Origin: Kangiella sediminilitoris
GTDB lineage: Bacteria; Pseudomonadota; Gammaproteobacteria; Enterobacterales; Kangiellaceae
NCBI RefSeq assembly: GCF_001708405.1
Contig: NZ_CP012418.1
Span: 1,178,001 to 1,242,000 of the forward strand
Length of the DNA: 64,000 nucleotides
Direction of reading: 5' to 3'
The position numbers and the translations under genes are program-made. Each line of letters begins with the position of its first letter. Position 1 is the stretch's first letter. The notes beneath the pieces are model-generated. The model had not been told where the DNA came from. It searched no databases and saw only the letters and a list, made by a program, of their open reading frames with translations. Shown here piece after piece: positions 1-64,000 of the stretch.

Positions 1-866
1 TGGATAAAAAATCTCAAAGGGACAAAGCTGTAGAGCGGGTTATCATCATCGAAGGTTTGGCAAACCTTGTGGTTCTTATTGCTAAATTTTTCGTCGGCAT
101 AATGACCGGCTCCCTGGCCATTATCGGTGACGCCATCCACTCTCTGACAGATGTAATCAATAATATCGTTGCATGGATGGTTATGCGGGTATCTAGTGCT
201 CCACCAGATAGAGAACACCCCTATGGGCACAGAAAGTTTGAAACTCTGGCAGTATTTTTTCTCGCTTCATTGCTGATTGTTTTAGCATTTGAGCTAGCAA
301 TGCACGCGGTTAATAAAGAAAGTACCGTGATAGTTAGCTCGGGTTGGGGTTTAGCTATTATGCTGGGAATCTTAGTTGTTAATATTGCTCTCGCCACCTG
401 GGAGCGGAAAAAAGCTAAGGAACTTAATTCTGATATTCTTCTTGCTGATGCCAGTCATACATTCGCGGATGTTATGACAACCATTGCTATCATTGTGGGT
501 TGGCAGCTATCAGCGATGGGCTATTACTGGTTAGATAGAGTCGCTGCTTTAGCAGTATCTGGCTTTATTTTTTATCTTGCCTACACATTATTCAAAAGGG
601 CACTACCAGTGCTTACAGATAAATACGCACTGGATCCTGAGACGCTATCAAGTGCAGTGATTGAGGTGAATGGAGTTCTGAAGGTGAGTAAAGTGCGTTC
701 TCGCTGGATTGGCGATGAGAAGTTAGTCGACCTAGTGATAGCCGTGGCTCCACAGCTATCAACTGAAGAGTCTCATCAAATAACAAATAATATAGAAACA
801 ATGTTAGCCGATAAGTTTGATGTGTCTGATATATCCATTCACGTTGAACCTTATCGGCCTATGTAA
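1..866 (+). CDS. Cation diffusion facilitator (CDF) transporter, 5' end outside window
   Basis: Inner-membrane divalent-metal/proton antiporter of the CDF family. The reading frame is open back to base 3 without a stop, and the first visible residues (DKKSQRDKAVERV) already look like the cytosolic N-terminus, so the true start lies before the window. The usual TTG at 57 is not a credible start. Family signs are the GDAIHSLTD motif in TM2, the DREHPYGHRKFE loop typical of the family, and DASHTFADV in TM5, which carries the HxxxD metal ligands. A soluble C-terminal ferredoxin-like domain follows (about the last 80 visible residues). Substrate (Fe, Zn, Co or Mn) cannot be told from sequence. It ends 11 bases before the convergent yceF. 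Confidence 0.9.
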   Translation, partial: DKKSQRDKAVERVIIIEGLANLVVLIAKFFVGIMTGSLAIIGDAIHSLTDVINNIVAWMVMRVSSAPPDREHPYGHRKFETLAVFFLASLLIVLAFELAMHAVNKESTVIVSSGWGLAIMLGILVVNIALATWERKKAKELNSDILLADASHTFADVMTTIAIIVGWQLSAMGYYWLDRVAALAVSGFIFYLAYTLFKRALPVLTDKYALDPETLSSAVIEVNGVLKVSKVRSRWIGDEKLVDLVIAVAPQLSTEESHQITNNIETMLADKFDVSDISIHVEPYRPM

Positions 867-877
867 ACACTGCTTAA

Positions 878-1474
878 TTAGATTACCCGGATGCCAAGTT
901 TTCGTAAGCTCTCGCTTAACGTAATGAGTGGTAAGCCAATTAGGGCTGTGGGATCTTTGGAGGACAAAGACTCAAATAGAGCGATGCCCAGACCTTCGCA
1001 CTTAAATGAACCGGCACAGTCAAGAGGCTTCTCACGCTGAACATATCGCTTTATTTCTTCATGAGTTAAGTCTCTGAATTTAACCTCTGTCAGTACTACG
1101 CTGAGATCCTTGTCTTCTTTTTCTGACTCCATTACGCAGAGTGAAGTATAAAAAGTAACTGTTTTACCACTACAGCCCATTAGTTGTTGAATGGCTTTCT
1201 CTTCGGTGTACGGCTTACCCAGAATTTTGCCATCGAGCACGCAAACCTGATCAGAACCAATAATAATGCTGTCAGGGTGGTTTAGCGATACAGCTAAGGC
1301 CTTTTGCTCCGCCAGACGCGCTACATGCTCCACTGGCTCTTCATCTGGGAAGGGCGTTTCATCTATATTCGGCGACTCGCAGCTGAAGCTTTCTACAACT
1401 CTGCTGAGCAACTCCTTACGATATGGAGAGGAGGAGGCGAGAACGATATTGGTAAAGTTTCTAAGATTTGTCAT
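878..1474 (-). CDS. yceF: Maf-family nucleotide pyrophosphatase, YceF type (198 aa)
   Basis: Maf/Ham1-like nucleotide pyrophosphatase. In E. coli the YceF subfamily hydrolyses m7GTP, probably to clean modified nucleotides from the pool. The N-terminal signature is ASSSPYRKELL, with the family-typical IIGSDQV segment and the LGKP loop further on. It starts at ATG (1472-1474). It is divergent from yceD, the same arrangement as in E. coli, and this supports the YceF assignment over other Maf paralogues. The 171-base spacer between them carries the yceD promoter. The cytosolic location and enzymatic role come from the family. Confidence 0.93.
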   Translation of the reverse strand: MTNLRNFTNIVLASSSPYRKELLSRVVESFSCESPNIDETPFPDEEPVEHVARLAEQKALAVSLNHPDSIIIGSDQVCVLDGKILGKPYTEEKAIQQLMGCSGKTVTFYTSLCVMESEKEDKDLSVVLTEVKFRDLTHEEIKRYVQREKPLDCAGSFKCEGLGIALFESLSSKDPTALIGLPLITLSESLRKLGIRVI

Positions 1475-1607
1475 ATAGGTACTTGTTGTTGGGGCCGAAA
1501 AGCCTTAGAATTTCAGCTAGATAGAGCACATTTTGTGGCAATTAGCCAAAAAATCAACCGAATGTTGGAATTTAAGGCAGATTTTCACTAAAAGTTGTGT
1601 GTTTACT

Positions 1608-1636
1608 TTGACTAAAACCCAAGATAACTGTATTAT
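1608..1636 (+). promoter_or_regulatory. Sigma-70 promoter of the yceD-rpmF-plsX-fab operon
   Basis: TTGACT (1608-1613), a 17-base spacer and TATTAT (1631-1636) form a near-consensus sigma-70 promoter. The expected transcription start is about 1642-1646, so the transcript would begin within about four bases of, or exactly at, the yceD ATG at 1646. Confidence 0.7.
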
Positions 1637-1645
1637 TGCGCGCCT

Positions 1646-2170
1646 ATGTCAAGTCGCAGGTTACCGGCGTCAATTGATCCATATAAATTTGCGGATCAAG
1701 AGAAAGAGATAAACGCCACACTCGATCTGGAATACTTAGACAGATTTCGTAAGGAACTAGCTTCCGATAAAGGCGAAATTGTCTGCAGTATCAAAGGAGA
1801 TAGAGTTGAAGACACTCGAATCACTTTGCTTGAGCTTAGTCTCAAAGGCAAGGTATCTCTCGTTTGTCAGGGCTGTTTAGAGCCTTTTGATTACGAGTTG
1901 AACCACGACGTGATTATTTATCCCGTCTACTCAGAAGAGCAGATGGATAGGGTACCCGATGATGGTGACCCGGTTTTAGTCGATGACGATGGCTTACATT
2001 TGAAGTCGGTAGTCGAAGATGAATTGATTTTATCGCTGCCTGCAGTACCTCTTTATGGGGAATGCGAGCAGATGGAAGCCTACGAATCCGGAGAGCTTCC
2101 AGAAGAAACGATTGAGCAGGCGGGAAAAGATAACCCTTTTAACGCACTGAAAGATTTAAAGTTTGATTAA
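1646..2170 (+). CDS. yceD: YceD, DUF177 23S rRNA accumulation protein (174 aa)
   Basis: DUF177/YceD protein, linked in bacteria and plastids to 23S rRNA accumulation and usually encoded immediately before rpmF. The N-terminal [12 protein letters not shown] and the CQGCLEPF (CxxC) segment at about residues 75-82 are family hallmarks. A second cysteine (GEC) follows near residue 138. The start is fixed by the short distance between Met and the conserved LP..DP segment. There is no Shine-Dalgarno sequence before this ATG, and the near-consensus promoter 10 bases upstream suggests a leaderless transcript. The gene is followed 14 bases later by rpmF and is the first gene of the operon. Confidence 0.92.
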
Positions 2171-2184
2171 GCAGGAGATTTAAA

Positions 2185-2349
2185 ATGGCTGTACAACAGA
2201 ATCGCAAAACTCGCTCTAAGCGTGGTATGCGTCGTTCGCACGACTCTTTAACAGCACCAACGTTGTCAGTAGAGAACGAAACTGGTGAAGTTCATCGTCG
2301 TCACCACGTGACTAAAGACGGTTTCTACAAAGGTCGTAAAGTAGTTTAA
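2185..2349 (+). CDS. rpmF: 50S ribosomal protein L32 (54 aa)
   Basis: This small gene translates to a 54-residue basic protein beginning [20 protein letters not shown] and ending [11 protein letters not shown]. That is the classic L32 sequence ([17 protein letters not shown], then a HHV..DG.Y.G..V tail). AGGAG at 2173-2177 gives a Shine-Dalgarno sequence 7 bases before the ATG. It lacks the zinc-binding cysteines of the C+ form of L32, as in E. coli. It is a structural component of the large ribosomal subunit near the peptidyl transferase region. It lies between yceD and plsX, its usual place. Confidence 0.97.
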
Positions 2350-2395
2350 TAGCTTTCTATTAAATTCACTTGGTTTTTGATCAAACGGTTTTACC

Positions 2396-3424
2396 GTGAC
2401 AAAAACGTTAGCGATTGATTGCATGGGGGGCGATTATGGCCCCTCTGTTATTATTCCCGCAGCAATTTCTGCGCTGCAACAACACTCTGATCTTCACGTT
2501 TATCTTGTTGGCCCTCAGCAGGAAATACAATCCCACATAAAAAATACTCGGCCTTATACTGACCGTCTGCATATTGAACCTGCGTCAGAAGTCATTGGTA
2601 TGTCTGAAAAGCCATCAGCAGCCTTACGTCGTAAGCCAGATTCTTCTATGCGCAAAAGCTTGGAGCTGGTTCGTGACGGAAAAGCAGACGCCTGCGTTAG
2701 CTCCGGTAATACTGGTGCTTTAATGGCCTTGGCAACGGTCCTTATCGGAACTTTGCCTGGAATTGAACGCCCAGCAATTACGGCTGAGTTACCAAACCGC
2801 AAAGGTTCAGTCACTAACATGCTGGATCTTGGTGCTAATATTGATGCCAGTGCTGAACAATTGACCAGTTTTGCTGTAATGGGGCACGTATTGAGTGAAC
2901 TGGCTGATGGCATCAATAACCCAAGAGTTGCACTACTTAATATTGGTGAAGAGGCTATTAAAGGCCGTGACAGTATAAAATTGGCTGGGGATATGCTTTC
3001 AAATCAGTCGCAAATTGATTATGTTGGGTATATTGAAGCGAATGAAATTTTCGATGGCAACGTTGATGTTATCGTTTGTGATGGCTTCACAGGAAACAAT
3101 GTATTGAAAGCCTGTGAAGGAATTACACGGTTTTTGTATAACCAGTTAAAAACTGAGTTTACCAGCGGTCTATGGAGTCGTGCAGTATCAGCACTAGTCT
3201 GGCCGCTACTGAAGCGTTTTCATCGTCGCATCAACCCCGACCAGTATAATGGAGCAAGTCTGTTAGGATTACGCGAAATAGTTATTAAAAGTCATGGTTC
3301 AGCAGATAGCAATGCAACTTTATTTGCTATTAACAAGGCGATTACAGAAATAGAGCGACAGGTGCCTCAAGCTATTCAAGACAGGGTTGCTCAATTATTA
3401 CTAAGTGCAGATAATGAAGACTAG
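2396..3424 (+). CDS. plsX: Phosphate acyltransferase PlsX (342 aa)
   Basis: Converts acyl-ACP to acyl-phosphate, feeding PlsY in phosphatidic acid synthesis; a peripheral membrane enzyme. The N-terminus (T-L-AIDCMGGDYGP) is the PlsX signature. The CDGFTGNN segment near residue 226 and SSGNTGAL near residue 102 are also conserved. The length is normal for the family. The start is GTG at 2396; no strong Shine-Dalgarno sequence precedes it, and translation may be coupled to rpmF 46 bases upstream. It sits in the standard plsX-fabH order, which joins phospholipid and fatty acid synthesis. Confidence 0.96.
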   Translation: MTKTLAIDCMGGDYGPSVIIPAAISALQQHSDLHVYLVGPQQEIQSHIKNTRPYTDRLHIEPASEVIGMSEKPSAALRRKPDSSMRKSLELVRDGKADACVSSGNTGALMALATVLIGTLPGIERPAITAELPNRKGSVTNMLDLGANIDASAEQLTSFAVMGHVLSELADGINNPRVALLNIGEEAIKGRDSIKLAGDMLSNQSQIDYVGYIEANEIFDGNVDVIVCDGFTGNNVLKACEGITRFLYNQLKTEFTSGLWSRAVSALVWPLLKRFHRRINPDQYNGASLLGLREIVIKSHGSADSNATLFAINKAITEIERQVPQAIQDRVAQLLLSADNED

Positions 3425-3460
3425 AACTCTTCTTAATGATTAAAATAAAAGGTAGATAGT

Positions 3461-4423
3461 GTGAAACATTCTCGAATTCTTGGCATGGGAAGTTATTTAC
3501 CAGAAAAGGTATTAACCAACGCCGATCTGGAGAAAATAGTAGAAACGTCAGATCAATGGATTACTGAGCGTACCGGTATTAAAACTCGCCACATTGCTGC
3601 AGATGACCAGTCGGCTTCTGATTTAGGCGTAGAAGCTGCGAAAAAGGCTATTGAAGATGCGGGTATTGATGCTAAAGACATTGATATGATTATTGTAGGT
3701 ACTGCAACTCCCGATAAAATGTTTCCAAGTTCTGCTTGTTATATCGGCGATAAGCTGGGTATTGGTGGCGTTCCCGCGTTTGATATTACAACGGCCTGTC
3801 CTGGTTTCGTTTATGGTTTGAGTATTGCGGATCAGTTTATTAAAACAGGCCACCGTAAAAATGTATTGGTTGTTGGTACAGAGGTTTTATCGCGACTGGT
3901 TAACTGGGAAGATCGCACCACTTGCGTTATTTTCGGTGATGGGGCAGGTGCCGCTGTTGTAACTTCCAGCGAAGAGCCAGGTATTCTTTCGACTCATATC
4001 CATGCCGACGGTGGTTATGGTGATTTGTTGTATTGTAATAATGGTCTGCGTGGTCAATTAGGTGATTTCCCAGAGCCTCAGATTGTTATGCGTGGCAATG
4101 AAGTCTTCAAGGTTGCTGTCAAAACATTAAGCAGCATTGTCGATGAGACTTTGGAAGCCAATAACATGAGTAAAGATGATATTGATTGGCTTATTCCACA
4201 CCAGGCTAATATCCGCATCATTCAGGCCACTGCTAAGAAATTAGGTGCCGGTTTGGATAAAGTCGTTGTGACTGTGGATAAGCATGGTAACACTTCGAGC
4301 GCTTCAATTCCGTTGGCGATGTGTGAAGCTATTGCAGATGGTCGAATTAAGCGTGGCGATGTGTGTCTGCTTGAGAGTTTTGGAGGCGGATTTACATGGG
4401 GGTCCGCTTTGATAAAGTACTAA
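3461..4423 (+). CDS. fabH: Beta-ketoacyl-ACP synthase III (320 aa)
   Basis: Starts fatty acid synthesis by condensing an acyl-CoA primer with malonyl-ACP. The catalytic triad is intact: Cys113 in [10 protein letters not shown], His247 in PHQAN and Asn277 in KHGNTSS. The C-terminal [13 protein letters not shown] is typical. The start is GTG at 3461, with AAGGTAG about 9 bases before it. A FabH of this type can set branched- versus straight-chain composition through primer choice, but the primer preference cannot be read from the sequence. A 298-base gap with hairpins separates it from fabD. Confidence 0.97.
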
Positions 4424-4721
4424 AATTCGTGTATTTCGGTTATGCATTGTTAAAAATCTTTTTTATCTGCTCAGGGTCTGCCCCTTGGGTATTTAGAATA
4501 ACTAAACTGCGCTATAAAAATGATTTTTGCCTCGCTTACCCTGTATCCTGAAATTTTAGGGTTTAAAAATATGTAAAAAAGAGCAGAACCAATGTCTTCC
4601 CGCAATCTGCCGCGCCTCAGCATTGTCTAGCTCTTTTTTTGATCGCAGTAGCTTTTAAGGTTACAAGATGTAACTTTAAGAGTTATCTTTAACCAATTGA
4701 AATAAAAGAAAAGAACTTGTT
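4424..4721 (+). other. fabH-fabD spacer with two RNA hairpins
   Basis: No gene is visible in this 298-base spacer. It carries a long terminator-like hairpin (4575-4640) and then a second stem of about 13 bp at 4652-4682 (TTAAGGTTAC / GTAACTTTAA core, loop AAGAT) which has no T-run. TTGATC (4639-4644), 17 bases and TACAAG (4662-4667) could be a weak promoter for fabD inside the same stretch. Confidence 0.5.
4575..4640 (+). terminator. Terminator- or attenuator-like hairpin upstream of fabD
   Basis: The left arm AAAAAAGAGC-AGA-CAATG and the right arm CATTG-TCT-A-GCTCTTTTTTT pair with a small internal asymmetry and a loop of about 26 bases. The T-run on one side and the A-run on the other would allow termination in either direction. 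Since fabH and fabD are co-directional, this may be an attenuator or the end of a fabH transcript. Confidence 0.5.
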
Positions 4722-5648
4722 ATGAGTAAAACAGCATTTGTATTTCCTGGTCAGGGTTCGCAAGCACTTGGCATGTTGGCGGATGTTGCCGCTTCAACAC
4801 CGCTCATTGAGCTAACTTTTGCTGAAGCTAGCGAGGGTTTGGGTTATAACCTTTGGGATCTGGTTCAGAATGATGAAGAAAAGCTAAACCAAACTCAGTA
4901 CACCCAGCCTGCGTTATTAACAGCCAGTATTGCTCTATGGCGTTTGTGGCAAGAGAAAGGCGGCGCAAAGCCTGCTTTTTTAGCTGGCCATAGTTTGGGT
5001 GAATACAGCGCTCTTGTTGCTGCTGGTGTCCTATCCCTGAGAGATGCAGCATCTTTAGTTCAAGCTCGTGGTGAATTTATGCAATCTGCTGTACCTGCAG
5101 GTACCGGCAAAATGGCTGCTATTATTGGTCTTGATGATGACAAGGTTCGTGAAGCCTGCACTTATAGTGCTGATGGTGATGTTGTCGAAGCTGTGAACTA
5201 CAATTCTCCGGGGCAGGTTGTTATTGCGGGTAGTGCTGAAGCCGTAGAGCGAGCCATGGAGGCCTGTAAAGAAGCCGGCGCTAAACGTGCATTGCCTCTG
5301 CCAGTAAGCGTTCCCTCGCACTGTGCCCTGATGAAACCGGCCGCTGATAAGCTGGCTGAAAAACTTAAAGCCATCAACTTTAATAAACCTGACATACCAG
5401 TGATTAATAATGTAGACGTATCTGCTGAAGCAACGGCAGAGGCTATTAAAGATGCTCTGATACGTCAGTTGTATAATCCAGTACGTTGGACTGAGACCGT
5501 ACAAAGACTTAAGGAAGAAGGCGTTGAAACCTTGTATGAGTGTGGTCCGGGTAATGTTTTATGCGGCTTGGCCAAGCGTATTGATCGAAGCTTGGCAGGC
5601 AAGCCATTAGGTACATTGGATAAATTCGAAGCTGCTATAGCAGAGTAA
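4722..5648 (+). CDS. fabD: Malonyl-CoA:ACP transacylase (308 aa)
   Basis: Loads malonyl groups onto ACP for fatty acid elongation. The PGQGSQ segment lies at residues 9-14, the nucleophile is Ser91 in GHSLGEYSAL, and the partner His200 is in VPSHCALM. Gln in QTQYTQPALL (about 58-66) is the usual oxyanion-hole region. The length matches the family. It starts with ATG at 4722 after an A/G-rich leader (AAAAGAAAAGAA). fabG follows after 23 bases, so the two are probably cotranscribed. Confidence 0.97.
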   Translation: MSKTAFVFPGQGSQALGMLADVAASTPLIELTFAEASEGLGYNLWDLVQNDEEKLNQTQYTQPALLTASIALWRLWQEKGGAKPAFLAGHSLGEYSALVAAGVLSLRDAASLVQARGEFMQSAVPAGTGKMAAIIGLDDDKVREACTYSADGDVVEAVNYNSPGQVVIAGSAEAVERAMEACKEAGAKRALPLPVSVPSHCALMKPAADKLAEKLKAINFNKPDIPVINNVDVSAEATAEAIKDALIRQLYNPVRWTETVQRLKEEGVETLYECGPGNVLCGLAKRIDRSLAGKPLGTLDKFEAAIAE

Positions 5649-5671
5649 AGATTTTAGGTAGGTATATAACA

Positions 5672-6418
5672 ATGAGTATTGAAGGAAAAGTTGCCCTGGT
5701 TACGGGCGCAAGTCGTGGTATTGGTCAAGCTATCGCTCACAATTTGTCACAGTCTGGTGCAGTAGTTTACGGTACGGCTACCTCTGAAAATGGCGCAGAA
5801 AAGATCACAGAAAACTTTAAAGCGGCTGGTTTAAACGGAAAAGGTTTATGCCTGAATGTTACCGATGCTGATAGCATCAAATCGGTACTGGACACCATTA
5901 AAGACGAACAGGGGCGTACTCCTGATATCCTGGTCAATAATGCGGGTATTACTCGTGATAATCTTTTAATGCGTATGAAGGACGACGAGTGGGATAGCAT
6001 CTTAGAAACTAACCTAACTTCTATTTTCCGTCTTTCAAAAGCATGCTTGCGCGGCATGATGAAGGCTAAGTGGGGCCGGATTGTTACCATTGGTTCAGTA
6101 GTTGGCACCATGGGTAACGCTGGACAGGCCAACTACTCGGCAGCAAAAGCAGGCCTGATTGGTTTTTCTAAATCTTTAGCCCGTGAAGTTGGTTCTCGTG
6201 GCATTACGGTGAATGTGGTTGCTCCAGGATTTATTGATACTGACATGACTAAAGCACTGAATGACGAACAACGTCAGGCAATGTTTGATCAGATTCCAAT
6301 GGCACGCTTAGGTCACCCTGAAGAAATTGCTAATGCTGTAGGTTTCTTGACGTCTGATCAAGCCGGCTATATTACTGGTGAAACGATCAATGTTAACGGC
6401 GGGATGCATATGATCTAA
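5672..6418 (+). CDS. fabG: 3-oxoacyl-ACP reductase (248 aa)
   Basis: NADPH-dependent reduction of 3-oxoacyl-ACP in the elongation cycle. It is a classical SDR fold: the cofactor glycine motif TGASRGIG (residues 11-18), NNAG near 89-92, and the catalytic Ser142, Tyr155 and Lys159 (YSAAK). The C-terminal NVNGGMHMI is the usual FabG ending. The ATG has GGTAGG 9-14 bases upstream. The position directly after fabD and before acpP marks it as the housekeeping FabG rather than one of the many SDR paralogues. Confidence 0.97.
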   Translation: MSIEGKVALVTGASRGIGQAIAHNLSQSGAVVYGTATSENGAEKITENFKAAGLNGKGLCLNVTDADSIKSVLDTIKDEQGRTPDILVNNAGITRDNLLMRMKDDEWDSILETNLTSIFRLSKACLRGMMKAKWGRIVTIGSVVGTMGNAGQANYSAAKAGLIGFSKSLAREVGSRGITVNVVAPGFIDTDMTKALNDEQRQAMFDQIPMARLGHPEEIANAVGFLTSDQAGYITGETINVNGGMHMI

Positions 6419-6723
6419 CGCGACTCTTTGATTGCTGAATAAGCCATTTAGTCGCTGTGTCGTGATAATAATAAAAGTTTGGGTGAAAAATGTTTCATGT
6501 CAATACTGATGAATGGAATATAAGTCACCGTTTTTAAACATAAATTTTTGTTATTGGCAGGTATTTTTTGTTATTATCTGCTTTTAAATTTTTACCAGAA
6601 GTTGTAATTTAAGCGTGGTCTGACCTTTATAAAAAAAGGCAATTTACACTTGCAACTTTGGTTCAGTTAACTAAACTACCCACGCAGTGTGATACTGTTG
6701 ATACAAACGAGGAATTTAAACAG
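6419..6723 (+). other. fabG-acpP spacer carrying the acpP leader
   Basis: This 305-base AT-rich spacer has no convincing gene. It carries the candidate acpP promoter at 6548-6577 and, nearer the gene, a small CCTTT / AAAGG stem (about 6624-6639). GAGGA at 6709-6713 is the acpP ribosome binding site. Confidence 0.5.
6548..6577 (+). promoter_or_regulatory. Candidate acpP promoter
   Basis: TTGTTA (6548-6553), an 18-base spacer and TATTAT (6572-6577) make a plausible sigma-70 promoter. It would give acpP its own transcript with a leader of about 140 bases. A separate strong promoter suits the very high ACP demand known in other bacteria. Confidence 0.45.
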
Positions 6724-6963
6724 ATGAGTACTATCGAAGAACGTGTAAAAGGTATCGTTGTTGAACAACTAGGTGTTAAAGAAGACGAAGTAACAGCTGA
6801 AGCGTCTTTTGTTGATGATCTAGGTGCTGATTCATTGGATACAGTTGAGCTGGTTATGGCTCTAGAAGAAGAGTTCGACACTGAAATCCCAGACGAAGAA
6901 GCTGAAAAAATCAACACTGTTCAAGCAGCGATTGATTACATTAAGGCTAATGTTGACGCGTAA
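6724..6963 (+). CDS. acpP: Acyl carrier protein (79 aa)
   Basis: Small acidic carrier of acyl intermediates. Ser37 in GADSLDTVE is the 4'-phosphopantetheine attachment site. The protein starts MSTIEERVK, the standard ACP N-terminus. An upstream in-frame codon at 6658 would add 22 residues unlike any ACP, while the ATG at 6724 has GAGGA 10 bases before it, so the shorter form is chosen. Length and the acidic helix II ([11 protein letters not shown]) are normal. It is followed by a strong terminator at 7006-7042. Confidence 0.98.
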
Positions 6964-7005
6964 GCCAACTCGTCTGCAATCTATTCGTAATAGTTAGCGA
7001 ATATA

Positions 7006-7042
7006 ATGGGTGAAATACGAAGGTATTTTGCCCATTTTTTTT
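7006..7042 (+). terminator. Rho-independent terminator after acpP
   Basis: A 13-bp stem ATGGGTGAAATAC / GTATTTTGCCCAT (two G-T wobbles) with loop GAAG is followed by a run of eight T. It probably separates the abundant acpP message from fabF. Confidence 0.88.
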
Positions 7043-7150
7043 AGATAAGTCACAAGTGGGTTCGACCGAGCTCAGAAAGATGTTCACCGTTAGAGCTCCA
7101 CTGATTTATACTCACAATGACTATATTAGTAATTAATCGAGAGGTGTTCC

Positions 7151-8389
7151 TTGAGTAAGCGTAGAGTTGTTGTTACTGGCCTTGGAATGTTAAGTCCATT
7201 AGGTAATAACATTAAAGATTCATGGGAAGGTATTCTTGCTGGTCGTAGCGGCGCTGGACCGATTGAGGATTTCGATGTAAGCGACTTCAATACGAAGTTT
7301 GCCTGTATGGTTAAAGATTTTGATTCTGAGCCTGCGGTCTCGAAAAGAGACGCCCGTCGTATGGATAAATTTATTCAATACGGTATTGTAGCGGGTGCCC
7401 AGGCCTGGGAAGACTCTGGTTTAACCGTTACTTCTGAGAACGCCCATCGTATAGGTGCCTGTGTTGGTGCTGGTATTGGTGGTCTGGAAACTATCGAGAA
7501 GAATACGTTGTTGTGGGAAAAATCTGGTCCACGTAAGATCTCCCCATTCTTCGTTCCGGGTTCTATCATCAATATGATTTCGGGACATCTGTCGATTAAT
7601 TATGGTTTAAAAGGCCCGAACATTGCTATCGTGACGGCTTGTACTACTGGTGTTCATACTATCGGCCATGCTGCGCGTATGATTGCCTATGGCGATGCTG
7701 ATGCCATGTTGGCCGGTGGCGCTGAAAAAGCGACGACTCCTACAGCTCTAGGTGGTTTCAGTTCTGCTAAAGCTCTATCGACTCGAAACGATAACCCGCA
7801 TGCCGCTAGCCGTCCTTGGGATCAAGACCGTGATGGTTTTGTTATGGGAGATGGTGCTGGTGTGATGATGCTTGAAGAATACGAACACGCTAAAGCCCGT
7901 GGCGCAAAAATTTATGCTGAGCTAACAGGTTTTGGTATGAGTGCTGATGCTTATCATATGACAGCTCCTGCCCCAGGTGGCGAAGGTGCAGCTTCTGCTA
8001 TGAAGAACGCGCTGCATGATGCAGAACTGTCAGCAGAGCAGATTCAGTACATTAACGCTCACGGAACTTCAACGCCTGCGGGTGATATCGCTGAAACCGA
8101 TGCGGTTAAGACTATCTTTGGTGATCATGCGAAGAAAGTTATGGTCAGCTCAACAAAATCCATGACAGGTCACTTATTGGGTGCTGCTGGCGCAGTTGAG
8201 TCAATTTTCAGTGTATTGGCTCTGGTTGATCAGGTTGCACCACCAACAGTAAACCTGGATAACCCCGGCGAAGGTTGTGACTTGGATTATGTCCCGCATA
8301 CCGCGCGTGAAACTGAGTTGAAGCATGTTTTGTGTAACTCATTTGGCTTTGGTGGCACTAACGGATCGCTGGTGTTTAGCAAAGTCTAG
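7151..8389 (+). CDS. fabF: Beta-ketoacyl-ACP synthase II (412 aa)
   Basis: Elongating condensing enzyme of fatty acid synthesis. The nucleophile is Cys164 in TACTTG; the two histidines lie in NAHGTSTP and GHLLGAAG; the C-terminal [10 protein letters not shown] loop is conserved. It starts with TTG at 7151, supported by GAGGTG at 7141-7146 and the exact FabF N-terminus ([12 protein letters not shown]). A terminator lies upstream (after acpP) and another follows at 8415-8438, so it could be its own transcription unit or depend on read-through. Confidence 0.97.
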
Positions 8390-8414
8390 TTAAATCTTGC
8401 GAGACTGAATAAAG

Positions 8415-8438
8415 AAAGGCGGTTCTTACCGCCTTTTT
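8415..8438 (+). terminator. Rho-independent terminator after fabF
   Basis: Perfect 9-bp stem AAAGGCGGT / ACCGCCTTT with loop TCTT and a T-run. Confidence 0.88.
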
Positions 8439-8487
8439 ATTTGCCCTAAATATTTGAACCGTAAGTCAAAAATGAGCTTCAGACTTG

Positions 8488-8507
8488 CAGGGTTGACTCT
8501 AACCCTG
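8488..8507. promoter_or_regulatory. Perfect inverted repeat before pabC
   Basis: CAGGGTT-N6-AACCCTG lies 40 bases before the pabC ATG. It is not followed by a T-run, so an operator or a leader hairpin is more likely than a terminator. Confidence 0.4.
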
Positions 8508-8546
8508 TAACTTATTTTCTTTTTGACTCAGTAAAATTAAGCGGTA

Positions 8547-9377
8547 ATGAATTCAGCCAATTCCGATGCCAATACAATGGCAACCAATCTACTTAATGGA
8601 GCTCCGTCAGAGCATATCGCTATAGATGACAGAGGGTTGCTCTATGGCGATGGCTTTTTTACGACAATCCGTGTTAGAGAGAATCAGATTGAGCACTGGC
8701 CATTGCACGCAGAAAGAATTCAGTTAAGTGCCGAAAAGCTAAAATTTCCAGAACTCAATATACCTCGCATCGAAAAAGAGTTACGTTCATTCATCAATAA
8801 TCAGTATGAGGATAGTGGGGTCGTTCGGCTGACGATTACCAGAGGTTGTGGCCCCAGAGGGTATAGGGCGCCAAGTGAACCAAAGTTCAGCATTATTGCC
8901 AGCTGGTCCTCGTTCGTTTCGTCTGGTGAGCTACAAAATGGCGTTGAGTTATCCATTTGTGAGACTCCATATAGCAAAAACTCGGCTCTCGCTGGCCTCA
9001 AGCATTTAAATAGACTGGAGCAGGTTTTGGCCCAGGAAGAAATCCCAGAGTCATGTTTTGATGGTATCATGCTGGCAGATGATTTAATTGTTGGCGGTAG
9101 CAAGACCAATATTTACTTTTATCGTGAGGGACTCTGGCTAACCCCAAGCATGGAGGTTGCAGGCGTAAACGGTACCGTAAGACGTTGGTTGCTTGCGAAT
9201 AGAAGGGACGTTCAGGTAAGCGTCTTTGGACTGGAAATCCTGAGTTTGGCTTCACATTGCATGGTTACAAATGCTTTGCATGGAGTGGTCCCAGTGACTA
9301 AAATTGGGCAGCATAAATATGATGTTTGGCCGCAAACTGCTGAGCTGAACCGAGCTTACTGCCAAGACAGTATTTAA
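8547..9377 (+). CDS. pabC: Aminodeoxychorismate lyase (276 aa)
   Basis: PLP enzyme (fold type IV) that releases pyruvate from 4-amino-4-deoxychorismate to give p-aminobenzoate for folate. The DDRGLLYGDGFFTTIRV segment is the class-IV aminotransferase N-terminal signature, and LKHLNRLEQVLA carries the PLP lysine. The frame starts at ATG 8547; an internal ATG at 8577 (MATNLLNG) is closer to the family N-terminus, and no clear Shine-Dalgarno sequence decides between them. Between fabF and mltG is its regular position in gammaproteobacteria. Confidence 0.92.
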   Translation: MNSANSDANTMATNLLNGAPSEHIAIDDRGLLYGDGFFTTIRVRENQIEHWPLHAERIQLSAEKLKFPELNIPRIEKELRSFINNQYEDSGVVRLTITRGCGPRGYRAPSEPKFSIIASWSSFVSSGELQNGVELSICETPYSKNSALAGLKHLNRLEQVLAQEEIPESCFDGIMLADDLIVGGSKTNIYFYREGLWLTPSMEVAGVNGTVRRWLLANRRDVQVSVFGLEILSLASHCMVTNALHGVVPVTKIGQHKYDVWPQTAELNRAYCQDSI

Positions 9378-9402
9378 TATTATAAATAACCGTAATTATT
9401 CA

Positions 9403-10401
9403 ATGAAAAAATTCTTTATTGTTGTTCTCATACTTTTAATCGCTTTTTCTGGGGTCACTCTATACTTCTGGCAGGGCTTTAAATCCTTCGTTAAAGAACC
9501 TTTAGGTCTCCAGCAGGAACTGGTTGTCGCTAAAGGTGAAACAGCTACCGGGCTCGGACAGCAGTGGTATGACGAAGGTCGATTTGAAAACTTTTATTAT
9601 TACCAGCTATTGATGCGTATGAAACCAGAGCTGCGCAATATCAAAGTTGGTAACTACCAGGTGACGCCAGAAATGACTGCCGTTGATGTGTTGCAGAAAC
9701 TGGTTAAGGGCGACGTCATCACTTATCAGGTGACTTTGGTTGAGGGCGCCAATATCTATGAGGTGCTAACAGCGCTTGCCGATAATTCTGATTTAACGCA
9801 TACGATTGATACAACAAACTATTCTGATACCTGGGAGCAGCTTGACTTTACCGGGAAAGATTATCCTGAGGGCCTGTTCTTCGCAGATACCTATCAGTTT
9901 ACCAAAGGCGACTCCGATCTGGATATCTTAAGGCGTGCTCATAAACGCCTGAATCAGGTGTTAGAAGAGGAGTGGGCTAACAGAGCGAAAGACTTACCCT
10001 ACGAGCAACCGTACGAAGCTTTGATTATGGCTTCAATCGTAGAAAAGGAAACGGCCGTACCAGCAGAGCGTTCTCAGATTTCAGGTGTGTTTATACGTCG
10101 TTTGGAACGAGGCATGTTGCTACAGACCGATCCGACGATCATTTATGGGCTGCTTCCAGACTTTGACGGTAATATCCGTCGCCGTGATATCCGTAATCCG
10201 CATCAGTGGAACACTTATGTCCATAAAGGCTTACCACCAACACCGATCGCTATCGTCGGCCGCGACGCGATTCATGCAGCGATGCAGCCAGAAGAAGGCG
10301 ATACCCTGTATTTTGTGGCTAAAGGAGATGGTAGTCACCATTTCAGTAAAACTCTGTCTGAGCACAACAGAGCTGTTAGAAAGTATCAACTGAATCGTTA
10401 A
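9403..10401 (+). CDS. mltG: Endolytic murein transglycosylase MltG (332 aa)
   Basis: Inner-membrane YceG-family enzyme that cuts nascent glycan strands and helps end peptidoglycan polymerisation. One N-terminal membrane helix (about residues 4-24) anchors a periplasmic LysM-like region and the YceG catalytic domain. The catalytic Glu214 lies in ASIVEKET. The QTDPTIIYGL and DSPYNTY-like NPHQWNTYVHKGLPPTPI segments are typical. No strong Shine-Dalgarno sequence precedes the ATG. In most relatives tmk follows directly; here two extra genes intervene. Confidence 0.95.
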   Translation: MKKFFIVVLILLIAFSGVTLYFWQGFKSFVKEPLGLQQELVVAKGETATGLGQQWYDEGRFENFYYYQLLMRMKPELRNIKVGNYQVTPEMTAVDVLQKLVKGDVITYQVTLVEGANIYEVLTALADNSDLTHTIDTTNYSDTWEQLDFTGKDYPEGLFFADTYQFTKGDSDLDILRRAHKRLNQVLEEEWANRAKDLPYEQPYEALIMASIVEKETAVPAERSQISGVFIRRLERGMLLQTDPTIIYGLLPDFDGNIRRRDIRNPHQWNTYVHKGLPPTPIAIVGRDAIHAAMQPEEGDTLYFVAKGDGSHHFSKTLSEHNRAVRKYQLNR

Positions 10402-10407
10402 TATCCG

Positions 10408-10980
10408 ATGAAAGGTAAAAGGGAAGAAAAAAAAGAGGCAGTCAGACAAAAAATCTTGGATGTCTCTCTGGAGCTATTTGAGTCTCATGGCTACGAAGCG
10501 GTCTCAGTTAATCAAATCGTCAAGGCTGCTGGTATTGCCAAAGGAACTTTTTTTAACTACTTCCCAAAGAAAGCTGATCTTATTGCTGACTGGTACAAGC
10601 AAAGAGCGACAGCTTCCCTGGATAAAGCCAGAGCCAGCAGACAGGATAGTTTCTCGGATGCACTTTTTGACCTCGCCCAGCAGTCCACAGCGATTATTGA
10701 TGATTCAAATACCGTGTGGAGAGCTAAAATAATCCACGTTATTGATACTCCTAGTATCCAGCAGATTGAGCAGGCGTCTGATAACCAACTTCGTGTCTAT
10801 GTGGCTGAACTTATATCAACCTATAACGTAGAGACTAAAGTCTCCCCGGAAGAGTTTGCTGAGTTGTTTGCTTCATTAATCACGGGGACGATTCGTGAAT
10901 GGGTCAATAATGGTCAAAAAGAAGACTTGCCTGCTAAGCTGAAACATACCATTACACTTTTTCTTAAATGTGCCACATAA
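10408..10980 (+). CDS. TetR/AcrR-family transcriptional regulator (190 aa)
   Basis: A DNA-binding one-component regulator. Residues about 8-55 form the TetR helix-turn-helix: LELFESHGYEAVSVNQI, then AAGIAKGTFFNYFPKKADL, with the conserved G-T-F-F-N-Y-F recognition turn. The remaining helical part is the ligand-binding domain and is not recognisable. It starts only 6 bases after mltG and is not part of the usual mltG-tmk operon, so it looks like an insertion together with the next gene. Its obvious candidate target is the adjacent S41 lipoprotein gene or its own operon, which is inference from proximity. Confidence 0.88.
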   Translation: MKGKREEKKEAVRQKILDVSLELFESHGYEAVSVNQIVKAAGIAKGTFFNYFPKKADLIADWYKQRATASLDKARASRQDSFSDALFDLAQQSTAIIDDSNTVWRAKIIHVIDTPSIQQIEQASDNQLRVYVAELISTYNVETKVSPEEFAELFASLITGTIREWVNNGQKEDLPAKLKHTITLFLKCAT

Positions 10981-11058
10981 GACGCTTGTTTTCCTGTTAT
11001 ATCAGCCATAAAATGACCGCGGTCATTATTTGCGGTTAAGTTAAAAGTAGGTGATAAA

Positions 11059-12462
11059 GTGAAAGCACGAATAATTATGTTTCTTAGTATTGTTGTGGCG
11101 TTAACAGCTTGTATAAATAGCTCGCATAAAGTCAGCAGTACGAGCAACAATAAGAGACTAGCCATTTTTCAGGATGGGGTGGTCGTTAATCAGGCGCAGG
11201 GTATCTGGTTATCTGAAGAATATGGTTGGTTACTGAATATCGGTAATAATGGGATTGAACGCTGGCAGTATACGCAGGACTACTGCTATCCATCGCCACA
11301 GGACGCCGATACTTTTATGGGTAGTGTCGAATATCGCTTTATTACGCGGCTTTCACAGGATATAGCCAAATTTGAATATCTAAAAAGTGACGGCAATACG
11401 ATTTATCAAAAACTTGATATGCTCCCGAAACACTGTGACATCAAGGCTGATTTCACGCAGACAGAATTACTACAGGTGTTTATATCAATATTCAAAAAGC
11501 ATTATACTTTTTTCCAACAAAGAGGCGTTGATTTCCACAGCGCGGCTGACTTAGCTCAACAAAACATTAATGATGAAAGCTCCGACAGTGAGCTGTATCA
11601 GGCTATGACAGATCTGATCAAACCATTGAACGACTCTCATACCAAACTGTTAGCAACTATCAACGGAAACAAGCATCGCTACCAAAATGGTCTTGGACAG
11701 ACATTGCCGTTCATTCGAGACACCATTGGAGAGACTCCATGGCTAATTGGGTTAATAGAGCAAACTGTAGACCTGTTAGACGACGGAGCAGAGCATACCG
11801 CTAATGATAGGGTACTTTGGGGTACCTTGAATAATGGAAAGGTCGGCTACATCAAAATTTTTACCATGGGCGGCTTTACCACGGAGTTCCAGCCGGGGAC
11901 TCAGCAATGGGCTGAAGCGGAACTTGAATATATGGACCAGCTGTTTGGTCGTATAATGCTGAAATTTCAGACTGTCGACAGCGTTATTATTGATTTAAGT
12001 AATAACCGAGGTGGGTACGATGCTATTGCACGAAAACTTTCCAGCTATTTTACTGACAAGGCTTTTTTAGCATACTCAGTATCAACCTCCTGGGAAGAAC
12101 TAAGCCCCTATGAATATTGGGTTAGTCCTGCTGATGGGCCACGCTATACAGGCCCAGTTAGCGTCCTCACCAGCGACGTGACAGTTTCTGGAGGTGAAAT
12201 CGCGACAATGACTTTAAGGCAGTTACCGAACGTAAAACATATGGGTCAAACCACCCGAGGCGCATTTTCTACGCCATTAGCCAAACCATTGCCTAATGAC
12301 TGGTATCTTGAACTTTCCAATGAAATTTTCAAAGCGCCGAATGGTGTAAGTTATGAGGGGAAAGGGATCGAACCAAGTGAGATGTTTGATGTTTTCAATC
12401 CGGCTAATCCTGTAAAATCGCACGCACAGGCAGTTAAGAAAGCGATAAGACTTTCGCCATAA
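11059..12462 (+). CDS. S41-family peptidase, predicted lipoprotein (467 aa)
   Basis: Predicted exported lipoprotein: the N-terminus is hydrophobic and ends in LTAC, a lipobox with Cys18. The C-terminal half resembles tail-specific proteases of the S41 (C-terminal processing/IRBP) group: VDSVIIDLSNNRGG, then VTVSGGEIATM with the probable nucleophile Ser, then MGQTTRGAFS. The lysine of the Prc type is replaced by Arg in the last motif, so an S41B-like active site or a degenerate enzyme is possible. No PDZ domain is evident. Start GTG at 11059 with AGGTG upstream. The partner TetR gene ends 78 bases before. Substrate unknown. Confidence 0.78.
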   Translation: MKARIIMFLSIVVALTACINSSHKVSSTSNNKRLAIFQDGVVVNQAQGIWLSEEYGWLLNIGNNGIERWQYTQDYCYPSPQDADTFMGSVEYRFITRLSQDIAKFEYLKSDGNTIYQKLDMLPKHCDIKADFTQTELLQVFISIFKKHYTFFQQRGVDFHSAADLAQQNINDESSDSELYQAMTDLIKPLNDSHTKLLATINGNKHRYQNGLGQTLPFIRDTIGETPWLIGLIEQTVDLLDDGAEHTANDRVLWGTLNNGKVGYIKIFTMGGFTTEFQPGTQQWAEAELEYMDQLFGRIMLKFQTVDSVIIDLSNNRGGYDAIARKLSSYFTDKAFLAYSVSTSWEELSPYEYWVSPADGPRYTGPVSVLTSDVTVSGGEIATMTLRQLPNVKHMGQTTRGAFSTPLAKPLPNDWYLELSNEIFKAPNGVSYEGKGIEPSEMFDVFNPANPVKSHAQAVKKAIRLSP

Positions 12463-12510
12463 ATTCAAGTATCATGACGCAAAACAAAATATAAATAGTG
12501 ATTAAAGATT

Positions 12511-13152
12511 TTGGATAAACGTGGTCAATTTATCACAGTAGAGGGCACCGAAGGTGTGGGTAAATCCACCAATATGGCCTTTGTTAAACAGTGGCTTGAA
12601 GCCAAGGGGCATAAAGTTATCCATACTCGTGAGCCTGGTGGTACGCCATTCGCCGAAGAGATTCGAGAGTTGTTACTGAGCAACAGAGAAGAGACTGTCG
12701 ATAGCCATACAGAGTTATTGCTGATGTTTGCTGCCCGATGTCAGCATGTTTATCAGAAGATTAAACCGGCTCTGGAGCAGGGCGTCTGGGTTCTTTGTGA
12801 TCGATTTACTGATGCCAGCTATGCGTATCAGGGTGCTGGCCGTGGACTCGGCTTTGATAAACTAAAAGAGCTCGAAGACTGGTGCCTGAAAGGGTTTAAA
12901 CCTGATCTGACGCTTTTATTGGATCTGACGACGGAAGTAGGTCTGGAACGTGCCAAAAAGCGCGGCCCGGTGGATCGGTTTGAGCAGGAAAAGGTCGACT
13001 TTTTTAATAAGGTCCGAGAAGGCTATCTTAAGATCGCACAGGCAGAACCGGATAGGATGAAGGTCATCGATGCCAGTGGCTCGGTAGAAGTAGTGCAAAA
13101 ACATATTGAACAGTCATTAATCTCGTTTTATCAAAAGGTTCAATCAGCATGA
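12511..13152 (+). CDS. tmk: Thymidylate kinase (213 aa)
   Basis: Phosphorylates dTMP to dTDP. The P-loop GTEGVGKST is at residues 12-20, the DRF(T)DASYAYQGAGR segment gives the DR motif and dTMP-binding region, and the REPGGTPFAE segment is conserved. Start TTG at 12511 gives the standard N-terminus (RGQFITVEGTEG). It overlaps holB by 4 bases (ATGA), indicating coupled translation, as in many gammaproteobacteria. Confidence 0.96.
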   Translation: MDKRGQFITVEGTEGVGKSTNMAFVKQWLEAKGHKVIHTREPGGTPFAEEIRELLLSNREETVDSHTELLLMFAARCQHVYQKIKPALEQGVWVLCDRFTDASYAYQGAGRGLGFDKLKELEDWCLKGFKPDLTLLLDLTTEVGLERAKKRGPVDRFEQEKVDFFNKVREGYLKIAQAEPDRMKVIDASGSVEVVQKHIEQSLISFYQKVQSA

Positions 13153-14171
13153 GTTTGTTTGAAGAATCACCGCTCACTCCCTGGCAGCAAGAACCGTTTC
13201 ACCATTTGTCACGACAGCTGGAACAGGGGCATCTGCCTCACTCCATCCTGGTGCTCGGTGAAGAGGGCGTCGGACGGGAAGACTTTTGTCAGTTCATAGC
13301 TCAGTGGATGCTTTGTAATGCGGCTGATAAAACACAGGGTTATTGTGGTCAATGCAAAGGCTGTCAGCTGTTTGAAGCGGGTAGCCATCCAGACTATCAT
13401 TTGCTGGAGATCGAAGAAGGCAAGACCCAGATCGCCATCAGTCAGGTTCGCGAGCTGATTCAGCACATGCAGGAGTCATCGCATCAGGCGGGCTGGAAAT
13501 TGGCGAACATTACCAATATCCATGCCCTCAACGAGAGCTCCTTTAATGCCTTGCTGAAAACGCTGGAAGAGCCTCAGAGTAATACGCTTCTACTGCTCCA
13601 GGCGGATCAGTTACAGGGCGTACCGGCGACCATTAAAAGCCGTGCCCAGATATTGAAAGTCGGGGTTGCTGACGTCAGTATGACCCGAGAATGGCTAAAG
13701 CAGCGCCATGACTTCTTTTCGCAGGAGATGGAGACCGCCATACAGCTATTCCCAACAGCACCTTACAAAGTGGAAGCTTTTGTGGAAAATGGCGAAGCCT
13801 TCAAAAGTGGTGAGTTTATTTTCGACTATGCTGAAGTCATTACCGCTAAGCAAACGCCGATGGAAATTGCCGATCGTTGGAAAGATGAGCTGGAGAACTG
13901 CATTTTCTGGTGTCAGCTGATGTTTCATGATGTCCTGCTATTGCAGCAGTCGGCGACCAAAGACGATATCCAGCTAAAGCAACAATACGAAGCCATAGAG
14001 ATGATTGCTTCTACTGTCAGCGCCAAGGGTGTGATGCTACTATTGAATAAAATAATTGAGATCCAACGGTTGATTAAGCTGAAAAGTCCAGCTAATCTAA
14101 TGGCTTCTTGGCAAAGTTTTTTAATATACAGCGCTCAAATTGCTATAAAATACAAAAAATTAGAGAGCTAA
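13149..14171 (+). CDS. holB: DNA polymerase III subunit delta' (340 aa)
   Basis: Clamp-loader subunit, an AAA+ fold. The P-loop is degenerate (GEEGVGREDF), as expected for delta', which does not hydrolyse ATP. A zinc-finger-like cysteine set is present (CNA, then CGQCKGC at about residues 58-73). NALLKTLEEP, an SRC-like SRAQ motif and the C-terminal helical collar domain follow. ATG at 13149 overlaps the tmk stop. pilZ follows after 34 bases, the usual Pseudomonas-like order. Confidence 0.94.
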   Translation: MSLFEESPLTPWQQEPFHHLSRQLEQGHLPHSILVLGEEGVGREDFCQFIAQWMLCNAADKTQGYCGQCKGCQLFEAGSHPDYHLLEIEEGKTQIAISQVRELIQHMQESSHQAGWKLANITNIHALNESSFNALLKTLEEPQSNTLLLLQADQLQGVPATIKSRAQILKVGVADVSMTREWLKQRHDFFSQEMETAIQLFPTAPYKVEAFVENGEAFKSGEFIFDYAEVITAKQTPMEIADRWKDELENCIFWCQLMFHDVLLLQQSATKDDIQLKQQYEAIEMIASTVSAKGVMLLLNKIIEIQRLIKLKSPANLMASWQSFLIYSAQIAIKYKKLES

Positions 14172-14205
14172 CCTAAAGTTTTACTTATTATCGAAGGAAC
14201 CATCA

Positions 14206-14556
14206 ATGCGAATTGAACGAACCGGCCCTGGCATACTGACAATCCATGTTGAGGATAAAGACGATCTATATTCGGCTTATATGCCTTTTGTGGTTAACGG
14301 TGGTCTCTTTATACAAACGAATAAACAGTATGACTTAGGGGATGAGGTTTTCATGCTATTAGCTCTGGTAGATGAGCCAGAAAAGCTTCCTATTGCGGGC
14401 AAAGTAGTTTGGGTAACCCCTATCGGTGCCCAGGGTAACCGTCGTGCTGGTATCGGAATTCAGTTCAGTGATCAGGACAAAGGTAAGGCGCGCCATAAAA
14501 TAGAGACGATTCTTGCCGGACGTCTTGAGTCGGATAAGCCGACACACACCATGTAA
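14206..14556 (+). CDS. pilZ: PilZ-domain type IV pilus assembly protein (116 aa)
   Basis: A single PilZ domain covers the whole protein (GILTIHVEDKDDLYSAYMPF, then NGGLFIQTN, then VVWVTP and GIGIQF). The N-terminal RxxxR and the DxSxxG c-di-GMP ligands are not present. That matches true PilZ, which works in type IV pilus assembly with PilB/FimX rather than as a direct c-di-GMP receptor. The holB-pilZ-tatD order is the same as in Pseudomonas and supports the name. Good GAAGGA ribosome binding site. Confidence 0.9.
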   Translation: MRIERTGPGILTIHVEDKDDLYSAYMPFVVNGGLFIQTNKQYDLGDEVFMLLALVDEPEKLPIAGKVVWVTPIGAQGNRRAGIGIQFSDQDKGKARHKIETILAGRLESDKPTHTM

Positions 14557-14583
14557 AATAAGCCTTTTCGTATAATTTTCTAC

Positions 14584-14607
14584 CGAGTCGTGTTAATCTA
14601 CGACTCG
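14584..14607 (+). terminator. Hairpin between pilZ and tatD
   Basis: Perfect 8-bp stem CGAGTCGT / ACGACTCG with an 8-base loop. Only a weak T tract follows (CTTTCC), so termination is uncertain. Confidence 0.4.
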
Positions 14608-14637
14608 CTTTCCATTCAGTAATATTACCTATTTGTT

Positions 14638-15423
14638 ATGTTGATTGATTCGCACTGTCACCTGGACCGTCTTGATTTAGAACCGTTCGATGGAAAACTC
14701 GAAGGGGCACTGGATAACGCCCGAGAAAACGGCGTAAAACACATGCTCTGTGTATGCATTACACTGGATAAGTTTAATGACGTTCTTACCATCGCCCAGC
14801 AGCATGACGACATATCCTGTTCCGTTGGCGTGCACCCGCTTTACGATGGCGTAAAAGACACCGATATCGACGCATTAATCGAAAACTCCAAGCACTCGGA
14901 AGTGGTCGCCATTGGCGAAACCGGGCTGGATTATTTCTATCATAAAGATCCTGAAAACCATAAATTACAGCAGGATAGCTTCCGCAAGCATATCCGCGCT
15001 GCTAACGAAGTGGGTTTACCGATAATCGTCCACACGCGTGACGCACGCGAAGATACCTTAAATATTCTTAAAGAAGAAAACGCACAAAAGTGCGGCGGCG
15101 TACTGCACTGCTTTACGGAAAGTCTTGAGATGGCAGAAGAAGCAATGGAACTTGGCTTTTATGTATCTTTTTCTGGAATCGTCACGTTCAAGAATGCAGA
15201 AGAGTTACGCGAAACCTGCCGTAAAATACCGTTAGACAGACTGCTTATCGAAACGGATTCCCCATACCTTGCCCCAGTACCTCACCGAGGTAAATCCAAC
15301 CAGCCAGCCTTTGTCAAAAATGTCGGACAGTTTGTCGCAGACCTGCATGGTCTCAGCTACGACGAGCTTTGCCAGATAACTGCGAAAAACTATCAGGACT
15401 TATTTTCGAAGTCTAAGATTTAA
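14638..15423 (+). CDS. ycfH: TatD-family metal-dependent hydrolase, YcfH-like (261 aa)
   Basis: TIM-barrel metallo-hydrolase, a likely 3'-5' deoxyribonuclease or deacylase of the TatD family. The metal ligands are visible: His6 and His8 in SHCHLD, Glu in AIGETGLDY, His in IIVHTRDA, His in LHCFTE and Asp in LIETDSPYLAPVPHRG. Length is typical. It closes the tmk-holB-pilZ-tatD block. The exact substrate of YcfH proteins is not settled. Confidence 0.93.
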   Translation: MLIDSHCHLDRLDLEPFDGKLEGALDNARENGVKHMLCVCITLDKFNDVLTIAQQHDDISCSVGVHPLYDGVKDTDIDALIENSKHSEVVAIGETGLDYFYHKDPENHKLQQDSFRKHIRAANEVGLPIIVHTRDAREDTLNILKEENAQKCGGVLHCFTESLEMAEEAMELGFYVSFSGIVTFKNAEELRETCRKIPLDRLLIETDSPYLAPVPHRGKSNQPAFVKNVGQFVADLHGLSYDELCQITAKNYQDLFSKSKI

Positions 15424-15506
15424 AGGTGGTTCGGATTTTTTATAAGTAAGATCTAAAGCCGCCAATGAAGGCTTGGGTTATATCTAGGTAAAAAGGTCAG
15501 GTGCTC

Positions 15507-15520
15507 CTAGGGGTTTTCCC
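15507..15520 (+). promoter_or_regulatory. CTAGGGGTTTTCCC motif, site 1 (first subtilase)
   Basis: The 14-mer CTAGGGGTTTTCCC ends 66 bases before the ATG of the first S8 protease. The identical 14-mer stands 63 bases before the third one. The core reads as an imperfect inverted repeat TAGGG-N5-CCC. A TATACC box (15532-15537) lies just downstream. Confidence 0.6.
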
Positions 15521-15586
15521 CCGTTTCAATTTATACCAATTCTTTTCATAGTGAGGTTGTTAAATAAATAACGACAGGGTCAGACT

Positions 15587-17647
15587 ATGAAAACTCAATA
15601 TAAATTACTTTCTGCTTGTGTACTTACGGCTTTAGCGGGTGGGGCGCAGGCTGATGCAATAATCGGTCCAGAGCTGGAAGCAATGTTACCAACATTGCTG
15701 GATAGCCAAAAGGTTATTGTTACTACTCACAACAAAGAAGATTTGAACTCCGTTATGTTGCAGGTGGCGAGTCCTTATATCGCCATGAAAGAACTGCCGA
15801 TGGCTGGTACTACGCTGAATAAACTTCAGATCGAAAGTCTTGCCAAAGATTCTCGAGTGAAAAGTATCTATTACGATAAGCCGCTTAAATACTATAACTA
15901 CACTTCAGGTGAAATCACCGGCGGTCACTATGTTCATGATGTAGAAGGAGTGACAGGACAGGGGGTTACTGTTGCTGTGCTGGATTCTGGTGTGGATGGT
16001 TCTCACCCTGATCTGGAGTTTGGTTCTAAGACTATCGAGAACGTCAAAATTCTTGGTGATTTAGACCTGGCTACTGGCAGCAACTATTATCTCGAAGGCG
16101 TGATTAATACTGATACCAGCTCAGGTCACGGCTCTCACGTAGCAGGTACTGTTGCAGGTACTGGCGTGATGTCTGCTGATGATTCTCGTCGTGCTAACTA
16201 TCATGATGGTATTGCTCCAGACGCGAAGCTTGTTGGTTTAGGTGCAGGTGAAGCGATTTCAATTTTATTCGCTATTGGTGGCTTCGATTACGCTATCGGT
16301 AATAGAGACCGTTTGGGTATCGACATTATTACTAACAGCTGGGGCGCTTCTGGTGGTGGTGCATTCGATCCAAACAACCCAATCAACCAGGCATCTTATG
16401 ACGCCTATCAGAAAGGCATGATTGTGACGTTTGCTGCGGGTAATGATGGTCCATCTGACGACACTATTAACCCATATGCAATCGCTCCCTGGGTAATCAA
16501 TGTTGGTGCTGGTAACCCTGAAAAAGGGTTAACTGACTTTTCAAGCCGCGGCGTTGAAGGCGATACCTTCAAGTTCGTTGACATCGTAGCTCCGGGTGAT
16601 GGCATTGTTTCAACACGTGCGTTGAATACTCCTCTTCCTGCACTGGGTCCAATTATTGATGAAGAAAACCCTGACTACTACGTTTACTACGCCAGCATGA
16701 GCGGTACTTCGATGGCGACGCCATTCGTTGCCGGTGTGGCTTCGCTGTTGCTGGAAGTTAACCCAAACCTTTCACCAGACCAGGTTGAAGACATTATCCG
16801 AGACAGTGCTGATGAAATGCCGGGCTATAAATTCCACGAAGTCGGCGGGGGTTACATCAACGTTAAAACCGCTGTTGAGATGGCTCGAAACACCGTAGGT
16901 GCTCGCTCTGAATTTATGAGTGGTCAAACGGAATGGTCTAGTCAGGGCTTCTGGAATGATGCTAACCAGTCTGACGCTAAGATTGATTACATTGGTAAAT
17001 GGCAAACCAGAACTTCTGATGTAGGCGTAGAAGGTGATTTCATCAAAGCCCGTAAATCAGGCTCTACAGCAACCTTCGATATTATCGGCGAAAACTTGCA
17101 GTTACTTTATGTCGCCAATAATCGCGGTGGTCGAGCTGAATTGTTCGTCGATGGTGAGAACAAGGGTGTTGTTGACTTTTACTCTACGAGTGAAGAAGCG
17201 CGTGCTTTCGCCGTAAGAGGTCTTGAAGCCAATGCGGTACACACGGTACAGCTAAAACATCTAGAAGGTGAAATTAATCTTGACGCAGTCAAGGTTGATG
17301 GCCAGCTGATCGATAATGGCTTGAGCATCACCACTGAAAACTTCATGTTCGAGGGCACCATGGGGCCATCAGCAGAGAACCTGGAGTTCCAGGACTTCCC
17401 AATCTCAGTAAGTGCCGACGCAGTACTGATCGAGGCGAGCCTGACCTGGGAAGGTGTGGCTGACCTTGACTTCGAACTATTGAACTCTGCGGGAGAGCAG
17501 GTAGCCAGCAGCGCAAGCCTGAGTAATCCGGAGGTTCTTTCTTACGCGCCAGAACAGGCAGGCGATTATGTATTGCGTGTGAATGGATACGCAAGTGTTG
17601 TGACTAACTTCCAAATCGATGCGACTGTATCCAGCTTGGTTGAATAG
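15587..17647 (+). CDS. Secreted S8 subtilisin-like protease 1 (686 aa)
   Basis: Exported serine protease. Signal peptide about residues 1-22 (hydrophobic, ending GGAQA). An I9-like propeptide follows to about 105. The catalytic domain has Asp133 (VAVLDSGVDGSHPDL), His181 (GHGSHVAG), the oxyanion Asn286 (AAGNDG) and Ser375 (SGTSMATPF), all intact. A beta-rich region of about 100 residues and a C-terminal pre-peptidase-like domain (DLDFELLNSAGEQVASS, AGDYVLRVNG) end the protein. It lacks the SLH-like tail of its two paralogues. A CTAGGGG motif stands upstream and a strong hairpin downstream. Physiological substrate unknown. Confidence 0.92.
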   Translation: MKTQYKLLSACVLTALAGGAQADAIIGPELEAMLPTLLDSQKVIVTTHNKEDLNSVMLQVASPYIAMKELPMAGTTLNKLQIESLAKDSRVKSIYYDKPLKYYNYTSGEITGGHYVHDVEGVTGQGVTVAVLDSGVDGSHPDLEFGSKTIENVKILGDLDLATGSNYYLEGVINTDTSSGHGSHVAGTVAGTGVMSADDSRRANYHDGIAPDAKLVGLGAGEAISILFAIGGFDYAIGNRDRLGIDIITNSWGASGGGAFDPNNPINQASYDAYQKGMIVTFAAGNDGPSDDTINPYAIAPWVINVGAGNPEKGLTDFSSRGVEGDTFKFVDIVAPGDGIVSTRALNTPLPALGPIIDEENPDYYVYYASMSGTSMATPFVAGVASLLLEVNPNLSPDQVEDIIRDSADEMPGYKFHEVGGGYINVKTAVEMARNTVGARSEFMSGQTEWSSQGFWNDANQSDAKIDYIGKWQTRTSDVGVEGDFIKARKSGSTATFDIIGENLQLLYVANNRGGRAELFVDGENKGVVDFYSTSEEARAFAVRGLEANAVHTVQLKHLEGEINLDAVKVDGQLIDNGLSITTENFMFEGTMGPSAENLEFQDFPISVSADAVLIEASLTWEGVADLDFELLNSAGEQVASSASLSNPEVLSYAPEQAGDYVLRVNGYASVVTNFQIDATVSSLVE

Positions 17648-17666
17648 CATATAGCACGACAATACC

Positions 17667-17685
17667 GGCCCCTAAAAATGGGGCC
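17667..17685 (+). repeat. Perfect GC-rich hairpin after subtilase 1
   Basis: GGCCCC-N7-GGGGCC stem-loop, 19 bases after the stop codon. No T-run follows, so a 3'-end-stabilising hairpin is as likely as a terminator. Confidence 0.5.
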
Positions 17686-17697
17686 AACCTATTCAAA

Positions 17698-17736
17698 ACT
17701 CAAAGAGCTAGGGGATTTCCCTTAGCTTTTTTGAGT
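17698..17736 (+). terminator. Terminator-like hairpin after subtilase 1, containing motif site 2
   Basis: ACTCAAA-AGCTA-GGG pairs with CCC-TAGCT-TTTGAGT around loop GATTT, with single-base bulges, and a six-T run lies in the right arm. This reads as an intrinsic terminator for the first protease gene. Confidence 0.6.
17708..17721 (+). promoter_or_regulatory. CTAGGGGATTTCCC motif, site 2 (second subtilase)
   Basis: Matches sites 1 and 3 at 13 of 14 positions and continues CTTAG, giving TAGGG-N5-CCCTTA. It ends 95 bases before the chosen ATG of the second protease. It lies inside a terminator-like hairpin, so its role as an operator is less certain than for the other two. Confidence 0.4.
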
Positions 17737-17816
17737 GTTTGCCCCGGTAGTAATCAAGTCATAAATGACTTGGAATGAAAGGGCACATGAAAATGATTGA
17801 ATTTCGGAGACAGGTA

Positions 17817-20282
17817 ATGAATATGAAACTAAAGAAGCTAGCCCTTTCAGCGGCACTTGCTGGTTTTAGTTTAAATGCTGCGGCAGAAGCTGTAATCGGC
17901 TCTGAGCTGGAGCAGCAACTAAATACCATGAGTCTGACTGATAGCACCATGGCTGTGGTGACTTACGATCAGTTGGACGCAGTTAATACTGAACAACTTC
18001 AAAGCTTATTGAACCTTGGCATTAGCCAAGGTGTTCAATTCAAGTCTTTGCCTATTGTGGGCGTTGTTGCTTCACCAGCCCAAATCGAGCAAATCAGTCA
18101 GATGGATGGCGTACGCTCCGTATTTGCTAACCGAGAACTGGAATATTACAACGCTGAAGCTCGCGAGCTTACAGGCGCTGAAAAGCTTCAGACAACCGAG
18201 TTTAGACAACGTAACGGCATGACTTTTACTGGTAACGGCGTAACGGTCATGGTCAATGATTCCGGTATTGATGCTACGCACGCCGATCTTGAATACGGCA
18301 CAAAAGTTGTGGAAAACGTACAGGCTTTAACTCACGCACAAGCTTTATCGGTTACAGGATTTAGCGGTGCCTGGATTGAAGGTCAGTTAAATACCGATTT
18401 AAACGTCGGTCATGGTACTCACTGTGCCGGTACGGTTGCAGGCTGGGGTACTAACTCTGATGGTAAATACAAAGGTGCGGCTCCTGGTGCTGAACTGGTT
18501 GGTTATGGTTCGGGCGCAGGTCTTTCTATTCTGGATGCACTGGGCGGTTACGATTACGCCCTGACTCATTTGTTTGAGTTCAATTCTCCTATTCGAGTGA
18601 TGAGTAACTCATGGGGTTCAAGTGGTAAATATGAACCAAACGGCCCTATCTCCGTAGCGTCTTACAAAGCTTATAAACTGGGTCTTATTTCTGTATTTGC
18701 AGCAGGTAACTCTGGACCGGGCGAAGACACTCACAATCCATACGCGCAAATCCCTTGGGGCTTGTCGGTGGGAGCTGGTACAAAGCAGGGCACATTAATC
18801 GACTTTTCTTCGCGTGGTAAACGTGATGAAACGGGTGACTTCACTATGCCGGACGGCACTCAGTGGACTTACAGCAATGAAGTATCTATCGTCGCGCCTG
18901 GCGTTGATATTATCTCTACTCGTGCTACGACAAACCTGACTTCTAATGGTGGCGATGCTGATTTAGAAGCCATCGAAACCGAGTATGTGCCTTATTACAC
19001 AATGATTTCAGGCACATCAATGGCTACGCCACACGTGGCAGGTATTATAGCCATGATGTTAGAAGCCAACCCAAATCTAACGCCTTTAGAAACCAAGCGC
19101 ATACTGCAGGAAACGGCAACAAACATGCCCGGTTATGAAAAATGGGAAGTAGGAGCAGGTTATGTTAATGCATACGCTGCAGTAGCCGCTGCTTTGGGTT
19201 ACAACCCTGAGCATAAAGCGACAGTGAATAATCTTAATACATTCAACGGTAACGCCATTGTAATCGCTGATGATAATCCTGAGCCTTTTGAGGTTCTATA
19301 TGCGCCAGCAGGCGAGCCAGATGTTTATGAGTTTGAAGTGGGTCCTGACGATGTCTGGATTTCTGCATCTGCTGAGTCACTGGCGAATACCGTAAAGTTA
19401 AGACTGGAAGCTCCGGACGGCACAGAGTACTTTGGTAATCTAACTCTGCCAGTATTAACCACTAGCATGCGCGTATCAGCTCCGGCTCAGGTTGGTACCT
19501 GGAAATTATCAGCATACGGCTTAACGTCATTATCTGGCGTCGAGGCGGATCCAACGGGCACAACCAATGGTCCGGGTCTGCCTGAGTCTATCAGCGGCGA
19601 GATCAGTATCTTCAAATCAGGTGGCTATGAAGGTCTGGACGATATTGGTGGTCATCCTGCTGAAGCGGCTATTCAGTATGCGACGAGCGAACGTCTGGTT
19701 GATAGCTTTAATGACAAGTTCTTCCGTCCAGACAGAGCGCTTAAGCGTAAAGAACTGGCTCAGTATCTTGTAATGGGCGCAGCAGTACGTCAACACCGTG
19801 ATCTGTTGAACGAGCCTGTTGTTAGCTTTAGTGACGTTGGTATCGAAGCGGCAGCATTTGCCGAGTCAGCGGCAGCTCCTGGCGGTGCTCTAAAAGATAG
19901 AGTTCAAGAGCAGCAACCGGTCATGATGACTGAGGGTGATAAGTTTAACCCTAATGCAAACGTTAGTCGTGCTGAACTGGCTTACTCATTAGTTCAGTCT
20001 CTTGGTCTAGAAAGTGAAGCACAGGCATTCTCAGGTGACATCACTGTAGACTATCAGGGTCAGAGCATTGTGGTTCGTGATCAAGATAGTATCCCTGAAG
20101 AGTTAAAAGGCTATGTTCAATTAGCGCTGGACCTGTCTATAGTCGGTGTACGCTATGAGATAGAGCAGGGCCCATTTGACCTTGAGCCTACATTGGTAGC
20201 TTACTTTGAGCCTGAAAGCTCTGTTACTCGAGCTGAGTATGCCGTGTTAATCGGTAGAACGTACGATGCTTACTATCAATAA
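17817..20282 (+). CDS. Secreted S8 subtilisin-like protease 2 with SLH-like C-terminus (821 aa)
   Basis: Exported protease. The start at ATG 17817 (MNMKLKKLALSAAL) is preferred to 17775 because it has GGAGA 6 bases upstream and gives a clean signal peptide ending NAAAEA. Propeptide to about 118. Catalytic residues: Asp148 (VMVNDSGIDATH), His199 (GHGTHCAG), Asn298 (AAGNSG), Ser401 (SGTSMATPH). A beta domain (about 490-600) precedes three SLH-like units at about 607-660, 670-735 and 750-821 (GHPAEAAIQYATSERL, FNPNANVSRAELA, VTRAEYAVL). Close paralogue of the protease at 27111. SLH units usually bind cell-wall polymers; what they bind here is unknown. Confidence 0.9.
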   Translation: MNMKLKKLALSAALAGFSLNAAAEAVIGSELEQQLNTMSLTDSTMAVVTYDQLDAVNTEQLQSLLNLGISQGVQFKSLPIVGVVASPAQIEQISQMDGVRSVFANRELEYYNAEARELTGAEKLQTTEFRQRNGMTFTGNGVTVMVNDSGIDATHADLEYGTKVVENVQALTHAQALSVTGFSGAWIEGQLNTDLNVGHGTHCAGTVAGWGTNSDGKYKGAAPGAELVGYGSGAGLSILDALGGYDYALTHLFEFNSPIRVMSNSWGSSGKYEPNGPISVASYKAYKLGLISVFAAGNSGPGEDTHNPYAQIPWGLSVGAGTKQGTLIDFSSRGKRDETGDFTMPDGTQWTYSNEVSIVAPGVDIISTRATTNLTSNGGDADLEAIETEYVPYYTMISGTSMATPHVAGIIAMMLEANPNLTPLETKRILQETATNMPGYEKWEVGAGYVNAYAAVAAALGYNPEHKATVNNLNTFNGNAIVIADDNPEPFEVLYAPAGEPDVYEFEVGPDDVWISASAESLANTVKLRLEAPDGTEYFGNLTLPVLTTSMRVSAPAQVGTWKLSAYGLTSLSGVEADPTGTTNGPGLPESISGEISIFKSGGYEGLDDIGGHPAEAAIQYATSERLVDSFNDKFFRPDRALKRKELAQYLVMGAAVRQHRDLLNEPVVSFSDVGIEAAAFAESAAAPGGALKDRVQEQQPVMMTEGDKFNPNANVSRAELAYSLVQSLGLESEAQAFSGDITVDYQGQSIVVRDQDSIPEELKGYVQLALDLSIVGVRYEIEQGPFDLEPTLVAYFEPESSVTRAEYAVLIGRTYDAYYQ

Positions 20283-20296
20283 GCGCTGAGAAATGG

Positions 20297-20335
20297 TGCG
20301 AAAAGGAGCAAAAATCTTCCTTTTCGCACAATTTT
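20297..20335 (+). terminator. Hairpin terminator after subtilase 2
   Basis: GTGCGAAAAGGA / TCCTTTTCGCAC, a 12-bp perfect stem with a 10-base loop, followed by AATTTTG. Confidence 0.6.
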
Positions 20336-20432
20336 GCAAAGCAATCTTGCTTTAACGGATAAATATAAGTATTTTGATATACACTGAAGCATTAGTATTA
20401 TTTTTTGCTCTCACACTGCGAGGTCTTACGTT

Positions 20433-21269
20433 ATGTCAGCTTTAAATAAGCGCATTTTTGCAGTTATAATCACACTTTTTGGTTTAATCTATAGCTTTAA
20501 TAGTTTAGCCCAACCTGTTGATATTACTGTTCATGGCAATAAAGTTGAAGCGGTGATCAACCTCACAGGGAACGTTGAAGCTGATTTTACCCTAACTTTT
20601 GAAAACACTGTCGGTCTGACTGCTGATAATGTCGGTATTACCGCTGAATTGGTAGATATTACAGACCTGGCTTTACTCGATCGCTTACCTGATAATTTGA
20701 ACATAAATCTTTTATCAGCCTTTCCGATGATGATTACTGTAGAGCCACCTTCGTCCGGAGGCTTTTCTTTCTCTGGACTAGCAACCGTGGATATCCATAC
20801 TCATAACCTTGAATATACAGCTGGTACTCCTTTGAGATTCTTCAAGGCGCCTTTAGGCGGTGAGTTTAAGGATATTACTGCGACTATGGGCTCTGGAAGT
20901 TACCGAGCACGTGGTACTACGGGAAAATTCTCACAATTTATAATTGTTGCGGATCTGCGACTGCCTATTGCCGTAGTTAATACGAAATTTACTCGTTTGA
21001 GTAATGAACTAACTGCATTTTCAACGCAAATTGACCCTATCGTCTACAACGACCTTAATGCCCAGCTTGCTGATATTCAGCAACTGATTCAACAGCAGGA
21101 TTATGTTTTAGCAAGTAATAAGGTTGATGAGTTCAGCCGTACGGTTGAACAAAATCGTGGAACTAAGATTCCAGATGTATGGCGTTCAAGTCGTGATGTC
21201 GATAATGTTGCTGGTGAGCTAATAGCGCTTGCCAATACCTTACGCTTTAGTTTACGCCTCGTTAACTAG
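20433..21269 (+). CDS. Secreted protein of unknown function (278 aa)
   Basis: I do not recognise the family with confidence. A signal peptide (about residues 1-26, ending SLAQ) leads into a beta-rich domain of about 140 residues (PVDITVHGNKVEAVINLTGN). A C-terminal helical segment (about 185-278) has repeated Leu and Ile positions (YNDLNAQLADIQQLIQQQ, ASNKVDEF), reminiscent of FIMAH-type helical tails. GAGGT lies before the ATG. It starts a run of same-strand genes leading through the FHA-GAF protein, kinase and two-component pair, with 16 bases to the next gene. It may be a sensed or anchoring component of that system; this is inference from position only. Confidence 0.7.
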   Translation: MSALNKRIFAVIITLFGLIYSFNSLAQPVDITVHGNKVEAVINLTGNVEADFTLTFENTVGLTADNVGITAELVDITDLALLDRLPDNLNINLLSAFPMMITVEPPSSGGFSFSGLATVDIHTHNLEYTAGTPLRFFKAPLGGEFKDITATMGSGSYRARGTTGKFSQFIIVADLRLPIAVVNTKFTRLSNELTAFSTQIDPIVYNDLNAQLADIQQLIQQQDYVLASNKVDEFSRTVEQNRGTKIPDVWRSSRDVDNVAGELIALANTLRFSLRLVN

Positions 21270-21285
21270 AATAGGTAATGTTGTT

Positions 21286-22188
21286 ATGCCAGCCAGAATA
21301 ACCGCCTGTTATCCTGAACAGCCAGCGATGGAGAGTTTTTTATTTGATGACTCTCTATATAAGCTAGGTCGTAGCCAAGGTTGTGATGTCGTTCTAAGCC
21401 ATCCCAGTGTTTCTCGACAACATGCAACTCTCGATCAACATCAGGGTGTGTGGCAGGTGCATGATAGCCTCAGTGCCAACGGCCTAAGAGTCAATGGTAA
21501 AAAAGTAACCGATGTCGCACTGAGAGCTAACGATATAATTACTGTCGGTGAAATCGATTGTTTATTTGAGGTGAAAACAGCTGAGCAGATTGAAGCCATC
21601 AATGCTCACAATCAGTGGAGAGTTGAGCAATCTCGAAAGTCTTTTAATAAGATTGCCCAGCAATCATTATCCAAAGCTTTGGATGAGCAACTGTTTTCTT
21701 TGCTTAATTTAACTGGCACTCAAAGAGGTCTGGTTATGTTAGGAACTAAACCAGAGTCACTTTCGGTCTGTGCTGTAAAGGGTATGTCTGAAGACGACTT
21801 TAATAACAAGTCGTTTGAAGGTAGTGTCGGTGCTATGAGAAGGGCGCTTAGCCAAAGCGCTCCGGTTATAGCTATGGATACGCAGCTCGATAAACACTTA
21901 TCAAGCAGAGAGAGTATCCAACGAAAAAAAATTGCGGCTCTGGCATGTATCCCACTTATAACCGATAACAACCTTATTGGTGTGGTGTACGTTGACAGTC
22001 ATGAGGCTAACAAAGTTCTTACCGAGTTAGATCTCGAAATTCTCAACCTGATTGCAAAACAGATCAAAATAAATTCAGAAGCTATTGTTTTACAAAATAA
22101 AATATCTGCTATATTAGATGATATGCCGGAACAAGTACTTGCGAAAAAACAGATTCTAAAATCGCAAGTACCTCTCGCGGTTCATTAG
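21286..22188 (+). CDS. FHA-GAF domain protein (300 aa)
   Basis: Cytosolic two-domain signalling protein. The FHA domain (about residues 20-97) has the phosphothreonine-binding signature: Gly28-Arg29, Ser43-Arg44-x-His46 and Asn65-Gly66. A linker and a GAF-like domain follow (about 130-290; IAALACIPLITDNNLIGVVYVDS). The start is ATG 21286 (MPARITACYP), because an upstream TTG would overlap the previous gene by 41 bases and add nothing FHA-like; AGGTAATG lies just before. Its neighbour is a Ser/Thr kinase, so it probably reads kinase-made phosphothreonine. Family roles are well known; this partnership is inferred. Confidence 0.88.
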   Translation: MPARITACYPEQPAMESFLFDDSLYKLGRSQGCDVVLSHPSVSRQHATLDQHQGVWQVHDSLSANGLRVNGKKVTDVALRANDIITVGEIDCLFEVKTAEQIEAINAHNQWRVEQSRKSFNKIAQQSLSKALDEQLFSLLNLTGTQRGLVMLGTKPESLSVCAVKGMSEDDFNNKSFEGSVGAMRRALSQSAPVIAMDTQLDKHLSSRESIQRKKIAALACIPLITDNNLIGVVYVDSHEANKVLTELDLEILNLIAKQIKINSEAIVLQNKISAILDDMPEQVLAKKQILKSQVPLAVH

Positions 22189-22262
22189 AAACCATAATTG
22201 TATAAGCGGTTGTCATAAGACTAGAGCCTAGCAGTGGCACTAAGCCTAGGGAGAGCAGATAG

Positions 22263-25200
22263 ATGGGTCATAATGACTTAGATCCTAAGACTAAGTCTAA
22301 TTCTCTAAAAGAGACACAGGTTTTAAGAGAGCTTCATACTTTAAACCCAGGCACTTTGCTAATTGGTCGTTTCGAAATACTCTCAAAGCAGGGTTGCGGC
22401 CGTTATGGGTGTGTCTACAAAGCCAAAGACCGACAACTTGATTCTTTTGTCGCTATAAAGGTCTTACATCAGCATTTACTAAATGAACAGGCAATTCAGA
22501 GCTTCAAAAATGAAATCCTGATCCTTAGACAGTTATCCCATCAAAATATCGTTCGTGTCCATGAGTATTATCAGGATGAAGAGACTCATTTCATTACCAT
22601 GGACTGGATTGACGGTAAAAGCCTGACTGATTTGATTAACTCTCAGTCAACAGGATTCCCTGTTAAAAAAGCCCTGGGTTATATGCAGCAGGTTTTAGAT
22701 GCTCTTCTTGTAACTGAACAAAAAGGTATTAGTCATTGCGATTTAAAGCCTGAAAATATTTTAGTTGATAATGAAGAACGAGTTTATGTTGCTGACTTTG
22801 GTGTCGCCTCAGCACTGAGCGATACCGAGGAAGAGAGTATTCACGGAACACCCGTATATGCAAGTCCCGAATATTTAGAGCTTGGCCAGATAAATAAAAC
22901 TACGGATACTTATTCTGTAGGAGTGATACTTTATGAGTTAATCACGGGTCATACTCCGTTTTCCAGTTCTACTATCAACGATCTTCTACAAGAAAAGAAG
23001 CGTGAAACCTTTAATGGGTTACCAAAAAAAGCTGCCGGTTCTGAATTATCGTCATTAGTTTCAAGCTGCCTGGCAGCGGAGCCAAAAAGAAGACCCCAAA
23101 GCCTGGCAAGCCTGTCGGAAAGAATTGCGCAATTAGTCAACGAAACGCCAAAGCGCAACAGGATAAGTTATGGCTATCTGAGTTTAGCAGCTATATTTTC
23201 TGTAGTTATTATTGGCAGTTTTTATTTATTACAGAAAGAAGATACAAGGCTTTCAGTTTCTGCCGAACAAAAGCAAATGGCTAAGCAGGGCTTAGCTATC
23301 TTGCCTTTTAAAACTGAAGCCATGTCAAATCAACTCTGGCTTACTCAGGGCCTACCATCAGTTTTATCTCAAGAGCTTTCTCAAGCTCCTGATCTACGAG
23401 TAGTCGGTACAGCCAGAACCAAGCGAACAATGGATCTGCTTGGGTACTCTCGGGATTTAAGCGACCAAAAGTTTGTTACTCTCAGCGAACTATTGCAGAC
23501 TCCGGTTTTTCTCGATACTTCTATTATTCTCATAGGACCTAATAAGTATCGACTGAAGGCCGAAGTAGTAGAAGTTACTGGTAATAATATTAGTAGAACC
23601 CAGCTGCTTGAACTCCAGTCCTCTGAACAGGAGTTTTCTAAGGAACTCAAACAGCTAACGGAATCCCTCAATACCTTTTTCAGTTTGTCCAACATCACCG
23701 ATCAGTTGTTAATGCCTGAGGGCTTATCGATACAAAAATGGTCTGAGCTTGAGGTGTTGATAAAGGATGGTAAGCTCGCACGCGCCAAGAAACAGCTAGA
23801 AAGCTTAATTAATAATTACCCTGAATTTGCCCAGGCTCACTTTCTATTAGGTGAAGTGTTGTTAAAAAGTGGAGAGGAACAAGAGGCTGGTGAGGCATTT
23901 AAAAAAGTTAAGGAGCTTACTGCGCCCAATCAACTTATCCACCAAAAATCTACCATAGAGCAATTCCTTATAGCTGGTGATTTAGAGTCCGCTTCAACTG
24001 TGTATGAAACGATTCTAGAGCGTTTACCCAAGAGAGATGATATCCGGTTTGAATTAGCCCAGCTATATATTAATTTGGAGCAACTGGATAAAGCTGAGAT
24101 AGAGCTCAAGCATATTGTCGAGGAAGATCAAAATCATCCAGTCGCATGGTATGAGTTGTCGAAGGTAGCCATTTGGAAAGGACAGACGGAAAAAGCTGTT
24201 GATGACTACCTGGTTAAAGCTCTGGTCACAGCAAAAAAATTAAAAAATGAACAGCTCAGGGGCGATGTACTGAATGCTTTTGGTGTCGCTTATCACCGTC
24301 TAGGTGAGCTTGATTTGTCTTTGGACTATTACCAACAGGGACTGGAGGTCAGGCAGTCTGTAGGTGATAGCAGAGGTATCGTTACAAGTTTATCTAACTT
24401 GGCATCAATTTATGCGGTTAAGGGACAGTATGACAAAGCTGAACAAAATCTATACCAAGCTATTGAAGTTAACAAGCCTCGCAATGACGCTTTAAAACAG
24501 GCAGATTTGTTTAACGAACTGGGAGTCATAGCCGAGGAACAAGGCCAGTATAAAAAAGCCCTGGAGCATTTTAGGGCATCCCTAAGCATAAGGATGAAGC
24601 TGGATGATGACTGGCTAAAAGCTGAAAGCTTAAATAACGTGGCTTATATTTATTTTTTGCTGTCAGATGAAGAACATGCAACGATTTATTGGGAACAGGC
24701 GAAAAATTATTATGAAAAGGTTAAAGACCCTGTTGGTGTCGTTCGTGTGAATGAAAATGTAGGGCAGTTAAGTTTAAGAAAAGGTGACTGGCAATCTGCG
24801 TTTCAAATATTTTCTCAGGCCAAAGAAAAGTCTGAGTCATTAAGCTTGTTCGAAGAAAGAGTTGTGGCAGAAGCCTATTTGGCTAAATTAGCGTTACTCA
24901 AAGGGAATTTTGAAGCTCCCCTTGAAAAGCTTAAGGAAATCAAGGCTACGCTTAGTGAGAGAGATGATATTAGAGGCCAAATAGAGTTCGGAATCTGGCT
25001 AGCCGATTGGAATATTATTTCTGGTAATTATTCTGAGGCAAGTAGGTTGCTTCAGCTGCTTGAGCCGTTGCTAAGCAAAGAGCATAATCGATCTCAGCAG
25101 ATGATATTTCATGTTTTAAAATCCAAGTTGAAACTCTATCAAGGTGAAAGCGTGAGTCTGGATGAAAGTGATCTTCCAGATGCTGATGGTTTAACCTCGA

Positions 25201-25646
25201 AAGCTTCATTAAAATTGTTATTATTTAAACTGGAAAAAGCTTTGTTCACGAGTGATGTCAGCAAAGCTGAGTTTAATGATCTAGTGGCTGCAATTGAAAG
25301 TTATGATTTAGCACTTCATCAGTTTGCTTTATTAGAGTATCTCCAGCTAAAAGCAATCTACTACATAAAAATAAACGATTATAAAAAACTGGAAGTAAGC
25401 GTGAATCAGCTGCGTGAGTTACGCAAATCACTTGGTTCTCACTGGAGCGACTTTATTTCTGAACGCATTATAAGTAACTATTACCAATTAACCTCAGATG
25501 ATGTTAAAGCACAAGAGTATGGCCAATTGGCTGTATCAAAGTTTAAAGAATTATTAGAAGAGTTGCCCGAAGAGCAGCAAAAAAATCTGATTTCATTGCA
25601 TGGACGTTACATATTTCCAGACGATTTTATGGAGAAACTGCTATGA
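22263..25646 (+). CDS. Transmembrane Ser/Thr protein kinase with TPR repeats (1127 aa)
   Basis: Hanks-type kinase domain about residues 35-295: glycine loop QGCGRYGCVYK, ATP lysine Lys66 (VAIK), catalytic loop HCDLKPEN (Asp160) and DFG 178-180. The usual HRD is HCD, so this is a non-RD kinase. One membrane helix (about 302-323) is followed by a TolB/FlgO-like segment (LAILPFKTEAMSNQLWLTQG). A long TPR region (about 505-1120; for example AYHRLGELDLSLDYYQQGLE, LGVIAEEQGQYKKALEHF) fills the rest. If the kinase is cytosolic, the TPR part is periplasmic. ATGA overlap with the histidine kinase gene means coupled translation. Confidence 0.9.
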   Translation: MGHNDLDPKTKSNSLKETQVLRELHTLNPGTLLIGRFEILSKQGCGRYGCVYKAKDRQLDSFVAIKVLHQHLLNEQAIQSFKNEILILRQLSHQNIVRVHEYYQDEETHFITMDWIDGKSLTDLINSQSTGFPVKKALGYMQQVLDALLVTEQKGISHCDLKPENILVDNEERVYVADFGVASALSDTEEESIHGTPVYASPEYLELGQINKTTDTYSVGVILYELITGHTPFSSSTINDLLQEKKRETFNGLPKKAAGSELSSLVSSCLAAEPKRRPQSLASLSERIAQLVNETPKRNRISYGYLSLAAIFSVVIIGSFYLLQKEDTRLSVSAEQKQMAKQGLAILPFKTEAMSNQLWLTQGLPSVLSQELSQAPDLRVVGTARTKRTMDLLGYSRDLSDQKFVTLSELLQTPVFLDTSIILIGPNKYRLKAEVVEVTGNNISRTQLLELQSSEQEFSKELKQLTESLNTFFSLSNITDQLLMPEGLSIQKWSELEVLIKDGKLARAKKQLESLINNYPEFAQAHFLLGEVLLKSGEEQEAGEAFKKVKELTAPNQLIHQKSTIEQFLIAGDLESASTVYETILERLPKRDDIRFELAQLYINLEQLDKAEIELKHIVEEDQNHPVAWYELSKVAIWKGQTEKAVDDYLVKALVTAKKLKNEQLRGDVLNAFGVAYHRLGELDLSLDYYQQGLEVRQSVGDSRGIVTSLSNLASIYAVKGQYDKAEQNLYQAIEVNKPRNDALKQADLFNELGVIAEEQGQYKKALEHFRASLSIRMKLDDDWLKAESLNNVAYIYFLLSDEEHATIYWEQAKNYYEKVKDPVGVVRVNENVGQLSLRKGDWQSAFQIFSQAKEKSESLSLFEERVVAEAYLAKLALLKGNFEAPLEKLKEIKATLSERDDIRGQIEFGIWLADWNIISGNYSEASRLLQLLEPLLSKEHNRSQQMIFHVLKSKLKLYQGESVSLDESDLPDADGLTSKASLKLLLFKLEKALFTSDVSKAEFNDLVAAIESYDLALHQFALLEYLQLKAIYYIKINDYKKLEVSVNQLRELRKSLGSHWSDFISERIISNYYQLTSDDVKAQEYGQLAVSKFKELLEELPEEQQKNLISLHGRYIFPDDFMEKLL

Positions 25647-26365
25647 CAGGTAATGATGATATTACTGAAATGTTGAATGCTCTAAGTATGAAGCAGAGTC
25701 AGCTCGCTGAAAGCTTAGTGGCAGGTAACACGCAAATGCGTAGCTTGGCTAAGCGTGTATGGAAAGTACAGGAAGATGAACGTAAACACATCGCCAGAGA
25801 GCTACATGATGGTGTCGGGCAGCTATTAACCGCATTGATCAACCAGGTCGAACAGACGCTTAAAGACGAAAAGGATGAACGGTTACAGCAATCCCTAAAA
25901 GAAAGTTTAGATCTTGCCAGACAGGCTTTGCATGATACCCGCAAAATCTCTCGTTTGATGCGTCCCAGAATTCTTGATGATCTTGGCCTTGAGGCTGCTT
26001 TGAAGTGGCTACGACGGATTATGCAGGAACAGGAAAACTTAAGCATTGAACTGGAAATGACAATGCAGCAAGAGTTGGATGAAGAAACTCAGACCCTGGT
26101 TTTCAGAATTGTGCAGGAAGCTTTAACTAATGCAATAAAACATGCAAAGGCCAATAATATTAAAGTTGAAGTTGCATCACAATCTACTATTTTACTGGTA
26201 AAGATTATTGATGATGGGATTGGGATGGATAAAGAAAAAGCACTGGGACCAGATGGGTTCGGTCTATCTGCCATGCAGGACAGAGTGGCTGCTTTTGGCG
26301 GTCAGTTGATGATTGATTCATCAGTTGGCAAAGGAACTGAAGTAAAAATGTTGTTAATGGGGTAG
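25643..26365 (+). CDS. Cytosolic NarL-type histidine kinase (240 aa)
   Basis: HisKA_3 sensor kinase of the DegS/NarX/UhpB class. The phospho-acceptor is His55 in ERKHIARELHDGVGQ. The ATPase domain has the N box EALTNAIKHAKA, DDGIGMD and GFGLSAMQDRV. There is no membrane segment and no recognised sensor domain; only a short coiled N-terminus (residues 1-45) precedes the kinase core. Input must therefore come from another protein, and the translationally coupled Ser/Thr kinase and the FHA-GAF protein are the obvious candidates. The response regulator gene begins 5 bases after its stop. Confidence 0.92.
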   Translation: MTGNDDITEMLNALSMKQSQLAESLVAGNTQMRSLAKRVWKVQEDERKHIARELHDGVGQLLTALINQVEQTLKDEKDERLQQSLKESLDLARQALHDTRKISRLMRPRILDDLGLEAALKWLRRIMQEQENLSIELEMTMQQELDEETQTLVFRIVQEALTNAIKHAKANNIKVEVASQSTILLVKIIDDGIGMDKEKALGPDGFGLSAMQDRVAAFGGQLMIDSSVGKGTEVKMLLMG

Positions 26366-26370
26366 CGAGA

Positions 26371-27006
26371 ATGATTCGAGTACTTATTGCTGATGATCAT
26401 ACAATTTTGCGACAAGGTTTGGTTAGCATTCTTGAGAAAGATGATGAGTGCGTTGTAGTTGGTGAGGCAGCAAATGGGCTGGAGGCTCTTGAGAAGGCCC
26501 AGGAGTTATCCCCACAAATAGCAGTTATAGATATTAGTATGCCCGAACTCAACGGGATGGAGGTTGTAAAAAGAATTCACCAAAAATTGCCTCAATGTAA
26601 AGTTCTTGTTCTCACCATGCATGAAGAAGAAGAATACGTCATTCACATGGTCAGAGCGGGTGCTTCAGGCTATTTATTGAAAGATAGTGCCAGTGAGGAA
26701 CTCATTCAGGCAGTAAAAGCCCTTGCCTCAGGGAAAAGTTATTTCAGCCAATATGCAGCGCAGGTATTAGCAAATCAGTACTCACAGCCAGAAGAGTGGA
26801 GCGACCCCTACAAGAATCTAACCAAGCGCGAAAGAGAGGTCTTTCACCTGGTAGTTGACGGGAAAACAACCAAGGAAATAGCCCGGGTTCTGGATATCAG
26901 TGTAAAGACGGCTGAGAACCACCGGGGTAAGGTACTGGAAAAGTTAGGGGTGTCTAACTCTGCTGAGTTAGTTAAATATGCCGCTCAGCATAAGTTGCTG
27001 CTATAA
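26371..27006 (+). CDS. NarL/FixJ-family response regulator (211 aa)
   Basis: Receiver domain (residues 1-120) with the acidic pair Asp8-Asp9, phospho-acceptor Asp54 (VIDISMPELNG), a Thr near 82 and Lys in LLKDSA. The C-terminal LuxR-type helix-turn-helix reads LTKREREVFHLVVDGKTTKE and then ISVKTAENHRGKV. Partner of the adjacent histidine kinase. Such regulators bind short inverted repeats as dimers. The CTAGGGG-N-CCC repeats before the protease genes, one of them immediately downstream of this gene, are the natural candidate sites. Confidence 0.94.
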   Translation: MIRVLIADDHTILRQGLVSILEKDDECVVVGEAANGLEALEKAQELSPQIAVIDISMPELNGMEVVKRIHQKLPQCKVLVLTMHEEEEYVIHMVRAGASGYLLKDSASEELIQAVKALASGKSYFSQYAAQVLANQYSQPEEWSDPYKNLTKREREVFHLVVDGKTTKEIARVLDISVKTAENHRGKVLEKLGVSNSAELVKYAAQHKLLL

Positions 27007-27033
27007 AAAAGCTGGGGATCGTTTCCAATCTGA

Positions 27034-27047
27034 CTAGGGGTTTTCCC
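27034..27047 (+). promoter_or_regulatory. CTAGGGGTTTTCCC motif, site 3 (third subtilase)
   Basis: Identical to site 1 and continuing TAA, so the full inverted repeat is TAGGG-N5-CCCTA. It ends 63 bases before the ATG at 27111. A perfect TATAAT (27056-27061) starts 8 bases downstream, so the motif would cover the -35 region of that promoter. Confidence 0.65.
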
Positions 27048-27110
27048 TAATTCAATATAATTGTCCTACATGTCATCCTTTTTGATGAAATTTCCAAATG
27101 GGTGGCAAAT

Positions 27111-29579
27111 ATGAAAACACAATCCTTTTTTAAATCAAAACCTGTGCAGGGCGCATTGCTTGCGGCTGGCATAGGTCTTTCATCTTTTGGCTTATCGGCA
27201 AAGTCCTTAGGTCCTCATCTATCAGAGACTTTACCAAACGCTTTAGACTCAGAGCAGTTTGAGGTAATTATTACCTTTGAAGGCGATGGTCCAGCGAGTG
27301 AAGTTCAAATTAATGCTCTAGAAAGCTTAGGCATCAATAGAGGCGTTATGCTGCAAAATGTTCCTATGATAGGAACGGTTGCAACAAAACAACAAATTGA
27401 GTCTATTTATGCTCGTGACGATGTTCGTTCAGTTTGGCATAACTCCGAACTTACCTATGATAACAAAGAAGCTACGCAACTTACTGGTGTTGATCGACTG
27501 CGTGCTGATCAGTCAATCCGATTGAATGGTGTTCCTGTATCAGGTAAAGGTATTGGCGTCGTGGTTAACGATTCTGGTGTAGATGGCACTCACTCAGATC
27601 TGAAGTATCCAAACCACGTTGTGCAAAATGTCTTAGCACAGACAAACCTAAACTCTATCGATACCATGTTACCGATTACTTATCAGGAAGATGTTGCAAA
27701 TACGGATTTAGCGGGTGGTCATGGTACTCACGTTGCAGGAACTATTGGCGGCAACGGCAGTATGTCGAGTGGTGAGCAGGAAGGTGTTGCACCCGGAGCT
27801 GATATCATTGGTTATGGATCTGGCGCAGGCCTTTTTATTTTGGATACCCTTGGTGGATTCGATTACGCGCTAACTCACCAGTTCGAGTACAACATTCGAG
27901 TTATTTCTAACTCTTTTGGTAGTACAGGCGATACTGGCACAGACTTTAATCCTGACCACCCGACTAATATCCTGACCAAGAAGCTTAGTGACAATGGCGT
28001 AATTGTTGTGTTCTCAGCAGGTAACTCTGGTAGCGGTGAAGCGACAATTACAGGTAACTTCAAAAAGGCTCCATGGGTTGTGACTGTTGCCGCAGGGGAT
28101 AAAGCTGGAAACTTAGCTGATTTCAGTTCACGTGGTGTGAAAGGCGGTGGCGGTACCGTTGAGGTTGATGGTGAAACTTTTGAGTGGGTAGACCGCCCGA
28201 CGATTACGGCACCGGGTGTTGATATTGTGTCTGCTAGAGCTTCTCTGGGTAGTACATCATTATTAAGTACAGCAGATGACGCAGAAGTATTACCTGCAGA
28301 TCAGGTACCCTACTACACATTATCCAGCGGAACATCCATGTCTGCGCCGCATATTTCAGGCATAGTTGCATTGATGTTAGAAGCAAACCCTTCTCTAAAC
28401 TGGCGTGATGTGAAACGTATCCTGCAAGAAACAGCTACAAATATGCCAGGCCTTGAGCCATGGGAAGCTGGAGCAGGTTATGTTAATGCCTATGCCGCAG
28501 TACAGGCTGCATTGGATGAAGCTAAGGACTTTGGTCAGACTACCAAGTTAAATCGTGATTTTAATGCCAGCGCTAACACCTCTGTGGCGGATGAGTTTCA
28601 AGTCGATGTGGACTATGCTCCGGCGGGAGACAATCCTGGCCAAACGTTTATCGTTGACGAGAATGTATCTTTAATTATGGCTCGCTCTAACGTTGGTGAC
28701 AACACTGTTGCTATCGTATTAACGAGTCCATCAGGCAAACGCTATGGCTCAAGTATTTCCTTGCCAGTACTAGGTCAAAATATCGCAGTAACTGCTCCTG
28801 GTGAAGCAGGTACCTGGAGTGTTAGCGTCAGTGGTATCGGCGGCGTTTCTGGTGTTGATTTAGATCCTGTTGGAGTCACCAATGGTTATGCAGTACCAGA
28901 TACCATTCCGGTGGATGTGAAGTTTGTACAGGTAGATGGATTTACTGGTATTGATGATGTTGCAGGTCATCCTGCCCAGTCTTTTATCGAGTACGCAGTT
29001 AGTGAACAGCTGGTTGATGCATTAGCCGATGGCTTTGCGCCTGATGCTGTAATTTCTCGTGCTCAATTTGCTGACTTCTTGACCTTAGCAGCTGGCATCC
29101 GCCAGTCAAATGATGCCGCAGATTCAAAATTTATCGACGTCAGCAGTAATGTTGCTGCAATTAATGCCGTAACAGATACTGGTTCAGCATTAAAAGATAC
29201 AGCTCAGCAACAGTCACCAGTGATGACATCAGGCAATAGTACCTTTAATCCTGAAGGCGCAGTAACGAAGCTTTCTGCAGCTTATTCATTGGTACAAGCT
29301 CTGGGGTTAGAAGGCGTTGAATCTAGCTATAGCAGTGGTTACCTCACAGCTATTTATGGTGACGAACGGGTGATGGTTGCTGATGCAGGCAATATTCCTG
29401 AGGATCTGAAGCACTATGTGCAACATGCATTAGATTTAGGTCTAATCAACGCTCGATTCGAAATAAACCAGGGTCCGTTCGATTTAGAACCAACAATTAC
29501 TGCCTACTTCGAACCAGGTAAACCTATGACTCGTGCTGGAGCAGCAGTCGCGTTAACACGCTTATTCTCCTCTTACTAG
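27111..29579 (+). CDS. Secreted S8 subtilisin-like protease 3 with SLH-like C-terminus (822 aa)
   Basis: Paralogue of the protease at 17817 along its whole length. The start is ATG 27111, since an in-frame GTG at 27102 lies within the GGGTGG that probably serves as ribosome binding site. Signal peptide about 1-30. Catalytic residues: Asp154 (VVVNDSGVDGTH), His204 (GHGTHVAG), Asn305 (SAGNSG) and Ser409 (SGTSMSAPH). A beta domain is followed by SLH-like repeats (GHPAQSFIEYAVSEQLVDAL, FNPEGAVTKLSAAYSL, PMTRAGAAVALTRL). The repeat residues are more diverged than in protease 2. A strong terminator follows. Confidence 0.9.
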   Translation: MKTQSFFKSKPVQGALLAAGIGLSSFGLSAKSLGPHLSETLPNALDSEQFEVIITFEGDGPASEVQINALESLGINRGVMLQNVPMIGTVATKQQIESIYARDDVRSVWHNSELTYDNKEATQLTGVDRLRADQSIRLNGVPVSGKGIGVVVNDSGVDGTHSDLKYPNHVVQNVLAQTNLNSIDTMLPITYQEDVANTDLAGGHGTHVAGTIGGNGSMSSGEQEGVAPGADIIGYGSGAGLFILDTLGGFDYALTHQFEYNIRVISNSFGSTGDTGTDFNPDHPTNILTKKLSDNGVIVVFSAGNSGSGEATITGNFKKAPWVVTVAAGDKAGNLADFSSRGVKGGGGTVEVDGETFEWVDRPTITAPGVDIVSARASLGSTSLLSTADDAEVLPADQVPYYTLSSGTSMSAPHISGIVALMLEANPSLNWRDVKRILQETATNMPGLEPWEAGAGYVNAYAAVQAALDEAKDFGQTTKLNRDFNASANTSVADEFQVDVDYAPAGDNPGQTFIVDENVSLIMARSNVGDNTVAIVLTSPSGKRYGSSISLPVLGQNIAVTAPGEAGTWSVSVSGIGGVSGVDLDPVGVTNGYAVPDTIPVDVKFVQVDGFTGIDDVAGHPAQSFIEYAVSEQLVDALADGFAPDAVISRAQFADFLTLAAGIRQSNDAADSKFIDVSSNVAAINAVTDTGSALKDTAQQQSPVMTSGNSTFNPEGAVTKLSAAYSLVQALGLEGVESSYSSGYLTAIYGDERVMVADAGNIPEDLKHYVQHALDLGLINARFEINQGPFDLEPTITAYFEPGKPMTRAGAAVALTRLFSSY

Positions 29580-29624
29580 GCTCCAGTGGGAGACTTTATC
29601 CAGGGACGGACTTTTTATTACCCC

Positions 29625-29653
29625 AAAGCCAGCTAAGGACAGCTGGCTTTTTT
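29625..29653 (+). terminator. Rho-independent terminator after subtilase 3
   Basis: Perfect 10-bp stem AAAGCCAGCT / AGCTGGCTTT, loop AAGGAC, then T-run. It closes the protease/signalling island. Confidence 0.88.
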
Positions 29654-29754
29654 ATTTGTTGTGACTTTCACGTCAGACCAGTGGTGAGTTGCTGGTGATA
29701 TTTGCTAATATTGCGTATATTCCAATCATCAATTTCAATAGAGCCATACAGAAT

Positions 29755-30933
29755 ATGTCAAAAGCCTTACTAGAAAACTGGGATGACATCCTTTTACTGG
29801 ATGATCAACTAACAGAAGAAGAGAGACTTATCAGGGATACGGCACGCGACTATTGTCAAAATAAGCTGATGCCGCGTGTGATGGAAGCCAATCGTCATGA
29901 ACACTTCCATCGTGAGATTATGAACGAGTTGGGTGAGCTAGGTTTGTTGGGATCAACCATCGATGGATATGGATGTGCAGGTGCTTCTTATGTAGCCTAC
30001 GGCCTTGTTGCTCGCGAAGTTGAGCGAGTTGATTCAGGTTATCGTTCAGCCTTGTCAGTTCAATCTAGCCTGGTTATGCACCCAATTAATGCCTATGGTA
30101 CTGAAGCGCAGAAAGAAAAGTTTATACCTAAGCTCGCTACTGGTGAGTGGGTAGGCTGCTTTGGTCTTACAGAACCAGACTCTGGATCGGACCCAGCCAG
30201 TATGAAAACGCGGGCGAAAAAAGTAGAGGGTGGTTATTCTCTAAGTGGTTCAAAAATGTGGATCACCAACTCGCCAATTGCCGATGTATTTATTGTCTGG
30301 GCAAAAGATGATGAAGGTGATATTCGTGGCTTTATTCTTGAAAAGGGGATGGAAGGTTTATCGGCACCCAAAATTGAGGGTAAATTCTCGCTAAGAGCCT
30401 CTATTACGGGTGAAATCGTAATGGATAACGTTTTTGTTCCTGAAGAGAATAAGTTTCCTGAAATCAAAGGCCTGAAAGGTCCTTTCGGCTGCTTGAATGT
30501 TGCTCGTTACGGTATTTCATGGGGTGCTCTTGGTGCTGCTGAATTCTGTTGGCATGCCGCTCGTCAGTATGGTCTTGATAGAAAACAATTTGCCAAACCA
30601 TTGGCCTCTACTCAGTTATTCCAGAAAAAGCTGGCTGATATGCAGACTGAAATTGCTCTTGGACTTCAGGGAGCACTGAGAGTGGGGCGTTTGATAGATG
30701 AGAAGCGCTTTAAGCCTGAAATGATCTCATTAGTTAAACGTAACTCTTGTGGCAAAGCACTGGATATTGCCCGTATGGCAAGAGATATGCATGGTGGTAA
30801 CGGTATCAGCGATGAGTACCATGTTATTCGACATGTGATGAACCTTGAGGCTGTAAATACTTATGAAGGCACCCATGATATCCATGCGTTAATTCTGGGC
30901 CGGGCCCAGACGGGTATACAGGCTTTTATGTAG
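29755..30933 (+). CDS. gcdH: Glutaryl-CoA dehydrogenase (392 aa)
   Basis: FAD enzyme that oxidises and decarboxylates glutaryl-CoA to crotonyl-CoA in lysine/tryptophan breakdown. Acyl-CoA dehydrogenase fold with GCDH-specific features: [16 protein letters not shown], the catalytic base Glu371 in [15 protein letters not shown], and the [12 protein letters not shown] segment. The start is ATG 29755 ([11 protein letters not shown]); an upstream in-frame TTG at 29689 would add 22 hydrophobic residues not found in the family. It stands alone between terminators. Confidence 0.93.
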
Positions 30934-30960
30934 GGTTTAAGCTGTTTAAATTTTATACGG

Positions 30961-30985
30961 AAAGGGCCTTTGCTGGCCCTTTTTT
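30961..30985 (+). terminator. Rho-independent terminator after gcdH
   Basis: AAAGGGCC / GGCCCTTT stem, loop TTTGCT, T-run. Confidence 0.85.
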
Positions 30986-31113
30986 ACTGTTAGAGCAAGC
31001 ATAATCACACTTTTTAACATACTAAGGCTTGTATTTTACTTAAATTTACGCAACCTTAGAGGTAGTAAGCAGTCTATTTACAAGACGGATTTAGAGACGA
31101 CAAAGGTTAATCA

Positions 31114-33300
31114 ATGATAAGTAAGAAGTGGTTTTTAGCTTTATTGGCGCTGATAGTATCATTCGGTGCAGTGGCTGATAATGCAAATAATAATAGCCAG
31201 AAGAAAGTACAGGCAGAAGTTCATGAAGAGGCCTATTCTCTGCCAGCCCCAGCCAGTTTGGGTATGGAGCCTGAAACTAAATTCAGAGAGACAGGGCGTC
31301 TGGTAGCGTTCTTACTTCTACAAAGTCACTATTCACACCCTCAGTTTAATGACGAGCTGTCTAAGGAAACTTTTAGACAGTACATCAAAGCGTTCGATCC
31401 GAATAGAAGCTATTTCTATGCGGCTGATATCGACCTATTGCGTGGATATGAAGACAAATTCGATGACGCACTTAGAACGGGTAAGATTGAAGTGGCCTAT
31501 GAGTTTTTTGAACTTTTTGAGCAACGCTATCGTGAGCGCTATCAATTTGCTTTAAAACAACTTGATAAGCCTTTGAACTTTGATTTGAACGAAGAGTATG
31601 CTTATGACAGAACGGAAGCTGAGTGGGCAAAAGATAAAAAAGAGTTAAATGAAATTTGGCGTAAGCGAGTTAAAAATGATGCGCTAAACTTAAAACTTGC
31701 AGATCAATCGAATGAAGAGATTAAAGATAAACTAAAAACACGTTATCGCTCTGCCATTCGTCGTTTGTCTCAGACAAACAGCGAAGATGTTTTCGGTTAC
31801 TTCATGAATGCTGTCAGTTCTGCGGTTGATCCCCATACATCTTATTACACACCTCGTCGTTTCGAGAACTTTGCTATCAATATGAGTCTCAAACTCCAGG
31901 GTATTGGCGCGGTGTTAACTCAGGAAGACCAATTTACCAAAATTGTGTCAGTGGTTAATAAGGGCCCAGCTCAGAAATCAGGTCAGATTCATAAAAATGA
32001 CAAGATTATCGGCGTAGCTCAAGGTGATAAAGGCGACATGATCGACGTTATCGGCTGGAGGAATGATGATGTAGTTGATCTGATTCGAGGAGAAGCGGGT
32101 ACAGTTGTTCGCTTACAAATTATTCCTTACACAGAAGCCGGTGATGGAATGCCTAAGGTTGTTCGTATTGTTCGCGAAGAAATTAAACTTGAGGATCAGG
32201 CTGCACATTCCAGTACCATGCAAATAGAACAGGATGGTCAGGACTATAACTTAGGTGTTATAGAGTTGCCGTCTTTTTATTCTGAAGCTGCTGCCCGTAG
32301 TAAAGATGCAGGTGGCGACATTACGAGCACCACGAAAGACGTAGCTCGATTAATCAAAGAATTAAAGAAAGAATCAATAGATGGGCTGATAATTGACCTA
32401 AGGAACAATGGTGGCGGTTCGTTAAACGAGGTCGTTGATCTCGTTGGGCTGTTTATTGATCATGGTCCGGTTGTTCAGGGACAGGATAGTGGTGGAAAGT
32501 TACGTATTCTCAAGGATCAGGATAAGGGAACTTTATATGATGGCCCTCTAGCCGTTATGGTCAATGGTTCAAGTGCCTCAGCATCTGAAATTTTTGCTGG
32601 TGCCATTCAAGATTATGGCCGTGGTATTGTCATTGGTGAAAATACTTTCGGTAAGGGTACCGTACAAAGTGTTGCTGATCTGGATAGATATTTACGTAAT
32701 CCAGAGATCAATGTTGGCGCCTTAAAGTTAACGGTTGAGAAATTTTATCGTGTCACTGGAGAAAGTACACAAAATAAAGGTGTAGCACCAGATATCACAT
32801 TCCCAACGATTTATGATCATGAAAAGTACGGTGAGAGCTCGTACGATAATGCATTAAGTTGGGATACTATCGATACTGCTGATTTTAATCCAGTGGCTAA
32901 CCTGGACACTTATTTGCCTTATTTAAAATACCGTCATGAACAGCGCAAGGAAAAGAACGAAGAGTTTGCTTTCTTTGTGGATGATGTTGAAAGGGCGAAA
33001 CTAGAGCGTGATAACAAAATCGTTTCATTGAATTATGAGAAGCGACTGGCTAAAAGAAAGCAAAATGATGAGCTTCGTCTAAAAAGAGAAAATATCAAGC
33101 GTAAAATGCAGGGGCTTGAGCCTTTAGCGCAGCTTGATAAAGATAAGGACGAAGAAACCGAAGAGGAAGAAAATAAAGCGGATGAGCCAGACGTTTTATT
33201 GAAAGAAGCTGGCAAAATACTGTCGGATTTAATCACTATCAAACAAAAACCTGAGCTCATTGCTCGCTTTGAGGAAAACCTGGGTAGCAAAGAGCTTTAG
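31114..33300 (+). CDS. prc: Tail-specific protease Prc (728 aa)
   Basis: Periplasmic C-terminal processing protease of family S41A. Signal peptide about residues 1-22. An N-terminal helical domain (RSYFYAADIDLL) leads to a PDZ domain (SLKLQGIGAVL... KGPAQKSGQI). The Ser-Lys dyad is in SSASASEIFAGA and ENTFGKGTVQ. A lysine/glutamate-rich C-terminal extension (about 610-728) corresponds to the DUF3340 region. In E. coli Prc degrades tagged periplasmic proteins and, with NlpI, the hydrolase MepS. Slightly longer than the E. coli protein. Monocistronic between two terminators. Confidence 0.95.
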   Translation: MISKKWFLALLALIVSFGAVADNANNNSQKKVQAEVHEEAYSLPAPASLGMEPETKFRETGRLVAFLLLQSHYSHPQFNDELSKETFRQYIKAFDPNRSYFYAADIDLLRGYEDKFDDALRTGKIEVAYEFFELFEQRYRERYQFALKQLDKPLNFDLNEEYAYDRTEAEWAKDKKELNEIWRKRVKNDALNLKLADQSNEEIKDKLKTRYRSAIRRLSQTNSEDVFGYFMNAVSSAVDPHTSYYTPRRFENFAINMSLKLQGIGAVLTQEDQFTKIVSVVNKGPAQKSGQIHKNDKIIGVAQGDKGDMIDVIGWRNDDVVDLIRGEAGTVVRLQIIPYTEAGDGMPKVVRIVREEIKLEDQAAHSSTMQIEQDGQDYNLGVIELPSFYSEAAARSKDAGGDITSTTKDVARLIKELKKESIDGLIIDLRNNGGGSLNEVVDLVGLFIDHGPVVQGQDSGGKLRILKDQDKGTLYDGPLAVMVNGSSASASEIFAGAIQDYGRGIVIGENTFGKGTVQSVADLDRYLRNPEINVGALKLTVEKFYRVTGESTQNKGVAPDITFPTIYDHEKYGESSYDNALSWDTIDTADFNPVANLDTYLPYLKYRHEQRKEKNEEFAFFVDDVERAKLERDNKIVSLNYEKRLAKRKQNDELRLKRENIKRKMQGLEPLAQLDKDKDEETEEEENKADEPDVLLKEAGKILSDLITIKQKPELIARFEENLGSKEL

Positions 33301-33322
33301 TACTTCGTTTTGGATAAAAATT

Positions 33323-33356
33323 AAAGCCTTAACTAGCTGTTAGTTAAGGCTTTTTT
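33323..33356 (+). terminator. Rho-independent terminator after prc
   Basis: Perfect 13-bp stem AAAGCCTTAACTA / TAGTTAAGGCTTT, loop GCTGT, T-run. Confidence 0.9.
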
Positions 33357-33412
33357 ATTGTCTATATTATGACTTTGTCCTATGATGGAGGTGCTTTTTA
33401 CGAGGATGATAC

Positions 33413-34309
33413 ATGCAGGAACTACTTTCAAAACCCATTTTCTCAATAGGTGAGAACTTTGATGTCACCTTGTCGCAGCTACTGTTGGCTATTTTATTTG
33501 TCATCATTGCGGCTTTATTAAGTCACTACGTAGCAAAGCTGATTACGAAAAAAGTTTTAGCTAAATTCAAGCTTGCTGAGGACAACCTGGTTATCTTCAA
33601 GAGGCTTATTTTCTTTGTATTCCTGGGAATTATCACTGTTACCACACTGTCATTTTTTAATATTCCTCTAACTGCCTTCGCTTTCATATCCGGTGCAGTT
33701 GCCATTGGCGCCGGCTTTGGAGCAAAGACTGTCATGGATAACTTTATCAGTGGCTGGATCTTAATGTCTGAGCGTCCATTACGGATTAATGACATAATTG
33801 AGTTTGAAGATCATTTAGGAAGAGTTATTGAAGTCGGGAATCGTTCGACCATGATTCGGCGTATTGATGGCGCTCATATGGTTGTTCCAAACAGTAGTCT
33901 GCTACAGGCAAACTTGATTAACTGGACGCTGGTAGATCCTAATATCAGAACATCAGTAAGGGTTGGTGTCGAATACGGAAGTGACGTTAGTAAAGTTAAA
34001 GAAATCCTCGAAAAAGTGATGAAGGAACATGAAAGCGTTATTGATGATCCCGAGCCTATGGTTATTTTCGAAGATTTTGCAGACAGCTCTTTACTTTTTG
34101 AGCTGTGGTTTTGGGCAAAAGTCGGTGCTGTCAGGGAACTACGAACAATACGAAGCGATATTCGATTTAAAATAAATAAAGAGTTTCAAGAAGCTGGTAT
34201 TGTTATCGCTTTTCCTCAGAGAGATTTGCACTTTAAATTTGCTGAAGGTAAAGGCTTTCCCGTCACCTTGAGTCATCCCGGTGATTCAAGCAATAAGGAT
34301 GGTGATTAG
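33413..34309 (+). CDS. MscS-family mechanosensitive channel (298 aa)
   Basis: Small-conductance mechanosensitive channel family, inner membrane. Three N-terminal membrane helices (about residues 18-41, 62-83 and 86-112), the last being the Gly/Ala-rich pore helix (FISGAVAIGAGFGAKTVMDN). The soluble beta domain follows (RPLRINDIIEFEDHLGRVIEVG, then MVVPNSSL). Size is close to E. coli MscS (286 aa). It opens on osmotic downshift in characterised members. It ends 2 bases before zntB, so the two are almost certainly cotranscribed. Confidence 0.92.
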   Translation: MQELLSKPIFSIGENFDVTLSQLLLAILFVIIAALLSHYVAKLITKKVLAKFKLAEDNLVIFKRLIFFVFLGIITVTTLSFFNIPLTAFAFISGAVAIGAGFGAKTVMDNFISGWILMSERPLRINDIIEFEDHLGRVIEVGNRSTMIRRIDGAHMVVPNSSLLQANLINWTLVDPNIRTSVRVGVEYGSDVSKVKEILEKVMKEHESVIDDPEPMVIFEDFADSSLLFELWFWAKVGAVRELRTIRSDIRFKINKEFQEAGIVIAFPQRDLHFKFAEGKGFPVTLSHPGDSSNKDGD

Positions 34310-34311
34310 TT

Positions 34312-35253
34312 ATGAGTGTGTCCTCATATATTGTCAGTAATAAAGGTGCGCTTATAGAGAGTGAAGGAACTGAGGCAAAAGCTTACACCCTCTATCATAT
34401 GAACTACTCAGTACAAACTGATCGCGAATGGCTGGAGGAGCGAGAGGGCATTAATAACTTGTTCAAAGAACAGTTACTAAAGACTGAAACACGGCCGACC
34501 TTTTATCAAGATGATCATTCTGTACTGGTATGCTTGCGTGGCGTTAATTTGAATCCCGGAGCGGATCCAGAAGATATGATTTCTATCCGGGTTTGGATTA
34601 GTGAGGATACAGTAATCATCAGCACCAACCGTCACAGCTTGTCGCTTGAAGATATCATTCGTAATTTATCCAACCGTCTGGGTCCGAAGACTCCCGGCGA
34701 GTTTTTAGCCGCTTTAATTGAACGCCTGGCTATCCGTATTGAGGAGTTTTTCGAGAAGTTTGAATCAGAGCTGGACAGCCAGGAAGACAATATTGAGCTG
34801 GTTGATGGGCAAACAGCAGGTGCTGAGCTGGGTAACTTTAGACGTCAGGCCGCTACCGTTAAGCGTTATCTGACTCCTCAGAAGGAGGCTTTAGATAAAT
34901 TGCAGCGTATTGACAGTTCACTATTTACTGCTGAGGTTTTGCAGGATATGAAGGATGATAGAGATAAGATTGCTCGTTTGCTGGAAGACTTGGAGCTATC
35001 ACGAGAGCGTTCTATGGCTTTACAGGAACAGTTACTGGCAAGAATAGGGTATGAACAGAATAATCGTTTATACGTGCTGGCTATCATTTCAGCTATCTTT
35101 TTACCGCTGACTTTTCTTTCTGGAATGCTTGGAATGAATGTTGCGGGATTACCCGGCACGAAAAGTACTAGCGCATTCTGGATAGTAAGCGGTGTGTGCC
35201 TTCTAATTGCGATTGGTCTACTTATCTGGTTCAAGCATAAGAAGTGGTATTAG
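34312..35253 (+). CDS. zntB: CorA-family zinc transporter ZntB (313 aa)
   Basis: CorA/ZntB metal transporter. A large cytosolic N-terminal domain is followed by two C-terminal membrane helices (about residues 255-275 and 286-307), separated by the signature GMNVAGLPG. ZntB members have GMN followed by V-G-G/A-I/L-PG rather than the CorA form. ATG at 34312 lies 2 bases after the MscS stop. Its last 23 bases overlap the convergent moeB gene. In Enterobacteria ZntB moves Zn2+ with protons; direction here is not evident. Confidence 0.88.
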   Translation: MSVSSYIVSNKGALIESEGTEAKAYTLYHMNYSVQTDREWLEEREGINNLFKEQLLKTETRPTFYQDDHSVLVCLRGVNLNPGADPEDMISIRVWISEDTVIISTNRHSLSLEDIIRNLSNRLGPKTPGEFLAALIERLAIRIEEFFEKFESELDSQEDNIELVDGQTAGAELGNFRRQAATVKRYLTPQKEALDKLQRIDSSLFTAEVLQDMKDDRDKIARLLEDLELSRERSMALQEQLLARIGYEQNNRLYVLAIISAIFLPLTFLSGMLGMNVAGLPGTKSTSAFWIVSGVCLLIAIGLLIWFKHKKWY

Positions 35254-35998
35254 TCTTACAGTCTACACATGATGGATCTTTCGGGACATTAAAGGATTTA
35301 AACTGTGTACTGATACTGTCATAAGCCAATAAAAAACTTTCTTTAGAAGCCGTCAGCCCAGAGATGATTTTAAGTGCCTCTGTGGCCTGTAAGCAGCCCA
35401 TAGTGCCAACAACTGGTGATAATATTCCCTGTTCTTCACAATTACCCTCAGGCAGGTTCATAGCACTGTATAAACAATGATAACAGGCGCTTTTGCTACT
35501 AAGATTAAAGATAGCTAATTGGCCTTTAAATCCAACGGCAGTTGCAGAAACCAGTGGTATTTGCCCTATGACAGAGGCTCTGTTGATAGCAAAGCGAGTA
35601 TCAAAATTATCAGAGCAATCAAGAATTACGTCGAAACTAAACTCACCGGTCAGCTCACTTAGTTGTTCCTGTGTTGCCTTTTTATTAATAACATTAACAT
35701 TAATGTCGGGATTTATGCCTTGAAGAGTTTCCTTAGCTGACTCTACCTTTTGCCTTCCTATACCCGAAACCTGATGAATAATCTGGCGCTGTAAATTTGA
35801 GCGCTCAACAACATCATGATCAATGATGGTCAGGTTCCCAACACCTGCAGCTGCTAAGTACATTGCAGCAGATGAACCAAGACCACCCATACCGATTATG
35901 GCTATATGGCTAGACTTAATCTTTTCCTGTCCCTCAACATCAATTTCAGGAAGAATGATTTGGCGACTGTATTGAATGAGTTCTTTTTGGCTAAGCAT
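35231..35998 (-). CDS. moeB: HesA/MoeB/ThiF-family adenylyltransferase (255 aa)
   Basis: E1-like enzyme that adenylates the C-terminus of a sulfur-carrier protein (MoaD or ThiS). Rossmann motif GMGGLGSSAAMYLAAAGVG (residues about 35-53), the Arg finger segment SNLQRQ, DCSDNFDTR with the nucleotide-binding Asp, and two CxxC zinc pairs (CYHC and CVDC). MoeB is favoured over ThiF by overall layout (GCLQATEALKIISG), but no moa or thi gene is adjacent. It converges on zntB with a 23-base overlap of coding ends. Confidence 0.85.
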   Translation of the reverse strand: MLSQKELIQYSRQIILPEIDVEGQEKIKSSHIAIIGMGGLGSSAAMYLAAAGVGNLTIIDHDVVERSNLQRQIIHQVSGIGRQKVESAKETLQGINPDINVNVINKKATQEQLSELTGEFSFDVILDCSDNFDTRFAINRASVIGQIPLVSATAVGFKGQLAIFNLSSKSACYHCLYSAMNLPEGNCEEQGILSPVVGTMGCLQATEALKIISGLTASKESFLLAYDSISTQFKSFNVPKDPSCVDCKTNTTSYA

Positions 35999-36135
35999 AG
36001 AGTGCTCGAAATATGAGTTATTGAAATTATCTCACAAGCTATGCGCTTCACCAAGCTCTCTCAGTGCTGCTCCTAATTGCACTTACGCTAGCTGCCTGAT
36101 AATCTTATGACCTTTATCCAGACCCAGATATTATT

Positions 36136-37317
36136 ATGCCAACGTTAGGAACACCTCTTTCAAAAACAGCGAAAAAAGTCATGCTTCTCGGTTCAGGGGA
36201 GCTCGGTAAGGAAGTTGCTATAGAACTGCAGCGATTTGGAGTTGAAGTTATAGCGGTAGATCGATATGACAATGCGCCAGCAATGCAGGTTGCTCATCGC
36301 AGCCACACAATTAATATGCTTGATGCTGTTAGCTTAAGGAAACTTGTAGAGGAGGAGCAGCCAGATTTAATTGTTCCCGAAATCGAAGCGATAGCAACGC
36401 CTACACTGCTTCAGCTTGAGCAAGAAGGCTTCACGGTTATTCCTACTGCACGCGCAACGAACCTAACCATGGACAGAGAAGGGATTAGACGTCTTGCTGC
36501 TGAAACTCTGGGACTTAAAACGTCACCTTATCAATTTGCCGACACCTACGAAGAGTATAAAAACGCCGTAGAAAAAGTCGGGATTCCCTGCGTTATAAAG
36601 CCCGTAATGAGTAGTTCTGGCAAAGGCCAGTCAACAGTGAAGTCCGAAGCTGATATTGATAAAGCTTGGCAATACTCACAGGAAGGTGGACGCTCGGGAG
36701 AAGGGCGTGTCATCGTAGAAGGCTTTGTTGACTTCGACTATGAGATTACTTTGCTTACGGTGCGTGCCGTTAACGGGACTTTTTTCTGCCAGCCAATTGG
36801 CCATATCCAAGAAGATGGGGACTATCGTGAGTCATGGCAACCACAGCCAATGTCAGACAAAGCTTTGGAAGAAGCTCAGCATATGGCAAAAGCGATTACT
36901 GATGACCTGGGCGGTTATGGTATTTTCGGAGTCGAAATTTTCATCCAGGGGGATACGGCAATATTTAGTGAGGTTTCTCCACGTCCCCATGATACTGGAT
37001 TAGTGACATTAGTTTCACAGGACTTATCTGAGTTTGCGCTTCATGCCAGAGCAATTCTGGGTTTGCCTGTACCTGTTATTCGCCAGAACGGCCCGTCGGC
37101 TTCAGCGGTAGTATTAGTTGAAGGTGAGTCCAACCATGTGACTTTTAGCAACATTGAAAAAGCACTGTCAGAGCCAGATACACACCTTCGACTTTTTGGT
37201 AAGCCTGAAGTAAAAGGGCGCAGACGAATGGGTGTTGCCTTAGCAAATGCAACAAGTATTGATAAGGCAAGGGATAAGGCCAGACTAACAGCAGGCATGG
37301 TAAAAGTTACCCTATAG
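36136..37317 (+). CDS. purT: Formate-dependent phosphoribosylglycinamide formyltransferase (393 aa)
   Basis: ATP-grasp enzyme using formate and ATP to formylate GAR in purine synthesis, an alternative to folate-dependent PurN. N-terminus [19 protein letters not shown], the ATP-grasp part with [12 protein letters not shown], and [13 protein letters not shown] near the C-terminus are PurT hallmarks. Formate for it could come from anaerobic metabolism such as the NrdD reaction, which uses formate or thioredoxin depending on type; that link is speculative. It converges with the decarboxylase gene, with a shared hairpin between. Confidence 0.96.
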
Positions 37318-37326
37318 TCTATGATT

Positions 37327-37351
37327 CTCAGGCAGTATTACACTGCCTGAG
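37327..37351 (+). terminator. Hairpin at the purT / decarboxylase convergence
   Basis: Perfect 10-bp stem CTCAGGCAGT / ACTGCCTGAG with loop ATTAC. It overlaps the last codons of the minus-strand gene. The T tract on the plus side (CCTTTCTT) is weak. Confidence 0.55.
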
Positions 37352-39350
37352 CCTTTCTTATCATTGCTGTATTAAACTCATTATTAATGTTGTTTGTAAT
37401 TAGTTCTTCCAGATATTTACAGTATTTTGTTACATAGTCAGTACCATCGTTATCACTAACGAGCCATGGATTCATAATGGTATGGCGCAATAACATAATT
37501 CTGTCACTATCCGTAGAACTATCTTTCACTTTCTTTACATAATAGTCCGCATTAATTCCAAGCATCTGGCAAAGCTCTTTCGCATGATGGTCGCTGACAT
37601 TTTTACGCAACAGGTGAGTACTGGAGCCGATAAACTCCTGATTACGGGGAGAAGAATCTCGACTGATTTTCAGTTTGTTGTAAACCTGTTTGGTAAACGT
37701 ATTAAGATTTGCCAAAGATTGGTTCCCCAGAGGGTTTATTGCTATACAGATCAGGTTTGTATCAGGCGTGTAGGGTAGGCAAAGTGTTGCTCTATCTTTA
37801 AGACGTTCTTTTAACTCCAGTAGCTTATCGTAAAAGTATTCGGCTGTTTTTATGCTTTGGCGAATTACCCGGCCAAAGTTATTCTGATTTAGAGGCAATA
37901 CCTGATGGGTGACATAAGCAGCTGCAGCCATTGAACCCGGCTTCGATCCCTCCAGGATATACTGGCCTAACTTTTCAAATTGCTGGCTAGCGGGGTGGCT
38001 TGTCACATCATTATCCTCAAATACATAGGGGGCTTCCTGAGTAAGTAACTGAGAGATTTCTTGATTGCGACTAATAAAACCACCGGCACCAAAGGGGAGA
38101 TACCCTAGCTTGTGTGGATCGATGGTGACAGAATCTACTTCCTTGATACTGATAATTGATTGATAAACCTCTTCTGAAGGGAAGTAGCTAAACTTTTCTT
38201 TAATGCTCTCATGACTAACTTCTGTACCATCTTCCTGCCTGAACATTGAAGCTAGATAACCTCCCCAGGCAGCATCAATATGGGTATAAAACTCTAATCC
38301 CTCAGCACGATATTCATTGCGCAATCGGATAATTTCATGTGTTGGGTCTATGGTACCAAATTCTGTTGTGCCGAGAACTCCAACGCAGGATAGAATAGGT
38401 ATGTTTTTGCTTAAAGCGCTATCCAGCACCGTCTTAAGCGCATTGATATCCAGACGCATATTTGAATGCACGGGGATTTTAATCAGTTGATCTGAGCCAA
38501 AACCCATGACTCTCATGGCTTTTTGCCAGCTATAGTGTGCAGAGCTTGGAACTAGGACTAATGGCTGTTTTAAACCTATGTGTCGAGTTAGGAAGTACGC
38601 TGAACCCAGGGTTTCAATTCTTTCCTGCTCAACATATTCAAGGAAGCTGGGTAATAACTGATCATCAACGGCTTTAATGGAGTCTTCAGTCTCAGCTTTT
38701 AGTTCCAGCACCTTGTCGATAGAAAGGTTCGTTAACTTCCATACTGAGGCTTCAGTCAGTTTGCTTTGTAATACTTTGCTTTCAGGTAATTCAATCGCTA
38801 ATTTTTTAGCCGCCTCAGCCAGGGCGATAGGGTAATACTTAGCAGCCCTAAAGTTCCAGAGACTTTCATAGTTAGCGACGGTACCACCAGATGTGAGGTG
38901 ACCCCAGGCACAGGGAACGCTAGCTTCGTCTGTATTGAAACCAAACATTTGGGCGAACTGCTTTCCAACTTTAAGTTCCAGATCTACAGTGACAGTAGCC
39001 GCCTCAAAAGAAACGTTGTTTGGATTGTATAAGGTAGTCACCATTTGTGCTATTAGACCGGGCATCATTAAGTCTGAGCACATATGACCAATATACCGAG
39101 GGCTAAAAAAGGGTACAGATTGTTTTAACGATGCGGTGAGCTTATGCAGCTCTGCTCGCATTTTTGCGACGGCTTCCTGATACTCTGGTTCCTGAGAGGC
39201 GAATGTTGATATCGACGGTAGATCCTCAGGATGAATATTACGACGCCAGTAGATATGATCACGCAATAATTCCATTAAGACCTTTTCGAAAATATCATTA
39301 TTTTCGCCGTAAGGTCCTAAGAAGTATGGTGCTAAAAATTCCAAGTTCAT
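37338..39350 (-). CDS. PLP-dependent decarboxylase, tyrosine-decarboxylase-like (670 aa)
   Basis: Group II PLP decarboxylase. Lys414 in VTIDPHKLGYLPFGAG binds the cofactor; AHYSWQKAMRVMG carries the ring-stacking His; HIDAAWGGYLAS carries the Asp of the DxA motif; and HLTSGGTVANYESLW is the phosphate-binding region. The DPHKLGY form and the long C-terminal domain resemble bacterial tyrosine decarboxylases (usually about 620 aa) more than GadB or PanP, but substrate cannot be fixed from sequence. An FNR-type box lies 54 bases before its start with class-II spacing. No amine exchanger is adjacent. Confidence 0.8.
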   Translation of the reverse strand: MNLEFLAPYFLGPYGENNDIFEKVLMELLRDHIYWRRNIHPEDLPSISTFASQEPEYQEAVAKMRAELHKLTASLKQSVPFFSPRYIGHMCSDLMMPGLIAQMVTTLYNPNNVSFEAATVTVDLELKVGKQFAQMFGFNTDEASVPCAWGHLTSGGTVANYESLWNFRAAKYYPIALAEAAKKLAIELPESKVLQSKLTEASVWKLTNLSIDKVLELKAETEDSIKAVDDQLLPSFLEYVEQERIETLGSAYFLTRHIGLKQPLVLVPSSAHYSWQKAMRVMGFGSDQLIKIPVHSNMRLDINALKTVLDSALSKNIPILSCVGVLGTTEFGTIDPTHEIIRLRNEYRAEGLEFYTHIDAAWGGYLASMFRQEDGTEVSHESIKEKFSYFPSEEVYQSIISIKEVDSVTIDPHKLGYLPFGAGGFISRNQEISQLLTQEAPYVFEDNDVTSHPASQQFEKLGQYILEGSKPGSMAAAAYVTHQVLPLNQNNFGRVIRQSIKTAEYFYDKLLELKERLKDRATLCLPYTPDTNLICIAINPLGNQSLANLNTFTKQVYNKLKISRDSSPRNQEFIGSSTHLLRKNVSDHHAKELCQMLGINADYYVKKVKDSSTDSDRIMLLRHTIMNPWLVSDNDGTDYVTKYCKYLEELITNNINNEFNTAMIRKAQAV

Positions 39351-39404
39351 AACTATTTTTCCGTTACTGTTTTAAACATGATATTCCCTGCGTGGTTATT
39401 TTTA

Positions 39405-39418
39405 TTGATCACCGTCAA
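39405..39418 (-). promoter_or_regulatory. FNR/DNR box before the decarboxylase gene
   Basis: On the minus strand TTGACGGTGATCAA (TTGAC-N4-ATCAA). A TATCAT -10 candidate (39378-39383) gives a start near 39371, putting the box centre at about -41, the class-II activator position. Confidence 0.65.
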
Positions 39419-39465
39419 CCAACAAGTAAGTAGTTAATGATTAACCAATATGTTTAGTCTGTGAC

Positions 39466-40071
39466 CTAGCCTACCTTGTCCAGGTATCTTGGAACAAAAA
39501 TGGCCCCATAATCCTCTGCGATTTCTTTGCATTCATTTATATCCACACCGTCAAGTCCCTCTATGGCTGTTACTCGTACTTCATTGAAATAGTTAACAGC
39601 CCTCCTTATAAACTGATGAACTCCGTAATAAGCACTTTTTAATTGTGGTTTACAATGTTTTCCATACAGCTCAGCGTTTTGTGCGTTCAGTGATATGGAG
39701 ACTGAGTCGATAACTTCCGCCAACTCAGGAACGATATCTCTCTTATGGACCAGATTTCCCAGACCATCCGTATTCAGTCTTGTTTTAATACCAAACTTTT
39801 TGCAATATCGTGCGATTTCGACCAGTACCTTCAACCTGAGGGTTGGCTCTCCGTAACCACAAAAGACAACCTCCTTATATCCAAGCAGGTCAGGCAGGCT
39901 TTCAATGACTTCATTTGCGCTAGGTTGCTTACCTAATGATAAATCGTATTGGTGTACCTGGTTGCACCCTTGAGTTTTAGGACAAAATTGGCATCGTAGG
40001 GTGCAGCGATTGCATACATTCATATACAAGCTATTTCTTATTTCATACCAATAGACGTCTACATTACTCAA
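39466..40071 (-). CDS. Radical SAM protein, TatD-linked type (201 aa)
   Basis: Short radical SAM enzyme. The cluster motif CTLRCQFC (CxxxCxxC) is at about residues 22-29, followed by VVFCGYGEPTLR (GGE-like) and VSISLNAQNAELYG. It resembles the short TatD-linked radical SAM group (Y-WYE..NSLYMN opening), but here its partner is a DGC protein. Start TTG at 40071 overlaps the upstream stop (TTGA) and has GGAGGTG 5 bases before it. Function unknown; position opposite nrdD under FNR-like boxes suggests low-oxygen expression. Confidence 0.82.
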   Translation of the reverse strand: MSNVDVYWYEIRNSLYMNVCNRCTLRCQFCPKTQGCNQVHQYDLSLGKQPSANEVIESLPDLLGYKEVVFCGYGEPTLRLKVLVEIARYCKKFGIKTRLNTDGLGNLVHKRDIVPELAEVIDSVSISLNAQNAELYGKHCKPQLKSAYYGVHQFIRRAVNYFNEVRVTAIEGLDGVDINECKEIAEDYGAIFVPRYLDKVG

Positions 40072-40442
40072 GAGTCACCTCCGAACTTCACGGCAATTTG
40101 TCTAATCGTAACTAATAAATCATTTACAACTCGGCAAGAGGGCTTTTTGTTATATGATTTTTTATGGCCATATTGTGTTAATACAATATGCTCATCTGGA
40201 ACAACTCCATGTTGTGATAGACACGCATTAGCACAGGCTAAGTGGCAACCATCAATTACAATAATTGGGCGCCTTGAACGAGCTTTTTTAACTAAAGAGC
40301 GTACATTACCTCCCACACCTGCAATACAGGACATTTCAGCCACACCTTCTTGATTTAATGTGACTGCAACTTCATTTGCAGTTTGTGCCAAATTTGAACA
40401 GCCTGAGCATGAGTAGATTAATGGCATCTTGTTCAATCTCAT
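40068..40442 (-). CDS. DGC-domain cysteine-rich protein (124 aa)
   Basis: Small putative zinc-binding protein of the DGC family, named after the Asp-Gly-Cys in VIDGCHLACA (about residues 63-72). Other cysteines lie in SCSGCSN (about 11-17), SCIAG and ACLSQHG, an arrangement fit for metal or cluster binding. No membrane segment or signal peptide. Its stop overlaps the radical SAM start by 4 bases, so the two are translationally coupled and probably work together. Its promoter region is shared with nrdD. Biochemical role is not established for the family. Confidence 0.8.
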   Translation of the reverse strand: MRLNKMPLIYSCSGCSNLAQTANEVAVTLNQEGVAEMSCIAGVGGNVRSLVKKARSRRPIIVIDGCHLACANACLSQHGVVPDEHIVLTQYGHKKSYNKKPSCRVVNDLLVTIRQIAVKFGGDS

Positions 40443-40515
40443 AACCCTCCATAAATGATAGTTTTCATTTATTACATTGTTTGGCTACTTTAACGCTTGA
40501 TAGGACAGATTCTAA

Positions 40516-40529
40516 TTGACCTATATCAA
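40516..40529. promoter_or_regulatory. FNR/DNR box A between the DGC gene and nrdD
   Basis: TTGACCTATATCAA matches TTGA-N6-TCAA. Its centre is 80 bases upstream of the DGC start, so it could serve the minus-strand operon, nrdD, or both. Confidence 0.65.
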
Positions 40530-40558
40530 TTTAAACTGAATATAAAGTTCATCTCGGC

Positions 40559-40572
40559 TTGAGCTAGATCAA
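40559..40572. promoter_or_regulatory. FNR/DNR box B before nrdD
   Basis: TTGAGCTAGATCAA, 43 bases from box A centre to centre. A TTTCAT -10 candidate (40595-40600) would put this box near -41 for nrdD. Confidence 0.65.
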
Positions 40573-40663
40573 GGAAGCTGACCCAATATATTGGTTTCAT
40601 GGTTTGCATTAGCACAATATGTAGATATTAGGCTTCAATGCTAACCATTGTAAGGAGAGGAGT

Positions 40664-42691
40664 ATGATAAGCCGTGACGTAGAGAAAGCCCCAGTTCCAA
40701 ACAGAATTTTAAAGCGTGATTCAAGTGAAGCAGCGTTTGAGCGCGACAAAATATTTAAAGCCATACTAAAGGCTGGGATGGCTTCTGAGGAATTGGATTT
40801 TGAGGCAGCAGAGCAATTATCAGATCAAGTCATTGAAGTCGTAAGCTTCCGCTTCTCCAACCTGTCTATACCCACCGTTGAGCAGGTACAAGATATCGTA
40901 GAGCACTGTCTTGCTGTTAATAAATATTATAAAACGGCAAAGAAGTATATCTTATATCGGGAAAAACATAAGGAAATTCGGGAAAACAAGAAAACGCTGC
41001 TCGATATTACTACGTCTGTAGACGAGTATTTGTCGCAATCTGACTGGCGAGTTAAAGCCAATGCGAACCAAGGATATTCTCTAGGTGGATTAATTTTAAA
41101 TGTATCCGGTAAAGTAATAGCAAACTACTGGCTTAACCATATTTACGAAGCCGATATAGGCCGGGCTCACCGAGATGCTGATTTACATATTCATGATCTG
41201 GATATGCTGGCAGGATATTGTGCTGGTTGGTCTTTAAGGACATTGCTGCACGAAGGGCTAAATGGTATACCCGGCAAAGTTGACTCTGGACCGCCAAAGC
41301 ACCTATCAAGTGCTATCGGGCAAATGGTTAACTTCCTGGGAACGTTACAGAACGAATGGGCTGGTGCGCAGGCTTTTAGTTCATTTGATACCTATCTGGC
41401 ACCTTATATTCGTAAAGACAATATGGAGTATACAGAGGTTAAGCAATGTATACAGGAGTTTATTTATAATCTTAACGTCCCATCTCGCTGGGGAACTCAA
41501 ACACCTTTTACTAATATTACTTTGGACTGGGTTTGTCCAGAGGATTTAAGGGAGCAAATACCCATCATAGCAGGAGAGGAGATGCCATTCTCATATGGTG
41601 ATTTAGCTCCAGAAATGGCAATGCTAAACAAGGCTTACATTGAAGTCATGACAGAAGGCGACGCCAAAAATAGAGTCTTTACCTTCCCAATTCCTACTTA
41701 CAATATCACCCCGGATTTCGATTGGGATTCAGAGAATGCTACCTTGCTATTTGAAATGACCGCAAAGTATGGCTTGCCTTATTTCCAAAACTTCATTAAC
41801 TCTGATTTGTCGCCGAATATGGTGCGTTCTATGTGTTGTCGGCTGCAACTTGATCTGCGTGAGTTATTAAAGCGTGGTAACGGTTTATTTGGTTCTGCAG
41901 AGCAGACCGGTTCTCTGGGAGTGGTTACTGTCAATTGCGCGAGGCTGGGATATCTTTATGCCGGAAATAAAGAGGGCTTGCTATTACGTATTGATGAGTT
42001 GATGGAAATGGCAAAAAACTCACTAGAGCTAAAACGAAAGGTTATTCAAAACTATATTGATAATAACTTATTTCCCTATACCAAGCGCTATTTAGGAACA
42101 TTACGGAATCACTTTTCAACTATTGGTGTGAATGGAATCAATGAAATGATTAGAAACTTTACTAAGGATAAAGAAGATATCACCAGTAGAGCAGGGCATC
42201 AGTTAGCTATCGAAGTTCTTGATCATGTGCGACAGCGTATGGTTGATTTCCAGGAAGAAACAGGGCACTTATATAATCTTGAAGCTACACCTGCCGAGGG
42301 AACCACATACCGTTTTGCAAAAGAAGATAAAAAGCGTTTTCCGGATATTTTACAGGCAGGTTATGACGATGCGCCATACTATACCAATTCGTCTCAGCTT
42401 CCAGTGGGGTATACCGACGATGCATTCGAAGCCCTAGAGCTTCAAGATGAGCTGCAATCTAAATACACAGGCGGAACAGTGTTACACCTCTATATGGGTG
42501 AAAGAATTTCAAGCTCAGAAGCTTGTAAAAAAATGGTTCGTAAAACGCTGACAAATTTCAAATTACCTTACATCACTATTACACCAACATTTTCAATATG
42601 CCCCACTCATGGGTACTTACAGGGTGAACATGAATATTGCCCGAGATGTGACGAGGTATTACTCCACCAAAAACAACAGGAGTGCTGCTGA
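40664..42691 (+). CDS. nrdD: Anaerobic ribonucleotide reductase large chain, lacking the glycyl-radical tail (675 aa)
   Basis: Class III ribonucleotide reductase. ATP-cone about residues 10-100 (NRILKRDSSEAAFERDKIFKA). The ten-stranded barrel contains the active-site cysteine regions GYCAGWSL and RSMCCRLQLD plus GNGLFGSAEQTGS. A C-terminal zinc site follows (SICPTHGY and CPRC). The protein then stops after QECC. The glycyl-radical motif that normally follows the zinc site is absent from this chain and is encoded by the next gene. The stop and the next start overlap as TGATG. Strong ribosome binding site GGAGAGGAG. Confidence 0.93.
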   Translation: MISRDVEKAPVPNRILKRDSSEAAFERDKIFKAILKAGMASEELDFEAAEQLSDQVIEVVSFRFSNLSIPTVEQVQDIVEHCLAVNKYYKTAKKYILYREKHKEIRENKKTLLDITTSVDEYLSQSDWRVKANANQGYSLGGLILNVSGKVIANYWLNHIYEADIGRAHRDADLHIHDLDMLAGYCAGWSLRTLLHEGLNGIPGKVDSGPPKHLSSAIGQMVNFLGTLQNEWAGAQAFSSFDTYLAPYIRKDNMEYTEVKQCIQEFIYNLNVPSRWGTQTPFTNITLDWVCPEDLREQIPIIAGEEMPFSYGDLAPEMAMLNKAYIEVMTEGDAKNRVFTFPIPTYNITPDFDWDSENATLLFEMTAKYGLPYFQNFINSDLSPNMVRSMCCRLQLDLRELLKRGNGLFGSAEQTGSLGVVTVNCARLGYLYAGNKEGLLLRIDELMEMAKNSLELKRKVIQNYIDNNLFPYTKRYLGTLRNHFSTIGVNGINEMIRNFTKDKEDITSRAGHQLAIEVLDHVRQRMVDFQEETGHLYNLEATPAEGTTYRFAKEDKKRFPDILQAGYDDAPYYTNSSQLPVGYTDDAFEALELQDELQSKYTGGTVLHLYMGERISSSEACKKMVRKTLTNFKLPYITITPTFSICPTHGYLQGEHEYCPRCDEVLLHQKQQECC

Positions 42692-42903
42692 TGTTTGATT
42701 TTTTTTCTTCATGCACAGAATTAGTAGAGTTGTCTCATAGCCGATTTAACCCAGAAGAGGAGAAGAGTATGAAACTTAATTATCAGGAACGTCAAAAGTG
42801 TGAAGTTTGGACCCGAGTTATGGGATACCACAGACCGGTATCTGCTTTTAACAAAGGCAAGCAATCTGAGCATAAACAGCGTCAACATTTCCGCGAGCGT
42901 TAA
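42691..42903 (+). CDS. Separate glycyl-radical domain of NrdD (70 aa)
   Basis: Contains the NrdD glycyl-radical signature: EVWTRVMGYHRPVSAFNKGK, in which the Gly of RVMGY is the radical site. In ordinary NrdD this follows the zinc site in one chain. Here it is a different frame from nrdD. Two starts are possible: ATG 42691, overlapping the nrdD stop as TGATG (70 aa), or ATG 42769 with a strong AGAGGAG 7-8 bases before it (44 aa). A run of eight T lies at 42699-42706. The nrdG ATG begins 1 base after the stop. The small chain should dock onto the large one, as the spare part YfiD does with pyruvate formate-lyase. Confidence 0.82.
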   Translation: MFDFFSSCTELVELSHSRFNPEEEKSMKLNYQERQKCEVWTRVMGYHRPVSAFNKGKQSEHKQRQHFRER

Positions 42904-42904
42904 A

Positions 42905-43618
42905 ATGTTTGATGAGCTAAGAGTTGGGGGGCTTACGCCCCTCACGACTATCGACTATCCTGAGCACTTATCTTGTGTCATTTACTGTCAGGGATGTGCT
43001 TGGCGATGCCTATACTGTCATAACCCTGAGTTAATTCCGGTAAAAGCTGAGCAGGGTTTCGATAATAAAGAATTAGAGTTTTTTTTAAAAAGGCGTAAGG
43101 GCTTGCTTGATGCGGTCGTGTTCAGCGGCGGAGAGCCCTTGCTTCAAAAAGGCTTACTTCCTGCAATGCAAACAGTAAAATCTATGGGTTTCAAGGTGGG
43201 ATTACATACCGGTGGCTCGTCAATATCCCGTTTTAAGCAGGTTTTAGAGATCGTCGACTGGGTTGGTTTTGATGTAAAAGACTTACCGGAACATGCAGAT
43301 CGGATAATTCAAGTTAACAATGCTGGGAATACCAATTGGCAAAGCTTAAGACTACTATTAGCCAGTGGAGTTGATTATCAGTGTCGAACTACCGTTCACT
43401 GGGATCTGATCTCTCCCGAGCGTGTTCTAGTTTTGGCTAAGCAGCTTGTATCGGAAGGGGTTAATAACTATAACCTACAAATTGCCCGAACTCGAAATAC
43501 CCTGGATAAGTCATTAATTGACGACTCCTGCTCATATTCCATGATCAGTAAAGATATTCGGTTAGCCCTAAGCGCTGAACTGGAACAAATGTTCGATCAA
43601 TTCGAATGGGTGGAATAA
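42905..43618 (+). CDS. nrdG: Anaerobic ribonucleotide reductase activating protein (237 aa)
   Basis: Radical SAM activase that makes the glycyl radical of NrdD. Cluster motif CAWRCLYC (CxxxCxxC) preceded by IYCQG, then VVFSGGEPLLQ. Start ATG 42905 (MFDELRVGGLTPLTTIDYP) fits the family N-terminus; in-frame codons further up would overlap the glycyl-radical gene. Nearly no spacing to that gene, so nrdD, the small gene and nrdG form one coupled unit. It is convergent with the dnr-like gene, 3 bases apart, without a visible terminator. Confidence 0.93.
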   Translation: MFDELRVGGLTPLTTIDYPEHLSCVIYCQGCAWRCLYCHNPELIPVKAEQGFDNKELEFFLKRRKGLLDAVVFSGGEPLLQKGLLPAMQTVKSMGFKVGLHTGGSSISRFKQVLEIVDWVGFDVKDLPEHADRIIQVNNAGNTNWQSLRLLLASGVDYQCRTTVHWDLISPERVLVLAKQLVSEGVNNYNLQIARTRNTLDKSLIDDSCSYSMISKDIRLALSAELEQMFDQFEWVE

Positions 43619-43621
43619 ATT

Positions 43622-44335
43622 TTAAGCGATAGATAGGCAATGCTCTAAGTTGATTTCGCTCAGCCGCTGACGGTTATGTATCGTCACGACTCCATTCCCA
43701 AAAGAAAACACCTCATTAATTTCGAACTTTTTAAGTATTCTCGATAATGTTTCAGGACGTATAGATAGTTTTTCGGCGATACTTTTTTTAGTTATTGCAA
43801 TAGAAAAACTATCACCATTACAGGTTTCGGCAGGCATCAGATTATAAATATATCGTGCTACACGTTGAGATGCATCAAGGATTGTCAGCATTTCAATTTC
43901 ATTGATATGCCCTCTCATTTTAAGACATATATTTCCGAGCATTCGAAGACAAAGATCACTGTCACTTTGAAGAATGTTGTAAAATGCCTGACTTGGTATC
44001 GATAATACCCTGGATTCTTCCGTGGTTGATGCGTTTATGGGGTAATACTTTTTTTGAAGAAACATCAGCGCTTCTGCAAAGGTGTCATGGCTGTTAACAA
44101 ACTTTACGATTTTTTCATTTCCATCACTGGATATGAGGTGTAATTTCACCTGTCCTTTTAAGACAAAAAAGAAATATTTGGCGGGTTGGCCCTGACTGAT
44201 AATTGGTCTGCTTTTTTTGTAGTAGTTAACTTTACTTACCCGTAGCAGCTCGCTAAGTTGTGTATCGTTCAGGATCCCGAATAAAGGATTCTTCCGTAGC
44301 GTTGGTTCAAGATTATTTAATTGTTTAACTTCCAT
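43622..44335 (-). CDS. dnr: Crp/Fnr-family regulator, DNR type (237 aa)
   Basis: Cyclic-nucleotide-binding-like N-terminal domain (about 15-125), dimer helix and a helix-turn-helix (ITKKSIAEKLSIRPETLSRI). Recognition residues Glu195, Ser198 and Arg199 match the E-xx-SR pattern of FNR, which reads TTGAT half-sites. It lacks the N-terminal cysteine cluster of FNR, so it is closer to the DNR/NnrR group that senses NO through haem. It lies 30 bases behind the porin gene on the same strand and may share its promoter, which has a perfect FNR box. DNR against other Fnr-like subgroups is not proven. Confidence 0.85.
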   Translation of the reverse strand: MEVKQLNNLEPTLRKNPLFGILNDTQLSELLRVSKVNYYKKSRPIISQGQPAKYFFFVLKGQVKLHLISSDGNEKIVKFVNSHDTFAEALMFLQKKYYPINASTTEESRVLSIPSQAFYNILQSDSDLCLRMLGNICLKMRGHINEIEMLTILDASQRVARYIYNLMPAETCNGDSFSIAITKKSIAEKLSIRPETLSRILKKFEINEVFSFGNGVVTIHNRQRLSEINLEHCLSIA

Positions 44336-44365
44336 TATTCACCCACCAATTTTATAGATTACCGA

Positions 44366-45580
44366 CTAAAATTTGGCAACAAACATGAGCCAGGCTTTAC
44401 GTGTGTCAACTGAGAATCCATCAGATTCATAATCTGCTAATTTTGCCACCATGGAAACATGGTCAGTTAAAGGCATTTTGTAGCTTAGTCCTAACTCTTT
44501 ACCGTAGTCGGCTGAGGAGTCTTCCGCTTCAAAATTGTGATATTGAAAAATTAAGGATGATGTCCCTATAGATGTGTTAAAGCTGATGAATGTATCTTCT
44601 AGGCCGCCAACTGGGGTTGTCAGAAACTGATCTGCCCAGCCCTGGAATTTATGTTTTGTTGCAAGGGGAGTTTGAAAAGCATTTCCCGCGCTGCTCCCGT
44701 CTCCAGTTAATACTTCTTTTCCCAGTGACACGCTGCCATTTGCGAAAGCATAGCCGAGTTCCCCAAGGAGGTAATTACTATCTCTGTATACTGGGTTATC
44801 TGCATAATCATCCTGTTTAGCATACTCCGCTTTGATGAAGAATGGTGTATTCTGGATATCGCTGAAGCTGACTCGAGCACCAATTGTCCGAGAAGAATCT
44901 GTCGGAGCAGTTTTAAAATCTAAAAGATAGCCGTATAAGCTTAGCTTTACATCAGTAGCTAGTGCCCAGTCATAATTTATGAAGTGACTTTCTGTATCAA
45001 GGTTTGAATCTAAAATAGTATTGATATTATTGATATAGGCATAAGTGATAGTGGCATCAGTTATAGACTTGTTTGTAAAGAGAATGCCGTCATATGTTTG
45101 CTCATTCTGCCTCCAGCCAACTCCACCCACGAAACGTTGATTACCCAGGTTAATTCTTTGTCTACCGATTGTCATTGCTGTATCAGTAAAGCCATTGAAG
45201 AGGAGGGCGGCTTGGTTGATTTCTGTAGCCTCCGGATCAGCAACGACGGAATGATCCGTTTGCCCATTAAGCAGACTGTTGTAGTCATTCCGGTTACTGA
45301 CCATACTGACATTGTCTACTTCAAAGCGAAAACTAAAATCATTATAGCTTAATGTTTCTAAGCTTATCCTTGTAAGTAAAGTAGATGCTGTTGCATCCTG
45401 TAGCACATTTTCCTGGTCAACACTTTCAGCTCTATAACGGAAAGTCCACTTAACATCTGATTCTTTAAAAGCCTCATCAATACCACCAGCCTGAACCTTC
45501 TGTTCATCAGAAGCGTGTGTATTGGACGCTAGAGTTGCAAGGGTAAGTGCTACTGCTGTCACTAACTGCTTTTTTGTCAT
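44366..45580 (-). CDS. Outer-membrane porin-like protein (404 aa)
   Basis: Predicted beta-barrel. Signal peptide MTKKQLVTAVALTLATLASN and THA, then alternating beta strands and a C-terminal aromatic residue (WLMFVAKF) typical of outer-membrane barrels. GRQRINLGNQRFVGGVGWRQ is similar to alginate-export/OprD-like families. The start is the ATG at 45580 with GGAG 7 bases upstream, not the TTG 12 bases earlier. A perfect FNR box lies 63 bases before the start. The regulator gene follows 30 bases downstream. Transported substrate unknown. Confidence 0.82.
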   Translation of the reverse strand: MTKKQLVTAVALTLATLASNTHASDEQKVQAGGIDEAFKESDVKWTFRYRAESVDQENVLQDATASTLLTRISLETLSYNDFSFRFEVDNVSMVSNRNDYNSLLNGQTDHSVVADPEATEINQAALLFNGFTDTAMTIGRQRINLGNQRFVGGVGWRQNEQTYDGILFTNKSITDATITYAYINNINTILDSNLDTESHFINYDWALATDVKLSLYGYLLDFKTAPTDSSRTIGARVSFSDIQNTPFFIKAEYAKQDDYADNPVYRDSNYLLGELGYAFANGSVSLGKEVLTGDGSSAGNAFQTPLATKHKFQGWADQFLTTPVGGLEDTFISFNTSIGTSSLIFQYHNFEAEDSSADYGKELGLSYKMPLTDHVSMVAKLADYESDGFSVDTRKAWLMFVAKF

Positions 45581-45642
45581 GTCATACTCCAAAGTGATCT
45601 TTATTTCTAGCTATCACTTTAATCGCTTTAGAGTAAATTCTA

Positions 45643-45656
45643 TTGATTTATATCAA
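45643..45656. promoter_or_regulatory. Perfect FNR/DNR box before the porin-dnr operon
   Basis: TTGATTTATATCAA, an exact TTGAT-N4-ATCAA palindrome. It probably makes the regulator gene part of its own regulon. Confidence 0.78.
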
Positions 45657-45716
45657 TTAAGATGTATTTCCTATCCATCTTAAAGCATCGTAAGGGTGAC
45701 TATAACTTCCTGAGTG

Positions 45717-46628
45717 CTAGGGTAATGGAATAAACTCTTCTTCATCCCCTGGAACTAATGGGAATCGGCCATTTTTCCAGTCTTGCTTAGCTTGAGCTAT
45801 ACGGCTTTTAGATGAGGAGACAAAGTTCCACTCGATGTACCTCTGACCGAGATTATCCCCGCCAATGAAAACAATACGACTATGTTTCAAAGCTTGTATG
45901 GAAGAGGGTACGGATGTATTCAAAATTGCCATTGAATACTCAGGAACAGATGCACCATCAATTTCTATTTCTCCTTTGGCTACATACACAGCACACTCTT
46001 GTGCTTGGGGAGAATCCAATACTTGGTCAGGTTGTAAGGTCGCTTCCACATAAAGTGTTTCGGAGAAAGTTTTGACTTTTGAGGTTAGTCCGTAGGCAGT
46101 TCCTATTAAAACCCTCACCGGGATATCACTGATCAATGCTGTGGGAAGTTTATCCTTACTGTAATGGTGAAACTCAGGCATGGCTTCTTCATCAGCTTCA
46201 GGTAATGCCATCCACAGCTGAAGTCCATTTAGAACATGGTCCTTATTTGTTACTTCCGGACGCTCTCTTTCTGAGTGTACAATTCCTTTCCCAGCAATCA
46301 TTAAATTGACATCGCCTGGCGTTATCGTTTGATAGCTTCCCAGTGAGTCACGATGAAGAATTTCACCCTCAAATACATAAGTTACCGTAGCGATACCAAT
46401 ATGCGGATGAGGCCGAACATTAACACCATTGCCAGCGTTAAACTGGGCTGGGCCCATATGATCAAAAAACACCCAGGGGCCTACTGATTTTCTACCAGTG
46501 GTGGGAAATAAACGACGCACAGAAAATCCACCAAGGTCTTTTTCACGAGGGGTTATCAATTCCTCAACAGCAGAACAGGGTTTATTTTGACATTCAGCAT
46601 AGAGCTCACTTTTTAGCAAATTACTCAT
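45717..46628 (-). CDS. Pirin-family protein (303 aa)
   Basis: Bicupin protein of the pirin family. Metal ligands of the N-terminal cupin are visible in VRPHPHIGIATVTYVFEGE and GKGIVHSERE; FDHMGPAQF is a family signature. Start ATG 46628 (MSNLLKSEL) has GGAG 8 bases before it and is preferred to a TTG 21 bases upstream. Bacterial pirins are variously quercetinases or regulators of central metabolism, so function is open. Single gene; 330 bases of intergenic DNA lie upstream of it. Confidence 0.9.
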   Translation of the reverse strand: MSNLLKSELYAECQNKPCSAVEELITPREKDLGGFSVRRLFPTTGRKSVGPWVFFDHMGPAQFNAGNGVNVRPHPHIGIATVTYVFEGEILHRDSLGSYQTITPGDVNLMIAGKGIVHSERERPEVTNKDHVLNGLQLWMALPEADEEAMPEFHHYSKDKLPTALISDIPVRVLIGTAYGLTSKVKTFSETLYVEATLQPDQVLDSPQAQECAVYVAKGEIEIDGASVPEYSMAILNTSVPSSIQALKHSRIVFIGGDNLGQRYIEWNFVSSSKSRIAQAKQDWKNGRFPLVPGDEEEFIPLP

Positions 46629-46958
46629 TCCTTTACTCCAGTCGCACAATACCTAATAAAACTAGCAACATTTCTTACTTCAAACCAATATCCAATGTTA
46701 ATAGCTATTATGACTATTAGAGATAGTGTCTATAAATATTAATACTTCTTCTATAGCACAGATAACTTTATAAGACATTCAGATAAAGCCCAATATTTAT
46801 ACTGTACAGTTTTTGGCTAGCCAAAATTTCAACGATTCAGCTAAGTGTATTGGACTATGAAGGCTATGTGGTTTTGCCCACAAACTTATTCACAGATTTT
46901 GGGGACAATTAATGTTGGCTTTTTATTCAATGCGAATAAATTTTGATCGTCGTGTATT
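46629..46958. other. Intergenic region upstream of the pirin gene
   Basis: 330 AT-rich bases with no gene. Two perfect palindromes stand side by side at 46801-46826. A single DnaA-box-like TTATTCACA is at 46885-46893, and an AT-rich hairpin TTTATTC-N5-GAATAAA at 46922-46940, near the end of trhP. No clear promoter could be chosen. Confidence 0.5.
46801..46826. repeat. Two adjacent perfect palindromes
   Basis: ACTGTACAGT (46801-46810) is immediately followed by TTTTGGCTAGCCAAAA (46811-46826). They are 173-198 bases upstream of the pirin start and could be operator sites. Confidence 0.5.
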
Positions 46959-48287
46959 TTACAGACTCTTCATTAGCAGTGACATTTGATTAACTTTTAT
47001 ACTTTTCAATTGTTCAGGTAAGTCCATAGTTACATGATGTCCAGAACCTGGTGTGCATTGGATTTTTTGGCCAAGCTTATTCTCTAGGTTATTCAGCGTG
47101 AAGCGATGATTACCATCAGGTGTCATTAGCTCCAGCTGGTCGCCTCGTTCAAATTTATTCTTTACGTCGATTATTAATTTGTTACCCACGACATCATTTA
47201 TCTCTCCCACAAATAACTGCTTATCGCGAATTGAGCTTCCTGTTTCATAGTTTTGACATTCGTCATGGACGTGTCGTCTGTAGAAGCCCTCGGTATATCC
47301 TCTGTGAGCTAATTTTTCTAAATCATCCATCATACTCATATCGAACTCTTTACCTGCGCAGGCATCATCAATAGCTTTTCGGTACACTTGAGCTGTTCGT
47401 GCGACGTAGTAATGGGACTTGGTCCTTCCTTCGATTTTCAGAGAGTTCACTCCCATCTGACAAAATCGTTTTACATGCTGTACCGCACGTAAATCTTTCG
47501 AATTCATAATATAAGTACCATGCTCGTCCTCAAAAACCGGCATATATTCTCCGGGACGATGCTTCTCCTGCAATAAATATACATCGTCTTTACTTACTGA
47601 CTTAGGTGAGAAAGTCTGAATAGTTTGCTGAGTGTTGACCGCTACAATATCACCGCTGTCGTTTTGTTTGGCTTCATGTAAATCATACTTCCACCGGCAC
47701 GCATTGGTACAGGTTCCCTGATTAGGGTCACGGTGATTAAAGTAGCCCGATAGAAGACAGCGACCAGAGTAGGCCATGCAAAGAGCGCCGTGGACAAATA
47801 CCTCCAGCTCCATGTCAGTGCAGTTGTTTTTAATATCTTCAATTTCATCCAACGACAACTCTCTCGATAGAATGACACGCCTGATCCCTTGCTTGTACCA
47901 AAACTTCACTGTTGCATAATTGGTAGCGTTAGCCTGAACAGATAGGTGTATTTCCTGATTAGGAAAATGCTCTCTAACCATCATGATTAGTCCCGGATCT
48001 GACATGATCAGAGCATCAGGATTCATTGCTATTACCGGCTCAATATCCTTAATAAAAGTTTTCACTTTAGAATTATGAGGCGCTATGTTGCATGCGACAT
48101 AAAACTTTTTATTTTTCTGATGCGCTTCTTCAATACCCAGAGCAAGATTGTCTAATCCAAAATCATTATTTCTGACCCGTAGACTATATCGGGGTTGGCC
48201 TGCATAAACGGCATCCGCGCCATAAGCGAATGCGTAGCGCATATTACGTAATGTCCCGGCAGGAGAGAGTAGTTCAGGTTTATTCAT
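46959..48287 (-). CDS. trhP: tRNA hydroxylation protein TrhP, YegQ-like U32 family (442 aa)
   Basis: U32-family protein. Opening ELLSPAGTLRNMRYAFAYGA, the cysteine cluster region VHGALCMAYSGRCLLSGYFN and GTCTNACRWKYDL, and NSKDLRAVQHV are TrhP/YegQ features; length is typical. In E. coli TrhP makes 5-hydroxyuridine at tRNA position 34 together with TrhO, using prephenate-derived chemistry. Here it is the last gene of the hpd-VOC-phhA transcription unit, 3 bases after phhA. That links it to aromatic amino acid metabolism. Confidence 0.9.
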   Translation of the reverse strand: MNKPELLSPAGTLRNMRYAFAYGADAVYAGQPRYSLRVRNNDFGLDNLALGIEEAHQKNKKFYVACNIAPHNSKVKTFIKDIEPVIAMNPDALIMSDPGLIMMVREHFPNQEIHLSVQANATNYATVKFWYKQGIRRVILSRELSLDEIEDIKNNCTDMELEVFVHGALCMAYSGRCLLSGYFNHRDPNQGTCTNACRWKYDLHEAKQNDSGDIVAVNTQQTIQTFSPKSVSKDDVYLLQEKHRPGEYMPVFEDEHGTYIMNSKDLRAVQHVKRFCQMGVNSLKIEGRTKSHYYVARTAQVYRKAIDDACAGKEFDMSMMDDLEKLAHRGYTEGFYRRHVHDECQNYETGSSIRDKQLFVGEINDVVGNKLIIDVKNKFERGDQLELMTPDGNHRFTLNNLENKLGQKIQCTPGSGHHVTMDLPEQLKSIKVNQMSLLMKSL

Positions 48288-48290
48288 GTC

Positions 48291-49100
48291 TTAACAGTCG
48301 TGATTATTTTTTTCTTTAGAGTTTTTTTTTGGCGGAAAAGTAGGTTTAAAATCTCCCAACTCAATAGCTTCATGTATTTTGTTAATAATAGAGCTATCCA
48401 TGGCAGCATAGATATCTTCAAACTGTTTAATGACAAAATACACTGTCTGATAAATATCGATACGGTAGGGGGTTCTTAAAGCTGTCATCAGGTCAAATGG
48501 CTTTCGTTCTGGTTTGTCACTTTCTAAACTATAAATTGTTTCACCGATGGATGATAAAATTCCAGCACCATAGATCCGTAGACCCTGTGATTGCTGAATC
48601 AGTCCAAACTCGACTGTAAACCAGAATATTCGAGCCAGATATAACCTTTCTTGTTTAGAGGCATTTAGTCCAAGCTTACCGTAATTATGAACAAATTCCG
48701 CAAAAACAGGGTCGGTCAATAACGGGCAATGACCGTATATTTCATGGAAAATATCAGGCTCTTGCAAATAATCTATCTCTTCTTTTTTACGAATGAAGGT
48801 AGCAGCAGGAAATTTCTTGTTTGCCAATAGCTCAAAAAATTCCCCAAAAGGAATCAGTGCTGGCACGGCTGCAACTTCCCAGCCAGTTGCTTTGCGTAAC
48901 TCCCTGTTGACATCTGGTAGCTGCGGTACGTACTTTTCTGACAAACCGAGTATTTCAAGCCCGCGTATATACTCTTTACAGGCACGATCTTCTATCGCGG
49001 GCATCTGCCTTTTGTAAAGAAACTCCCAGGTTTTGTCTTCCTCAAATGTATAATCTATGAAGCCTTTGCTATCGGTTTGTTTTGCAATATATTCCGTCAT
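48291..49100 (-). CDS. phhA: Phenylalanine 4-monooxygenase (269 aa)
   Basis: Pterin- and iron-dependent hydroxylase turning phenylalanine into tyrosine. Iron ligands His119 and His124 in IFHEIYGH, and the Glu in FWFTVEFGLI. RELRKATGWEVAAVPALIP is the conserved core. Single catalytic domain without a regulatory ACT domain, as in Pseudomonas PhhA. It sits between a VOC protein and trhP, and with hpd forms the start of Phe/Tyr oxidation. No PhhB (pterin dehydratase) gene is in the window. Confidence 0.95.
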   Translation of the reverse strand: MTEYIAKQTDSKGFIDYTFEEDKTWEFLYKRQMPAIEDRACKEYIRGLEILGLSEKYVPQLPDVNRELRKATGWEVAAVPALIPFGEFFELLANKKFPAATFIRKKEEIDYLQEPDIFHEIYGHCPLLTDPVFAEFVHNYGKLGLNASKQERLYLARIFWFTVEFGLIQQSQGLRIYGAGILSSIGETIYSLESDKPERKPFDLMTALRTPYRIDIYQTVYFVIKQFEDIYAAMDSSIINKIHEAIELGDFKPTFPPKKNSKEKNNHDC

Positions 49101-49109
49101 TACCTACCT

Positions 49110-49649
49110 CTATGACTGGTTAAACTCTTCGCTGTGTAGCCACTCCGCCTGTTTTGGTGCCTTCTTAGTTTTAGTCCATTCATTGAGCATATCCCACTTA
49201 ACATCATTAAGCCTTTTGAACATATCATCAGTTGCAGTCACAGTAGTGAGTTCGAGACGGTGCCCATTTGGATCGAAGAAGTATATTGATTTAATAATTT
49301 CATGATTAGTGGGACCAATGACCTCAATACCATGCGACTCAATTCTTTCCTTTGCTTTGAGCAGAGCATCCTCATCTTTAACTCTAAAAGCAATGTGCTG
49401 AACCCAGTCAGGTGTATTTGGATCTTTTCCCATATCAGGCGAGTTAGGCAACTCGAAGAATGCTAAAATATTACCATTGCCAGCATCCATAAATAGGTGC
49501 ATGTAAGGGTCTGGCTCCTTGGTGGAAGGAACCTTATCCTCTGCAATAGCTAGCATAAAATCCATATTCAGAACTTCTGTATAAAAGTCGACGGTTTCTT
49601 TGGCGTCAACACAGCGATACGCTACATGGTGAATTTGTTCAATTTTCAT
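49110..49649 (-). CDS. VOC-family (glyoxalase-like) protein (179 aa)
   Basis: Single vicinal-oxygen-chelate protein with two beta-alpha-beta-beta-beta halves. Probable metal ligands: His in QIHHVAYRC, His in WVQHIAFRV and Glu in NGHRLELTT. A helical C-terminal extension (about 135-179; DDMFKRLNDVKWDMLNEW) is added. Spacing of 9 bases on both sides ties it to hpd and phhA in one operon, so a role in aromatic amino acid breakdown is likely. The reaction is not known. Confidence 0.85.
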   Translation of the reverse strand: MKIEQIHHVAYRCVDAKETVDFYTEVLNMDFMLAIAEDKVPSTKEPDPYMHLFMDAGNGNILAFFELPNSPDMGKDPNTPDWVQHIAFRVKDEDALLKAKERIESHGIEVIGPTNHEIIKSIYFFDPNGHRLELTTVTATDDMFKRLNDVKWDMLNEWTKTKKAPKQAEWLHSEEFNQS

Positions 49650-49658
49650 GATTTACCC

Positions 49659-50696
49659 CTAAAGTACTCCGCGCTTTTGCTGATCTCGCTCGATAGACTC
49701 GAAAAGTGCTTGGAAGTTACCTTCACCAAATCCTTGATTATTTGCCCTTTGAATAATTTCTATGAATATAGGACCGAACAAGTTCTTTGTGAAAATCTGT
49801 AATAGATATGAGTTCTCATCACCGTCGACTAGTACTTGATGATCTTGAATTCGCTGGTGGTCCTCTGTCACATTAGGAACACGGTCAAATACAGTTTTGT
49901 AGTAGTCTTCATGAATATCTAGTGTATCAATGACACTTCTATCCAGTTTATCGAGAGAGCTCAAAATATCGTTGGTTTCAAAGGCAATATGTTGAACACC
50001 TGGTCCATTATACTCACGTAGGTACTCATCTATCTGGTTTTTATCATCGCCTTTACCTTCGTTAATCGGAATGCAGAAACTGCCATCCGGAGAGCGCAAT
50101 GCATAGGAAATCAGGGCAGTCTGCTGGCCTTTGATATCAAAGTAACGTACTTCACTGAACCCAAACACATTTTTATAAAAGTCTGCCCATTTCTGCATTG
50201 TTCCTTTGTATACATTATTTGTTAGATGGTCGATTCTAGTGAATCCCATATCCGTAGTGATTTCAGGCGATGGCAGGGGCTCAAAATCATTCTCATAGAT
50301 AGAGCCTTTCTCACCGAATTCATCGATGAAATAGATAAGGCTATCACCAATGCCATAAATTGCAGGATAGTCTAGATCTGTGTCTTCAGATGCAGCTGGT
50401 TTTGCTCCGCGATCAATGGCTACCTGCATGGCTTTTTCTGCATCATCCACACGCCAGCCCATCGAGCAAATTGCAGGACCATGACGATCGGCAAAGGCCT
50501 TTGAAAGTCCTTTCTTCTCCGTATTCAATAGGAAGTGGATATCGTTTTGGTTGTAATAATAAATATCTTTATTTTTGTATTTTTTCAGCTTAGAAAAACC
50601 AAATGCTTTGAAAACTTTATCCATAAAGTCACTTTCTGGGCTAGCAAATTCAGTAAATTCAATTCCACGTAAACCTAAATAATTATTACCGCTCAT
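49659..50696 (-). CDS. hpd: 4-Hydroxyphenylpyruvate dioxygenase (345 aa)
   Basis: Non-haem iron enzyme converting 4-hydroxyphenylpyruvate to homogentisate. Two VOC halves; the iron ligands His (RIDHLTNNV), His (VQHIAFETND) and Glu (PIFIEIIQR) are all present, and GFGEGNFQALFESIE closes the active site. Start ATG 50696 (MSGNNYLGLRG) is chosen over an in-frame TTG 18 bases earlier; AGGTG lies before it. First gene of the operon hpd-VOC-phhA-trhP. Homogentisate dioxygenase is not in the window. Confidence 0.95.
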   Translation of the reverse strand: MSGNNYLGLRGIEFTEFASPESDFMDKVFKAFGFSKLKKYKNKDIYYYNQNDIHFLLNTEKKGLSKAFADRHGPAICSMGWRVDDAEKAMQVAIDRGAKPAASEDTDLDYPAIYGIGDSLIYFIDEFGEKGSIYENDFEPLPSPEITTDMGFTRIDHLTNNVYKGTMQKWADFYKNVFGFSEVRYFDIKGQQTALISYALRSPDGSFCIPINEGKGDDKNQIDEYLREYNGPGVQHIAFETNDILSSLDKLDRSVIDTLDIHEDYYKTVFDRVPNVTEDHQRIQDHQVLVDGDENSYLLQIFTKNLFGPIFIEIIQRANNQGFGEGNFQALFESIERDQQKRGVL

Positions 50697-50802
50697 CAAA
50701 ATACACCTGTTCAACTTAAGTGGCTTGGCTAAGGGAGTTGCTCATTAATAAGCCAATATCTAATTTCAGCTAAATAATGTAAGGGATCTAGTTGTTAAGG
50801 TT

Positions 50803-50816
50803 TTGACCTAGGTCAA
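50803..50816. promoter_or_regulatory. FNR/Crp-like palindrome before hpd
   Basis: TTGACCTAGGTCAA, a perfect palindrome of the TTGA-N6-TCAA type. A CATTAT -10 candidate (50774-50779) on the minus strand would give a box centre near -42 for hpd. It could also act on nhaD. Confidence 0.45.
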
Positions 50817-50963
50817 TGATTTGTCGGTTAGCAAAGTGGTCTGGCAAGTTACATGGTGACCATGAATATGCTAAATAATTGCTTTTTATTGATCTAAATC
50901 TATATTGCAACCGAAAGCGCACTTATAATTCCGCCACTTTTTTAAATTCAAGTTACATACAAC

Positions 50964-52364
50964 GTGAAAATTATAGCTTTGTTGATTACACTGGCCTGCC
51001 TGCTTTTTCCTCAACTTTCACTTGCATCCGACGTTGCTGCAGACAGTCCTCTAAATTTCACTACTCATTGGGTGGGCTTTTTAGCCATAGCCATTTTTGT
51101 CATCGCATACTCTCTTGTCATTTTTGAAGAAAAAATACACCTGAGAAAATCCAAGCCGATACTCATTGCTGCTGGCTTAATTTGGCTGGTTATTGGTATT
51201 ACCTATAAGCACTATGGATTGTCTGGTTTGGCGGAAGAGGCCATCCGGCATAATTTTTTAGAATATGCTGAGCTATTTTTCTTCTTATTAGTAGCTATGA
51301 CCTACATTAATGCAATGATTGAGCGTGATGTGTTCGATTGTTTAAGGGACTGGTTGGTAAATAAGGGGTTCAGTTACAGACAGCTATTCTGGATGACAGG
51401 TATTCTCGCTTTCTTTATTTCACCAATTGCAGATAACCTGACAACAGCGCTTATCATGTGTTCTGTGGTGCTGTCGGTAGGCAAGGGTAACGGAAAGTTT
51501 GTGGGTATCAGTTGTATTAATATCGTCGTTGCATCTAACGCTGGAGGTGCTTTTAGTCCCTTTGGTGATATTACCACTCTGATGGTCTGGCAAAAAGAAA
51601 TGGTGGAGTTTACCGAGTTTTTCAGCTTATTCATCCCCTCAGTGGTCAACTTCCTGATTCCAGCACTGGTTATGCAGTTAGCTATCGAAAAAGGGAAACC
51701 AAAGCCAACGGATGAGTCACATGTTGCTAAAATTAAACAAGGTGGTCTGGTGATAGTTGGTCTGTTTTTAGTCACTATAGCCACAGCAATATCTTTTCAT
51801 AATTTCCTGCATCTGCCACCCGCTATAGGAATGATGCTAGGTTTAGGTTTTCTTAAATTTTATGGTTTCCTATTACGAAAAGGTCAGCAGAAACAAACCG
51901 AAGAAAATCCAACCAGTGTGTCAGTAAAAAAGCCTTACGATATATTTGACCGTATTGCACAGGCCGAATGGGATACCTTATTTTTCTTTTATGGGGTGAT
52001 CCTGGCTGTAGGCGGGCTCGGGTTTCTTGGTTATTTGGGGCTGGCATCGAATTACATGTATGGTGAACTCGGTGCTACTTCAGCAAATGTTTTAGTAGGT
52101 GTTTTATCATCAATTGTCGATAACATTCCGGTCATGTTTGCAGTCCTAACAATGCAACCAGAAATGCCGCATGTGCAATGGTTGCTAGTAACATTGACCG
52201 CAGGAGTGGGAGGAAGTCTTCTGTCAGTTGGATCGGCTGCGGGAATTGCGTTGATGGGGCAAGCCAGAGGTCACTACACCTTTATGACTCACCTTAAGTG
52301 GACACCGGTTATCGCTCTAGGCTATGCCGCAAGTATCTGGCTTCATATGATAATTAACAGTTAA
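50964..52364 (+). CDS. nhaD: Na+/H+ antiporter NhaD (466 aa)
   Basis: Multi-helix inner-membrane Na+/H+ antiporter of the NhaD (ArsB/NhaD) family, common in marine and alkaliphilic bacteria. N-terminal signal-like helix (1-21), then about 11-12 further helices. Conserved segments: FFISPIADNLTTALIMCSVV, NIVVASNAGGAFSPFGDITT and SSIVDNIPVMFAVLTM, which are the inverted-repeat core carrying Asp and Asn residues. Start GTG at 50964. The stop codon lies in a TTAACAG triplet repeat. Confidence 0.93.
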   Translation: MKIIALLITLACLLFPQLSLASDVAADSPLNFTTHWVGFLAIAIFVIAYSLVIFEEKIHLRKSKPILIAAGLIWLVIGITYKHYGLSGLAEEAIRHNFLEYAELFFFLLVAMTYINAMIERDVFDCLRDWLVNKGFSYRQLFWMTGILAFFISPIADNLTTALIMCSVVLSVGKGNGKFVGISCINIVVASNAGGAFSPFGDITTLMVWQKEMVEFTEFFSLFIPSVVNFLIPALVMQLAIEKGKPKPTDESHVAKIKQGGLVIVGLFLVTIATAISFHNFLHLPPAIGMMLGLGFLKFYGFLLRKGQQKQTEENPTSVSVKKPYDIFDRIAQAEWDTLFFFYGVILAVGGLGFLGYLGLASNYMYGELGATSANVLVGVLSSIVDNIPVMFAVLTMQPEMPHVQWLLVTLTAGVGGSLLSVGSAAGIALMGQARGHYTFMTHLKWTPVIALGYAASIWLHMIINS

Positions 52365-52374
52365 CAGTTAACAG
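52354..52374 (+). repeat. Triple TTAACAG tandem repeat at the nhaD stop
   Basis: Three perfect copies of TTAACAG span the stop codon (52362-52364). Gain or loss of a 7-base unit would leave or remove the stop and change the last residues. Confidence 0.7.
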
Positions 52375-52504
52375 TGCTGCTACCAATAAAGCCGACATCT
52401 ATTTGAGTCTTTGAGTCGTCATAATTGAACATAAGAAAGTTTCTATTGCATTCAACAGAAGAAGCATCTTAGTATAATTTTAAGCGCTTTCTGAGGAGCA
52501 GTTT

Positions 52505-53497
52505 ATGGTTTCACGTCGTACATTCATTAAAGGGTCACTGTTGTCGGCTTCGGCTTTAGCCTTGCCAGGCTTTGTAAAGTGGGAAACGAAGTCACCACTT
52601 CCTTATAATGTGCAGGAGATTTACCCAGCTTTGCACCAAGGGAAGATATACGTTGCTGGTGGGCTGTCTTTGCAGGGTGACAACCTTAAAGTTCTTGAGC
52701 AGGTAGTTGAGTATAATCCTGAGTCAGACAAATGGAACCAGTCCACTACGCTTCCAGAGCCAAGACATCACCCTTACTTAATTTCACATCAGAATAAGCT
52801 GTATGCCTTCAGTGGCTTTACTGAGTCAAAAAGGGGAAGTTGGTTTGGTAGCCGAGATATATTACTCCTAGATGAAAAAACCAAGCGCTGGAAAAAGCAC
52901 GCGAACCATATGCAGCACCCGCTGTGTGAAACAGTAGCAGCTTCAATTAATGGCTGTATCCACCTAGCCAGTGGGCGAAAACCAAAAGGGGAGAGCAACG
53001 GAAAGTGGGGAGACCATACCGATACCGATGCGCACCTGATATTTGATCCTGCAACAATGACATGGAACAGTGCTCAGCCGATACCAACAGCTAGAAATAG
53101 TGCGGCTGGAGCTTGTATTGATGGTATGTGGCATGTCATTGGTGGGCGTACTGTCAATGGTGGGAACCTCGATACACATGAGGTCTATGATTATAAAACT
53201 GATCAATGGTCTGCTTTAGCACCTTTACCACAAGCCCAGGGTGGGCTTGCTGCGGCAACTCTTAATGAGCATATTTATGTTTTTGGCGGTGAGTATTTTA
53301 CCAGCGGTGGTGGGGTTTATAAGAAAGTGTGGCAGTATTCGCGCAAGGATGATAAATGGCAGCAGGTGGGTGAAATGCCTGTTCCCCGTCATGGTTTAGG
53401 TGCGGTAACTCTAGAGGGAAGTATATATGTTGTGGCGGGAGCAACTCAGGCTGGTGGAAATGGTACAAGCGATCGTTTATCCGTGTTTAAGCTGTAA
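52505..53497 (+). CDS. Kelch-repeat protein with Tat signal (330 aa)
   Basis: Predicted periplasmic beta-propeller. The N-terminus SRRTFIKGSLLSASALALPG has a twin-arginine motif. Six kelch-like blades follow, each with GG and W/Y spacing (YVAGGL, YAFSGF, HLASGR, HVIGGR, YVFGGE, YVVAGA). Strong GAGGAG ribosome binding site. Tat export implies folding before export, perhaps with a bound cofactor, though none can be named. No functional partner is adjacent. NanM-like mutarotases share the fold but not obviously the site. Confidence 0.85.
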   Translation: MVSRRTFIKGSLLSASALALPGFVKWETKSPLPYNVQEIYPALHQGKIYVAGGLSLQGDNLKVLEQVVEYNPESDKWNQSTTLPEPRHHPYLISHQNKLYAFSGFTESKRGSWFGSRDILLLDEKTKRWKKHANHMQHPLCETVAASINGCIHLASGRKPKGESNGKWGDHTDTDAHLIFDPATMTWNSAQPIPTARNSAAGACIDGMWHVIGGRTVNGGNLDTHEVYDYKTDQWSALAPLPQAQGGLAAATLNEHIYVFGGEYFTSGGGVYKKVWQYSRKDDKWQQVGEMPVPRHGLGAVTLEGSIYVVAGATQAGGNGTSDRLSVFKL

Positions 53498-53564
53498 CTT
53501 TATCGTTAAAGCATATAGGATGCTTTTCTGAACATAATACTAGCTGTTTGAAAAATACTTTTGC

Positions 53565-54002
53565 ATGGAATTTCTCGTTGACTTCGGCTATCTGGGATTA
53601 TTTGTTGCTGCATTTCTTGCAGCCACAATTTTGCCTTTAAGTTCTGAGCTGGTTTTAACAGCATTGCTTTTGAATGATCTGTCGCCAGAGATGCTGGTGT
53701 TAGTCGCAACTGTTGGTAATGTGCTGGGCTCTTTGACTAACTATGGGTTAGGTTACTGGGCTAGCAAGGGCATTATCCAGAAATGGCTCAAAATGTCTGA
53801 AAAGGAATTTGTTAAAGCCGAGGAGCGTTTTGAGAAGTATGGATTAATGTCACTTCTGTTCGCCTGGGTGCCGATTATTGGCGATCCATTGACTGTCATC
53901 GCTGGGATATTACGCGTAAATCTAATCTGGTTTATTGTCCTTGTTTCGTTGGGTAAGTTTCTTCGTTATTATATTTTAGCCAGTATGATAATAAGCGGAT
54001 AA
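53565..54002 (+). CDS. YqaA-like (DedA/SNARE-associated) membrane protein (145 aa)
   Basis: Small integral membrane protein with about four hydrophobic segments. The ATILPLSSELVLTALL segment and FAWVPIIGDPLTVIAGILRV (with conserved Gly-Asp-Pro) are characteristic of the YqaA branch of the DedA/VTT family. Members are linked to lipid scrambling or membrane homeostasis; this branch is not characterised. Separate from the kelch gene (67 bases) and probably its own unit. Confidence 0.85.
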   Translation: MEFLVDFGYLGLFVAAFLAATILPLSSELVLTALLLNDLSPEMLVLVATVGNVLGSLTNYGLGYWASKGIIQKWLKMSEKEFVKAEERFEKYGLMSLLFAWVPIIGDPLTVIAGILRVNLIWFIVLVSLGKFLRYYILASMIISG

Positions 54003-54127
54003 CTCAATTTGCTTGATCAGTAAGGTATTGATATTTAACTGTAAAGGACTGTAAAAAATGACAATGTTATTGCCTCTTGGATCTTACTACAATAGAATAT
54101 AAACCATATCAATAAGTTAATAGCTAT

Positions 54128-54475
54128 ATGAGTACAAAAGTCATCCGCATAATTTTGCTGTTTACGCTACTTCAGGTGGCGGGTCAGCTTATGGCTTTTG
54201 ATAATATTTCTTGTGATATGGTCGCACCCTCAGAGGCAGTAACCGATATGGATCATGCCAGCCATGCTGATATGGACCATGACATGGATAAGATGAGCAT
54301 GACCTGCTGTGATATGTCGTCAGGATGCACCATGGCAACTTGCCTTGCTATCATACCGGCTGCTTTCAGCTCTTCTAAACAAGATTCTGGAAGCTCCGAA
54401 CCACAATGGGCTTTAAAGCCTTTATTATTCTCATTCCAGCCGGACTCTCTCTATAAACCTCCCATCTTGAGTTAA
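54128..54475 (+). CDS. Met/His/Cys-rich secreted protein, putative copper binder (115 aa)
   Basis: Signal peptide about residues 1-23 (ending QLMA). The mature part is rich in metal-ligand residues: MDHASHADMDHDMDKMSM, then TCCDMSSGC and TMATC. No named family recognised with certainty. It is the first gene before a CusCBA-type efflux operon, 102 bases from the TolC-like gene, and the residue content suits Cu(I)/Ag(I) binding in the periplasm. Inference from composition and context. Confidence 0.7.
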   Translation: MSTKVIRIILLFTLLQVAGQLMAFDNISCDMVAPSEAVTDMDHASHADMDHDMDKMSMTCCDMSSGCTMATCLAIIPAAFSSSKQDSGSSEPQWALKPLLFSFQPDSLYKPPILS

Positions 54476-54577
54476 CACAGGATAGATCTATCTACCGTCG
54501 ATAGATATTCAGCGATTACCGCTATTTAAGATTGCGTAGGCATACGCTTAATTATACGAAACTCAAGAGATTCCATT

Positions 54578-55948
54578 ATGCGTCTAAAAAGTATTTCAGT
54601 CCTTTTGTTAGGATTATTCCTTGCTTGGGATGATAGTCAGGCTACTGAGCTTAAAAGTCAGGGCTATGGTTATAGCCTCGAATCCACTTTAATCATGGCC
54701 ATAGAAAACGACCCATGGCTGAAGAAAAGTCAATTTCAGGAAAAGTCTTTGCGATCAGCAGGAGTAGCAGAGTCAAGCTTGCCCGATCCGAAGGCTTCAA
54801 TCAGCTTGGCGAATTTACCCGTCGATGATTTCAGCTTTAATAGTCAGGCAATGACACAGTTCAAGCTAGGACTCAGCCAAACATTTGCCAGAGGGGATTC
54901 GCTTAGTATAAAGAGTGATATTAAAGAGTTACAGGCCGACGCCCAGCCCCATTTGAGAATGAACCGTAAAACTCAGCTTATGATGGAAGTAGGGTCGCTT
55001 TGGCTTGATGCATATAAAGCTCAGAGAAGCATTGAGCTAATCAGTAATAAGAGACATCTTTTTCAAGAGCTTAAAGAGGCTGCAGAAATAAACTATCGTT
55101 CTGTAATTCAAAGCAGTAGCCAGCAGGAGCTTATTCGTGCTGACCTGGAGCTTGTAAAGCTTGATGATCAGATTACTGTTTATGAAGATAAGTTGCACAA
55201 TACAATTCGTAGAATGAGTGAGTATGTTCCTTTACCACAAAATTACTTCTCAAGTTATGAGACCAATAAAACACCCAATTATTTTAGCTCAGCTCTGCCG
55301 GAAATAAAGCTAATACATGAAGAGCATATTCAGCAGCACCCACTGGTACTGGCGATAGATAAGAACATTCAGTCATCGAGTAAGACAATAGACTTGAAGA
55401 AAGAAGGTTATAAGCCGCAATTCACTGTTAATGGGGGTTATGGATTAAGACAGGATGGCCTTAATGGAGAAGATAGACCTGATTTCTTTAGTGTTGGAGT
55501 GAGCTTTGATGTGCCACTGTTTACAGATAACAGACAGGATAAAGAAGTAGAAGCTGCAACATATTCCAAAGAGTCACAAAAGGAAGAAAGGGCTCTTGTT
55601 ATAAAAAAACTATCTTCTGGACATAGTGCCCAGCTGTCGCGCCTTAACAAGCTAAAGAAGCGACTGCGCTTGTATGAGAAAGAAATATTCCCTCAAGTTA
55701 TGCTTCAAAGTGAAGCCTCTATGACAGCATATAGTAACAATGAAGCTGATTTCTCCGAATTAGTCAGAGCTAGAATCGATGAAGTCAATACTCAGCTAAC
55801 GGTATTAGATATTGCCGTCGAAATTGAGAAAGCTAAGCTTCGAGCTAACTACTATCAGGCTCAAACATCTAACGAGTTATTAGCCCACATAAAGCCTCAT
55901 TCAAACCAGCCGATGCTTAAAAAGATTTATGGAGATGACAATGAGTAA
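54578..55948 (+). CDS. cusC: TolC-family outer-membrane efflux protein, CusC-like (456 aa)
   Basis: Outer-membrane channel of a tripartite RND pump. Signal peptide about 1-22. Two coiled-coil OEP repeats: the first with ESTLIMAIENDPWLKKSQ and DPKASISLANLPVDDFSF, the second with HPLVLAIDKNIQSSSKTI and FSVGVSFDVPLFTDNRQ. Its end overlaps the adaptor gene by 8 bases. The Met-rich and CusA-like neighbours place it in a copper/silver pump; TolC proteins alone do not show specificity. Confidence 0.88.
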   Translation: MRLKSISVLLLGLFLAWDDSQATELKSQGYGYSLESTLIMAIENDPWLKKSQFQEKSLRSAGVAESSLPDPKASISLANLPVDDFSFNSQAMTQFKLGLSQTFARGDSLSIKSDIKELQADAQPHLRMNRKTQLMMEVGSLWLDAYKAQRSIELISNKRHLFQELKEAAEINYRSVIQSSSQQELIRADLELVKLDDQITVYEDKLHNTIRRMSEYVPLPQNYFSSYETNKTPNYFSSALPEIKLIHEEHIQQHPLVLAIDKNIQSSSKTIDLKKEGYKPQFTVNGGYGLRQDGLNGEDRPDFFSVGVSFDVPLFTDNRQDKEVEAATYSKESQKEERALVIKKLSSGHSAQLSRLNKLKKRLRLYEKEIFPQVMLQSEASMTAYSNNEADFSELVRARIDEVNTQLTVLDIAVEIEKAKLRANYYQAQTSNELLAHIKPHSNQPMLKKIYGDDNE

Positions 55949-57422
55949 TAAGACCATTATTTACAGCTTAATCGGTGCAACGGTTGGTGTCGTTTCAACT
56001 GTTGCTGTTATGACCCTTTTTAAAGCCGATAATGCAACTAAAAGTGATAACAGCTCATCGAAAAAAGAACCTTTGTATTGGGTTGCACCCATGGATGCGA
56101 ATTACAAACGTGATAAACCAGGTAAGTCACCCATGGGAATGGATCTGGTACCTGTTTACGAAGAAAGTGATGATGAGGATAGCCCCGGAACAGTTAAAAT
56201 TCATCCAAATATAGTTAATAACCTAAGCGTAAAAACAGGGGATGTTTCGAAAGGACCACTAAAGAGCAGAATTCGTACCGTAGGTTATATCGATTATGAT
56301 GAAACCACTTTAGCTCATATCCACTCACGTGCCGACGGCTGGATTGAACGTTTGTATGTCAGTCATAATGGCCAGTTCATTAAAGCAGGTCAGCCGCTCT
56401 ATACACTGTATTCTCCAGCATTAGTTAGTGCACAGGAAGAGTATTTGCTGGCGAAAAAGCGTAATAATCAGAGCCTATTAAAAGCAGCACAGCAGCGCCT
56501 TGAGTCATTGGAGTTTAGTTCAGTTGAATTGAAGAAGTTGAATAATACTCGACAACCAATTCAAAACGTTACTTTCTATGCAAAATCTGATGGCCTGATT
56601 GATAACCTTAATGTCAGAGAAGGATTTTATATTAAGCCTGGTACGCGGTTAATGACGATTGGTAACCTGGATACGGTCTGGGTTGACGTTGAGTTATTCG
56701 AACGTCAGTTACCTTTTGTAGAACTTGGTCAAAAAGCTGTCATGACTCTAGATTATCTTCCAAATGAAGAGTGGGTTGGTAAGGTGGATTACATTTATCC
56801 GATGGTTAATCCTACTAATCGTGCTGCAAAAGTCAGACTTGAGTTTGAAAACGTCGATCATTTTTTAAAGCCGAATATGTTTACGGAAGTGGTTATTAAC
56901 AGTCAAACAAAGGAACCAGTTCTCCAAATACCACAACAGGCTTTGATAAGGACTGAAAGCAGTAATCGAGTAGTCGTTGCCCTGGAAGACGGAAAGTTCA
57001 AGTCCGTAAATGTCAAAACCGGCCTTGTAACGAATAACCGTGTGGAGATCGTAGAAGGCCTGAAAGAAGGTGACAAGGTTGTAACCAGCGGACAGTTCCT
57101 GATTGATTCTGAATCAAGCATTGACTCTGATTTTGAGAGATTTTCGAGTTCTAAGTCAACAAGCGAAGACATCCCGATGGCTACCGTTGATGGTGTTATT
57201 AACTCACTCAACTTAGACGCAGGTACCGTTAATATTTCCAGAGAGGCGATTCCAAAATGGAACCGTGGACCTGCAACAATGGATTTTAAAATAGATGATT
57301 CCATTGATGTTTCGCGTTTGAAAGTTGGTGCCACCATTAACTTCATGTTTGAAATCAGAGACGAAGGTTTCTTCATTACGATGATCCATGATAAAGGCAA
57401 TGGGGAGCATCAGCATGATTAA
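55941..57422 (+). CDS. cusB: RND periplasmic adaptor, CusB-like, with C-terminal CusF-like domain (493 aa)
   Basis: Membrane-fusion protein. One N-terminal anchor (about 5-27), a heavy-metal-binding YHS-like segment (LYWVAPMDANY, SPMGMDLVP), then lipoyl, hairpin and barrel domains (VSHNGQFIKAGQPLYTLYSP; MTLDYLPNEEWVGKVDYIYP). The last 75 residues (VDGVINSLNLDAGTVNISRE, IDVSRLKVGATINFMF) match a CusF-like copper-binding fold, which in E. coli is a separate protein. Start ATG 55941 with GGAG 7 bases upstream; ATG 55929 is an alternative. Overlaps cusA by 8 bases. Confidence 0.9.
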   Translation: MSNKTIIYSLIGATVGVVSTVAVMTLFKADNATKSDNSSSKKEPLYWVAPMDANYKRDKPGKSPMGMDLVPVYEESDDEDSPGTVKIHPNIVNNLSVKTGDVSKGPLKSRIRTVGYIDYDETTLAHIHSRADGWIERLYVSHNGQFIKAGQPLYTLYSPALVSAQEEYLLAKKRNNQSLLKAAQQRLESLEFSSVELKKLNNTRQPIQNVTFYAKSDGLIDNLNVREGFYIKPGTRLMTIGNLDTVWVDVELFERQLPFVELGQKAVMTLDYLPNEEWVGKVDYIYPMVNPTNRAAKVRLEFENVDHFLKPNMFTEVVINSQTKEPVLQIPQQALIRTESSNRVVVALEDGKFKSVNVKTGLVTNNRVEIVEGLKEGDKVVTSGQFLIDSESSIDSDFERFSSSKSTSEDIPMATVDGVINSLNLDAGTVNISREAIPKWNRGPATMDFKIDDSIDVSRLKVGATINFMFEIRDEGFFITMIHDKGNGEHQHD

Positions 57423-60400
57423 TCAAACCATTAAGTGGTCGATCAATAATCGCTTTCTGGTATTGATGGCGACAGCGATTATTGCAGTCGCCGGTTTTTA
57501 TTCATTTAAAAAGACGCCAGTAGATGCGATTCCTGACTTATCAGATGTTCAGGTGATTGTAAAAACCAGTTATCCGGGACAGGCTCCGCAAGTCGTCCAG
57601 GATCAGGTAACGTATCCGCTGACTACAGCGATGTTATCAGTACCGGGAGCCAAGACGGTAAGAGGATTTTCGTTCTTTGGTGACTCCTATGTTTACGTGA
57701 TTTTTGATGATAAGACCGATCTGTACTGGGCTCGAAGTCGAGTTCTAGAATATTTGAGTCAAGTAGCACCCACACTTCCAGAAACGGCAAAGCCCCAGCT
57801 AGGGCCTGATGCCACCGGTGTTGGTTGGGTCTACCTATACGCATTGGTAGATAGAACTGGTCAGCATGATTTAAGCGAGCTTCGCAGCATCCAGGACTGG
57901 TTTTTAAAGTACGAACTGCAAACCGTACCCGGTGTCTCCGAGGTTGCACCTATAGGTGGAATGGTAAAACAATATCAGGTCAAAGTTGATCCTGAAAAAT
58001 TACGAGCGCTTAATTTACCGCTTAATCTTATTCAGGTAGCGATAAAAGAAGGAAACCAGGAAGTTGGAGCTTCAGTTGTCGAGCTATCAGAAGCTGAGTA
58101 CATGGTTCGGACCAGTGGTTATATTAAGAGTACAGATGATTTAAAAAATCTACCACTTGGCGTTAACCAGCAGGGAACACCACTACTTCTTGGTGATGTT
58201 GCTGAGATTTCTACTGGCCCTCAAATGAGACGAGGTATAGCAGAGTTAAACGGGCAGGGCGAGGCGGTCGGCGGCATCGTCGTCATGCGCTATGGAGAAA
58301 ATGCACAGGCAACAATTGATGGTGTAAAAGCTAGATTAGACAAGCTTAAAAAAGGATTACCTGACGGAGTGGAAGTTGTTACTGTCTATGACCGCTCTGG
58401 CTTGATTAAAGATGCCGTGGATAACCTATGGAATAAACTTCTGGAAGAATTTGCAGTGGTAGCTCTTGTCTGCATTCTTTTCTTATTCCATATACGCTCT
58501 TCACTGGTTGCGATTATAAGCTTACCTATTGGTATTTTGGCTGCGTTCATCATCATGAAACTACAGGGATTGAATGCAAACATTATGTCATTGGGCGGCA
58601 TTGCTATTGCCATCGGAGCAATGATCGACGGCGCCATTGTTATGATCGAAAATATGCATAAGCATATGGAACGAACGCCACTAACTTCGAAAAACCGCTG
58701 GGATATTGTTTACCGATCGGCTAAAGAAGTTGGGCCTGCTTTATTTTTCAGCCTGTTGATTATTACAGTGAGCTTTTTACCGGTTTTCACACTGGAGGCA
58801 CAGGAAGGGCGTATGTTCTCACCGCTGGCCTTCACCAAAACTTATGCCATGGCCGCATCAGCAGCATTAGCCATTACGCTGGTTCCGGTGTTAATGGGCT
58901 ACTTTGTTCGCGGCAAGGTGAGAGCCGAGCACAAAAACCCGGTCAATAAGGTTCTGACCTATATTTACCGCCCGGCTCTAAGGGTAACATTAAAATATCC
59001 TAAGTCTGTGTTAGCAGGAGCCTTTGTTATTCTGTTAGTCGGTCTATGGCCTGTTAATAAGATTGGAACCGAGTTTATTCCACCTTTGGATGAAGGCGAT
59101 TTGATGTATATGCCTACAACTTATCCAGGTTTATCAATCGGTGAAGCTCGTGAAATATTACAAAAAACCGATCGATTGATTAAAACCATTCCCGAAGTAA
59201 AAACTGTATTTGGTAAAATCGGAAGGGCTGAAACAGCTACAGATCCAGCACCCCTGACGATGATTGAAACGTTCATTCAGTTCAAGCCGAAATCAGAATG
59301 GCGGGAGGGAGTGACAACAGACTCAATCAAAGCAGAACTTAATGAATTAGTTCAGTTTCCAGGATTGACCAATGCCTGGGTAATGCCGATTAAAACGCGT
59401 ATTGATATGTTGGCGACGGGAATAAAAACCCCGGTAGGTATCAAGGTCTCAGGGCCTGAACTATCAACCATTGAGTCAATTGGTAAAGAACTGGAAACGA
59501 TCCTGAAAGATGTTGAAGGCACTGCTTCTGTCTATTCAGAGCGTGTTGCTGGTGGTCGCTATATTGATATCGATATTGATCGAGTGAGTGCGGCAAGATT
59601 CGGCTTGAGTATCAAGCAGATCCAGAGCGTTATCGCAACGGCTATTGGCGGCATGAATATCTCATACTCCGTCGAGGGGCAGGAGCGATACCCGATTAAT
59701 TTACGCTACCCCCAAGAGTACCGTAACTCACCAGAACAACTGGCAGAACTGCCGATTGTCACTCCCGGTAAACAGTTGGTCGCTTTAGGAGATGTCGCCG
59801 ACATTACTATCAAAGATGGTCCTCCGGGTATCAAGAGCGAGAACGCTCGCTTAAATGGCTGGACGCTGGTTGATATCGAGGGCGTTGATCTTGGTTCTTA
59901 CGTTAACGAAGCACAGCGACTTGTGTCTGAAAAGCTGGAGCTTCCACCAGGGTATGCCATTAACTGGTCAGGTCAATACGAATATATGCTTCGAGCAAAA
60001 GCCAAGCTAACCTACGTTATTCCGCTAACTCTGGGCATCATAATTTTACTGCTGTTCCTAAACTTCAAAAGCTTTGCCGAAGTGGCCATTATCATGGGCA
60101 CATTGCCATTAGCAATGGTCGGAAGTATTTGGCTTATGTATCTGGAAAGCTTTAATTTCTCGGTTGCCGTTGGAGTGGGCTTTATTGCCTTAGCTGGCGT
60201 GGCCGTTGAGATTGGTGTAATCATGCTGGTTTATCTGAACCATGCCTATCAAGACTTACTGGATAAGTATGGCGACGGACAGGGAAAGCCCACGCTTGAA
60301 GAGTTAAAAGATGTGGTTAATCAGGGAGCAGGGCAGCGCGTTCGTCCTGTAATGATGACAGCTGCCGCGATTATCGTTGGTCTTCTACCAATCTTATATG

Positions 60401-60537
60401 GTTCTGGAACGGGTTCTGAAGTTATGAGCCGCATCGCTGCACCAATGGTGGGTGGAATGGTTAGCGCCGTTCTTCTGACATTATTAGTTATTCCAGCCGT
60501 ATTTTATATCTGGAAAAAGAAATCGTTAAATTTATAG
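57415..60537 (+). CDS. cusA: Cu(I)/Ag(I) RND efflux pump CusA (1040 aa)
   Basis: Heavy-metal RND transporter with 12 membrane helices and two large periplasmic loops. The methionine triad that binds Cu(I)/Ag(I) in E. coli CusA (Met573, 623, 672) is present at Met566 (YMPTTYP), Met616 (TMIETFIQFKP) and Met665 (RIDMLATGIK), a constant offset of 7; this separates it from Zn/Co pumps (CzcA). TM4 contains GGIAIAIGAMIDGAIVMIEN. Start ATG 57415 with GGGGAG upstream; a start at 57388 is possible. Coupled to cusB. Confidence 0.94.
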   Translation: MINQTIKWSINNRFLVLMATAIIAVAGFYSFKKTPVDAIPDLSDVQVIVKTSYPGQAPQVVQDQVTYPLTTAMLSVPGAKTVRGFSFFGDSYVYVIFDDKTDLYWARSRVLEYLSQVAPTLPETAKPQLGPDATGVGWVYLYALVDRTGQHDLSELRSIQDWFLKYELQTVPGVSEVAPIGGMVKQYQVKVDPEKLRALNLPLNLIQVAIKEGNQEVGASVVELSEAEYMVRTSGYIKSTDDLKNLPLGVNQQGTPLLLGDVAEISTGPQMRRGIAELNGQGEAVGGIVVMRYGENAQATIDGVKARLDKLKKGLPDGVEVVTVYDRSGLIKDAVDNLWNKLLEEFAVVALVCILFLFHIRSSLVAIISLPIGILAAFIIMKLQGLNANIMSLGGIAIAIGAMIDGAIVMIENMHKHMERTPLTSKNRWDIVYRSAKEVGPALFFSLLIITVSFLPVFTLEAQEGRMFSPLAFTKTYAMAASAALAITLVPVLMGYFVRGKVRAEHKNPVNKVLTYIYRPALRVTLKYPKSVLAGAFVILLVGLWPVNKIGTEFIPPLDEGDLMYMPTTYPGLSIGEAREILQKTDRLIKTIPEVKTVFGKIGRAETATDPAPLTMIETFIQFKPKSEWREGVTTDSIKAELNELVQFPGLTNAWVMPIKTRIDMLATGIKTPVGIKVSGPELSTIESIGKELETILKDVEGTASVYSERVAGGRYIDIDIDRVSAARFGLSIKQIQSVIATAIGGMNISYSVEGQERYPINLRYPQEYRNSPEQLAELPIVTPGKQLVALGDVADITIKDGPPGIKSENARLNGWTLVDIEGVDLGSYVNEAQRLVSEKLELPPGYAINWSGQYEYMLRAKAKLTYVIPLTLGIIILLLFLNFKSFAEVAIIMGTLPLAMVGSIWLMYLESFNFSVAVGVGFIALAGVAVEIGVIMLVYLNHAYQDLLDKYGDGQGKPTLEELKDVVNQGAGQRVRPVMMTAAAIIVGLLPILYGSGTGSEVMSRIAAPMVGGMVSAVLLTLLVIPAVFYIWKKKSLNL

Positions 60538-60545
60538 GTTTTATT

Positions 60546-60902
60546 ATGAAAAAATTATTAGTTGCTTATTTTGTTATGGTGCTGGCTATATTAGCCAGCA
60601 CTGCTAACGCGCATGTTAAAGTCGTTTCAACTGCTCCAGCCGATGGCGAGCAGGTTGTAACCTCTCCAACTAATTTTGAGATAAATTACTCCAAAGAGGT
60701 CAGACTCATTAAATTCAAATTAGTCTCAGAAGGAAAAGAAATACCTTTGGATTTTAAGACTAATTTTACACCAGCGACTAGCTTTGATATTCCTTTAACA
60801 AAGCTTCCGGAAGGAGAATACAAGGCTAAATGGACTATCATGGGGAGTGACTCACACAAAATGAATAAGGATGTCACATTTAAAGTAATAACAAAGAACT
60901 GA
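60546..60902 (+). CDS. copC: CopC-domain periplasmic copper protein (118 aa)
   Basis: Signal peptide about 1-22 (ending TANA), after which the mature protein begins HVKVV; the N-terminal His is the Cu(II) ligand in CopC proteins. A beta-sandwich follows: STAPADGEQVVTSPTNFEIN, and a second His in GSDSHKM. The length is that of single CopC/YobA domains. It is 8 bases after cusA and 2 bases before copD, so it belongs to the same operon. Confidence 0.92.
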   Translation: MKKLLVAYFVMVLAILASTANAHVKVVSTAPADGEQVVTSPTNFEINYSKEVRLIKFKLVSEGKEIPLDFKTNFTPATSFDIPLTKLPEGEYKAKWTIMGSDSHKMNKDVTFKVITKN

Positions 60903-60904
60903 GT

Positions 60905-61783
60905 ATGAACACAGATCTTTGGAGCTTATTATCGGCAATTTTTAAATTTGGTACTTATATCGGTGTTGCAACCATTCTTGGAGTTGTAGCGCTGATATTA
61001 ATTAAAAGTAATGCCCTGAAAGAGAGCTATAAAAGTATAATGATTAAGGTAGTCCTCGGCATTATTGGCACTGTTGGCTACTTTTTCACACAGGTAGGGG
61101 GCTTTGCGCAGTCTGGATTTGGTGGCATGTTTGATGCTGATATTATCCAGCTACTGTACTCGACCGGTAATGGCGATTTGCTGCTATTTCGAACGCTGGG
61201 ATTAGCCTATTTTCTGTTTGTGCTGATGCTATTTCATAAAAAGATATTTCAGCTAAAAAGCTCCTTGCTTGCTGTAGTCCTTCTACCCTCTGTACTTTGT
61301 GTGCTTTGGTCATTTACAGCGGTTGGGCATATTGCAGACCTGGAATGGTACTGGCAGTTCCTATTGTTGTCACACGTGCTGGTAGCTTTAGCCTGGGCCG
61401 GATCGTTAGCGCCGCTATCGAGGTCGGTTGAAACTTATAATAAAAAGAATAGCTCCCAAATGTTGAGTCATTACTCAAAGCTGGGAATCGTCATCGTCAT
61501 CATACTTTTCATAGCTGGGCTTGGTTTATCACTGAAGCTAATGATTCTAGGCGACAATCCCGTCGCGACTGAATACATTGTTACTTTTAGCCTAAAGATT
61601 GCGCTCGTTCTTGTCATGCTGGGGCTAGCGGCATATCACAAGTTCGTTCTTTCCGAAAAGCTACTGACGGACTCAGTAAAAACAACAGACATTTCTAAAT
61701 CAATTAAGAAAGAAAATATCATCGGTTATGGCGTTTTGCTGGTAACCGCTTTGCTAACTACCATTGTTGGTATTAATCACTAG
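60905..61783 (+). CDS. copD: CopD-family copper resistance membrane protein (292 aa)
   Basis: About eight hydrophobic helices. WSFTAVGHIAD and LLLSHVLVALAWAGSL carry the His residues typical of the CopD domain, and ATEYIVTFSLKIALVLVML the later helices. CopD works with CopC in copper uptake or handling; the direction is not settled. It follows copC by 2 bases and precedes the NTF2-like gene by 8. Confidence 0.87.
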   Translation: MNTDLWSLLSAIFKFGTYIGVATILGVVALILIKSNALKESYKSIMIKVVLGIIGTVGYFFTQVGGFAQSGFGGMFDADIIQLLYSTGNGDLLLFRTLGLAYFLFVLMLFHKKIFQLKSSLLAVVLLPSVLCVLWSFTAVGHIADLEWYWQFLLLSHVLVALAWAGSLAPLSRSVETYNKKNSSQMLSHYSKLGIVIVIILFIAGLGLSLKLMILGDNPVATEYIVTFSLKIALVLVMLGLAAYHKFVLSEKLLTDSVKTTDISKSIKKENIIGYGVLLVTALLTTIVGINH

Positions 61784-61791
61784 GAGTTTTT

Positions 61792-62259
61792 ATGCTACTT
61801 AAAAAAATATTCACCGCCATACTATTAATGGCTTTCTCATTCAGTGCTTTTTCGCATGGCGATAAAAAAGAAGAACAATCCCCATTAATGGTCAATACTG
61901 ATACCGAAGTGGGAAAAGTCGTTGCTCAGTTTCATGCAGCTTTACAAAACTCCGATGTAGAAACGATTAAAACTATTCTTGCGGAGGACGTTTTAATTTT
62001 CGAAGGTAGTGGGGCAGAGCGATCGCTTGAAGAGTATGCGAGCCATCACATGAAGTCAGATATGAAGTTTTTAGCGAGTATCGATAGCAAGCTTATAGAG
62101 AGAAATATCATGATAAATGGCGATATAGCTATATCTAGTTCTCGTTCTAAGTTAACTGGCTCTTTCAAAGGGAAGGAACTGAATAAAGTCTCTATAGAAA
62201 CCTTGGTTCTCAAAAAAGTGAGGAGTGCCTGGAAGGTTATCCGAGTTCATTGGTCTTAA
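61792..62259 (+). CDS. Exported NTF2-like (DUF4440/SnoaL-type) protein (155 aa)
   Basis: Signal peptide about residues 1-21 (ending SAFS), then HGDKKEE, a short polar stretch. An NTF2-like fold is suggested by VAQFHAALQNSDVETIKTIL, VLIFEGSGAERS and a final KVIRVHWS. Conserved His near the cavity (YASHHMKSD) but no named reaction. It is the last gene of the copper cluster, with a good GGAG ribosome binding site. Similar small proteins are often found beside copper-resistance genes; role unknown. Confidence 0.8.
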   Translation: MLLKKIFTAILLMAFSFSAFSHGDKKEEQSPLMVNTDTEVGKVVAQFHAALQNSDVETIKTILAEDVLIFEGSGAERSLEEYASHHMKSDMKFLASIDSKLIERNIMINGDIAISSSRSKLTGSFKGKELNKVSIETLVLKKVRSAWKVIRVHWS

Positions 62260-62556
62260 GGATATTTGGCCAGTTTGAGCTATCAGCTGGCTTTTTTATC
62301 TCCCTACTTACAAAGTAAAAGAAGGTACGCTTATAAGCAATTAAGATACAGTTTACCTGACCCTGATCAACGAAAAGTTGATTAGCTTATGTTATCTTTT
62401 AACAACTTGATGGCTTACTAACCAGGAAGGTTAATACTTATAATTTTTAAAGTAGATGAAAGGATAAGTGAGGAAGCATCAGTCGCAACAAGCCTAAGAT
62501 AGGCAGGGTAATCATTCCAGTTAATCAAGTACCCTGAAAACTAAAAGGAAACTACT
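62260..62556. other. Intergenic region between the copper cluster and the SDR gene
   Basis: 297 bases without a gene. A terminator-like hairpin stands at 62269-62297, and a small ATCAAC-gaaaa-GTTGAT hairpin at 62366-62382. No clear promoter was chosen. Confidence 0.5.
62269..62297 (+). terminator. Probable terminator of the copper cluster
   Basis: GCCAG / CTGGC stem with a 13-base loop followed by TTTTTT. Short stem, good T-run. Confidence 0.55.
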
Positions 62557-63318
62557 ATGAGCTCGGATACGGATAAAAAAGTTGCTCTGGTCACGGGTGC
62601 CAGTGCAGGAATAGGCAAGGCGACAGCTAAGGCATTCGCTAATCGAGGTGATATCGTGATCTTATCTGACGTTGATGAGAAGCGGGGCCAGGCAGTAGCA
62701 GAAGAAATTAATGCCGATAACGGCGAAGCTGTTTTCATCAAAGCTGATGTTAGCAACCATAAGACGGTTAAGAAGCTCATAGAAAAGATCGAATCAAAAT
62801 ACGGACGACTTAATTACGCTTTCAATAATGCCGGTATTGAAGGAGAGCAGGCTGATACTGCTGATTGTACTTTCGAAAACTGGGATAGAACCATAGCCAT
62901 TAATCTGACCGGCGTCTTCAACTGTATGAAATATGAATTACCGATTATGCTTAAAAGCGTAGGAAGTTCAATCGTTAATACCGCCTCAATTGCGGGTAAA
63001 GTTGGCTTTAATTCACTACCGGCTTACTGTGCGTCAAAAGGGGGTGTAATACAGCTCACCAAAACCGCCGCACTGGAATACGCCACACGCTCAATTCGAA
63101 TTAATGCGTTATGTCCTGCCGTTATCGACACTGAAATGGTACAGCGTGTTACTGGCAACGATCCAGAAACCTTTAAAGAATTCGCCAAGCTACAACCGAT
63201 GGAACGTGTCGGACAGCCAGAAGAAGTCGCTGACTGTGTTCTATGGCTTTGCTCCGAACATTCAAGTTTTATAACTGGGCAGGCGCTTGATGTTGATGGT
63301 GGTTACTTGGCCAGGTAA
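62557..63318 (+). CDS. SDR-family oxidoreductase (253 aa)
   Basis: Classical short-chain dehydrogenase. Cofactor motif TGASAGIG (residues about 14-21), an Asp after beta-2 (LSDVD) favouring NAD(H), NNAG near 91-94, and the active-site Ser-Tyr-Lys in TASIAGKVG and YCASKGG. The C-terminal [13 protein letters not shown] is standard. Substrate unknown; glucose-dehydrogenase-like annotation would be a guess. Single gene convergent with the LysE exporter. Confidence 0.9.
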
Positions 63319-63367
63319 CTCTTGCTACTCACTTGGATCTATAGAGTGAATTTACACGCTATAACCT

Positions 63368-63991
63368 TCAGCCTAATGCCAACCAGATACCGACTGCCAT
63401 CATTAAGCTACCGGAAAGTCGGTTGATCAATCGCACATTGTCACTGCGCTGCAACATACTTCTTAGGGTCTTTCCACCGGTGGCATAGAGCATTAAAAAC
63501 GTAAACTCACTTAATAATATGATGACAACCAGAGCTGCGAGTTGTGGTGGCATCGGCATCTCTGGGTTGATAAAAGAAGGTAACAAAGAGACGGTAAAAG
63601 CCCAGCCTTTAGGGTTGGCGATCGCAGTGACGAAACCCTGGGTCGCGAGTTGTCGACCGGAGACACTTTTCGAATAGTCATCGCCCAGGTCAATGGCCAT
63701 TTTGCCCCGTGAGCGCCACATCTGTACCCCAAGGTAAATCAAATAAGCGCCGCCAGCGTATTTGAGAACCATAAATGCAGAAGGGTAGTTCAGCATGATG
63801 CTGGCCACGCCAACCACAGCCAACACTGAAACCAGCGCTACACCAATCAATTCTCCCCACATCATATACATGGTGCGGCGCACACCAATACTCATACCAA
63901 GCGTGAGCGCCAGGGTCATACACATTCCCGGCGTTGCAGAAATGACAAGAAACGTTGGTATAAAGAGTAAAAGTAATGTGGTATCTAGCAT
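63368..63991 (-). CDS. LysE/RhtB-family amino acid exporter (207 aa)
   Basis: Inner-membrane exporter with about six helices. PTFLVISATPGMCMTLALTLG and GVRRTMYMMWGELIGV are the LysE/RhtB signature region, and GGAYLIYLGVQMWRSRG follows. A second half with PKGWAFTVSLLPSFINPE completes the usual repeat. Complete in the window; the ATG ends 9 bases from the edge so its promoter is outside. Substrate (homoserine, threonine, lysine or other) unknown. Confidence 0.92.
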   Translation of the reverse strand: MLDTTLLLLFIPTFLVISATPGMCMTLALTLGMSIGVRRTMYMMWGELIGVALVSVLAVVGVASIMLNYPSAFMVLKYAGGAYLIYLGVQMWRSRGKMAIDLGDDYSKSVSGRQLATQGFVTAIANPKGWAFTVSLLPSFINPEMPMPPQLAALVVIILLSEFTFLMLYATGGKTLRSMLQRSDNVRLINRLSGSLMMAVGIWLALG

Positions 63992-64000
63992 GCTGACAAG

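Follow-up and report, generated by a model that had tools for sequence, protein, structure and literature searches.

In the marine bacterium Kangiella sediminilitoris, a relay of five genes probably switches on the genes of neighboring secreted proteases, all by way of one DNA switch that they share. The whole island may act as a single regulatory unit, in which a signal would pass from a Ser/Thr kinase via an FHA-GAF protein to a histidine kinase, its response regulator, a palindromic box and finally the subtilase genes; we put the probability of this reading at roughly 0.6. All coordinates are positions in the window, that is, the 64,000-nt stretch analyzed here (NZ_CP012418.1, 1,178,001-1,242,000, forward strand), and are listed in Table 1.

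Table 1. Features of the relay island in window coordinates. E-values of the FHA-GAF protein refer to the longer frame that begins at TTG 21229.
Feature	Position	Strand	Remark
Upstream half-site CTAGGT	15484..15489	+	starts 24 bases 5' of box 1
Box 1 TAGGGGTTTTCCCC, putative regulator operator of sub1	15508..15521	+	exact match
CATAGT, −10-like element	15547..15552	+	25 bases 3' of box 1
sub1, secreted S8 subtilase without SLH	15587..17647	+	PF00082 E 4.6e-47
Box 2 TAGGGGATTTCCCT, 5' of sub2	17709..17722	+	exact match
sub2, secreted S8 subtilase with SLH repeats	17775..20282	+	PF00082, PF00395
DUF6689 secreted/periplasmic protein, relay operon gene 1	20433..21269	+	PF20396 E 4.4e-107; signal peptide by eye
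FHA-GAF protein	21286..22188	+	PF00498 E 6.5e-18, PF01590 E 1.6e-11
Transmembrane Ser/Thr kinase with TPR region	22263..25646	+	PF00069 E 1.7e-54, TPR families
Thr18 codon (T-Q-V-L), candidate FHA docking site	22314..22316	+	invariant in relay kinases
Cytosolic HisKA_3 histidine kinase, sensorless	25643..26365	+	PF07730 E 4e-13, PF02518 E 1.9e-14
NarL/LuxR-type response regulator	26371..27006	+	PF00072 E 5.6e-31, PF00196 E 5.8e-19
Box 3 TAGGGGTTTTCCCT, 5' of sub3	27035..27048	+	exact match
sub3, secreted S8 subtilase with SLH repeat	27102..29579	+	PF00082, PF00395

Genes and proteins of the island

The original prediction placed three S8 subtilase genes around one relay gene run. This arrangement was borne out by profile matches and by the Asp/His/Ser triad motifs DSG[VI]D, GHG[TS]H and GTSM[AS].P, which a motif check found in sub1, sub2 and sub3. 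SLH (PF00395) was matched in the C-terminal third of sub2 and sub3; for sub1 the profile search gave no SLH match and only a PPC match below the cut-off. The kinase and histidine kinase genes share 4 bases in the predicted ATGA overlap (25643-25646), which points to joint expression, and the regulator gene does follow 5 bases later (histidine kinase stop ending at 26365, regulator start at 26371). Neither Rfam (gathering threshold) nor a tRNA scan gave a match in the 64-kb window.

DUF6689 was encoded in every relay locus examined, and no other marker of the module is as constant as this secreted protein. Its AlphaFold model from three sequences was too poor for a fold search (mean pLDDT 45.8); a working hypothesis for this protein comes from the relay module. 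For the FHA gene, ATG 21286 is the most likely start, as against TTG 21229 in the mechanical ORF list: an ATG occupies the matching position in 15/15 relatives, by a script that gives preference to ATG. The conserved Arg, Ser and Asn of FHA domains serve in phosphothreonine binding. The corresponding residues are intact in the window protein (GR at 28, SRQH at 43, SANG at 63), and the Asn is missing in G348.

The Ser/Thr kinase carries the Hanks-type catalytic motifs VAIK, HCD and DFG; at the Arg position of HRD the window protein has Cys, and its relatives have Lys, Arg, Gly or Leu. Its C-terminal TPR region, for which we take a TolB-like label to apply, is probably periplasmic, judged from a single transmembrane segment near residue 305 with no Cys beyond it in 13/16 relay kinases; the exceptions are G348, with two Cys there, and G367 and G443, without a clear transmembrane call. 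A structure model of this sensor region (pLDDT 79.9) retrieved generic TPR superhelices (OGT, LGN) in Foldseek, and therefore no ligand is suggested. Large TPR superhelices of this kind often bind peptides.

At the other end of the kinase, T-Q-V-L in the tail is a candidate phosphothreonine partner motif of the FHA domain. Its Thr18 was kept in 16/16 relay kinases of the first set, and the tail Thr motif occurred in 22/22 kinases of a second set from another order (two of them shared with the first set). The tail reads T-x-T-G in 19 of these 22, where the first Thr breaks the +3 rule. As a unique FHA mark the tail was weakened by 12 hand-picked other Kangiella kinases: 8 lack such a tail, the tail of 3 is a conserved KTVVQ, and 1 has a different one. 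A reading of the kinase as an anti-phage defense protein was rejected, since the matches to PADLOC models are wholly or for the most part within the kinase domain: this domain ends near residue 280-300, and for the best 25 of 34 families the best stretches end by residue 338. The DUF6689, FHA and histidine kinase proteins had no match among the PADLOC models.

The histidine kinase has 240 amino acids, with HisKA_3 from residue 46 followed by HATPase_c. It had been described as having no sensor of its own, and indeed no sensor domain was found by profile search; the N-terminus is equally short in 16/16 relatives. The catalytic motifs are intact, namely ELHDGVGQ, NAIKHA and DDGIG in the histidine kinase and DISM plus the LuxR HTH in the regulator. 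With Response_reg and GerE domains next to a HisKA_3 kinase, the two form a NarL-type two-component pair. By eye, no conserved Ser/Thr resembling DegS Ser76 stands out in the histidine kinase N-terminus among the relatives.

Conservation of the gene run

It was expected from the original prediction that the relay genes would keep company with SLH-tailed subtilases in relatives, and this was found: of the 197 genomes of the order, 10 had DUF6689 (PF20396), and exactly these 10 had SLH-tailed subtilases. With at most 4 candidates scored per genome, all 19 SLH-tailed subtilase matches in the order lay inside relay loci. The relay linkage was seen in 3 of 79 genera of the order (genus-level P about 1e-5). 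Among the 20 Kangiella genomes examined, the island was present in 12/12 that bear the kinase. On a tree of 18 of these 20 genomes (G563 and G566 were left out, G563 being 55% complete and thus uninformative), the split into relay-plus and relay-minus genomes is one event, so it does not count as independent evidence.

The five relay genes stood in the same order in 16/16 loci of the first set, with overlapping kinase and histidine kinase genes. Within the order, this arrangement recurred in 12/20 Kangiella genomes and in two genera besides Kangiella (G348, G443). The same five genes were found at 21/24 DUF6689 loci of another order, Marinicella and G367 included. There the gene orientation differs, and in part of that order a different secreted protein takes the protease position. 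The shared gene order is more than chance.

A palindromic box in the protease promoters

The palindrome TAGGGGNTTTCCCY was found upstream of all three protease genes in the window. The window genome has exactly three exact copies, one per protease promoter, and across the 20 Kangiella genomes 24 of 25 exact copies were in island promoters, with none in the 8 relay-less genomes. The 35 Kangiella island promoters comprised 24 with an exact box, 6 with one mismatch and 5 with two. When one mismatch was allowed, the box was no commoner than its reversed control (78 versus 76 genome-wide in the 20 genomes, the control being given at this level), so only exact copies discriminate. In these tallies sub3 of G566 is cut by the contig end and the sub2 start of G513 was set by hand.

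Other promoter features accompany the box. CATAGT was invariant and at a fixed spacing from it in 12/12 Kangiella sub1 promoters. About two helical turns upstream, a second half-site was present in 12/12 sub1 and 2/12 sub2 promoters and, with a loose pattern, in 12/13 sub3 promoters; in G538, G560, G562, G565 and G566 the half-site of the sub1 promoter is a full second palindrome. The TTT columns of the box were nearly fixed (37, 33 and 33 of 37 promoters), a conservation that is inflated because the tallied sites were chosen as best pattern matches. G348 and G443 are not part of this 37-promoter table since their boxes have diverged; G348 has 7 copies of RGGGNTTTCCCY in its genome and 0 in its island.

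Ten off-island boxes were examined. The sole exact copy (G562) is in the last part of an ORF and was taken to be incidental. Among the nine sites with one mismatch, three are in ORFs, one (G513, 2243160) is between ORFs, and five, reading TAAGGGTTTTCCC[CT], are near a lipoprotein or ECF-sigma locus in G562, G560, G513, G500 and G472. GC-rich inverted repeats in the gap between sub2 and the DUF6689 gene of some species were terminator-like with at least 3 mismatches and were not counted as boxes. No box was found upstream of the Kangiella relay operon, and the check for autoregulation was thus negative.

A motif trained on Kangiella was then carried to the other order, without locus L136. Its best site fell in the expected promoters at 14/23 loci (P 2.9e-12) and outside the target windows at 9/23, with promoters of the alternative secreted gene joining the target windows only once boxes had been seen in them; every best-site match at these loci was also within the DUF6689 window. 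With 20 permuted motifs the best site was in target promoters at 0 to 10 of 23 loci, and one permuted control reached 10/23. Where the protease is replaced, the box was the best or second-best site in 6/7 loci, and in several loci of this order it stands upstream of DUF6689 itself.

The box is likely the operator of the regulator, and the secreted proteins are likely the output of the relay. That the proteases are the output had been put forward in the original prediction; the palindrome shared by all three genes, which tracks the relay across orders, lends support at the level of sequence. Secreted proteolysis is what Kangiella lives on (PMC6000758). The box is a first regulatory handle on part of it.

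Proposed chain and alternative explanations

A periplasmic signal, perhaps together with DUF6689, would be read by the TPR domain of the kinase, which may then phosphorylate a threonine; the likeliest candidate is Thr18 in the kinase tail itself. The FHA domain could dock at this phosphothreonine, as the invariant T-x-x-L/I motif suggests. The FHA-GAF protein would thereby supply the input that the HisKA_3 kinase, having no sensor, lacks, and would set the kinase/phosphatase balance of that enzyme; gene order and the lack of another sensor point to this role. The histidine kinase would pass phosphate to the NarL-type regulator, phosphorylation of regulators by histidine kinases being established chemistry of these families. 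The regulator is predicted to bind TAGGGG-N-TTT-CCC boxes and to activate the three subtilase genes, with both binding and sign inferred. Elsewhere, boxes of this kind may let the same module drive other secreted proteins. The original prediction also had the Ser/Thr kinase and FHA protein feed the histidine kinase; this putative step agrees with the conserved gene order, with the lack of a sensor in the histidine kinase and with the invariant Thr of the kinase tail. For the wider claim we would give even odds: a dedicated, operon-encoded chain, marked by DUF6689, that leads from a Ser/Thr kinase sensing the periplasm, via an FHA-GAF adaptor that reads phosphothreonine, to a histidine kinase without a sensor, and that has its own operator class and exchangeable secreted outputs across gammaproteobacterial orders.

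It is possible, though unlikely, that the box and protease regulon belong to the regulator as in an ordinary two-component pair, while the Ser/Thr kinase and FHA protein form a parallel branch with other targets. The step from kinase to histidine kinase is inferential, the histidine kinase N-terminus has no evident equivalent of DegS Ser76 by eye, and the one PF13672 phosphatase of the genome adjoins a different Ser/Thr kinase, so that a search for this family showed nothing in the island to reset the relay kinase. However, a histidine kinase that is sensorless in the window and has a short N-terminus in all 16 relatives, the company of the five genes at 16/16 and 21/24 loci, and the gene overlap all argue for a joined chain. 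The relay might also merely be carried along in a protease island whose box is bound by another regulator. Since island and relay changed only once on the Kangiella tree, linkage in this genus could be passive, and the Kangiella relay operon has no box. Such a passenger would hardly be expected in 3/79 genera and again in another order with different orientation and outputs, nor would the box be expected to precede DUF6689 in several loci of that order and to have no exact copy in relay-less Kangiella genomes; we regard this explanation as improbable.

Two further explanations concern the box itself and the direction of the signal. That the palindrome serves as an RNA hairpin or terminates transcription is very improbable. 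Pairing of GGGG with CCCC is possible, and TTTTTT follows shortly after the sub2 copy in the window, but the sub1 and sub3 copies have no T-run after them, and the would-be loop TTT is nearly fixed among the pattern-picked sites. The fixed CATAGT spacing and the upstream half-site, common in sub1 and sub3 promoters though in only 2/12 of sub2, also count against a hairpin, as do the GC-rich hairpins followed by T-runs that several species have as distinct elements 5' of the sub2 box. In a reversed scheme, peptides released by the subtilases would be the ligand of the TPR sensor and the relay would control something else. The sensor does belong to a kind that often binds peptides, and the one-mismatch boxes at the lipoprotein or ECF-sigma locus of five Kangiella genomes could mark such other targets. 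Yet the only exact boxes of the window genome are in the protease promoters, and peptide feedback is compatible with protease control and does not replace it, so the reversed scheme seems quite improbable as well.

Relation to known systems

The closest precedent is YbdM-DegS-DegU of Bacillus. DegS is of the HisKA_3 type and DegU of the NarL/LuxR type, with subtilisin in its regulon; to our knowledge that system has no FHA-GAF adaptor, transmembrane TPR kinase, DUF6689 or common operon. According to the available part of the source, the Hanks kinase YbdM (PrkD) stimulates the sensorless cytosolic histidine kinase DegS in B. subtilis by direct phosphorylation of Ser76, and a DegS phosphomimic did not raise protease production (PMC3033389). 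The latter counts against the proposed chain. The kinase-to-DegS step is direct and FHA is absent from that part of the text (PMC3033389), whereas an FHA-GAF gene is present here.

The island joins two kinds of kinase signaling that are usually studied apart. Where Ser/Thr kinases are known to connect with two-component systems, it is mostly by cross-talk of separately encoded, pleiotropic proteins. In the island a single conserved operon encodes both kinds of kinase, the gene of an FHA protein belongs to it as the intermediate, and the target promoters are readable from sequence, so that signal passing from kinase to histidine kinase can be tested directly. If true, it would be a genuine relay from eukaryote-style to two-component signaling and not cross-talk.

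PpkA-Fha1 of type VI secretion likewise combines a transmembrane Ser/Thr kinase that has a periplasmic part with an FHA protein. It acts post-translationally on the secretion machine together with the PppA phosphatase, and we know of no histidine kinase, regulator or operator in it; by eye, no type VI secretion genes were recognized in the part of the window between 11 and 33 kb. GarA is an FHA protein too, and what PknG-GarA is known to control is metabolism and not a two-component system. CroS has IreK, a pleiotropic PASTA kinase, and CroR as partners; a dedicated operon or FHA adaptor for IreK-CroS/CroR is not known to us. As far as the accessible sections of one source go, the N-terminal autophosphorylation of PknG creates the FHA docking site, and Thr346 phosphorylation of CroS is a case of a Ser/Thr kinase modifying a histidine kinase, each similar to a step of the proposed chain (PMC12189002). 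Like the island, the HstK-type dual kinases of cyanobacteria (cbSTKIII) bring a Ser/Thr kinase, GAF and a histidine kinase into one signaling unit, in the excerpt available to us (PMC2176072). In HstK these are one polypeptide, in contrast to three separate genes in the island, and the cbSTKIII architectures given in that excerpt are without FHA or TPR, both of which are present in the island (PMC2176072).

Arrangement and distribution of the island

In the complete, 2.5-Mb host genome, the secreted S8 subtilase genes sub1, sub2 and sub3 and the five relay genes occur in the order sub1, sub2, DUF6689 (PF20396), FHA-GAF, Ser/Thr kinase, histidine kinase, regulator, sub3, all in + orientation, between two border genes that we take from their sequences to be tatD and an acyl-CoA dehydrogenase gene. 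Each domain named in the original prediction was matched by Pfam, and the overlaps and distances it gave were reproduced exactly by the ORF coordinates. The DUF6689 protein is 82% identical to its Kangiella shandongensis homologue.

Coordinates of features in the window
Feature	Position	Remark
Box-like site TAGGTGATTTCCC	4059-4071	about 11 kb before island
tatD	14638-15423	left border of island
FHA gene start	21286	should be this ATG
HCD (HRD motif of relay kinase)	22734-22742	
Acyl-CoA dehydrogenase gene	29689-30933	right border of island

A full-length relay kinase was found in 12 of the 20 Kangiella genomes, the window genome included, and in all 12 the five relay genes keep the same order and adjoin the same subtilases, except that G472 is without sub2 and sub3 of G566 is cut by a contig end. 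In G472 (L065) the relay, sub1, sub3 and their promoter boxes are retained, the sub1 box with one mismatch. In seven relay-less genomes tatD lies close to the acyl-CoA dehydrogenase gene with no island gene between, the two being directly adjacent in L074, L075 and L076 and separated by 1.2-4 kb of other sequence in L077-L080; the eighth, G563, has a completeness of only 55%. Presence or absence of the island is a single change on the acyl-CoA dehydrogenase tree (18/20 genomes; support 89/90), so that the genus, whose loci are not independent of each other, counts as one event. The relay kinase evolves much faster than the regulator within Kangiella (39-62% versus 82-93% identity to the window).

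Co-occurrence across the order is a stronger test than the genus alone. It had been proposed that these genes be sought together in other genomes; PF20396 and subtilases closely resembling sub2 (E up to 1e-100) each occur in 10 of 197 genomes, apparently of one and the same sample, and these are the identical ten, spread over 3 of 79 genera. All 19 sub2-like matches lie inside relay loci. The order of G367 (locus L071) was the second one examined; there PF20396 gave 24 matches in 23 of 200 genomes, and all 24 loci were inspected. The five relay genes stand in order in 21, among them L127, with a contig that ends within the regulator gene; L130 and L133 break off earlier at contig ends, and L136 holds a DUF6689 fragment only. 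An S8 gene adjoins the relay in 10 of the 21 (L114-L120, L122, L125, L126), divergent from DUF6689 in six, and in L121 a weak S8 match lies 3 kb off. Marinicella litoralis (L014) has the Kangiella arrangement minus sub1.

Seven of the 24 loci (L127-L133; five among the 21) carry, instead of a subtilase, a divergent gene for another protein, called secreted from its signal peptide by eye. It gave no Pfam match in the three members tested, and weak relatives occur in L134 and L135. This family (e.g. L132:14236-15780), divergent from DUF6689, has an N-terminal WYDP-HSGHGF motif and repeats.

A palindrome at the protease promoters

Alignment of the regions upstream of sub1, sub2 and sub3 revealed a palindrome, TAGGGG-N-TTT-CCC (the box), a putative operator for the regulator, which was searched as TAGGGGNTTTCCCY. 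Exact copies number three in the whole window genome, one at each protease promoter, and 25 across the 20 Kangiella genomes, 24 of them at island subtilase promoters; the eight relay-less Kangiella genomes have none. Of 35 tabulated island promoters in Kangiella, 24 carry an exact box, six a box with one mismatch and five a box with two. With one mismatch allowed, the 20 genomes gave 78 sites against 76 for the reversed control, and therefore only exact copies were relied on. The window genome holds three boxes for 12 S8 matches, so that the box does not mark proteases in general.

Across 37 promoters from Kangiella and Marinicella (12 sub1, 12 sub2, 13 sub3) the leading T, the GGGG, the position-8 T and two C never vary and the central TTT hardly does, a conservation inflated by the choice of these sites as best matches. 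In all 12 Kangiella sub1 promoters CATAGT lies 25 bases after the box, and a second half-site or full palindrome lies two helical turns upstream of it; by a loose pattern, such an upstream half-site was found in 12/13 sub3 promoters but only 2/12 sub2. Box, upstream site and CATAGT are placed as would be expected for an activator that overlaps the -35 region. The pattern RGGGNTTTCCCY occurs three times in Marinicella G601, two at its two subtilase promoters (reversed control 5), once in G747, at the subtilase promoter (control 5), and nine times in G443, two at subtilase promoters (control 4). None of the seven copies in G348 is at a subtilase promoter, its island sites having diverged (control 1).

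Five Kangiella genomes have a box with one mismatch, TAAGGGTTTTCCC[CT], close to the gene for a small lipoprotein (L082:1910, L083:1919, L084:2009, L085:2051, L086:2045), possibly marking a further regulon member; in G562 this site has an ECF sigma operon on one side and an S8 gene, in divergent orientation, on the other. G549 and G487 have box-like sites similar to TAGGTGATTTCCC at a distance of about 10 kb from their islands.

A matrix made from the 35 Kangiella boxes only was then scanned over 23 second-order loci (Marinicella included, L136 excluded). Target windows, upstream of DUF6689, S8 or alternative secreted genes, cover 5.9% of bases. The best site fell inside them in 14/23 loci (binomial P 2.9e-12, treating related loci such as L118-L120 as independent) and outside in nine; 20 column-permuted matrices scored 0 to 10 loci, all but one 5 or fewer. 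In L114 and L124, left as misses in this count, the site appears to lie immediately before a target for which the mechanical ORF call begins too far upstream. A simpler scan of 24 loci gave 19 sites versus 3.3 in mononucleotide shuffles. Where the alternative secreted gene is present, a box in the shared promoter ranks first (5 loci) or second (1 locus) among the sites in 6/7 loci, L129 being the exception. Retention of the box where a different secreted protein stands in for the protease makes it most likely a feature of the relay and not of the proteases.

Predicted signal path

The relay kinase spans the membrane once, near residue 305. Its C-terminal part is Cys-free in 13 of 16 relatives and the cytosolic part has 1 to 7 Cys, from which the 800-residue TPR part is probably periplasmic; the exceptions are G348, with two C-terminal Cys, and G367 and G443, without a clear transmembrane call. 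In the model of the sensor region an alpha/beta domain leads into a long TPR superhelix. Of the columns of the 35-residue cytosolic tail, only that of Thr18 never varies (16/16, one alignment gap being needed for G367), with Gln at 19 in 14/16 and Leu or Ile at 21 in 16/16. FHA domains follow a pThr+3 rule, which Thr18 and Leu/Ile at 21 fit, and the window FHA domain keeps the phosphothreonine-binding residues. A second kinase set, with two genomes in common with the first, has T-x-T-G in 19/22 tails (TATS, TQII and TQKI in the others), and among 12 other Kangiella kinases eight have no tail, three have KTVVQ and one differs. Thr18 is thus a good candidate, not proof, for the site where the FHA domain would dock. 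KTVVQ is conserved in the N-terminal tail of another Kangiella Ser/Thr kinase family with an HSD motif (L146, L147, L148).

Only a short stretch precedes HisKA_3 in the histidine kinase, which therefore probably takes its signal from another protein; FHA-GAF would be its natural input module. We give a probability of about 0.6 to a single regulatory chain from the Ser/Thr kinase to the box-driven proteases. It is rather unlikely that the histidine kinase and regulator form an ordinary pair, with the Ser/Thr kinase and FHA protein on a separate branch; the loss of the binding Asn from the G348 FHA domain, together with the Cys in the C-terminal part of the G348 kinase, raises this reading slightly and lowers the single chain to the same slight degree.

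The component parts of such a chain are already known. According to PMC3033389, the Hanks kinase YbdM stimulates DegS by direct phosphorylation of Ser76, a precedent for a Hanks kinase driving a histidine kinase such as that of the relay. Dual kinases (HstK, PMC2176072) and kinase-to-two-component cross-talk (PMC12189002) are likewise described, as are proteases of Kangiella and a cluster of tandem S8 genes that may or may not be this island (PMC6000758, in whose available text 'two-component' does not occur). DUF6689 is mentioned in none of 5.39 million papers searched, and combinations of the module's terms gave no match apart from one paper on conflict systems; as far as that search shows, no dedicated operon that combines an FHA adaptor with DUF6689 and a putative operator class of its own is known.

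In the window genome no PF13672 (PP2C) match lies near the relay, and the only one adjoins a different Ser/Thr kinase (G000:C1:566332-566877 and 567631-568335). In the relay kinase, Cys replaces the arginine of the HRD motif in the window, and different relatives have Cys, Lys, Gly, Leu or Arg there.
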